A stretch of 32,975 bases of DNA, taken from Lachnospiraceae bacterium. Lineage in GTDB: Bacteria > Bacillota_A > Clostridia > Lachnospirales > Lachnospiraceae. The notes under the pieces were generated by a model, which was not told the DNA's origin, made no database searches, and saw only the letters and a list, made by a program, of their open reading frames with translations. Within the stretch, counting starts at the first letter, position 1. Each line of letters opens with the position of its first letter. This document shows positions 1 through 32,975 of the stretch, one piece after another. The position numbers and the translations under genes are program-made. The stretch covers positions 1 to 32,975 of the forward strand of contig JAGBNT010000077.1 in assembly GCA_017634255.1 (NCBI GenBank). Reading direction: 5' to 3'.

Positions 1-99
1 AACTACAAGATTTAAGGAAGGTCGTGCTTTGAAGAAAAGACTGCATTCTCTCTCATTCCGCCTGCCGTTTATCTATATATCAAGCTATGTGATCATAGC
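1..99 (+). repeat. Left copy of long target-site duplication, carrying the truncated 5' end of the diguanylate cyclase gene
   Basis: These 99 bases are identical to 4062-4160, including the RBS, the TTG start and the first 23 codons of the downstream GGDEF gene. The reading frame opened by the TTG at position 29 leaves the repeat at base 99 and stops after two more codons inside the mobile element, so this copy is a dead 5' fragment. The repeat continues to the window edge and probably extends further upstream. Known of the family: IS1634-type elements make unusually long and variable direct repeats, which fits this duplication. Confidence 0.9.
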
Positions 100-113
100 G
101 GTAGTTTGACAGC
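100..113 (+). repeat. Putative left terminal inverted repeat of the element
   Basis: GGTAGTTTGACAGC begins at the exact base where the direct repeat ends. Its core TTTGACAGC is matched in reverse complement at 3999-4007. The outer five bases do not match well, so only the core is supported. Confidence 0.5.
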
Positions 114-135
114 CTAGCTACATGAAATATGTGGC

Positions 136-161
136 AAAGCCAGTAGTGGCTTTAATTTTTT
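136..161 (+). terminator. Terminator-like hairpin at the left end of the element
   Basis: A perfect 7-bp stem (AAAGCCA / TGGCTTT, 136-142 and 147-153) with a GTAG loop is followed by a T-rich run at 156-161. It would stop transcription entering from the truncated cyclase promoter on the left before it reaches the element's own genes. Such insulation from outside transcription is common in insertion sequences. Confidence 0.55.
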
Positions 162-181
162 GTCAAATTTGCAGTTTTTAC

Positions 182-210
182 TTGCACGTCCCATTCAGAT
201 ACTATATAAT
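182..210 (+). promoter_or_regulatory. Sigma-70-type promoter for the passenger-transposase operon
   Basis: TTGCAC (182-187) and a perfect TATAAT (205-210) are separated by 17 bp. It lies just after the left-end hairpin and about 80 bp before the first gene of the element, and would drive all three genes as one transcript. Confidence 0.75.
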
Positions 211-290
211 GTGTATATATCTCTTCTTCATATATACAGGATGTAGTATTTTCACCTTTGAGTATTAGGTAAAAACAGCAGAGATAGAAT

Positions 291-1499
291 ATGACTATGA
301 AATTACAGCAAAAGCTTTATATCCTTTTTATAATGTTCTTCCTCGGAGCATACTGTTTTTCCGGGTGCACTGCGGATCATGCAACCCCTTCTAATCTGAA
401 AAATGAAGTCAGGGAATATGTTGTCAATAAACGAACCGGTAAAATCCATTCTCCAGTGTGTTCGTCTATTGATAAAATGAGCGAAAAGAATAAACTTTTT
501 GTTTCAGACACGCTTCTGGGCCTTCTCAAACAGGATTATGTGATTTGCAGGAGATGCAGAGCAGGGATCATTAAATCTCAGAAAGCTGAGATGTTGGATC
601 GTATTTTTCACAGGAATCTGTATGGGGATGAAATCAAAATCACTGCTTCACGCAAAGATTATCTGAAGGCCGTTGATGAAACCAGCGAGTGGTACGTCAA
701 CCATGTTCCTACATATGCATCAAGAATACAGGACGAACCCTATTCCAAATATAACGGAGACTTAAAAAACTATAGGAATTACAGCCTGAAAAACAAAGGA
801 AAAACATCGACACACCGGGCTCTTTCATCGGATGTTGATGCAAACAGCATAACTGATTTGAAGCCTGATGATCTGATTTTGAGAGGAACGGAAAATGCTG
901 CATCTTATTACACTAACTGCTTAAAGCAGATAGATTTTGACAGACAGATAGCCTACTACCCCTGCGATTTTCTGGGAAAAGGATCCGACTACAATAAGCC
1001 TGGTGATGATTGCGTGAGATACCTGTTCGCTGTGTTTAACAGAATGGACAGTCAGTTTACGAAAAAATATGCGTTGTTGACAAAATCAAGCTACAGTCGT
1101 ACCGATTCAAAAACAATGGCTACAGATTACTGGGATATAGCCTATGGCTTTATTAATCTCGGTTTCAAAATATATGACAAAGAAGAGGGCATAGTTGATG
1201 TGGACAAAGATACATATGCAGAGGGTTCCATATTTAAAATTGATAATGATTTTAAACTCCAGAAAGGCGACATCCTTGCTAGAGAAGGACATGTGCATGT
1301 TTATTTGGGCGATGGCGTTATGACAGAAGCTGACAATTTCGGTTGGGGAAGGGTCTACAGGTCATTCCCGCAGATATATGAAATCAAAAAGGAACAGCTT
1401 GACGGGAAGAATTTCATTTCCCTCAAGAACGGAAACGGTGACAAAGAATACTACAGGCGGATTTACCGATATGTCGGAACCTCAGGAGGATCTAAATGA
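291..1499 (+). CDS. Passenger lipoprotein with a putative Cys/His metal site and NlpC/P60-like domain
   Basis: The 402-residue protein starts with a signal peptide ending in a lipobox (FSGC, C26), so it should be a surface lipoprotein. Residues 43-92 resemble the small Ada-like metal-binding module often written YVxNxxxxKxHxxxC...CxxC: H53, C57, C86 and C89 are placed as possible zinc ligands. The C-terminal half looks like a distant NlpC/P60-type cysteine peptidase: DDCVRYLF (C241) would hold the nucleophile, and GDILAREGHVHVYLG (H334) the histidine. If so, it would act on peptidoglycan peptides or a similar amide outside the cell. The start is uncertain: ATG at 291 and ATG at 297 are both possible and neither has a strong RBS. 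Its stop overlaps the next start by four bases (ATGA). It is a cargo gene inside the insertion element. Family assignments are from motifs only. Confidence 0.72.
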   Translation: MTMKLQQKLYILFIMFFLGAYCFSGCTADHATPSNLKNEVREYVVNKRTGKIHSPVCSSIDKMSEKNKLFVSDTLLGLLKQDYVICRRCRAGIIKSQKAEMLDRIFHRNLYGDEIKITASRKDYLKAVDETSEWYVNHVPTYASRIQDEPYSKYNGDLKNYRNYSLKNKGKTSTHRALSSDVDANSITDLKPDDLILRGTENAASYYTNCLKQIDFDRQIAYYPCDFLGKGSDYNKPGDDCVRYLFAVFNRMDSQFTKKYALLTKSSYSRTDSKTMATDYWDIAYGFINLGFKIYDKEEGIVDVDKDTYAEGSIFKIDNDFKLQKGDILAREGHVHVYLGDGVMTEADNFGWGRVYRSFPQIYEIKKEQLDGKNFISLKNGNGDKEYYRRIYRYVGTSGGSK

Positions 1500-2041
1500 A
1501 CAGGATGAAAAAAATATTTATACTATCTGCTTCTGTATTGCTTGCGGGAATCATGCTCGTGTTTGCCGGAAACTATCTGCTTAATAAATATAGTATCCCT
1601 ACAAAAGAGGAGAGGCTTAATAATCTAAAAGTTAATTACGGGATCACTGACTTAAATGATGTGGATCAATCCTTGATTGCCGGTGATATATGCGCTGCCC
1701 TCTCAAAATACACAAACTGGGACAATCTCTTTCTTTCCGAAGGCTTTAAGAAGAAGTACAAAAACAGGAGAAACGTCCTTGAAGATGTGAATAACATTGC
1801 AAACATCCACAGCGGGTTAGATTATGAAAACGGCGAATATATCGTCATCATATTTGCTGATAAGAAACACGGCATTTTTGACACCGATGAATCAGATGAC
1901 ATCACAACAGAATATTATTTTAAGTATGTTCGTAACGAGGCAGGGGAAATCGATGACCTGATCCTGGTAAAAAAACAGGACGTATATACCATAAACGGAG
2001 AGCCCGTTGACGGGAGCGAATGGTATGGATGGAAGGAGTGA
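1496..2041 (+). CDS. Passenger membrane-anchored hypothetical protein
   Basis: I do not recognise the family of this 181-residue protein. It has a short basic N-terminus, one hydrophobic segment (about residues 6-29) without a lipobox, and then a soluble acidic domain predicted to lie outside the membrane. The start overlaps the stop of the lipoprotein gene (ATGA), so the two are probably translationally coupled and may work as a pair. An ATG three codons downstream (1505) is an alternative start. The stop is six bases before the transposase start, and the GGAAGGAG that serves the transposase overlaps the end of this gene. A role as partner or inhibitor of the preceding putative peptidase is only a guess from position. 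Confidence 0.75.
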   Translation: MNRMKKIFILSASVLLAGIMLVFAGNYLLNKYSIPTKEERLNNLKVNYGITDLNDVDQSLIAGDICAALSKYTNWDNLFLSEGFKKKYKNRRNVLEDVNNIANIHSGLDYENGEYIVIIFADKKHGIFDTDESDDITTEYYFKYVRNEAGEIDDLILVKKQDVYTINGEPVDGSEWYGWKE

Positions 2042-2047
2042 GCGGCT

Positions 2048-3814
2048 ATGAGGCTGGGATGGACCACAAACAAAAAATCGATCACATACCGTGCAATCAA
2101 AACGATCCGGGTGGATGGAAAAAACAAGACCCTGATAGTCAAATCCTTTGGATCGGAAAAACAGATCTGCGAAGAGCATGGCGTAACAGATGCCAAAGCC
2201 TGGGCTAAAGAGCAGGTTCGTTTGATGAATGAGGCGGAAAAAGAAGATACCGCGACATTCAATATAGAACTGTGCGCAGGTACAGATTTAAAGATGGATG
2301 ATCAGCGGCGGTTCAATGGAGGATATCTGTTCCTTCAGGATATCTATTATGAGCTTGGACTTCATAAGATCTGCCGCGCTATCTCCGGCAGGCATCCTTT
2401 TGAATATGACCTTAACAACGTTCTTTCGCGCCTTGTCTATACGAGGATACTTTTCCCATCCTCAAAAAAGAGCAGTTTTGAGGATGCCAGGCGTTTTATC
2501 GAGCAGCCTTCGTTTGAACTTCACGATATTTACCGCGCCCTATCCGTCATAGCGAAAGAATCGGACTATATTCAGAGCCGCCTGTTCAAGAACAGCTCTG
2601 CCATTCAGAAGAGAAACACACAGGTGATCTACTACGACTGTACAAACTTTTATTTTGAGACCGATACTGCCAAGGATGATAAGCAGTTCGGCAAGAGTAA
2701 GGAAAACCGTCCACTTCCGATCGTAGGCATGGGACTCTTTATGGATATGGACGGCATCCCCATCTCGTTTAGTGTTTACCCCGGCAACAGAAACGAACAG
2801 ATGACCATGATCCCTCTTGAAGAAAAAATGATCTCAGATTTTGATATGTCAAGATTTGTTGTCTGCACGGATGCAGGCCTGTCTTCCGCTACCAACCGCG
2901 TTTTCAACACTTACGATAAAGATGATGGCATGCGCAGTTATATCACAACACAGCCAATAAAAACACTTAAGGAATTTTTGCAGGAGTGGTGCCTTTCTGA
3001 TGATGGGTGGTCTCTTGACGGGGACACTTCCGGAAAGACATACAAGATATCCGAACTGGATGAGGAACGCGATAAGGACAAGATCTTTTACAGGACAAGG
3101 TGGATCAGGGAAGAAGGTATCGTCCATACAAATAAAGGTGATAAAAAACACATCATTGAGCAGAAGCTCATCGTCTCCTACTCCATCAAATATAAAAATT
3201 TCCTCAGGCACGTACGTGAGGGACAGATCGAGCGGGCAATGAAGATAGTTGAGTCAGGTGATAAAACAATAAACAGGAAAAACCAGAACGACCCCAAACG
3301 GTTTATTAAGACGGATCATGCCACAAAAGACGGCGAGGTTGCAGATATGTCAGCAAGCTATATCGATGAAGCCGTGATCGCCAACGAGGAAAAATATGAT
3401 GGCTTCTATGCAGTCTGCACAAACCTTGATGACAGTATAAGCAACATAATCAAAGCAAACAAACGCAGATGGGAGATCGAGGAATGTTTTCGGATAATGA
3501 AATCTGACTTTGAAGCACGTCCTGTCTATCTCAACCGGCAGGATCGAATACTCGCCCACTTCATCACCTGCTTCATAGCGCTTATCGTATACCGGTATCT
3601 TGAGAGAAAGCTTGATAACAAATACACCATTGAACAGATACTCCCGACCCTGCAGGAGATGGACTTTATGAAGTATGAAGGGAAGGGCTACCAGCCGGTA
3701 TATACAAGGACTCAACTGACTGATGCTCTCCACGAAGCTTTCGGCTTCTGCACATCAAAACAGATCGTTCCTGTGGCAAAGATGAGAAACATCATTTCTC
3801 AGACTAAGAAGTAG
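2048..3814 (+). CDS. IS1634/IS4-type DDE transposase
   Basis: The 588-residue protein has the layout of the IS1634 branch of the IS4 superfamily. The catalytic triad can be placed at D197 (YYDCTNFYFE), D275 (VCTDAGLSS) and E478 within RWEIEECFRIMK, which fits the R-(3)-E-(6)-K part of the IS4 signature (R474, E478, K485). The length is normal for the family and the frame is intact, so it may be active. Start: ATG at 2048 with GGAAGGAG ten bases upstream. It is the third gene of a tight operon with the two passengers. The long direct repeats around the element agree with the long, variable target duplications known from IS1634. Confidence 0.93.
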   Translation: MRLGWTTNKKSITYRAIKTIRVDGKNKTLIVKSFGSEKQICEEHGVTDAKAWAKEQVRLMNEAEKEDTATFNIELCAGTDLKMDDQRRFNGGYLFLQDIYYELGLHKICRAISGRHPFEYDLNNVLSRLVYTRILFPSSKKSSFEDARRFIEQPSFELHDIYRALSVIAKESDYIQSRLFKNSSAIQKRNTQVIYYDCTNFYFETDTAKDDKQFGKSKENRPLPIVGMGLFMDMDGIPISFSVYPGNRNEQMTMIPLEEKMISDFDMSRFVVCTDAGLSSATNRVFNTYDKDDGMRSYITTQPIKTLKEFLQEWCLSDDGWSLDGDTSGKTYKISELDEERDKDKIFYRTRWIREEGIVHTNKGDKKHIIEQKLIVSYSIKYKNFLRHVREGQIERAMKIVESGDKTINRKNQNDPKRFIKTDHATKDGEVADMSASYIDEAVIANEEKYDGFYAVCTNLDDSISNIIKANKRRWEIEECFRIMKSDFEARPVYLNRQDRILAHFITCFIALIVYRYLERKLDNKYTIEQILPTLQEMDFMKYEGKGYQPVYTRTQLTDALHEAFGFCTSKQIVPVAKMRNIISQTKK

Positions 3815-3856
3815 GTTCGTTCCGGTATCCGAAGACAACGTGGCACAGATAAGAGG

Positions 3857-3893
3857 CCGACCGTAGCTCAGCGGAGGTCGGGCTTCCTTTTTT
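3857..3893 (+). terminator. Hairpin and T-run after the transposase
   Basis: CCGACC (3857-3862) pairs with GGTCGG (3876-3881), followed by GCTTCC and a run of T. It lies 43 bases after the transposase stop and would end the operon transcript. Confidence 0.6.
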
Positions 3894-3943
3894 GCAAAGA
3901 AGGCCGGATAAGGGGATGTTGTAACGCGCAATTGTAAAATTTT

Positions 3944-3989
3944 AAAAAGTCCTGAAAGCCGCTGCCAGAGCGGATTACGGGACTTTTTT
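3944..3989 (+). terminator. Second, stronger terminator near the right end of the element
   Basis: AAAAAGTCC (3944-3952) pairs with GGACTTTTT near 3980-3988, and an inner stem CCGCT/AGCGG sits inside. The outer A/T tracts make it work in both directions. It lies about 10 bases inside the putative right inverted repeat and would isolate the element from the cyclase promoter downstream. Confidence 0.7.
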
Positions 3990-3998
3990 CATCAAAAA

Positions 3999-4012
3999 GC
4001 TGTCAAAGATGG
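3999..4012 (-). repeat. Putative right terminal inverted repeat of the element
   Basis: GCTGTCAAA (3999-4007) is the reverse complement of TTTGACAGC at the left end. The boundary at 4012 is set by symmetry with the left end and is not proven. Confidence 0.45.
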
Positions 4013-4160
4013 GTATACGTCTTATTCAAAAAAATGACAAGCTTATATGATATAATATTTCAACTACAAGATTTAAGGAAGGTCGTGCTTTGAAGAAAAG
4101 ACTGCATTCTCTCTCATTCCGCCTGCCGTTTATCTATATATCAAGCTATGTGATCATAGC
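4013..4160 (+). repeat. Right copy of target-site duplication (99 bp verified, about 148 bp predicted)
   Basis: 4062-4160 is identical to 1-99. The part 4013-4061 is predicted to be duplicated too, but its left counterpart would lie before the window. The copy contains the cyclase promoter, RBS, start codon and first 23 codons, so the downstream gene was rebuilt by the insertion. Confidence 0.75.
4048..4056 (+). promoter_or_regulatory. Extended -10 promoter of the diguanylate cyclase gene
   Basis: TGATATAAT is a perfect TGn extended -10 element, about 34 bases before the TTG start. No good -35 hexamer is seen, which is usual for extended -10 promoters. Confidence 0.6.
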
Positions 4161-5511
4161 TCTGATCATTATTTTGATCGTATATAACAGGTTTGAGCGG
4201 ATGATGGAGTTCAATTATACCCGTATGGCAGCAGGCGTGACAAATCTCATGGCTGAGGCGCTGGATACAGACAAGATCGATGATTTTATCGAAAACAATT
4301 ATAATTCCCGGGAATATCTGGACACCCTTAAATATTATTTTTCTTTGAGGGACAACTATCCGGATATTTATTATCTGTATATATACAGATTTCATGATGA
4401 CGGGGACAAGCCTCTGGCTACGGTGGTCATAGATCTGGACGAGGAATATACCGAAACGCCTACGCAGGAAAACCTGGAATGGGTGGGAAGCGAATATGAG
4501 GTGGACGAGCCCTTTGCCTCGGAAATGGATAAGATAATCCATGGCAGGGAGCCTGTTTCCCATGTGGTCCATACCCAGGACGGCGAGCATCTTCTGTCCT
4601 ACGTAAGGCCGATCCTGGATGAGAACGGGAACTACCTTTGCAGCGCCTGTGTGGATTTTTCCATGGAATATATGCATACCCAGGGTATCCGGTTTGTGAT
4701 AAGGCTCATGGGGATGCTGGGAGTAATAATGCTCATTATCCTGATTTTGAATATTTATTTTATTAGAAAGCGGATTACCCGGCCGCTTGAGAGGCTGGAG
4801 GATTGTCTGGACGGCTTCGTCTACAATACTGAGACCGACCGCTTTAGAAATGTGCAGTCCCTGGAGGAGCTGGAGATACATCTTGACAACGAGATCGGGA
4901 AGCTCTATTCCAGCCTCACCTCATCCATGAAGGAAAGCCTTTATTATATGACGAATCTTAACAGGGCTAAAAATGAGATCGAGGACAAGGAAAAGGCTCT
5001 GAAGGAGATAAGCAGGATGACCTTCAAGGACGGTCTTACCGGGGTAGGGAACAAGGCTGCTTTCATGAGGGATACCGATATCAATGACAAGGAGATAATT
5101 GCCGGCAACACTGCCTTTGCAGTGGTTGTTGCAGACGTAAACAACCTAAAGCAGATAAACGATACCTATGGTCACGATGCCGGGGATAAATACATCTCGG
5201 GCTGCAGCAGGATAATATGCGAAATTTTCCGACATTCCCCGGTATACAGGATAGGCGGGGACGAGTTTGCCGTCCTCCTTACCGGCGATGATTACGAAAA
5301 GCGTCACGATCTGTATATTCATGCAGTAATGGATTTTAATACCGCCTTTTCAAAGAAAAAAGCAGAGCCCTGGGAGAGGTATTCTGCTTCCCTGGGTCTT
5401 GCGGAATATAAGAGCGGAGATACGACGGGCAGCGTTTTAAAGCGTGCCGATAAAATGATGTACGCCAACAAACAGGCTTTCAGAAATAAATACGGAAGCT
5501 ACAGAGCCTGA
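4090..5511 (+). CDS. Membrane-bound diguanylate cyclase (GGDEF)
   Basis: This 473-residue protein should make cyclic di-GMP from two GTP. It has an N-terminal membrane segment (about 12-31), an extracytoplasmic sensor region (about 32-197), a second membrane segment (about 198-222), a HAMP-like/coiled linker and a C-terminal GGDEF domain with an intact GGDEF signature at 389-393 and a DGLTGVGNKAAF motif at its start. The RxxD product-inhibition site is absent: the matching positions read FRHS. The start is TTG at 4090 with AAGGAAGG seven bases upstream. No phosphodiesterase domain is seen. The gene was hit by the upstream insertion but stayed complete because of the long target duplication. 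It converges on the kinase operon. Confidence 0.92.
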   Translation: MKKRLHSLSFRLPFIYISSYVIIALIIILIVYNRFERMMEFNYTRMAAGVTNLMAEALDTDKIDDFIENNYNSREYLDTLKYYFSLRDNYPDIYYLYIYRFHDDGDKPLATVVIDLDEEYTETPTQENLEWVGSEYEVDEPFASEMDKIIHGREPVSHVVHTQDGEHLLSYVRPILDENGNYLCSACVDFSMEYMHTQGIRFVIRLMGMLGVIMLIILILNIYFIRKRITRPLERLEDCLDGFVYNTETDRFRNVQSLEELEIHLDNEIGKLYSSLTSSMKESLYYMTNLNRAKNEIEDKEKALKEISRMTFKDGLTGVGNKAAFMRDTDINDKEIIAGNTAFAVVVADVNNLKQINDTYGHDAGDKYISGCSRIICEIFRHSPVYRIGGDEFAVLLTGDDYEKRHDLYIHAVMDFNTAFSKKKAEPWERYSASLGLAEYKSGDTTGSVLKRADKMMYANKQAFRNKYGSYRA

Positions 5512-5530
5512 ACAGAATTTTCTGCCGCGT

Positions 5531-6097
5531 TTAACCGGGCTCTGTCTGCCTGCCCCTATCCGATAGGGCAAGCTGCGCACGCCGGTCCTTTAATCTCTGA
5601 ACCTCTCTTCGCAGGTGCCGGATAATAAAGGCGGCGCGTATCATTTCCACAAGGGTTATGATGGAGGTCAGCTCCACGATGATAGTAACCCCTGAGTCAA
5701 TATAGCTGGTAAAATCGCTTTTTTCGCTCACGAGATAGGATATAAGGGAAATTAAATTAAATAATACAAGCATTATAGCCAATACTATATATAAATTTCC
5801 GATTTTTTTTCCGTTCTTTCGCTGTCCATTGCTTTCAGCGCGGGCAGATGTCCCTACATAAATACGGGTCCACAGGTCGAACCCGACAAAGAGCCCCATA
5901 AAGAACACGGTGAAAAAAATATCGACCATCTTACCGGTAAAGGTGCTCTCGATAAATGACTGACGAACTTCATCCCTCATAAAGGTGGCAGCCAGCATCT
6001 TAATAAAGGACCAGAAGCCGAACAATATAACCGCCGAACCGATAATGGAAATTTCATTTTGATATCGCAGTAATTTCTGCTTGCTCTCTCCACCCAC
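5531..6097 (-). CDS. Small multi-pass membrane protein next to the hybrid kinase
   Basis: The family of this 188-residue protein is not recognised. It shows about four hydrophobic segments (near residues 14-38, 58-78, 102-124 and 133-160) and a basic, Arg-rich C-terminal tail. The GTG start at 6097 follows the kinase stop codon directly (TAA then GTG), so it is almost surely made from the kinase transcript, perhaps by translational coupling; no strong RBS is seen. Position suggests an accessory protein of the kinase, which is inference. A stem (ACAGAGCC / GGCTCTGT near 5502-5547) spans the convergent ends of this gene and the cyclase. Confidence 0.7.
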   Translation of the reverse strand: MGGESKQKLLRYQNEISIIGSAVILFGFWSFIKMLAATFMRDEVRQSFIESTFTGKMVDIFFTVFFMGLFVGFDLWTRIYVGTSARAESNGQRKNGKKIGNLYIVLAIMLVLFNLISLISYLVSEKSDFTSYIDSGVTIIVELTSIITLVEMIRAAFIIRHLRREVQRLKDRRAQLALSDRGRQTEPG

Positions 6098-9000
6098 TTA
6101 ATTTTTGATCAGCCTTTCCAGTGTTTCAAAAAGTATCTCAGGGTCCACAGGTTTGCTCAGATGGGCATTTAACCCCGCCTGAAGGCTCTGCTGTACATCC
6201 TCGTCAAATGCATTTGCCGTAAGGGCGATAATGGGTATGGAGGAGGAATCAGAGCGGGAGGCGGAGCGTATAGTCTTTGAAGCGGTAAGACCGTCCATCT
6301 CCGGCATACGCATATCCATAAGGATCGCATCATAGTAGCCCTCCGGCTTTGAATTATAGAGCTCAACAGCTTTCCTGCCGTTCTCCGCCAGGTCACTTTC
6401 AATCTTTCTTATTGACAATATCTGCTTCATTATCTCGGCGTTAATAGGCATATCCTCTGCCAGAAGCACGTGCCGTCCTTCCAGGCTGACCTTCCTGGTC
6501 TCGGAAGCCAGGGTTTCTTTTTTTCTCTTCAGTACATTTTTAAGCTCATTTAAGAGATTTTCGGTAAAGAGGGGTTTGGCTATAAAGCTGTCTACGCCCG
6601 CGCTTGTGGCTTCCTCGTAAATATCATCCCAGTTATAGGCGGTGAGGATTATGACAGCCGTATCCTTTCCGATGATGGAGCGTATCTGGCGGGTGGTCTC
6701 CACTCCGTCCATTTCCGGCATCTGCCAGTCTACGATGATAAGGTTATAGGGAGTCTGCCGCGCCTGTGAAAGCTTTACCATTTCGACAGCCTGAGTGCCC
6801 GACTGTACCGTTTCCGCCTCTATGCCCGCCTGCGACAGCACAAGACGCGCCTGGTCGCAGGCGATGGGGTCGTCGTCTATAACCAGCACCTTCATATCCT
6901 GAGGATGCACCTCCAGAGTATCAGCGTGTTCATTCAGCTTACGTTCGGAGTCTCTTAAGGTGATGTTGACGGTAAAGGTGGTGCCGACATTTTTTTCACT
7001 CTCCACGCTTATTTCGCCGTTCATCATCTCCACTATCCTTTTGGTTATAGCCATGCCGAGACCGGAGCTGCCGTATTTATTGGTTGAGCCTGCGTTTTCC
7101 TGGCTGAAGGTATCAAAGAGCTTCGGAAGGTATTCCTGGCTCATGCCGATGCCGGTATCGCTGATCTTAAATTGCAGGGCGGATTTTTCGTCGAAGCCTC
7201 CGGTCTTTTCCACGCTAAGCTCGACCCTGCCGCCCTCCGGGGTAAATTTTACTGCGTTTCCGAGTATATTTATCAATACCTGCCGGAGCTTTATGCTGTC
7301 TCCTATATAGTAATCGTTTAAATGCCCTATAATGCGGCAGTTATATTCAAGCCCCTTCTCCTGGCACTGCCCGCTGAAAATGACATTGATCTGCTCGATA
7401 AGCTTCGAGAAGGCAAATTCCTCGTTTTTCAGGATCATCCGTCCCGATTCGATCCTGGACATATCCAGAATGTCATTGATAAGGCTTAGGAGATGCTGGG
7501 CGCTGTTTCCGATCTTTTCCAGATAGTCCCTGGTCGTCGCCGAGATATCCGGCTCGTTTAAGGCAAGGGTATCCAGCCCGATGATGGCGTTCATAGGCGT
7601 GCGGATCTCATGGCTCATGCTGGAAAGGAACGTGGTTTTTGCCTTGCTTGCCTCCTCCGCCGTCTTAAGCGCATCGGAAAGAGCCTGACTTCTGGCGAGG
7701 GAATCCCACATTTCCTCGTCTATGTCCGTGAAGCCGACGCCGACGGCATGTATCAGGTCGTCGGAAGCCTCTTCACCGTTTTTAACGTCTGCCATTCGCA
7801 GCATTTCGTAACATTCATTCCCATTCTTTACCGCCAGATACCTGATGGCGATTATAGAGCTCTCCTTAAGAGCCTTTCGTATATTTTCCGGCTTTATAAA
7901 GTCAAGGAACTGCTCACGGTAATCCTTAGCGACATGCTCCTCGGCGTAGCGGGCAAATACATGGGAGAATTTAAATCTGTCATTCTGAGAAACATCATCG
8001 TCCGGGGTCTCATTCCTGTAGCATATGGCGTAATCCTGATCTAGGTTTACATAATACACACTCCTGTAGTCCGATGCCAGGGCGGTTATCATGCTGTCGA
8101 GCTGAGCCCGCTTTTTCTCCTGCTCTAAGAGCTCGTCCTGAAGAGCTATCCTCTCCTCTAGCTCCTGCTGCATGGTCTCCGCCGTCTCCTGCTCTATCGC
8201 AAGCTTGGCAGCCTTTCTGGTCTGTATGGCTATCACTGCAAAAACTCCTGCCAGCACCAGGGTAATAAGAATCGCCAGTCCCATGCTCCTTGTAACTATG
8301 CCCCGCGAGATTGCGTCGATCTGGGCGCTGATTATACTTTCCCGGATAAGATATGTAAGCATCCAGTTTGTCCGGTGAACCGGAACATAGTACATGGTCT
8401 CCCTGATATTATTGTAGGTAAAGGAGACTACCCCTGTATTGCCGTTTTTAAAATCCTCCCGGAGCTTTTCGATGTTGTAATCCTCCTCATAATCCGCATT
8501 TTCGATGGCTGTGAGCAGGTTGTCCTCACTGGCGAGACCCCCGAGTACGGTGTTTGAAAGGGAGTAGCCATCCGCGGTATAGATATTGCAGAAGGTGGTA
8601 TTATTGGTGCCGGATTGAAGGGAAATATTGTCAAGCATATGCTGCATGTCTATTTCCATGAAGCATACTACGAGATAATGCCCCTGAAAAGGAAGGCGGT
8701 CTGTGGGTACGGCGATGACTACCTTTGTATTTTCATTGCCCTCGTTTTTAAGGGAAATCTCCGCTCCCGTCAGGGCTTCATAGTCAAAGGCATACTGGTC
8801 TATATCGGTTCTCGTACCCCGGGAGGTATAGATAAGCCCATCTTCGTCCACGAAGGCAAATTTTTCAAGCCCGTAAAGCTGCTTCATATGCAGCTGATAT
8901 GCCTGGAGGCTTTCCGGAGAGCTTAGATCATTGGGAGTCAGCAGACCTATGGCGACATCCATATCCTTTATATAGTCATTTAAAGCGGAGGCGATGACCT

Positions 9001-9178
9001 GCTCTCTCCTGCCCGCCAGCTCCTCCAGGTAGAGGAGGCTTACGTTTCGCACCGCCTTTTCGGTATCCCGGCTCGCGCTTTTTCCTGTCCAGATGGTTCC
9101 GAGGATAAGTATCAGGGCGATGGCGATGCTGCCGAAGATTACAACAGCCATCAGTCTTTTATTATTTAAACTCTTCAT
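6098..9178 (-). CDS. Hybrid sensor histidine kinase with two receiver domains
   Basis: The 1026-residue protein has a first membrane segment (about 10-30), a Cache-like extracytoplasmic sensor (about 35-290), a second membrane segment (about 300-322), a coiled coil, a PAS-like region (about 370-500), HisKA with FLSSMSHEIRTPMNAIIG (phosphorylated H523), a HATPase with its N box (ILGNAVKF) and G boxes (SDTGIGMS, SSGLGMAI), and then two receiver domains with phospho-acceptors D817 and D955. There is no DNA-binding output or Hpt domain, so the signal must pass to another protein. Start: ATG at 9178 with GGAGA nearby. Three tandem 16-bp repeats lie just upstream. It is followed without a gap by a small membrane protein. 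Confidence 0.93.
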   Translation of the reverse strand: MKSLNNKRLMAVVIFGSIAIALILILGTIWTGKSASRDTEKAVRNVSLLYLEELAGRREQVIASALNDYIKDMDVAIGLLTPNDLSSPESLQAYQLHMKQLYGLEKFAFVDEDGLIYTSRGTRTDIDQYAFDYEALTGAEISLKNEGNENTKVVIAVPTDRLPFQGHYLVVCFMEIDMQHMLDNISLQSGTNNTTFCNIYTADGYSLSNTVLGGLASEDNLLTAIENADYEEDYNIEKLREDFKNGNTGVVSFTYNNIRETMYYVPVHRTNWMLTYLIRESIISAQIDAISRGIVTRSMGLAILITLVLAGVFAVIAIQTRKAAKLAIEQETAETMQQELEERIALQDELLEQEKKRAQLDSMITALASDYRSVYYVNLDQDYAICYRNETPDDDVSQNDRFKFSHVFARYAEEHVAKDYREQFLDFIKPENIRKALKESSIIAIRYLAVKNGNECYEMLRMADVKNGEEASDDLIHAVGVGFTDIDEEMWDSLARSQALSDALKTAEEASKAKTTFLSSMSHEIRTPMNAIIGLDTLALNEPDISATTRDYLEKIGNSAQHLLSLINDILDMSRIESGRMILKNEEFAFSKLIEQINVIFSGQCQEKGLEYNCRIIGHLNDYYIGDSIKLRQVLINILGNAVKFTPEGGRVELSVEKTGGFDEKSALQFKISDTGIGMSQEYLPKLFDTFSQENAGSTNKYGSSGLGMAITKRIVEMMNGEISVESEKNVGTTFTVNITLRDSERKLNEHADTLEVHPQDMKVLVIDDDPIACDQARLVLSQAGIEAETVQSGTQAVEMVKLSQARQTPYNLIIVDWQMPEMDGVETTRQIRSIIGKDTAVIILTAYNWDDIYEEATSAGVDSFIAKPLFTENLLNELKNVLKRKKETLASETRKVSLEGRHVLLAEDMPINAEIMKQILSIRKIESDLAENGRKAVELYNSKPEGYYDAILMDMRMPEMDGLTASKTIRSASRSDSSSIPIIALTANAFDEDVQQSLQAGLNAHLSKPVDPEILFETLERLIKN

Positions 9179-9192
9179 AAATATGTCTCCAT

Positions 9193-9240
9193 AGAATAAT
9201 TATTGTTTAGAATAATTACTGCTTAGAATAATTACTGTTA
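9193..9240. repeat. Three tandem 16-bp repeats upstream of the kinase gene
   Basis: Units at 9193-9208, 9209-9224 and 9225-9240 follow the pattern AGAATAATTAYTGYTT (the last unit ends GTTA). They begin 14 bases before the kinase start, in its leader or promoter. They could be direct-repeat binding sites for a response regulator. Confidence 0.8.
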
Positions 9241-9282
9241 AATTCAATCCTGCTGTTAATGTAACACAAAGGGTATTGCACG

Positions 9283-10032
9283 TCAAAAATCCAGCTCCTT
9301 CTTTCGGAAACTTAAGATAGTCAAGATAAGCGCGAGGACAACGTAGGTCAGGAACCCCTTTAAATAGAGGGCGGCACCCTCGGCAGGCAGACCCAGCACT
9401 ATATCCGTAAGAGCCATGTCTGCCATGGTTCCATAATAATAACGGTCGATATGATATTGTGCCACTAAGGTCGTATCCGAAAAAAGCAGGAAGGCGCCGG
9501 GTATCAAAATGGAGCAGGCAGTATAGATCAGGACAGCCAGGGGGATGTTCCAGGTAATGAACAGGAAAAGCGCGGAGATGGTAAGATACCCCAGGCACTG
9601 GTAAAGACCCGTAATAACGGCAAAGTAGACCCAAACCGCCTGGTCATGGGTGAGATCGGCTCCGAAGGCAAGCTGGAATATAAATATGAACAGGGTCAGG
9701 ATCACATTCATTACGAGGGTGACTATCACCGTATCCAGGAATTTTGCGAGCACAGCCTTTTCCCGGGTAAGCCCCCTGCCTATGGCGGTTATGAGCGCCA
9801 TGGAGCTGACCTCATCTCCATAGACAAATAAAAAGGTAAGAAGCCCGAAGGTAAATTCCAAAAAGTAAAGTATCAGAAAAATTGCATCGGCAAAGACAGT
9901 CCCGTCCCAGACAAAGGTAAATTTATATCCCGCCACGGCGACAGCGAGCAGGACAATCCCCAGGATAAGGCTTATCCATAAGGTCTTTTTGTGCATTATC
10001 CTGTTTATGTCGGCACTTATGAGCCTTCTCAT
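9283..10032 (-). CDS. ABC-2 type transporter permease (second of two)
   Basis: This 249-residue membrane protein has six predicted hydrophobic segments and resembles the permease just upstream: both start with MRR(L/M)I, and both carry a YGDE...IGRGL(T/S)R motif after the second segment, so they look like paralogues that form a heterodimer. It starts four bases inside the previous gene (ATGA) with AAGGAG in front. Together with the ATPase at 10742-11695 it should form an exporter or a permease-linked peptide or lipid transporter. The substrate is unknown. Confidence 0.86.
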   Translation of the reverse strand: MRRLISADINRIMHKKTLWISLILGIVLLAVAVAGYKFTFVWDGTVFADAIFLILYFLEFTFGLLTFLFVYGDEVSSMALITAIGRGLTREKAVLAKFLDTVIVTLVMNVILTLFIFIFQLAFGADLTHDQAVWVYFAVITGLYQCLGYLTISALFLFITWNIPLAVLIYTACSILIPGAFLLFSDTTLVAQYHIDRYYYGTMADMALTDIVLGLPAEGAALYLKGFLTYVVLALILTILSFRKKELDF

Positions 10033-10745
10033 AGCGCAAGCTCCTTTCTCTTAAAGACAGCTGCGGTCAGGATTATCACAGGGCAGATATATAAAATGAC
10101 CGCTGCCGGCAGCTGCCAGGCGATATTCCCCGCCTCTATCGCCGCATAGCCCCTATCGATGAGTCCGTAGAAGGACGCATCCAGAAAAGGCAGGTGAGCC
10201 TCCTCCTGAAACGCGGACAGGACGGGCTCTAAAATAAATATGAGTGTTATATCCGCAATCATCCCGGGCACCATGCTCCAGCATATCAGGATGAAAAATG
10301 CGCATATCCCAAGGATGATAAGCAGTCTTACCCATCCCAGGACCAGATATACGGCAAGCATATCGTACTGTCTGGAAGTAAGGACTATATCCATTAAAAA
10401 ATTTTTAAAGCGTATCGTAAGGTAGAGCAGGAAAAATAAAAGGGCTGATAAAACGGCGCAATCGATGAGCTTTCCCAGAATAAGCCTGGTACGGGAGAGC
10501 CCCCGCCCTATGACACCCTGCATGGTTCCCGAGTGCAGCTCATCCCCGTAGACTGACAGCAAAACCGGCAGAGATATCATCAATATGCCGCCATAGTTTA
10601 CGAAGGAATATATAAGGTCTATATTTTCCGATGGCTCCGTATCTGTAGTCCAGTATAAGCACATAAAGCACAGTATCACGGCAAAGACGTAAAAGCCGGG
10701 TTTTCGGAGGATACGCCGCAGATCACCACGGATCATTCTTCTCAT
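10029..10745 (-). CDS. ABC-2 type transporter permease (first of two)
   Basis: This 238-residue protein has about six hydrophobic segments and the YGDELHSGTM...IGRGLSR motif typical of small ABC-2 permeases of the ABC-2 superfamily in Bacillota. It starts inside the stop of the ATPase gene (ATGA overlap) with GAGGAC upstream, and its own stop overlaps the second permease. The tight overlaps show one operon: ATPase, permease, permease. Confidence 0.87.
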   Translation of the reverse strand: MRRMIRGDLRRILRKPGFYVFAVILCFMCLYWTTDTEPSENIDLIYSFVNYGGILMISLPVLLSVYGDELHSGTMQGVIGRGLSRTRLILGKLIDCAVLSALLFFLLYLTIRFKNFLMDIVLTSRQYDMLAVYLVLGWVRLLIILGICAFFILICWSMVPGMIADITLIFILEPVLSAFQEEAHLPFLDASFYGLIDRGYAAIEAGNIAWQLPAAVILYICPVIILTAAVFKRKELAL

Positions 10746-11695
10746 AGGGCGCTGTCCTCCCTGCTAGACGGGGCAGCGTGCTCATCTTCCGCCGTTACTG
10801 GGGCGGCTGCCTCATCTTCCGCCTGTACAGGGGCAGTCTCCGCTTTTGGAGCCTCAGGGATCTCCTCCTTCGGAGGGGCGATGAGATTGAAGTAATAGTC
10901 CTCCAGCGAGGAGCGCTCCTCCACCTCGCGAAGGATCCTGACCCCGCCGGCTGAAAGCAGCTCCCGCGCCCTTGGAAGGTCGTCGATAACGATCTCCACC
11001 GCCTGCTGCTTATCCTTAAGGTCCTCCCGGGTTATCTCCCGGACCAAGACGCCCTCGTTGACTATACCGAAGCGGTCGGCGGTATGCTCCAGCTCACCGA
11101 GGATATGTGAGGAGACGATAACGGTCATATTAAACTCGTCCCGAAAACGTTTTATCATATTGCGGACATCCGCAATTCCCTGGGGATCCAGACCGTTTGT
11201 AGGCTCATCCAGTATAAGTATCTCGGGGTTTCCCAGTATGGCATTCGCAATCCCTAAGCGCTGCATCATTCCCATGGAGAAGGTTTTACAGGGCTTCTTC
11301 GTGTCCGGAAGTCCCACCAGCTCCAAAACCCGCTTTATCTCGCCGTTTATCTTTCGCTTCGGGATGCCCTTTACCGTGGCGTAGTAGTAGAGATTTTCCC
11401 TTGCGGAAAGGTATTTATAAAATCTTGCACCCACGAGAAAGCCTATCTTATTTCTGTTTTTTAAGAGCTCCCTGTTGCTGCGGCTGCCGGCGATGGACAC
11501 AGCGCCCCCGTTCATTTCCGAAAGCCCCAGTATCATTTTAAATATGGTCGTCTTACCCGCTCCGTTCTTGCCGATAAGCCCATAGATATCTCCCCGGTTT
11601 ACCTGCATGTTCACGCCATTTAAAACAAGGTGCCTGCCGTATCTCTTTTTTATGTTCTTAAGCTGTATTACCGCCTCTTCACCCAGACTCACCAA
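10742..11695 (-). CDS. ABC transporter ATP-binding protein with a low-complexity acidic tail
   Basis: This 317-residue ATPase carries Walker A (GLIGKNGAGKTT), the signature FSMGMMQRL (in place of LSxGQ) and Walker B (ILILDEPTNGLD), as in CcmA-type exporters. After the ATPase fold (about 1-255) there is an Ala/Glu/Pro-rich tail with two copies of a ten-residue AEDE(A/H)AAP unit, encoded by a 30-bp tandem repeat. The start is taken as TTG at 11695, nine bases after AAAGGAG; a GTG one codon later is possible. It overlaps the end of the metallopeptidase gene by seven bases, so the peptidase and transporter are probably made together. Confidence 0.9.
   Translation of the reverse strand: MVSLGEEAVIQLKNIKKRYGRHLVLNGVNMQVNRGDIYGLIGKNGAGKTTIFKMILGLSEMNGGAVSIAGSRSNRELLKNRNKIGFLVGARFYKYLSARENLYYYATVKGIPKRKINGEIKRVLELVGLPDTKKPCKTFSMGMMQRLGIANAILGNPEILILDEPTNGLDPQGIADVRNMIKRFRDEFNMTVIVSSHILGELEHTADRFGIVNEGVLVREITREDLKDKQQAVEIVIDDLPRARELLSAGGVRILREVEERSSLEDYYFNLIAPPKEEIPEAPKAETAPVQAEDEAAAPVTAEDEHAAPSSREDSAL
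10781..10840. repeat. 30-bp tandem repeat within the ABC ATPase gene
   Basis: Two 30-bp units (10781-10810 and 10811-10840), each starting CTCATCTTCCGCC, are preceded by a partial third. They encode the repeated AEDE-rich tail of the ATPase. A repeat like this can gain or lose units by slippage without breaking the frame. Confidence 0.8.
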
Positions 11696-13836
11696 ACCTG
11701 TATTCTCCTTTCCTTTTCAAGGTACATTCCGTCCCCGGGCTTTATATCATAGGTCTCCAGAAATTCGTCGAACTGCTGGAGCGCCACATTTATCCTGTAG
11801 AAGTTAAGGGGGTGGGAATCGACGTTAAACTGACCGCTTTCAGTCTCCAACTCGTACTGGGTAGCCCAGCAAAGGGCGTAATGGCGGAAAAATGCGTCAT
11901 AGTCGAAGTCCTCATCGTTTTCGGCTATTTCGAGCACACACTTTATCCCTCCCATGTCGGCAGTGGCCTCTCCGCAGACCAGACTGCCTTCGCAGGCTCC
12001 CGAGGCCTCGTAGGGATGGAGCGTGGAATAATAAGCCGAAACCTTATCCATGCGGTCTACAAATTTTAGCTTATCATCCTCCGGGAGCCAGTCCTCCTCG
12101 ACCCCCTCTTTATTGAACAGGGCTCCGCCGTCATCGAAGCCGTGGGTTATCTCATGCCCTACAGTGGTGCCTATCCCCGCTAGGAGCTGCTCCTCGGACA
12201 TTTCCGGATAAAATTCGGGATCGTTTGCAATTCCCGAGAAAATGTATATCCCGTTGGTCTGCGGATCATACATGGCGTTGCAGATGGTCGTGCTGAGCTC
12301 CTGGTCGTAGGGGTCCCAGACCTGGCGGTCAAAGGGCTTAAGTGCGCGCTCCGCCCTTAAGAAATTATAATACCGGGAGCAGTCGAGAGCGGCATCGAGA
12401 AAGGTTCCGCCCTCCTTCTTTGCCGTTATATCCAGCGATGAATAGTCTACAAGCTCCGTGCTGGGGTAGATTACATGTATGCTCATGGTCTCCAGCTTGT
12501 CGAGGCAGGCGACCCTCCCCTCCTCCGAAAGCCAGTCCTCCTTTGAGAAGATATCCTTAAACTCTTCTATTATCTCCTCGGTCATGCCATAGAGCCTGTC
12601 GTATTCCCCTGCATCCGTATATTTTTCGACATACAGCTTGTCCATCGCAGCCACCATGGGGCTTTGGGCAATGTATTCATTAAAGAGTATCGAATCCAGC
12701 TCGGACTCCTCAGTATCATTAAGATTTTCGCCCTCCTGCGTCCCTTCCTCATCGCTGCCGTCCTCTTCCTCGTCCGTCCGGTATTCCGGCTCGGAGGCGT
12801 AGCTTCTGTAGGCGGCAAAGTCATAGGAATCCCTGTCCAGGTATTTTTCGGAAAAAAGGAGGTAGTGTACGATGAACATGGACTTGATATCCTCGAGCTC
12901 GCCGGAAAGGTCGAGGTCCTGGAGCCCCTGAATATATTTAAGGTCGGCAATATAGCTGTCCCTGCCCTTGTAGCCCCATTTATCGAGATATTTTTCTATC
13001 GGGTAAGCCCCTGCGGCTTCTGCGATATCAGAGCGGGTAAGGGTATTGTCAGCTTCGTTGAGATACAGGGAATCGACGCTTCTGCAGGACATATTCTCAA
13101 GGAGCTTTTTTTCAATCCTGTAGCAGCCACTGGTAACAGCCTTTATCTCATGCTGGTCATATCCAAGCCCCGAGAGCATATATTCTATGGAATATTCGAT
13201 GTACTCCTTATATCTGAGCCCGCTTGTATTGATGGCAAAATAATAGTTATAGCCGCTGGATGCCGTTTCCAGAGAAAGCTGCGGAGCGAAGAGATAGACC
13301 GCGTAGGCATCGGGGTTTTCTTCGGAGCGATACGCCGAGTTCACCGTGATCAGCGCCTCCCCCAGCGGATTTGCTTCGGGATCGGTCATCCAGGAGCACA
13401 GCTCCTCCGCCGTAGAAATGCTCTGGATCGAGCCAATATACGGCTTAAGGGGGTCTGTCCCTGCGAGCGCCCTTGCGTCCCAGTCCTCTGCAAGCTCGGC
13501 GTATTTCTTAAGCTCAAGAGCCTCCTTGCTGTTAAGGGAGCTGTCTTCGAGCAGAGCCCGTTTATTGCTCAATATAACCTCGTCTATCATATCTATGGCA
13601 GAGGTTTCCCTGCCCTCTTCTGCTGAAAGTATCCAGTCCTTGTTGGCAGCGGCGGCATAGTCGTCCTGAATACGTATCTCGCTCTCCCGGGTTACGCTGC
13701 CGATGATGTCGGAATCCACCCATTTGTCTCCGGGCTCGTCCCCCGATACTGTATCTTCGAGCTCGCTGCAGCCGCTCAGGAAGGTGATCATGAGCAGCAA
13801 TAGTACAGCGGTAAATTTATTAAGAGACTTTTTCAT
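11689..13836 (-). CDS. M13 (neprilysin-like) zinc metallopeptidase lipoprotein
   Basis: The C-terminal half has the M13 zinc site HEITH (H561, H565; catalytic E562) and the second motif GEATADMGG (E623, D627). The spacing of about 62 residues between the first histidine and the third ligand matches neprilysin. The N-terminus is a lipoprotein signal peptide ending LSGC (C23), so the enzyme should be anchored outside the membrane and cut short peptides. I chose ATG at 13836 because the signal peptide begins there; the frame also opens at 13881, but that ATG lies inside a perfect-looking inverted repeat. An acidic insert rich in E, D and G lies near residues 350-375. It is followed by the ABC transporter genes with overlap, which suggests peptide handling coupled to transport. 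Confidence 0.9.
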   Translation of the reverse strand: MKKSLNKFTAVLLLLMITFLSGCSELEDTVSGDEPGDKWVDSDIIGSVTRESEIRIQDDYAAAANKDWILSAEEGRETSAIDMIDEVILSNKRALLEDSSLNSKEALELKKYAELAEDWDARALAGTDPLKPYIGSIQSISTAEELCSWMTDPEANPLGEALITVNSAYRSEENPDAYAVYLFAPQLSLETASSGYNYYFAINTSGLRYKEYIEYSIEYMLSGLGYDQHEIKAVTSGCYRIEKKLLENMSCRSVDSLYLNEADNTLTRSDIAEAAGAYPIEKYLDKWGYKGRDSYIADLKYIQGLQDLDLSGELEDIKSMFIVHYLLFSEKYLDRDSYDFAAYRSYASEPEYRTDEEEDGSDEEGTQEGENLNDTEESELDSILFNEYIAQSPMVAAMDKLYVEKYTDAGEYDRLYGMTEEIIEEFKDIFSKEDWLSEEGRVACLDKLETMSIHVIYPSTELVDYSSLDITAKKEGGTFLDAALDCSRYYNFLRAERALKPFDRQVWDPYDQELSTTICNAMYDPQTNGIYIFSGIANDPEFYPEMSEEQLLAGIGTTVGHEITHGFDDGGALFNKEGVEEDWLPEDDKLKFVDRMDKVSAYYSTLHPYEASGACEGSLVCGEATADMGGIKCVLEIAENDEDFDYDAFFRHYALCWATQYELETESGQFNVDSHPLNFYRINVALQQFDEFLETYDIKPGDGMYLEKERRIQVW

Positions 13837-13856
13837 TTTTACGCCTGACTTTTTAC

Positions 13857-13897
13857 ATTTATAGTAAACGAAATTATTCATTTCGCTTACTATAAAT
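13857..13897. promoter_or_regulatory. 41-bp inverted repeat upstream of the M13 peptidase gene (operator candidate)
   Basis: Two 18-bp arms (13857-13874 and 13880-13897) pair with a single G-T type mismatch around a five-base loop. There is no T-run, so it is a poor terminator. It sits 20 bases before the preferred start at 13836. Its core AGTAAACG-N13-CGCTTACT resembles the inverted repeat at 19745-19774. Confidence 0.65.
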
Positions 13898-13910
13898 ATT
13901 GCAGTAGCCT

Positions 13911-14441
13911 TTACTGTATATATACGATGGCGGTCTTTCGCAGGGAGTTGACGATCCTTATCACGCCCGAATATATGATACCTGCGGAAAAGAACCAGAC
14001 CACATATTTATTGTTGCCGCGAAAGATTATGCAGAGGGCGGCGATGATAATGCTGCTGGCGCCTGCAACAATACTTCTTCTCCATGCCGGGGACTGCTGC
14101 CTTTTTGCCTCTATGCCCCGCAGAAGGTGTATTACCCCCGAACCGGCGTAGATCGTCAGCAGATACAGGAGGATGAATACCCGCGGAATATCTGCAAGTG
14201 TAAGGGTAAAGCCCCCGAGATCCAGCAAAAATATGGCGGTAAACAGGATGCGTTTCCCGCCTACCATATAGCGCGCCATCGTGAGATAATATCCAAGCTT
14301 GACCAGCCCCCTAAATACCAGCAGCAGACCCAGGAAGATCATTACAAGTAAATATCCGTCCTCAGTAAAATTAAGAAATAGGCCTGCGGCTATCAGGGCA
14401 GCTCCCATAAGTATATTGCTTATTCGTCTTGCTTTTCCCAT
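13911..14441 (-). CDS. DUF308/HdeD-like membrane protein
   Basis: This 176-residue protein is made of about six hydrophobic segments in pairs, with short basic loops, as in the DUF308/HdeD family (small membrane proteins, some linked to acid stress, most of unknown role). Its start lies 22 bases inside the preceding gene, so both are expected on one transcript. The RBS is weak, which agrees with translational coupling. Family assignment is by overall look rather than a signature motif. Confidence 0.72.
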   Translation of the reverse strand: MGKARRISNILMGAALIAAGLFLNFTEDGYLLVMIFLGLLLVFRGLVKLGYYLTMARYMVGGKRILFTAIFLLDLGGFTLTLADIPRVFILLYLLTIYAGSGVIHLLRGIEAKRQQSPAWRRSIVAGASSIIIAALCIIFRGNNKYVVWFFSAGIIYSGVIRIVNSLRKTAIVYIQ

Positions 14442-15598
14442 TGCCTGTTCTTCTCCGCTTCTATAAGCATCTTAAAGTCCTTAAGCCCCTTAAAGCCCTT
14501 TTCCCTGAAATCCACCGAAAAGCCCGCAAGGGTATTTCCTGACTGGAATATCCTGTTGGTCACCATGCTTTTCTGGGCGAGAGCCGCCAGGATAAACCTG
14601 CCTAAAAAGGTTTCATCCTTGTCCTCCTTAGCAGCCTCCCTGTATTCCGTTTGAAAGCCCTCAAGGTTGAAATCCCTTATCTCATATCCGCTTAAGTACT
14701 CCCCAAAAGCCTTCCAGTCCTCGGAGTCGTCTGTCCTGCGGATGGAAAGTATCTTGCGGATAGTATGCTCGAAGGGCTCTATGCTCTTCCAGGCATAGAC
14801 GTTTTTCAAAAAATCATCGTATTGCCCACGAAGATACCCGAGAGCATAGACCATCTGGGCGAAGGCGTGCAGGTAATCCGATTGGTTGTCCTTTACCATC
14901 TCCTTATAATCATTCCACGCCGGAAGATACTTATACCGGATAAAGCCGTAGTCGGGGAGGTGTCCGGCTCTGCCGTGACCGAGATTCATTACCGAGTTTT
15001 CATTTGCCTGAAAGACCGTATTGGTATAGATGCCCTTATCGACATTCTCCGGGGTACTCGGATTGTGCCCGAAAACGATGGGCTTTTTATATACCTTCCC
15101 GTTCTGTTGAATGAGCTCGTAAAAATAGTCATTTGTATTGTTGATCACGAGGGAGGGGGTTCCCGCAAAATGCTGGTGCGCCCAGGTATCCGCCAAAACA
15201 TGCATGGCTACCCCTGCGGCTTCCGGTCCCTTGTTTTTTGCGAGCTTAACGGTCTCCACCACAAGATCCCCGTTGGGACCGCAGATAAGGCGGAATTTGT
15301 CCATATATATTCTGGAACGCTTTCTCTTTTTTGCATAGAGATCCCGGGGCAGGAAATGGAATGAGGACCAGATCCTCGTGATATCCTGAAGTCCGAGGAT
15401 ATCTGTACGGGCATCCGCCATTTCCAGAGTCAGCTGGGTCGTTGCAGCCATCCGCGGACCGTTTATCTTGGCAAGGAAGGTTCTGGTGCACATATCCACA
15501 AACAGCGCACCGGAGCAGATTGTAAGGCTCTCTTCATGGGAAAAACCGGCGATGATCGCGGCACAGTATGTGGCATAGTAATGGAAATCCTTGTTCAT
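14420..15598 (-). CDS. DUF6765-like protein, putative metal-dependent phospholipase-type fold
   Basis: The 392-residue soluble protein starts MNKDFHYYATYCAAIIAGFS, like proteins of the DUF6765 family. It contains HVLADTWAHQH (H133-x3-D137-x3-H141), the HxxxDxxxH pattern found in zinc-dependent phospholipase C and P1-type nucleases; D4, H6 and D50 (in ALFVDMC) are further possible ligands. No signal peptide is seen, so if it is an enzyme it acts inside the cell. The start follows the hydrolase stop by four bases (TAA, GCGG, ATG) without a clear RBS, pointing to coupling. The function is not established for this family; the phospholipase idea is inferred from the motif and from the lipid-type neighbours. 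Confidence 0.75.
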   Translation of the reverse strand: MNKDFHYYATYCAAIIAGFSHEESLTICSGALFVDMCTRTFLAKINGPRMAATTQLTLEMADARTDILGLQDITRIWSSFHFLPRDLYAKKRKRSRIYMDKFRLICGPNGDLVVETVKLAKNKGPEAAGVAMHVLADTWAHQHFAGTPSLVINNTNDYFYELIQQNGKVYKKPIVFGHNPSTPENVDKGIYTNTVFQANENSVMNLGHGRAGHLPDYGFIRYKYLPAWNDYKEMVKDNQSDYLHAFAQMVYALGYLRGQYDDFLKNVYAWKSIEPFEHTIRKILSIRRTDDSEDWKAFGEYLSGYEIRDFNLEGFQTEYREAAKEDKDETFLGRFILAALAQKSMVTNRIFQSGNTLAGFSVDFREKGFKGLKDFKMLIEAEKNRQWEKQDE

Positions 15599-15602
15599 CC
15601 GC

Positions 15603-16355
15603 TTATCTGGCGCATGGAAAAAATTCCAAAGCCTCTTTCATTATCCATTCCTGATCTCCCGGGTTGTCATATTCATGTCCTGCGTCCTTTAGGATATGGA
15701 GGGCGATGCCGTTTTTTCCTGCATAGTCCTCGGAATAGTGGATAGGCACCGTCTCGTCCTTATCTCCATGTATTATCAGGATTTTTTCCGGATACGGCGG
15801 CGCTTCGTCAAATATATCGTGGGCGCATAAGTCATCATAATAATCTTTCGTCAGCAGCAGGGGCTGGTCATGGCCAAAATCTACCTTTTCGCCCTTCATA
15901 AGGCGCGCGAACCTGTCCTCGCTCATGGCGGCTTTCATTACCTCCGCCATTTTAAGAGCCGGAGAACGCAGCAGGAGCTTTTCAAAAGCCTCCGGATGCC
16001 TTAAGTGGTAGTTCATGGCGAGATACCCTCCAAGGCTGGTGGCAAAGCACCATATCGGAACCCCGTATTTCTCATGAATATATTTATAGACCGTATCCAT
16101 ATCCTGCATGCAGTTTTCCACGGTAAGCGCTGAAAACGGGGCATCGCTCCTGCCATGCCCCGGCCAGTCAAAGGCAAATGTGCCGATCCGCTTATTTTTC
16201 ATTACCCCGTGCAGCTTTTCGATAGTGGGGCTATGCTTGCTGCCGGTAAACCCGTGCAGGCACAGTATAATGGCTGTCTGCCCCACGCTGCTTCCATCCA
16301 GACAGGCAATATGATAGTCCCGGCTGGTATCTAAGTTTATCTCTTTTCTGTCCAT
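15603..16355 (-). CDS. Alpha/beta hydrolase (serine esterase, lysophospholipase- or thioesterase-like)
   Basis: The 250-residue protein shows the hydrolase fold landmarks: an oxyanion-side motif LCLHGFTGSK, FDWPGHGRSD, a nucleophile elbow ATSLGG (S107, with Ala in place of the first Gly), HGDKDETVP (D200) and AGHEYD (H227). No signal peptide, so it is cytoplasmic. Lying between an acyl-activating enzyme and a DUF6765 protein, it may release or edit acyl thioesters, like a type II thioesterase, or hydrolyse acyl esters. Start: ATG with AGGA five bases upstream. Gap to the ligase gene: 31 bases. Confidence 0.88.
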   Translation of the reverse strand: MDRKEINLDTSRDYHIACLDGSSVGQTAIILCLHGFTGSKHSPTIEKLHGVMKNKRIGTFAFDWPGHGRSDAPFSALTVENCMQDMDTVYKYIHEKYGVPIWCFATSLGGYLAMNYHLRHPEAFEKLLLRSPALKMAEVMKAAMSEDRFARLMKGEKVDFGHDQPLLLTKDYYDDLCAHDIFDEAPPYPEKILIIHGDKDETVPIHYSEDYAGKNGIALHILKDAGHEYDNPGDQEWIMKEALEFFPCAR

Positions 16356-16386
16356 TATTTTCCTGATTTAGCGAACCGCTTTTTCT

Positions 16387-17919
16387 TTAGCCCACAGGCT
16401 CATCTCGAAGTATCTCGGTACGCAGTATCTTCCTCGCTGAATTTTTAATAAAGGGATTTTCTCTAATCACAAGCTTTGAAAGCTGTCTGTATGTAGGCTG
16501 TTCCCTGTTGTAGTCATCCAGTATCTTCTGCAGGGCGGCTTTGAGCTCTTCCGCTGACATATTCTGCGACAGTGCCTCCTCAGGGAAGATGCGTGCTGTA
16601 AGCGCATTGTTGTCGCCGGTTACAACCACCTCAGAAATCAGGGGATTTAGAGCCAGCTTGCCCTCTATTTCCTCGGGGGATATATTCTCTCCGTTGGAAA
16701 GGATGATGAGGTTTTTAACCCTGCCGTTTATAAACAGGAAGCCGTCCTCGTCCATATAGCCCTTATCGCCCGTATGCAGCCAGCCGTCCTTAAGAGCCTC
16801 CGCCGTTTCCTCCTCCATTTCGTAATAGCCCCTCATAACGCTGCTGCTCCGGACGAGTATCTCGCCGTTCTCAAAGGAGATTTCGACGCCGGGAAGCGGC
16901 TTTCCGATAGAGCCCTTCTTGAAATCGTGCACCCTGTTGGAGCTGATAACGGGGGAACATTCGGACATCCCGTAGCCCTCCAGCACCTGTACGCCGTACT
17001 TTTCAAATTCATCGATGTAAAATTCCTCCAGATGGGCTCCGCCGGTAAATATGGTCTTCAGCTTGCCGCCGAATACTTTTTCAGCGATCACCTCGGGGGG
17101 AGTACCCTCTCCGGAGGCTCGGATCCTCTTATATATGGTCTCTATCATCAGGGGTACCATCAGCATTACATTGGGCTTAAACAGGCTCATATTCCTTACC
17201 ATATGCAGCAGGGAATCGTTGATGCAGACGACGGCACCCATCATAAAGCCCTGCAGCCAGTCCATGACCAGGCAGAAGGCGTGATGCACCGGGAGCACGC
17301 TTAAAAATACCACTCCGGGATCGACCTTATATAGGATGGCTTCAACGTTTGTATAAAGATTTTTCTGCGTCAGCATTACGCCCTTGCTCTTTCCGGTGGT
17401 ACCTGAGGTAAAAACTATCATGGAAAGGTCGTCTTCCGCGGGAATCGGAACCTCTCCGGCATCTTTGCCGGCTTCCATAAGGGATTCGAGAGTCTCTGTT
17501 CCCTCGACCTCTTCCCCCGAAAGCATCCATATTTTTTTGACCTCGGGGCATTTTGCCCTGATCGGAGCCGCCAGAGCGGCGAATTTCGGATCAAGAAATA
17601 CACCCGTAGAGTGGGAGCGTACTATGAGCCCTATCAGATCGGCAGGAGGCAGCGCCGCATCCAGCGGAACCGCAGTATTCCTTCCGGTGATAACTCCCAT
17701 ATACACACAGACCCACTCAGGAGAGGAGGTACCGAGTAGGGTTAGCTTTGTCTCGGAAAAGCCCTGAGCAAAAAGACCTCTTCTCACCGAGCCCATTTTC
17801 TCTCCGAACTGCCGATAGGTATACTCTTCTATTTCCTTTCCGTTGAGCCAGCGAACCGCCACCAGATCTCCGAAGCTCTTCTCACTTGTTTCCCAAAGGC
17901 TGTAAATAGTCTTACTCAT
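16387..17919 (-). CDS. AMP-forming acyl-CoA/acyl-ACP ligase (ANL superfamily)
   Basis: This 510-residue enzyme has the ANL core motifs: IVFTSGTTGKSKGVML (near 168-183), GYGMSECSP, TGDKGYMDEDG, GRVKNLIILSNGENISPEEIE, and the C-terminal catalytic lysine in KNSARKILR. These are of the long-chain fatty acid ligase type rather than an amino-acid adenylation type. It would activate a carboxylic acid with ATP and load it on CoA or, given the ACP gene just upstream, on that carrier. It is a paralogue of the first domain of the 1216-residue protein at 19773-23423, with nearly identical GYGMSECSP and NLIILSNGENISPE motifs. Start: ATG with GAGGA nine bases upstream. A 94-base gap separates it from the ACP gene. 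Confidence 0.92.
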   Translation of the reverse strand: MSKTIYSLWETSEKSFGDLVAVRWLNGKEIEEYTYRQFGEKMGSVRRGLFAQGFSETKLTLLGTSSPEWVCVYMGVITGRNTAVPLDAALPPADLIGLIVRSHSTGVFLDPKFAALAAPIRAKCPEVKKIWMLSGEEVEGTETLESLMEAGKDAGEVPIPAEDDLSMIVFTSGTTGKSKGVMLTQKNLYTNVEAILYKVDPGVVFLSVLPVHHAFCLVMDWLQGFMMGAVVCINDSLLHMVRNMSLFKPNVMLMVPLMIETIYKRIRASGEGTPPEVIAEKVFGGKLKTIFTGGAHLEEFYIDEFEKYGVQVLEGYGMSECSPVISSNRVHDFKKGSIGKPLPGVEISFENGEILVRSSSVMRGYYEMEEETAEALKDGWLHTGDKGYMDEDGFLFINGRVKNLIILSNGENISPEEIEGKLALNPLISEVVVTGDNNALTARIFPEEALSQNMSAEELKAALQKILDDYNREQPTYRQLSKLVIRENPFIKNSARKILRTEILRDEPVG

Positions 17920-18013
17920 AAATATTTATCCTCATATCTCTAGTATGTCTATGGTTAACATAAGTAAACGATAATTTTGTTGTTTGCATCTTAAGATGGC
18001 TTTTTTGGACTAC

Positions 18014-18253
18014 TTAGTTTACATAATCTTCAAGGAACTCTATGGCGTCTCCCACGGTTTTGATATTACTGAGCTTATGCTCATCTGCCCCGAGATCGAA
18101 CTCTACATCAAACTCATCCTCAAGATCGCCTAAGAATGTCATAAGGTCGAATGAGCTTAAACCCAGGTCGTCCCTGAAGGTCATATCGTTTGTGATGTCC
18201 TCCGCCTTTACAGTGCAGTATCTTGAAATGATCTCCTTAAATTTTTCTTCCAT
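18014..18253 (-). CDS. Acyl carrier protein (free-standing)
   Basis: This 79-residue acidic protein has the four-helix ACP pattern. The phosphopantetheine serine is S34 in LGLSSFDLM; the usual DSL is SSF here, so the aspartate before the serine is missing. It should carry an acyl group between the ligase and the condensation enzyme beside it rather than serve general fatty acid synthesis. Strong RBS (AAAGGAGG) and ATG start. No phosphopantetheinyl transferase gene is seen in the window, so the carrier must be activated by one encoded elsewhere. Confidence 0.93.
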   Translation of the reverse strand: MEEKFKEIISRYCTVKAEDITNDMTFRDDLGLSSFDLMTFLGDLEDEFDVEFDLGADEHKLSNIKTVGDAIEFLEDYVN

Positions 18254-18274
18254 ATTGTATGCCTCCTTTATTTT

Positions 18275-19654
18275 TCAGACCATATCTATGATCTCTCCGA
18301 CGGTGCGCCGGGGGTCTTCAATGCCTCTGAACATTATCCGCATCATATAATAGTAGAGCAGCTCCATGTTTTTTTCCGTTAACTGTGCGTTCTGATAGTG
18401 GTAGGAGAAATTCAGCCCTCCTCCGGTAAGATGCGAAACCGTAAGATACATCTTCTTGGTCGCCGCCCCGTTCGCAAACCATTTTATGTGGGAGGGCAGC
18501 TTAAACGACTCGTTGCTCGTGGAAAGCGGCGGCTGGTAGGTGAGATAGCAGCTCACATAGGATGTATCCTTCGGAGTCTTGTATCTTTTCTTCATCTCGT
18601 CGCGGATGAGCTCAGGGTCGTAGTTCCCGTACATGTAGACGCGGTTTTGAAAGTCCTGTATCCTTTGTGCAGCCTCAAGGAAGGTGGTATCTGCGGGAAT
18701 TACGGTACGGCAGGGATAGCACATGGTACGGCTTCCGCCGGAAAAGATCTCGTCGCGGGTGGCTCTTCTGGAAATAAAGTTTTCCACCGTGATATCCTCC
18801 TGCCCACCGCATACCTTGGAAAGGTAGGTGCGGATGACCAGCAGGAGCAGGTTTGTGGGCGAGATCACATATTCCCTGCAAAAATCTATCATCCGGGCGG
18901 TGCTGTCCGCTTCGAGCACATAGTCAGCCACCAGTACCTGAAGCTGCTTTTTTTCGATGTCCGCGGCTCTCAGGGCAGGATTTTTGTGCTTTTTGCGGGA
19001 CTGCTCCAAAACCGACACACCCTGTATATCGGAATAGAGCGGCTCCCCGTAGAGATCGAGCTGGCTGTCCCAGAATTTTTTTGCCCGTGCCAGCCTCTTA
19101 GGGGAGGCTTCCTTTTCCAGATCCGCTTCCAGTACCTTTTCAAAATCCACCTGATCTTCAGGAAGCGGCATGCCGTACTTATAGTGTCCGTAATAACTCA
19201 TAATGCCGTTGACCATTATGGCTATTCCGACAGAGTCGCAAAGCCTGTGGTCCATATGTACGAAAAAGCCGTGATAACCCTCGGGGAGATGCACGATGAA
19301 AAATTCGCACATCGGGATATCGTCTCCGTCAAAGGTGCGGTAAGCCCATTTCTGCATGGTCTCATCCGCCTGAGCAAAGGACAGGCTCGTAAGATCCTTT
19401 TCGTCAAAATCCTGAGCTTCAAAGTCGGCTATATACTGCTTTACCCTTTCTTTGGAATCCGGCGGGGTAAACTGGAGCCTTAGACAGCTGTAGCTCTTTA
19501 TCTCTTCATTGATGCTTTTTTTCAAAAGCCCGATGTCCATATCCGCCTGAAAAGCCGCCACTATGCTAAGCCCCGAAACCTGCTGTGTTCCGTAGCTCTT
19601 TATCCACCGATAGTGCATATTCTGGGCGGCAGTTAGTGCATATTTCTTTGTCAT
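18275..19654 (-). CDS. Condensation-domain / PapA5-like acyltransferase
   Basis: The 459-residue protein has the two-lobed condensation-domain layout. The active-site motif HHxxxDG appears as DHRLCDS: the catalytic histidine (H136) and aspartate (D140) are kept, while the first His is Asp and the last Gly is Ser. Similar free-standing enzymes (PapA5, wax-ester-synthase-like, NRPS C domains) pass acyl groups from a carrier or CoA to an amine or alcohol. Its place beside an ACP gene (21-base gap) and two adenylating enzymes makes an acyl-ACP donor likely. Start: ATG with GGAGG. The acceptor is unknown. Confidence 0.85.
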   Translation of the reverse strand: MTKKYALTAAQNMHYRWIKSYGTQQVSGLSIVAAFQADMDIGLLKKSINEEIKSYSCLRLQFTPPDSKERVKQYIADFEAQDFDEKDLTSLSFAQADETMQKWAYRTFDGDDIPMCEFFIVHLPEGYHGFFVHMDHRLCDSVGIAIMVNGIMSYYGHYKYGMPLPEDQVDFEKVLEADLEKEASPKRLARAKKFWDSQLDLYGEPLYSDIQGVSVLEQSRKKHKNPALRAADIEKKQLQVLVADYVLEADSTARMIDFCREYVISPTNLLLLVIRTYLSKVCGGQEDITVENFISRRATRDEIFSGGSRTMCYPCRTVIPADTTFLEAAQRIQDFQNRVYMYGNYDPELIRDEMKKRYKTPKDTSYVSCYLTYQPPLSTSNESFKLPSHIKWFANGAATKKMYLTVSHLTGGGLNFSYHYQNAQLTEKNMELLYYYMMRIMFRGIEDPRRTVGEIIDMV

Positions 19655-19744
19655 TAAGTTCCTCCAAGTAAGTTTTTTATATCGCGCGAGACTGTCCGAA
19701 AACGCTTTGCCCCGAAATCCGGGTTTCTAAGTGAAGCCTTATAT

Positions 19745-19774
19745 AGTAAGCGGCAAATGCTTTAGACGCTTATT
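19745..19774. promoter_or_regulatory. Inverted repeat between the NRPS-like and acyltransferase genes
   Basis: AGTAAGCG (19745-19752) and CGCTTATT (19767-19774) are separated by 14 bases and pair with one mismatch. The core resembles the arms of the 41-bp repeat at 13857-13897. It lies in the 118-base gap upstream of the acyltransferase gene and just touches the stop of the NRPS-like gene. No terminator is seen in this gap. Confidence 0.4.
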
Positions 19775-22700
19775 ACAGATCCACCTTAATATTAAGTACC
19801 GTAGGGGTCATTTCTTCGCCGCAGCTTTCCCTGAAATATTTCTTTACCCCGGTTACGAAGGACTCTTCAGCCGGCTCTACATCGGCTATCAGCTCCATTT
19901 CGTTGGTCTTTTCGCTGTAGATCATGTAGCTGCTTGCACAGCTGGCTCTTCCTGAGCGCATTAGCGCCTGCTCGACTCCGCCCAGGTTATAGTAGTGCCT
20001 GCCGTTATGACCATCGGTAAGAACAGCCCTGCCGCTCTTCTCTAACAGATCCAGCTCTCCGTTTGGCATGATACGGGCAACTATGCCGGTGTCGTACAGC
20101 ACTCCCTCCTTGTACGGGTTGTCTATCTCATCCTTACAGTTCACCGGCTTTACGCCAAGATAGAGTTCTCCCCAGGCTCCGTAGGGCTTTTTCATGTAGC
20201 CGTCGTCTAAAACATAGACCCTTACATCCTCATCCTCCGATACTCCCTCCAGCAGGCTGAAGCCCACTTCTTTATTGATATGACCGGCTTTCATGAAGAT
20301 ATGCTTAGGGATATACTTGTCCGGAATGTGGGTTTTAAGCATCCTCGCGGAGGTCTCCGTCTCCATGGACAGTATTATCGCCTCGTAGCAATCCAGAAAT
20401 TCCTCCAGAAGGTCTCTGTCGAAACGGCTGCTCCAGAAGCGAAGCTCGGTGTAGAAGCCGCTGTTATCCGACATTACCTGCATGTGGAAGGGAAGGGAAT
20501 CCAGGCGGGGATGCAGCCTTTTGGCAGGAAGCCCTCCTATCCTGTCGATCTCAATAATGTCGCCCTGATACTGGAAGAACATCTCGCCCTCTCTCGGTAC
20601 GGAGATCTGGCAGTGCATGGTGTCCATGACCTGTCTTCCTATCCTCTTTAAAAGAGCCAGAGTCGTTTCATGGGGCAGGGTCTGCTGGCGGCAAAGGTAG
20701 GTCAGGAAAAGCGGACCCGCAAGCCTTCTCCAGCGCCCGTCAGTTCTTCCGCTGTGGATGCTGCAGGTCATGACATCCTTTTCATCCGAGAATAGACCTA
20801 CGCAGTAATTAAAGGCAGTAAGGAAAAGAACATTTTCGGATACTCCCTGCTTGCGGCAGAAATATTCTATCTTAAGCTTGGTGAGCTTGCTGAGCCTGCG
20901 CCTTATAATGTCCTTATCCTGGCGGTCGAGACCCTCGAGTCCCTTTTTGTTAAGGAGGGATCGGGACATCTTATATCCGTCGAGAAGCCCCTGGTAGTAG
21001 TGGGTATTTTTGGCTCTGACACCCATCTCCTCCCTCTTCTTATCGTCGAGGATGTAGTCGTAGAAGGTATAGCGCTCCTTCTCTATGGGCTGCCCGGCGT
21101 AGACCTTGTTCACATCCTCCAGCAGGATGTTCATCGTCATGCCGTCGCCCATTATATGCGCCACATCAAAGAGCATATACTTGGATTTTTCCGTCTCATA
21201 TATATAAATGTGATAGAGCCTGTCGTCCTCAGTATAAGTGAAAGGCACTACAAGATCCTGCTTTTTCTCCTCCCATTCGGCTTCGGAGAGCTTTATTATC
21301 GGTATATCCGGCTGAGCCTCATCCTGCCTGTAATAAGCCAGATACTTATTCTCTGCGGGCTTTATTATACCCTTTAAGCCGGGATGCGCATTTAATACCT
21401 CCTCTATGGCGGCTTTGAGCTTTAAAAGGTCAATGGAGGGATCCAGCTCAAAGGTGAAGGGCAGGTTGCCAGTTGTATTTCCCCTGATGACGTAGCCGAA
21501 GTACATCATCATGTTTGTAAGCGGATAGACGCTTTGGGGCGGATAAACCCCCAGATCCCCGGAGGATGAGTCCAAAAGCTCTGCGATGCTGGCAATAGTA
21601 TTGTGGCTTGTGAGGTCATTAAAGCTTATGATCTTCTTAAGCTTCTCTTCGATCTCCTCTATCAGCAGAACGGCTCCCATGGAGTCCAGTCCGCAGTCAT
21701 ACAGATTGTCATTGATGCCTATGAGCTCATTTCCCGTTATCCTGACCAGCATGTCGTAAAGGCTCTGCTGGGTCTCGTTTTCGGGCTTTTTGATCTTTGA
21801 AGCCTTGTCCTCCCTGGCAGATTTTTCATCGAAATACCTGCTCCTTATGATCTTCTTTGAGGAGGTCTTTTCAAAGGGATCCTTCCTGATGCTTAAGGCA
21901 GTTATCCTTGAATAGGTGGGAAGATCGCCGTTATGCTTATCCACAAGCTCCTGCACGGCGGACTTAATATCGGTTATCCCCGTTTTCTGGGCGTATTCAT
22001 AATTGGGATAGACCTCTGCGGCTATCTTGTCCCCGTCCTGATAGACAAGGATATCCGATACGATAGGGTCGTTGTCGAAATGATCCTCTATGGACTCCGG
22101 GCTGATATTCTCGCCGTTGCTTAAAATGATAAGATTCTTTTTTCTGCCGGTAAGGAAGACAAAGCGCTCCTCGTCAATGGTGGCAAGGTCGCCTGTACAT
22201 AAAAAGCCGTCCTCGGTTATCGCCTCTTTCGTTCTTTCGGGATCTTTATAGTAGCCCATCATCACGGAGGGACTCTTTACCTGCAGCTCTCCGTCTACGA
22301 TACGCGCCTGTACGCCGCGGACCAGAAAGCCCACAGAACCCCGTTTATCCGGGCGGCCGTAGTGGGGCACGGAAATTTTCGGAGAACATTCCGACATACC
22401 GTAGCCCTGTCCCACCTCAATATCGAAGGAGGCAAGGCTATCCGCAAGCTCCCCTGAGAGATATCCGCCTCCGCTTATGAGCTTATGCAGCCTCTTTCCC
22501 AGCACCTTTTCACGGGCTGCCTCGCGGCTTAGACCCTCCTGCTTCATTGCCATCTGAAGGTGGCTGTTTACAGCCTTGAGCATCATGGGAACCATTCTTA
22601 TATAAGTAGGCTGGAAGAACTCTATTGAATGAAACAGCTTTTTAAGGTCGCTGCAAATGGCAAGCTCCGTGCCGTAGCGGAAAAGGGTCAGTACATCGCC

Positions 22701-23423
22701 GTTTAAGCAGAATACATGGTTTATAGGAAGGACATTCAGTGCGACCTCGTTGTACTGGTCTCCGAGATCGTCGTTGCAGAAGATATTGTCGATACAGTTG
22801 GCATGGGAAAGCATTACGCCCTTTGATACACCGGAGGTTCCGGAGGTAAAGATTATAAGGGCGCAGTCTCCGGGAGCCGGCGCACTGCTAAGCTCATGCT
22901 CCGCGGGGGTTTCAAGGATGACCGGCACACTGACCCTGCGCCGTATCCTTTGCAGGCAGATGATCCTCTTGATATTCTCGCAGTTTTCTATCAGGAATGA
23001 GGCTCTGGGCTCATATTCCCAGTCATAGAAAAGGATATCTATGTCCGCCTTTCTGGCGTTTGCCACGAGGTTGTCCGGTGAAAGCTGTACATCCAAAGGC
23101 ACAGCCACAGAGCCGGAGGCTGCCACTCCGAGAAGTACGGTTAAATACTCGTAACCGGTCCTTCCCAGCAGTGCGACATGCAGCTTATGACCGTAGACTT
23201 CCTCCTGTTCCTCCGTCCAGGCTGCAAGCCTTTCGGTATCGGCGTCTGTCTGGGCGTAGCTCTTTTCATATACAGTGCCGTCCTGCTCCCATTTGAGGAA
23301 GGTTTTGTCTCCAAAGGTCTTTCCAGCGTTTCGGACCAGCTCAAGTATAGTGGTCGTATCGTCTGCGTGTAGTTCCGGGTTTCCGCCATTATCATAAACG
23401 ATATGGTCATTGCTGTAGTCCAT
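19773..23423 (-). CDS. NRPS-like protein: adenylation - carrier - condensation - vestigial adenylation tail
   Basis: The protein has 1216 residues from ATG 23423, chosen because AAGGGG lies six bases upstream; the frame opens nine codons earlier. Domains: (1) an acyl-ligase-type adenylation domain, about 1-530, with IIFTSGTSGVSKGVML, GYGMSECSP, NLIILSNGENISPE and a lysine in SSKKIIR; (2) a carrier domain with S581 in GLDSMGAVLL; (3) a condensation domain, about 630-1040, with AHIMGDG (H756, D760); (4) residues about 1066-1216, which read like the last part of an amino-acid adenylation domain (GELYLG, LYDTGIVARIMPNGELDLL, NLGGVEQALM) without its main ATP-binding part. It would load an acyl group on its own carrier and transfer it to an acceptor. 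No thioesterase domain. It is followed by the acyltransferase and ACP genes. Confidence 0.9.
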   Translation of the reverse strand: MDYSNDHIVYDNGGNPELHADDTTTILELVRNAGKTFGDKTFLKWEQDGTVYEKSYAQTDADTERLAAWTEEQEEVYGHKLHVALLGRTGYEYLTVLLGVAASGSVAVPLDVQLSPDNLVANARKADIDILFYDWEYEPRASFLIENCENIKRIICLQRIRRRVSVPVILETPAEHELSSAPAPGDCALIIFTSGTSGVSKGVMLSHANCIDNIFCNDDLGDQYNEVALNVLPINHVFCLNGDVLTLFRYGTELAICSDLKKLFHSIEFFQPTYIRMVPMMLKAVNSHLQMAMKQEGLSREAAREKVLGKRLHKLISGGGYLSGELADSLASFDIEVGQGYGMSECSPKISVPHYGRPDKRGSVGFLVRGVQARIVDGELQVKSPSVMMGYYKDPERTKEAITEDGFLCTGDLATIDEERFVFLTGRKKNLIILSNGENISPESIEDHFDNDPIVSDILVYQDGDKIAAEVYPNYEYAQKTGITDIKSAVQELVDKHNGDLPTYSRITALSIRKDPFEKTSSKKIIRSRYFDEKSAREDKASKIKKPENETQQSLYDMLVRITGNELIGINDNLYDCGLDSMGAVLLIEEIEEKLKKIISFNDLTSHNTIASIAELLDSSSGDLGVYPPQSVYPLTNMMMYFGYVIRGNTTGNLPFTFELDPSIDLLKLKAAIEEVLNAHPGLKGIIKPAENKYLAYYRQDEAQPDIPIIKLSEAEWEEKKQDLVVPFTYTEDDRLYHIYIYETEKSKYMLFDVAHIMGDGMTMNILLEDVNKVYAGQPIEKERYTFYDYILDDKKREEMGVRAKNTHYYQGLLDGYKMSRSLLNKKGLEGLDRQDKDIIRRRLSKLTKLKIEYFCRKQGVSENVLFLTAFNYCVGLFSDEKDVMTCSIHSGRTDGRWRRLAGPLFLTYLCRQQTLPHETTLALLKRIGRQVMDTMHCQISVPREGEMFFQYQGDIIEIDRIGGLPAKRLHPRLDSLPFHMQVMSDNSGFYTELRFWSSRFDRDLLEEFLDCYEAIILSMETETSARMLKTHIPDKYIPKHIFMKAGHINKEVGFSLLEGVSEDEDVRVYVLDDGYMKKPYGAWGELYLGVKPVNCKDEIDNPYKEGVLYDTGIVARIMPNGELDLLEKSGRAVLTDGHNGRHYYNLGGVEQALMRSGRASCASSYMIYSEKTNEMELIADVEPAEESFVTGVKKYFRESCGEEMTPTVLNIKVDL

Positions 23424-23475
23424 GTGCGCCCCTTTCTGCCCGTAAATCATGAGCTGTGCAGGTAACTTTTAAGAA

Positions 23476-24549
23476 TCAGATCCTGGAAGTCACCATTTTT
23501 AAAAGTTTAATATACAATTCCTTCTTATTATGCTTGTGCAGCATCCCTCCCTGAGGAAACATATGGTCCCCTCTCATGACGGGACACACATTCCATATTC
23601 CTGTTTTTATATCATTTTTATCAAAGGGCTGCGAAGGGGCATTAAGAGGTGCCATTGCGGAAATAGTGTTAACCAGACCGTCATTGTCGCGCCAGCTCTC
23701 GTCAATATGAAAGCCGCCCCTTGTATATCCTGAATATGCACCGACCATACATGCCGTCCTCACCAGAAAAGGCTCCGCTCCCCTGGGTCTGTAGGTTCCG
23801 TCAGCCTGTCTTTCACAGCAGCTGTAGGGAACGGAAAAATAATACACCTCCGGCAGGGTCTCTATCCTCTTATTGAGCTCCAGTGCGTGGTCTATACGCA
23901 TTTCATAATCGGCGAAATCGCTTTTTGCCCTGTCTGTTTTTTTATTATGCACCTTTTTAGCGCCAATACGCGCAAGCACCTTGCTCCACCACGGTGTTTT
24001 AACCTTTTCACGGTCAAAATCCGGGTCCCTGAGCATGTCATATATGCTTGTTCCGTTCATCGGCGAAGCGAGGGCTATAATGCTGTGAACACGGTGGGAC
24101 AGACCGCCTTTGAAAAACGGTGACAGCTCCTTTTCTGCCGTCCCTACCCTTTCCTCGGGCGAGCCGTTTTTCAGCATGGAGGCAAAGAGACGGATTGTTG
24201 TTCCGCCAAAGGAATGTCCAATAAGGATAAGACGTGTATTGTCATCCCATGAGGGGATAAGGGGACGACCGGTATAATTCTGTCCGAAGCGGCTATGACC
24301 GTTCCTTGCGCTGTGAACCTTTCCATAATCTACTCTGAGTCCCGCTATTTGTGCATAAAGCTCGCAGGCACGATCCCAGGCACTCCCGTCCGGGGAAACA
24401 GACGCAGCATAGCTTCTAAAGCCGTTTTTACTTAAGAAGCTCATAAGATCCCCGTTTCTCATCCCCCAATAGGGTATCACTCTGTGCTCCTTGTCATAAC
24501 TGCCCCATCCGGACAGACCGTGTACAAAAACCAGAAATGTTTTTTTCAT
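23476..24549 (-). CDS. Lipase-like alpha/beta hydrolase (family I.5 / staphylococcal type)
   Basis: The 357-residue protein begins FLVFVHGLSGWG, the oxyanion-hole motif of the lipase family that includes Geobacillus and staphylococcal lipases, and has the nucleophile elbow GHSFGG (S113) and a late GDHMFPQGG with candidate H329. It lacks the signal peptide those secreted lipases carry, so it is probably cytoplasmic here. It would hydrolyse acyl esters. It is the first gene of the leftward cluster, ending 52 bases before the NRPS-like start codon. The RBS in front of ATG 24549 is weak: AAGGAAG is about 17 bases away. Confidence 0.83.
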   Translation of the reverse strand: MKKTFLVFVHGLSGWGSYDKEHRVIPYWGMRNGDLMSFLSKNGFRSYAASVSPDGSAWDRACELYAQIAGLRVDYGKVHSARNGHSRFGQNYTGRPLIPSWDDNTRLILIGHSFGGTTIRLFASMLKNGSPEERVGTAEKELSPFFKGGLSHRVHSIIALASPMNGTSIYDMLRDPDFDREKVKTPWWSKVLARIGAKKVHNKKTDRAKSDFADYEMRIDHALELNKRIETLPEVYYFSVPYSCCERQADGTYRPRGAEPFLVRTACMVGAYSGYTRGGFHIDESWRDNDGLVNTISAMAPLNAPSQPFDKNDIKTGIWNVCPVMRGDHMFPQGGMLHKHNKKELYIKLLKMVTSRI

Positions 24550-24610
24550 TATTGATCTACTATAACTTCCTTATGTTGTTTATCAAATATACCATATTAC
24601 ACGGTAAACA

Positions 24611-26507
24611 TCAAAGTAAAGGGATCGTACTTCTGTTGCAGGACATAAGTACGTTGTAGCTGTAGCGGTCGTCTTCAATATCAGGTCGGAAGAGCTCTCC
24701 GCTGTCCTTGATTATGATCTCGGGCTCATCTATGAAGCGGAGGACACATTCGCCCAGAACTTTTTTCCCGGTATTCCTCTCTTCTGTTTTCTTAAAGAGG
24801 GACAGCAGAAGGGCTTTGAGCTCCTCCGGCTTATTTGCCATTATGCCCTGCTCTTTAAGGCATTCCTTTATCCATGAGACAAGCCGTTCGTATTCCTCCG
24901 GCTCGTATTCAAAGGAGCGCATCTTTACCTTTTCAAAGTCCGGGTTATCGAGCATATAGGGAATACTTTCGCCTCCCTTAACAATTAGGACAAAACCGCA
25001 GAATACAGCCACAGCGGAAATCTGGGACAGCAGCATCCCCATGCCCATAGCAACGGCTCCGCCGCCTCGGAAGGCCCGTTGATCATCTCATATATCTCCA
25101 GCATCGCGCAGAGTACCGTATTGGCTATGAGATAACCGCTTCCCCAAAACAGGAGTATGGCCTTTGTGAACGCGGTGGATACCGCGGACATGCAAAGGCC
25201 GGTGGTATTGCTTTTAAGCGAATGCTGCACAAATTTGGAAAGGTCCCTTAAGGAGAAATGGAACCGAAGCTTATAGGTATTGCTCTTTTTAAGAAAATGG
25301 ACAGACACTACCAGCAGATAGGCGATGTAGCTTGTCATGGTGGCAAGTGAAAGTCCCTTCATTCCAATCACCTTTGACAGGGCAATGGACAGTCCCACAT
25401 TGACGGCAAAGGAGTAAGATACCCGGCGTAAGAAAGCGTATCATCCCCGTCGGAGGAGACCATCTCATCCATAAAGGTAGCCAGTGCCATAAAGGGAGGC
25501 ACAAAAATATAAAACTGATAATATTCCCGGGCAAAGGTCTCTATAACCGGGGAACTGGTAAAGTAGCCGAAATAAAGATTTTCCGTGAGATAATACAAAA
25601 CGGTATGTATTACCCCCAGGGCAATTGTCGTGAAAAAGCCCAGGGTAAAGAGCTCCCTCGCCCTTTTATAATTGCCGTCCCCCTTAGCCCGGGCGCAAAG
25701 ATTTGAGCAGCCGGAGGTGATGATATTGGAAATGAAGGTGCTTAAGGAGACGAGCGGAAACATAAGGGAAGTCGCCGCCAGCGCGTTCTCTCCGAGGACA
25801 TGGCCCGAAACAACTCCGTCCACCATCGTAAGGGCAATGGCAAAAAAGATGCCTGCCGAATATTCCAGAGCGCGTTTCCTGTATTCCTTACTGATAAAGG
25901 AAAGCTTGAAAATAGAGCGCAGCGCGGCGCCAATACTGCCCTGCTCTTTGAAATGCTTTCTTATTGTGGTACATATCGCCAGAAGGACCGTTCCTATAAG
26001 GGCTATGGCGATACAGGACGAAAAAGCATTATCACTCAATGCCTTCATCTCCGTAGCGAAATCGGCGCGGCTCCAGCCTTCCAGTATGAACTCAAAAAAC
26101 AGAACGGCGGCGGGGGGCGTTGACAGGTATATGACACCCATATTGACCAAGATCTGGATGAAATTAAAGATAGCGATCTCCCGGATACCGAATTTGTCCT
26201 CGTCCCTGACCAGCCGGCGGTATATCAAGCCTATGAGAATGATGGCCAGGGTCTCAGACATACTCACGACAATGTATTCAAAGCTATGGTAGGTCAGGTA
26301 GTCTGTCAGTGTGCAGCTTATCAGGGCCACCAAGCCTCCGGTGACCGGACCGAAGATAACGGATACTACAGCCTCAATAGACTCTCCAAGCCATATGGAA
26401 TCGTCCTGTGACAGGCTGAAAACAAGATAATCAAGCGTAATGATCACCAGGGAAATGATAAGGATAAGCAGGGTGCGATTTAAATAAAAACGAAAATTTT
26501 TTTTCAT
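24611..26507 (-). pseudogene. Broken S-component/MATE/ATPase-type exporter gene
   Basis: Three overlapping frames together match the intact exporter at 27797-30049 from end to end. The first frame (26507 down to about 25416) covers the S-component-like domain and the first MATE half (DGVVSGHVLGENALAATSLMFP). A one-base loss near 25416 shifts the frame in the motif GYL(x)YSFAVNVGLS. The second frame runs to GPSEAAEP near 25060, where about 120 residues present in the intact copy are missing and the frame shifts again. The last frame (to 24611) holds MGMGMLLSQ and the C-terminal ATPase-like domain with IIIKDSGELFRPD. The original start (ATG 26507 with GGGAAGGAAA) is still good. An inactive gene is the simplest reading; a sequencing error could explain the first shift but not the deletion. 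Confidence 0.88.
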
Positions 26508-26547
26508 TTTCCTTCCCGTAATAATTCGTGTTTTGTCTGAGGAATGA

Positions 26548-27654
26548 TTGGAGCATTGCCCTCAAACATCATCCATTATAAGGACAAGCCGACAGCTTTG
26601 TAAAGGTTTACATAATGTATCGTTGCATTCGCTGTCCTATTATGAAAAATGTTATATTATTTTGCTCGGCGGCATTGAACTTGCTTTAATGCCGTTCACC
26701 ATAATTTTATTCATAATAGAGGTTTTTTATTATGCAAAATGTCAGGAAGGTCCCATTTTTCCCAATATTTTTTATGTGCTGTACCGGGGAGGCTTTGTAC
26801 ATTTTCATGCAGCTATCCTTTCCAGGATCGGCGTAAATGCGCTTCTTTCATGGTTTCTCGGTTCACGAATGGGGCTTCTCGGAATAGGTCTGGCATCTCT
26901 GATTTCGCTGCTGGTCGCACTGGTGATCAAGCTCACCTTCCTTTTCACAAAAAAGCACGGACTTAAATTCAGTTGGTATCTCAACGTCCGCGAGGCGTTT
27001 GAGATAGCGAAGCTGGGTTTCCCGGAGAGCGCACTCTCGGTCTACATCGTCATACTGGAGCTGGCGGTAAACTCCTTCACTCTTAAGAACTATGCCGCCC
27101 AGGGCGTCGCTGCCGTGGCGGTGATCATAAATATCTTCGAATTTACCATCTATTTAAGCGAGGGGATAAGCGAATATGAGATCGTAGCGGTAAATTACAG
27201 TATTGGCAAAAACAGCAGTCAAAGCATGGATCACGCGATAAAGATAACCATGCGGGCTGCGGTGATAGAGGGGCTCGTGCTCGTAGGTCTGATACTTGTT
27301 GCCTCAACAGTGCTTCCTGAAGCCTTTGATATAGATAATGCCGAGACCGCCAGGCATGCCACCGTAATGCTGCGGATACTGGCGCCGACGGCGATATTTA
27401 TATGCTTATCTCGTATTACGGCTATTTTCTACCAGTATACGCGGCGGATAAACAGGACGATCATCCTCTTTGGCTTGACTGTAGCGCTTCTGCCGAGCCT
27501 CCTTGGAGTGATCTTCGGTCAGATCGCGCTGTACGGCGTAGCTGTAGGGATGGCGTCAGGACCGCCGATAGCCCTGACGCTGATGTATGGGTATGTCTGC
27601 CTGATAAAAAAGGAAAAGCTCTTCGATTATTCGCTGATGAAGCTTGCGTCATGA
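26548..27654 (+). pseudogene. MATE-type exporter fragment lacking its N-terminal half
   Basis: From about residue 92 (RIGVNALLSWFLG) to the end at 368, this open frame reads as the second half of a MATE transporter: paired membrane segments, GLLGIGLASL, and GISEYEIVAVNYSIGKN like the start of the C-terminal lobe. The first MATE half is absent. The roughly 80 residues before it, starting from TTG 26548, do not look like a transporter and are probably read-through of unrelated, A/T-richer DNA. A TGAGGAA lies before the TTG, so some translation is possible. Unlike its neighbours it has no C-terminal ATPase-like domain. It is divergent from the broken copy and lies head to tail with the intact one. 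Confidence 0.65.
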
Positions 27655-27796
27655 CACGAGCACAAAAATTTTGTGCATTTTTGCGGCTGCGACAGCTCCT
27701 TTCATATTAGTTTTAATACTTGACGAATTTATTCTATCAGTAGTAAATAAATACTTAGTACATGATAACATTTTGCTTAGAAACAGTGATTGAAAG

Positions 27797-30049
27797 ATGA
27801 AACCGCCAATTTCAAAAAGACTTATTAATGCCGCAGCCGCTACTATATTAATAACCTTTTTTTCACTCCTTATAGATATTGTTCCGGCTATTACAAAAGA
27901 CAATTCTGCCATTTGGCTGGGTGAAGCTATCGAGGTTTCCGGGGCGATCCTGGTAAATCCTTTAGTTGGCTGTTTAGCAGCTTTATTTAAATGCGCAATT
28001 CTTGACTACATTATTTACGGCAATTTCGAATATTTGGGTACTGATATTACACAAGCCCTGGCTGTGCTTCTGATTGCTCTTATATACAGAAGGATCTGCC
28101 GCAAAAAAAACAAATTTGGCGTAAAGGAGATCATAACCTTTAATTTTGCCCAGATAGTCATCAATATAGGAGTATGCTACTTTCTGACAGTTCCGATTTT
28201 TACGTTTTTCTTTAGCGATGTCATTGATTCGTGGTCCCGTGACCAGATGTCTAATGCTCTTTCTTATCTTGTGGCGGATACTTTCACAGCCTGTATATCG
28301 ACAGCACTTATCGGGACTATTATTATTGCCGTTGCTACCAGCCTGAAAAAGCGCATGAGGCGGTCAAAGGCAATAAATATATCTTCTCATCTTCCTAAAA
28401 TCACCTACATTTCCTACATATATCGCTCTCGTGCAATAAAATATTTTATCGGAGCCTTTTTGGCTGTCATAGTTACCATTGTTGACAGTATCCTTTCCGG
28501 CCATATTCTTGGTCAGGACGCTCTTGCCGCAGTATCGGTCGCTTTTCCGCTGGTTTTCCTTACAGCCTTTCTTTCACCGCTCTGCGTAAATGGCTGCATT
28601 GCATTGTGTTCAGAGCTTCATGGTCAAAAGGAATATGAACGCGCCAATAAGCTTTTTACATTGGGGCTTATTGCCACATTAGCGATTGGATTCTTACAGA
28701 CAGCCCTGTATTGGGGGATTAAAGACTTATATTTCAATTTCTTTATTCCTGATACCTCAATAAGGCTTCTCGCTGAGCAGTATTATTCCGTCCTCATTTT
28801 TATTCCTCCGGTGATCGGATTTATGATGTTTTTGGGGGAAGCAGCTGCATCGGATGGAGATGACCGTCTTTCCCGTTCAGGATACATTGTGGCTTTCATA
28901 TTAAATATAGTATTTTCCTGCATTTTTGTGAGAAGCGCAGGTATTAAGGGACTTGCGATAGGTACTCTTCTTGCATATGCCGGATGTATTTTATTTGAGC
29001 TCACACATTTTCTTAAAAAGAGCAATACGTACCGTTTGCGTCCGTATTTTTCATGGGCAGATATAAAAGCTTTTATCACACTGTCCTTTTCAAAGAGCCT
29101 TCCAGCATTATGTATGTTTGTGGCTTCTATTGCCTTTACGAAGGGTATCATTACCATATGCGGCAGTGATCATCTTATTGCAAATACGATATTATGTTCC
29201 ATGTTGGTGGTTTACGAAATGGTGAAGGCGCCTTCTGAGGGCGCTTATGATATAATTGCTGCTTATTTTGACGAAAAAAACTTCAAAGGTCTTAAAGAGA
29301 TCTTTTCTTATTCAATGTGGGTGTGTATCTTAATTGGCTTTGCTTTTTCAATGCTGATCTTTTCCTTTCCGGGCCTGTTCCTTTATCTTTTTGGTATAGC
29401 TGCCTCGCCAATTTATTCTGAGCTTATACAATGTGTAAGATTTTGTGCTATTGGCATTATGGCTGCCTCTTTCACAGGTTTTCTTAATAGTTACTATGGT
29501 GCCACGAGGAAGCCTTTTTGGTCTGATTTATTGATATTACTAAGAAGCCTGCTGCTTCCAGCCCCATTCTGTCTTACCTTTTCTGTAAACGAAGGCATTG
29601 TGGGAATGGGAAGAGGTATGCTGCTTTCACAGATAATTACTATAGTGATCTTATTCGGCTTTATGCTGGTAGCAAAAGGACTGGCATTTATTCCTTACTT
29701 GGTCGATGTTGAGGAATTTCAATTTGTATATTGCCAAAGCTTTGAATTTAATGATGCGGGTCTTGAAAGACTTTCCGATTTTGTAGAAAAAATACTAAGG
29801 TTCAATGAAGTACCTGCAGATGTCATCAGTCAGAAAAAAGAAAATGTCAGGCTGCTTTTTGATGAGATCAGAAATCTTCCCGATAACAAGGACGATAAAA
29901 AGCTATTGGGAGAATGTGTTATTGCGATGGATGATAAATCCATAATAAAAATAAAGGATACCGGAAAAATATTCACACCCGGGCTGGAAGGGCTGGAATT
30001 TGAACATACCGTACTTCTTGAAAATAACTGCAACATATTCAACGTATAG
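27797..30049 (+). CDS. Intact exporter: S-component-like domain + MATE + degenerate GHKL ATPase domain
   Basis: This 750-residue protein has three parts. Residues about 1-200 hold six membrane segments with NPLVGCLAALFKCAILDYI, similar to ECF-transporter S components or related sensor membrane domains. Residues about 205-630 form a MATE transporter of about 12 segments (VDSILSGHILGQDALAAVSVAFPL in pieces near 230-255). Residues about 645-745 look like an anti-sigma/GHKL-type ATP-binding fold with DEIRN as a possible N box and IKDTGKIF as a DxG box. The start ATG 27797 has only a weak RBS (GAAAG). The gene is visibly A/T-richer than the broken copies beside it, which may mean separate acquisition. 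The substrate is unknown; an acylated product of the leftward cluster or a drug-like compound are both possible. Confidence 0.85.
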   Translation: MKPPISKRLINAAAATILITFFSLLIDIVPAITKDNSAIWLGEAIEVSGAILVNPLVGCLAALFKCAILDYIIYGNFEYLGTDITQALAVLLIALIYRRICRKKNKFGVKEIITFNFAQIVINIGVCYFLTVPIFTFFFSDVIDSWSRDQMSNALSYLVADTFTACISTALIGTIIIAVATSLKKRMRRSKAINISSHLPKITYISYIYRSRAIKYFIGAFLAVIVTIVDSILSGHILGQDALAAVSVAFPLVFLTAFLSPLCVNGCIALCSELHGQKEYERANKLFTLGLIATLAIGFLQTALYWGIKDLYFNFFIPDTSIRLLAEQYYSVLIFIPPVIGFMMFLGEAAASDGDDRLSRSGYIVAFILNIVFSCIFVRSAGIKGLAIGTLLAYAGCILFELTHFLKKSNTYRLRPYFSWADIKAFITLSFSKSLPALCMFVASIAFTKGIITICGSDHLIANTILCSMLVVYEMVKAPSEGAYDIIAAYFDEKNFKGLKEIFSYSMWVCILIGFAFSMLIFSFPGLFLYLFGIAASPIYSELIQCVRFCAIGIMAASFTGFLNSYYGATRKPFWSDLLILLRSLLLPAPFCLTFSVNEGIVGMGRGMLLSQIITIVILFGFMLVAKGLAFIPYLVDVEEFQFVYCQSFEFNDAGLERLSDFVEKILRFNEVPADVISQKKENVRLLFDEIRNLPDNKDDKKLLGECVIAMDDKSIIKIKDTGKIFTPGLEGLEFEHTVLLENNCNIFNV

Positions 30050-30064
30050 TTAATCCGTCAATCA

Positions 30065-30251
30065 AGGGGGCTGTAGAGTATAGTAAATATTCAAATGGCT
30101 CTGGTCACACTAAGTTCACCGTTCGCCTTGAAGCGGCGCTCATGTCCCTAACACCTCGCTTCGCTCGGCGCACTCAATCGCGCCCGGCGGCTCCGGTTCA
30201 CTAAGTGTGCCAGGCTAATTATTTGAATATTTACTATCTCTGCAGCCCCCT
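30065..30251. repeat. 187-bp palindromic element (MITE-like repeat or large bidirectional terminator)
   Basis: The outer arms (from 30065 and back from 30251) pair almost perfectly for about 32 bases, starting AGGGGGCTG and including ATAGTAAATATTCAAAT, and then imperfectly through CACACTTAGTG. The middle is G/C-rich with a smaller hairpin (CGCTTCGCTCGGCG). It lies between the ends of the convergent exporter and lon genes and holds no gene. Clear target duplications are not seen. Confidence 0.75.
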
Positions 30252-30268
30252 CTTCATGCGCTGGTTTA

Positions 30269-32569
30269 TCAAGCGCTTAAGGCCTTGCCGGGGCGTATTA
30301 TTCCCGTTTGCGCAAGTATATCCGTAACCGATGTAACGGGTGTTATTTCTATCTTGTCCTTGACCTCCTGCGCCACATCCTTAAGGTCATGCATGTTTTC
30401 CTTAGGGATAAAGACCTTTTCAACTCCGGCGCGCTGTGCCGCCATAAGCTTTTCAGGCAGTCCGCCGATTGGTGTAACTGCGCCTCGAAGCGCCACCTCT
30501 CCGGTCATGGCTATGTGAGTATCTACGATCTTTCCGGTAACCAGCGAGGCAAGGGCAGTCGTCAGGGTGACTCCCGCAGAGGGACCGTCCTTGGGAACCG
30601 CGCCTGCGGGCACATGAATATGCAGGTCGTTCTTTTTAAAGAGATCTGCCTTTTCGGGGAAGAGCGATTTTACCAGACTTATGGCGATCCGCGCCGATTC
30701 CTTCATCACATCCCCGAGCTGCCCGGTGATTATAAGCTCTCCGCGACCCTTGGTGAACATCGTTTCAATGTAGAGGATCTCGCCGCCAACCGGCGTCCAG
30801 GCAAGTCCGGTAACGACTCCTGCCCGCGGCTTCGGCAGGACTTCGTTATGCTGTATCGGTCTCGCCTCCATCTTTTCTCTCACCTCGTCGGGGGTAATGA
30901 GGTATTTCTTTTCGGGATTCTCCGAAACGTCCACTGCCAGTATCCGGCAAAGGGTGTCGATATGCTTGCGCAAACCCCGCACCCCGGCTTCCATCGTATA
31001 GTCGGAAATCAGGGTCTCCAGGGCGGCGTCCTCGACCTCCATCTGCTTATCGGTAATACCCATGCTCTCCATGGATTTAGGGACCAGATGCTCCTTTGCG
31101 ATATGGAGCTTCTCCAGCGGAGTATAGCCGGTAAACTGTATTACCTCCATACGGTTTAAAAGCGGCTCCGGGATGGTGTCTGTGGTGTTCGCTGTGCAGA
31201 TAAAGAGTACGTCGGACAGGTCGTAGGGCACATTCATATAGTGGTCGGTAAAGGTATTGTTCTGTTCGGGGTCCAGAACCTCGAGTAGGGCGCTGGCTGG
31301 GCTTCCGTGGAAAGAGTCCGTCATCTTGTCCACCTCGTCCAAGACCATTACGGGGTTTGACACCTTGGTCTTTTGTATGCCGTCCATTATCCTGCCAGGC
31401 ATCGCTCCTATATAGGTCCGGCGATGACCGCGGATATCGGATTCGTCGTGGACGCCGCCGAGGCTTACCCGGACATATTCTCGCCCCAGGGCACGGGCTA
31501 TGCTCTTGCCGATACTGGTCTTTCCGGTGCCGGGAGCGCCTACAAAGAGCAGGATGGAGCCGGACTGCTGCTTCTTAAGGTTCATTACGGCTATCTGCTG
31601 GATGATCCTGTCCTTGACCTTCTTAAGCCCGTAGTGGTCCTCATCCAGGACCTTCCGCGCCTCTTCGAGATTTATATACTCCGGCTCCGCCTTTTTCCAG
31701 GACAGTGAAGTGACGAAATCGAGATAGTCATAGAGCATTCCGGATTCCACACTCTCCTTACCCTCGTTTCGCAGGCGGTTTAGGACCTTCTCCGCTTCCT
31801 TCCGGGCGGTCTCGTTCATGCCGGCATCCTTTATCTTGTTTTCGAATTTCTGTATATCTGTAACGTTTTCGGGGTGCATCTCGTCGAGCTCCTTCTGCAG
31901 GTGCTCGATCTGGCGCTTTATTGCGGACTCCCTGTACATTTTCTGGTATTCCTTCTGCTGGGAGCTGACTGCCTCATTGGTTATCCTTCCCACCTCCAGG
32001 AAGTCATAGAGGGCTTTTTCTATGAGCTCGGCGCGTTTTGCATTGCTGTCCTCGGCGAGGATCGCATAACATTCCTCATTCGAAAGCTTGAGCCAGGGAG
32101 ATATGGAGCAGGCTGCCATGCCTATCGAATTGACCTGATCGAGGTAGTATTCCGCTGAATTTGCCCATTCGAAGCCGGAGGCAAAATCACGCATCTCCTG
32201 TTTTAAGTTCTTGAGCTTCTCCGCCTCGACGGCCTTGTCCAGATCGTCAATATCGCTGCGCCTCGAGATTGTCAACTCTACGGTGTGATTGGGGTTGACA
32301 CTTATGGTCTCAAGGTTTACCCGGTACTGTGTGCCGATGGCGGCATAGCCCTGGGCGTTTATTTCCTTTATAACTCCTGACATTCCTATCGGATAAAAGC
32401 TGTCTTCGCTCATATCCTCAACGGTCAAAGGCTTTTTGGCGACGATAAGGACGACCTTCTCTCCCACCGTTATGCCCTTACCGCCGGAGTTGGTGCGGAG
32501 TCTGTCCATGGGAAAATACAAAACGGCGTCAGACGCCAGTATCATGCTGTGTACGGGGATTACTAACAT
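30269..32569 (-). CDS. lon: ATP-dependent Lon protease
   Basis: This complete 766-residue LonA has an N-terminal substrate-binding region (about 1-200), a coiled-coil middle, an AAA+ module with Walker A (GAPGTGKTS) and Walker B (PVMVLDEVDKM), and a protease domain with the Ser-Lys dyad S664 (PKDGPSAG) and K707 (GLPEKLMAAQ). The 43-residue spacing of the dyad equals that of E. coli Lon. It degrades damaged and regulatory proteins in the cytoplasm. Start: ATG 32569 with GAGGAGG upstream. The promoter at 32657-32686 is overlapped by a CIRCE operator, so heat-shock control by HrcA is expected. The leader carries a perfect hairpin. Its N-terminus is divergent from typical LonA (starts MLVIPVHSMILASDAVLYFP), but the length is normal. 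Confidence 0.97.
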   Translation of the reverse strand: MLVIPVHSMILASDAVLYFPMDRLRTNSGGKGITVGEKVVLIVAKKPLTVEDMSEDSFYPIGMSGVIKEINAQGYAAIGTQYRVNLETISVNPNHTVELTISRRSDIDDLDKAVEAEKLKNLKQEMRDFASGFEWANSAEYYLDQVNSIGMAACSISPWLKLSNEECYAILAEDSNAKRAELIEKALYDFLEVGRITNEAVSSQQKEYQKMYRESAIKRQIEHLQKELDEMHPENVTDIQKFENKIKDAGMNETARKEAEKVLNRLRNEGKESVESGMLYDYLDFVTSLSWKKAEPEYINLEEARKVLDEDHYGLKKVKDRIIQQIAVMNLKKQQSGSILLFVGAPGTGKTSIGKSIARALGREYVRVSLGGVHDESDIRGHRRTYIGAMPGRIMDGIQKTKVSNPVMVLDEVDKMTDSFHGSPASALLEVLDPEQNNTFTDHYMNVPYDLSDVLFICTANTTDTIPEPLLNRMEVIQFTGYTPLEKLHIAKEHLVPKSMESMGITDKQMEVEDAALETLISDYTMEAGVRGLRKHIDTLCRILAVDVSENPEKKYLITPDEVREKMEARPIQHNEVLPKPRAGVVTGLAWTPVGGEILYIETMFTKGRGELIITGQLGDVMKESARIAISLVKSLFPEKADLFKKNDLHIHVPAGAVPKDGPSAGVTLTTALASLVTGKIVDTHIAMTGEVALRGAVTPIGGLPEKLMAAQRAGVEKVFIPKENMHDLKDVAQEVKDKIEITPVTSVTDILAQTGIIRPGKALSA

Positions 32570-32605
32570 ATATTAAACCTCCTCTTGATTTCCTGATTGG
32601 CACGC

Positions 32606-32638
32606 TGTCAGGGTCAAAAGCACCTTTTGACCCTGACA
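32606..32638. promoter_or_regulatory. Perfect 15-bp hairpin in the lon leader
   Basis: TGTCAGGGTCAAAAG (32606-32620) and its exact reverse complement (32624-32638) flank a three-base loop. It lies between the lon promoter and its RBS, about 37 bases before the start codon. No T-run follows in either direction, so it is not a standard terminator. It may steady the mRNA, bind a protein or be a dispersed repeat. Confidence 0.8.
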
Positions 32639-32656
32639 TCATAGGCGTGTGAGGAG

Positions 32657-32686
32657 ATTATATTATCAGATTGTTAGCACTGTCAA
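32657..32686 (-). promoter_or_regulatory. lon promoter
   Basis: On the minus strand, TTGACA (32681-32686) and TATAAT (32657-32662) are both perfect hexamers, 18 bases apart. The -35 lies inside the CIRCE element. Confidence 0.85.
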
Positions 32687-32700
32687 GCGGCGAGTGCTAA
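32674..32700. promoter_or_regulatory. CIRCE operator (HrcA site) upstream of lon
   Basis: TTAGCACTG-N9-GAGTGCTAA matches the CIRCE consensus TTAGCACTC-N9-GAGTGCTAA at 17 of 18 arm positions. It covers the lon -35 hexamer, so HrcA bound here would block transcription until heat or misfolding stress releases it. Confidence 0.93.
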
Positions 32701-32707
32701 TTTTTTC

Positions 32708-32760
32708 AAAAAATTTTTCCGGTTCGCCACAAACCCTGATTTTATGCGGTTTACCGGAAA
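32708..32760 (-). terminator. Terminator after the recombinase gene
   Basis: Read on the minus strand, TTTCCGGT pairs with ACCGGAAA across a 29-base loop with a smaller inner stem, and is followed by AATTTTTT. It lies between the recombinase stop and the lon promoter and should keep the two transcripts apart. The long loop makes it a weaker candidate. Confidence 0.5.
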
Positions 32761-32825
32761 TAAAAATTTTTATATATCGTATGTTATTATTTATTTTTGC
32801 CGTTTTACACCATTTTTTTAAAGGT

Positions 32826-32975
32826 TTACGCAGATAGCTCATCTATCTTTTCCATTTCCTTTATGATTTGCTCCCTGCCCGTAAGATGGTTATAGACCCC
32901 CATCGTAATACCGATGTCTGAATGTCCCATTATATATTGCAGAACTTTTGGGTCCATACCTGCTTCAGCCATACG
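32826..32975 (-). CDS. Tyrosine recombinase (phage-type integrase), C-terminal end, partial
   Basis: The last 49 codons of a gene that enters from the right edge. The peptide includes GMDPKVLQYIMGHSDIGITM followed by GVYNHL, the C-terminal box of phage and ICE integrases: the conserved histidine is in MGHSD and the catalytic tyrosine in VYNH. It ends ...MEKIDELSA and stops at 32826-32828. It points to a prophage, ICE or similar element lying mostly outside the window. No attachment site or tRNA gene is seen on this side. Confidence 0.88.
   Translation of the reverse strand, partial: RMAEAGMDPKVLQYIMGHSDIGITMGVYNHLTGREQIIKEMEKIDELSA

Follow-up and report, generated by a model that had tools for sequence, protein, structure and literature searches.

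The CTA operon was originally published by Chang et al. 2021 (Nat. Microbiol.). Among described systems, those closest to the locus examined here are the CTA operon or fatty acid amide synthase of gut Clostridia (CTA of Blautia wexlerae, OaaC-OaaACP-OaaA of Coprococcus eutactus), the C-A modules of nonribosomal peptide synthetases (NRPSs) such as LgrA, SrfA-C and tyrocidine synthase, the starter condensation (C-starter) domains of lipopeptide NRPSs, and the triacylglycerol lipases of the Geobacillus and staphylococcal type. According to excerpts of PMC13142362, OaaC, whose structure is PDB 12KH, makes oleoyl aminovaleric acid in C. eutactus, and (D/H)HxxxDS is the motif of OaaC and the fatty-acid-amide class of C proteins. 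In the excerpted parts of a 2026 preprint (PMC13060934), Blautia with CTA produced oleoyl-, palmitoyl- and linoleoyl-ethanolamine in larger amounts than Blautia without it, and amines rescued the growth of B. wexlerae in toxic free fatty acids with formation of acyl amines.

We analyzed a stretch of 32,975 nucleotides from a Lachnospiraceae bacterium (the window), in which a leftward, minus-strand run starting at 24549 encodes a lipase-like protein (LIP), a fused protein (ATC), a C protein, an acyl carrier protein (ACP), a ligase (A), an alpha/beta hydrolase and a DUF6765 protein, in that order and with intergenic gaps of 4-118 bases. The features of this run, with the domains of ATC listed separately, are as follows.

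23476..24549, minus: LIP, lipase-like serine hydrolase, 357 aa (Lip_C E=7.4e-48; PDB 8yye E=8.4e-55)
19773..23450, minus: ATC, fused fatty-acyl-type ligase, carrier, C domain and A-domain remnant, 1225 aa
21807..23363, minus: ATC ligase domain, residues 30-548 (AMP-binding E=2.7e-51; groups with CTA ligases in a tree)
21555..21785, minus: ATC carrier domain, residues 556-632, GLDSMG with Ser590 (PP-binding E=1.7e-10)
20316..21542, minus: ATC C domain, residues 637-1045, AHIMGDG (Condensation E=1e-30)
19776..20315, minus: A', putative amino-acid A-domain remnant of ATC, residues 1046-1225 (hhalign; tyrocidine synthase 2; superposition)
18275..19654, minus: CTA C protein, OaaC type (PDB 12kh_A E=1.3e-139; DHRLCDS at residues 135-141)
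18014..18253, minus: CTA ACP, 79 aa
16387..17919, minus: CTA ligase (A), 510 aa (AMP-binding E=6.7e-56; tree)
15603..16355, minus: alpha/beta hydrolase, 250 aa (Hydrolase_4 E=5.4e-20)
14420..15598, minus: DUF6765 protein, 392 aa, outside the shared core described below

An earlier, sequence-only reading had listed these genes between 14420 and 24549 and had ascribed to them acyl transfer by NRPS-like parts; its observation, gene list and coordinates are confirmed, and the acyl-transfer assignment is borne out. Judged by its sequence, the run is two predicted acyl-transfer systems, a CTA cassette (16387-19654) and the fused ATC protein. Two minus-strand promoter-like sites lie directly upstream of LIP (24614-24559); across the region promoter-like matches do not exceed those in shuffled sequence (9 found versus 12.4 expected). 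Terminator-like matches do (19 versus 10.4), and all six on the minus strand fall inside genes and none in any gap. It is plausible that LIP to DUF6765 would form one transcript.

The surroundings of the run hold several other features. Further left (9283-13881) the run encodes an M13 peptidase, two proteins with no significant Pfam match and an ABC ATPase similar to those of lantibiotic protection, with a score below that family's cut-off, and a DDE-type transposase lies at 2048-3814 (DDE_Tnp_1 E=5.2e-8). At 24611-26507 on the minus strand, three frames correspond, in collinear order, to parts of a single MATE transporter when compared with a nearby, intact-looking MATE protein of 750 aa (27797-30049, plus strand), so this second MATE gene looks broken by frame changes. 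The lipase and the MATE pieces lie between ATC and the MATE gene in the window; in the relative G051 (L096 3-3616) about 210 bases separate ATC from a divergent MATE gene, and no lipase intervenes.

The C-ACP-A trio is, on homology and gene order, another putative member of the published CTA or fatty acid amide pathway. Its C, ACP and ligase are stand-alone genes in C-T-A order, the same succession as in the CTA operon of PMC13060934 (as excerpted) and in OaaC-OaaACP-OaaA, and this order is identical in all 19 non-fused loci among the best 80 of 598 stretches of a genome scan. The C protein aligns to OaaC (12kh_A) at full length, over residues 3-458 of 459, and OaaC is the sole distinct PDB sequence matching it at E<=0.001. 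Its DHRLCDS places it in the OaaC class with (D/H)HxxxDS, and DHxxxDS is present in 117 of the 119 close homologues retrieved. Relative to the described operon, the window additionally has ATC directly upstream of the trio, a hydrolase downstream and a lipase ahead. Because the trio matches a published pathway, the label "uncharacterised" given from the sequence alone was wrong for this half of the locus; a match to a known pathway of known product was one of the outcomes that the sequence-only reading had itself named as speaking against it. Plasmid records returned only distant C domains for the CTA C protein (19-20% identity, in 3 records). In one genome (G001, L098 1692-4850) the CTA genes are rearranged, with ACP and ligase on one strand and C facing them on the other.

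The same label holds for the other half within the literature searched: in openly licensed PMC papers, at the level of titles and abstract starts, we found no description of a fused ligase-carrier-C-A' protein. By sequence comparison this protein appears to represent a conserved acyltransferase family. The database copy of ATC begins 9 codons later (1216 aa). Its ligase domain is 34% identical to the window's CTA ligase, its carrier serine (Ser590) is invariant in 19/19 aligned sequences with G[LM]DS in 119/119 homologues, and its C domain, for which the predicted model has a pLDDT of 91.5, carries [AS]HxxxDG in 113 of 119 homologues (5 have no match and 1 has LHxxxDK). Two named homologues in the fused-family searches (P0022, L012) are 66-67% identical, and judged by such homologues the window probably comes from a Lachnospiraceae bacterium living in an animal gut. 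Cultured bacteria with an ATC gene include Butyribacter intestini (locus L032) and Oribacterium sp. KHPX15 (L054).

Residues 637-1225 of ATC superpose on the C-A didomains of NRPSs, and the HxxxDG motif is common to both. However, ATC is not a canonical NRPS elongation or termination module: of the amino-acid A domain only a C-terminal part is left, the chain ends with it, no carrier or thioesterase follows, and loading upstream falls to an acyl ligase of CTA type. The remnant, A', matches NRPS A domains of related genomes (hhalign E=1.5e-11) and tyrocidine synthase 2 (E=7.9e-6), and structure comparison superposes it on C-A didomains; a Pfam search of A' alone gave no match at E<=1. We considered that A' might be a copy of ATC's own ligase, which is ruled out, with hhalign aligning 11 columns at a probability of 0.8 per cent. 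A' has no A-domain core, and no conserved lysine (A10) was seen by eye at the alignment end; having lost both, it should not adenylate, and its most likely role is to support the C domain as a platform or to provide a docking site. This loss of the core might be taken to mean that ATC is nothing more than the functionless, decaying fragment of an NRPS. We regard this as very improbable, given that 748 homologues were scored and all 120 of those listed have the same domains, that catalytic residues of ligase, carrier and C domain are invariant in 19/19 aligned sequences, and that A' is kept across this 19-sequence alignment and is predicted to fold with high confidence.

To trace the parts of ATC we used trees of ligases and of C domains, both unrooted and with several long rows among the "other" or NRPS sequences. 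The ligase tree has 68 rows, made up of 22 fused proteins (a random draw plus the window, >480 aa), 27 CTA ligases (>480 aa) and 19 labeled as "other", although three of these (L099_758, L125, L130) are in fact copies of the fused or CTA type. The CTA and fused ligases group together (support 100/99), apart from the 16 other AMP-binding proteins, so the ATC ligase domain belongs with the CTA ligases, and within this group the fused ligases form a group of their own with support of 85/100, below 95 on one measure. The C-domain tree gives a different partner. Among its 44 domains (15 + 15 + 14, where two ATC-labeled rows, L118 and L119, are NRPS rows identical to NRPS-labeled ones) the CTA C proteins group together (100/100), and the 13 rows that are truly fused form a second group (100/99) on the NRPS side. 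ATC therefore combines a CTA-like loader with an NRPS-like joiner and is a chimera.

The ATC C domain also differs from the fatty-acid-amide class in its motif, AHIMGDG in place of (D/H)HxxxDS. As excerpts of PMC13142362 give glycine at the motif's last place in 17% of 127 sequences, the glycine alone is not decisive against this class. The domain lies apart from the CTA C group in the unrooted tree, and 12kh is absent from the 11 PDB sequences that match it at E<=0.01. Compared directly with CTA C, it gives E=2.8e-5 at a probability of 74 by profile, and a BLASTP comparison of the whole ATC protein with the CTA C of the window gives E=0.014. Since the C domain falls outside the fatty-acid-amide class, amide formation by ATC would be an analogy.

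Based on these data, we propose that the run encodes two fatty-acid conjugation systems, most likely running in parallel, a reading to which we assign a probability of roughly 0.7. For the CTA part, homology, gene order and motifs are what we observe; substrates and activity are what we infer. Its stand-alone ligase would activate a free fatty acid as acyl-AMP and load holo-ACP, and its stand-alone C protein would pass the acyl group from ACP onto a small, free amine, so that a fatty acid amide is released. In ATC, the CTA-type ligase would load its own carrier in cis, and the C domain, of NRPS type with HxxxDG and no downstream carrier, would hand the acyl chain over to an amine, amino acid or alcohol that serves as free acceptor. 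A' would take no part in adenylation and may serve as the platform or docking site suggested above, and the neighboring hydrolases probably release or trim acyl groups.

Gene context in other genomes bears on whether the two systems act separately. Our scan with the fused family, in its best 80 of 598 stretches, has 61 fused copies (one, L060, truncated inside the ligase) along with 19 CTA loci, a split that is not a census; flanks reach up to 10 kb on each side and are often shorter through contig ends. Within these flanks a CTA C or ACP lies beside none of the 61 fused loci, and at E<=1e-3 homologues of LIP, of DUF6765 and of the hydrolase of the window are absent from all 80 loci. In 65 regions surveyed for partners (60 scan loci and five further regions, including L097, which lacks ATC), the commonest neighbors of fused loci are ABC ATPases at varied places (14/65) and a MarR-like gene, named by eye, directly upstream (11/65). 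In G001 (L099 6153-11179), upstream of ATC in coordinates, genes named by eye as a membrane acyltransferase, an AMP-binding protein, a carrier and a PLP-dependent decarboxylase form a cluster that resembles a dlt operon with an extra decarboxylase.

In a sample of 48 genomes from one genus-level set, 29 have fused copies, four of them partial (G023, G029, G046 and G051, the last with ligase residues 2-386 only, at a contig end); a broader tally of 36/48 takes in 7 genomes with ligase-only matches. CTA is present in 14/48, in 13 by the C protein and in G051 by ACP and ligase. Both systems occur together in 11 genomes versus 8.5 expected, an excess that does not stand out clearly from chance (p=0.09 one-sided, 0.12 two-sided). 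In seven of these 11 the two are on different contigs, some near contig ends, in G051 they are cut by contig ends, and in three (G021, G041, G053), all close relatives of the window, they are side by side. G041 and G053 have ATC-C-ACP-A-hydrolase complete, in the order and orientation of the window; G021 has LIP-ATC-C up to a contig end; and G051 has ACP-A-hydrolase-DUF6765 on one contig and ATC beside the MATE gene on another. LIP is missing beside ATC in G053 and DUF6765 is missing from the available stretches of G041 and G053, so the core is the five genes from ATC to the hydrolase, in one clade. The gene set read from the sequence alone is thus not conserved as a whole; only these five genes recur, in close relatives.

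The conservation of this core fits joint action as well as parallel action. The two systems could work in series on one acceptor, one making an N-acyl amine and the other adding a second acyl group to give a diacyl lipid, and the shared order and direction in G041 and G053, together with LIP-ATC-C in G021, are consistent with this. Against it stand the lack of CTA genes beside the 61 fused loci of the scan, the different contigs in 7/11 genomes and the weak co-occurrence, and we consider it unlikely. The joining of two activated acids to one acceptor had been suggested from the sequence alone, and such a diacyl product, while possible, gained no support beyond the adjacency of the genes. A more ambitious version, in which ATC would be an undescribed one-chain lipid-amide or ester synthase, built from a CTA-type loader and an NRPS C-A module whose gutted A domain is kept as a scaffold, and would work with the adjacent CTA cassette in this clade to make doubly acylated signaling lipids, strikes us as similarly doubtful.

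LIP shares two aligned stretches with lipases of the Geobacillus and staphylococcal type, with S113, D290 and H329 at the catalytic positions. Unlike them it has no leader peptide: its alignment to the solved triacylglycerol lipase 8yye starts at residue 6, leaving 5 residues before the aligned core, and LIP is therefore probably intracellular. Conserved in L093, L095 and L097, the alpha/beta hydrolase follows A in G041, G053 and G051 as it does in the window. In 16/31 CTA loci a different hydrolase, recognized by eye, is encoded upstream of C, which suggests that hydrolysis may go with amide synthesis. Of L093, L095 and L097, only the last has DUF6765 next to the hydrolase; the DUF6765 family is very common (3177 proteins at E<=1e-3), and its likeness to phospholipase (zinc phospholipase C fold) is one weak structural match. 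Compatible with two parallel systems, the locus might serve fatty-acid detoxification or salvage, with hydrolases freeing acyl chains that both systems turn into harmless amides. The amine rescue of B. wexlerae in the excerpted preprint (PMC13060934), the lipase and hydrolase in the same run and the hydrolases of other CTA loci speak for this tentative idea; the missing leader peptide, the absence of LIP beside ATC in G053 and of DUF6765 in the stretches of G041 and G053, and the lack of lipase homologues in the 80 scan loci speak against it.

According to excerpts of PMC13142362 and PMC13060934, CTA products have effects on human receptors and a link to fatty acid tolerance. The excerpts of PMC13060934 also report lower-level acyl amine synthesis in strains without CTA and put it down to other acyltransferases, for which the ATC family is a candidate. 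The gutted A domain of ATC offers a natural test of what A domains may do for the C domain besides adenylation. Added to CTA, a further family of acyl-transfer proteins that is common in Lachnospiraceae would enlarge the range of lipid conjugates in the gut.
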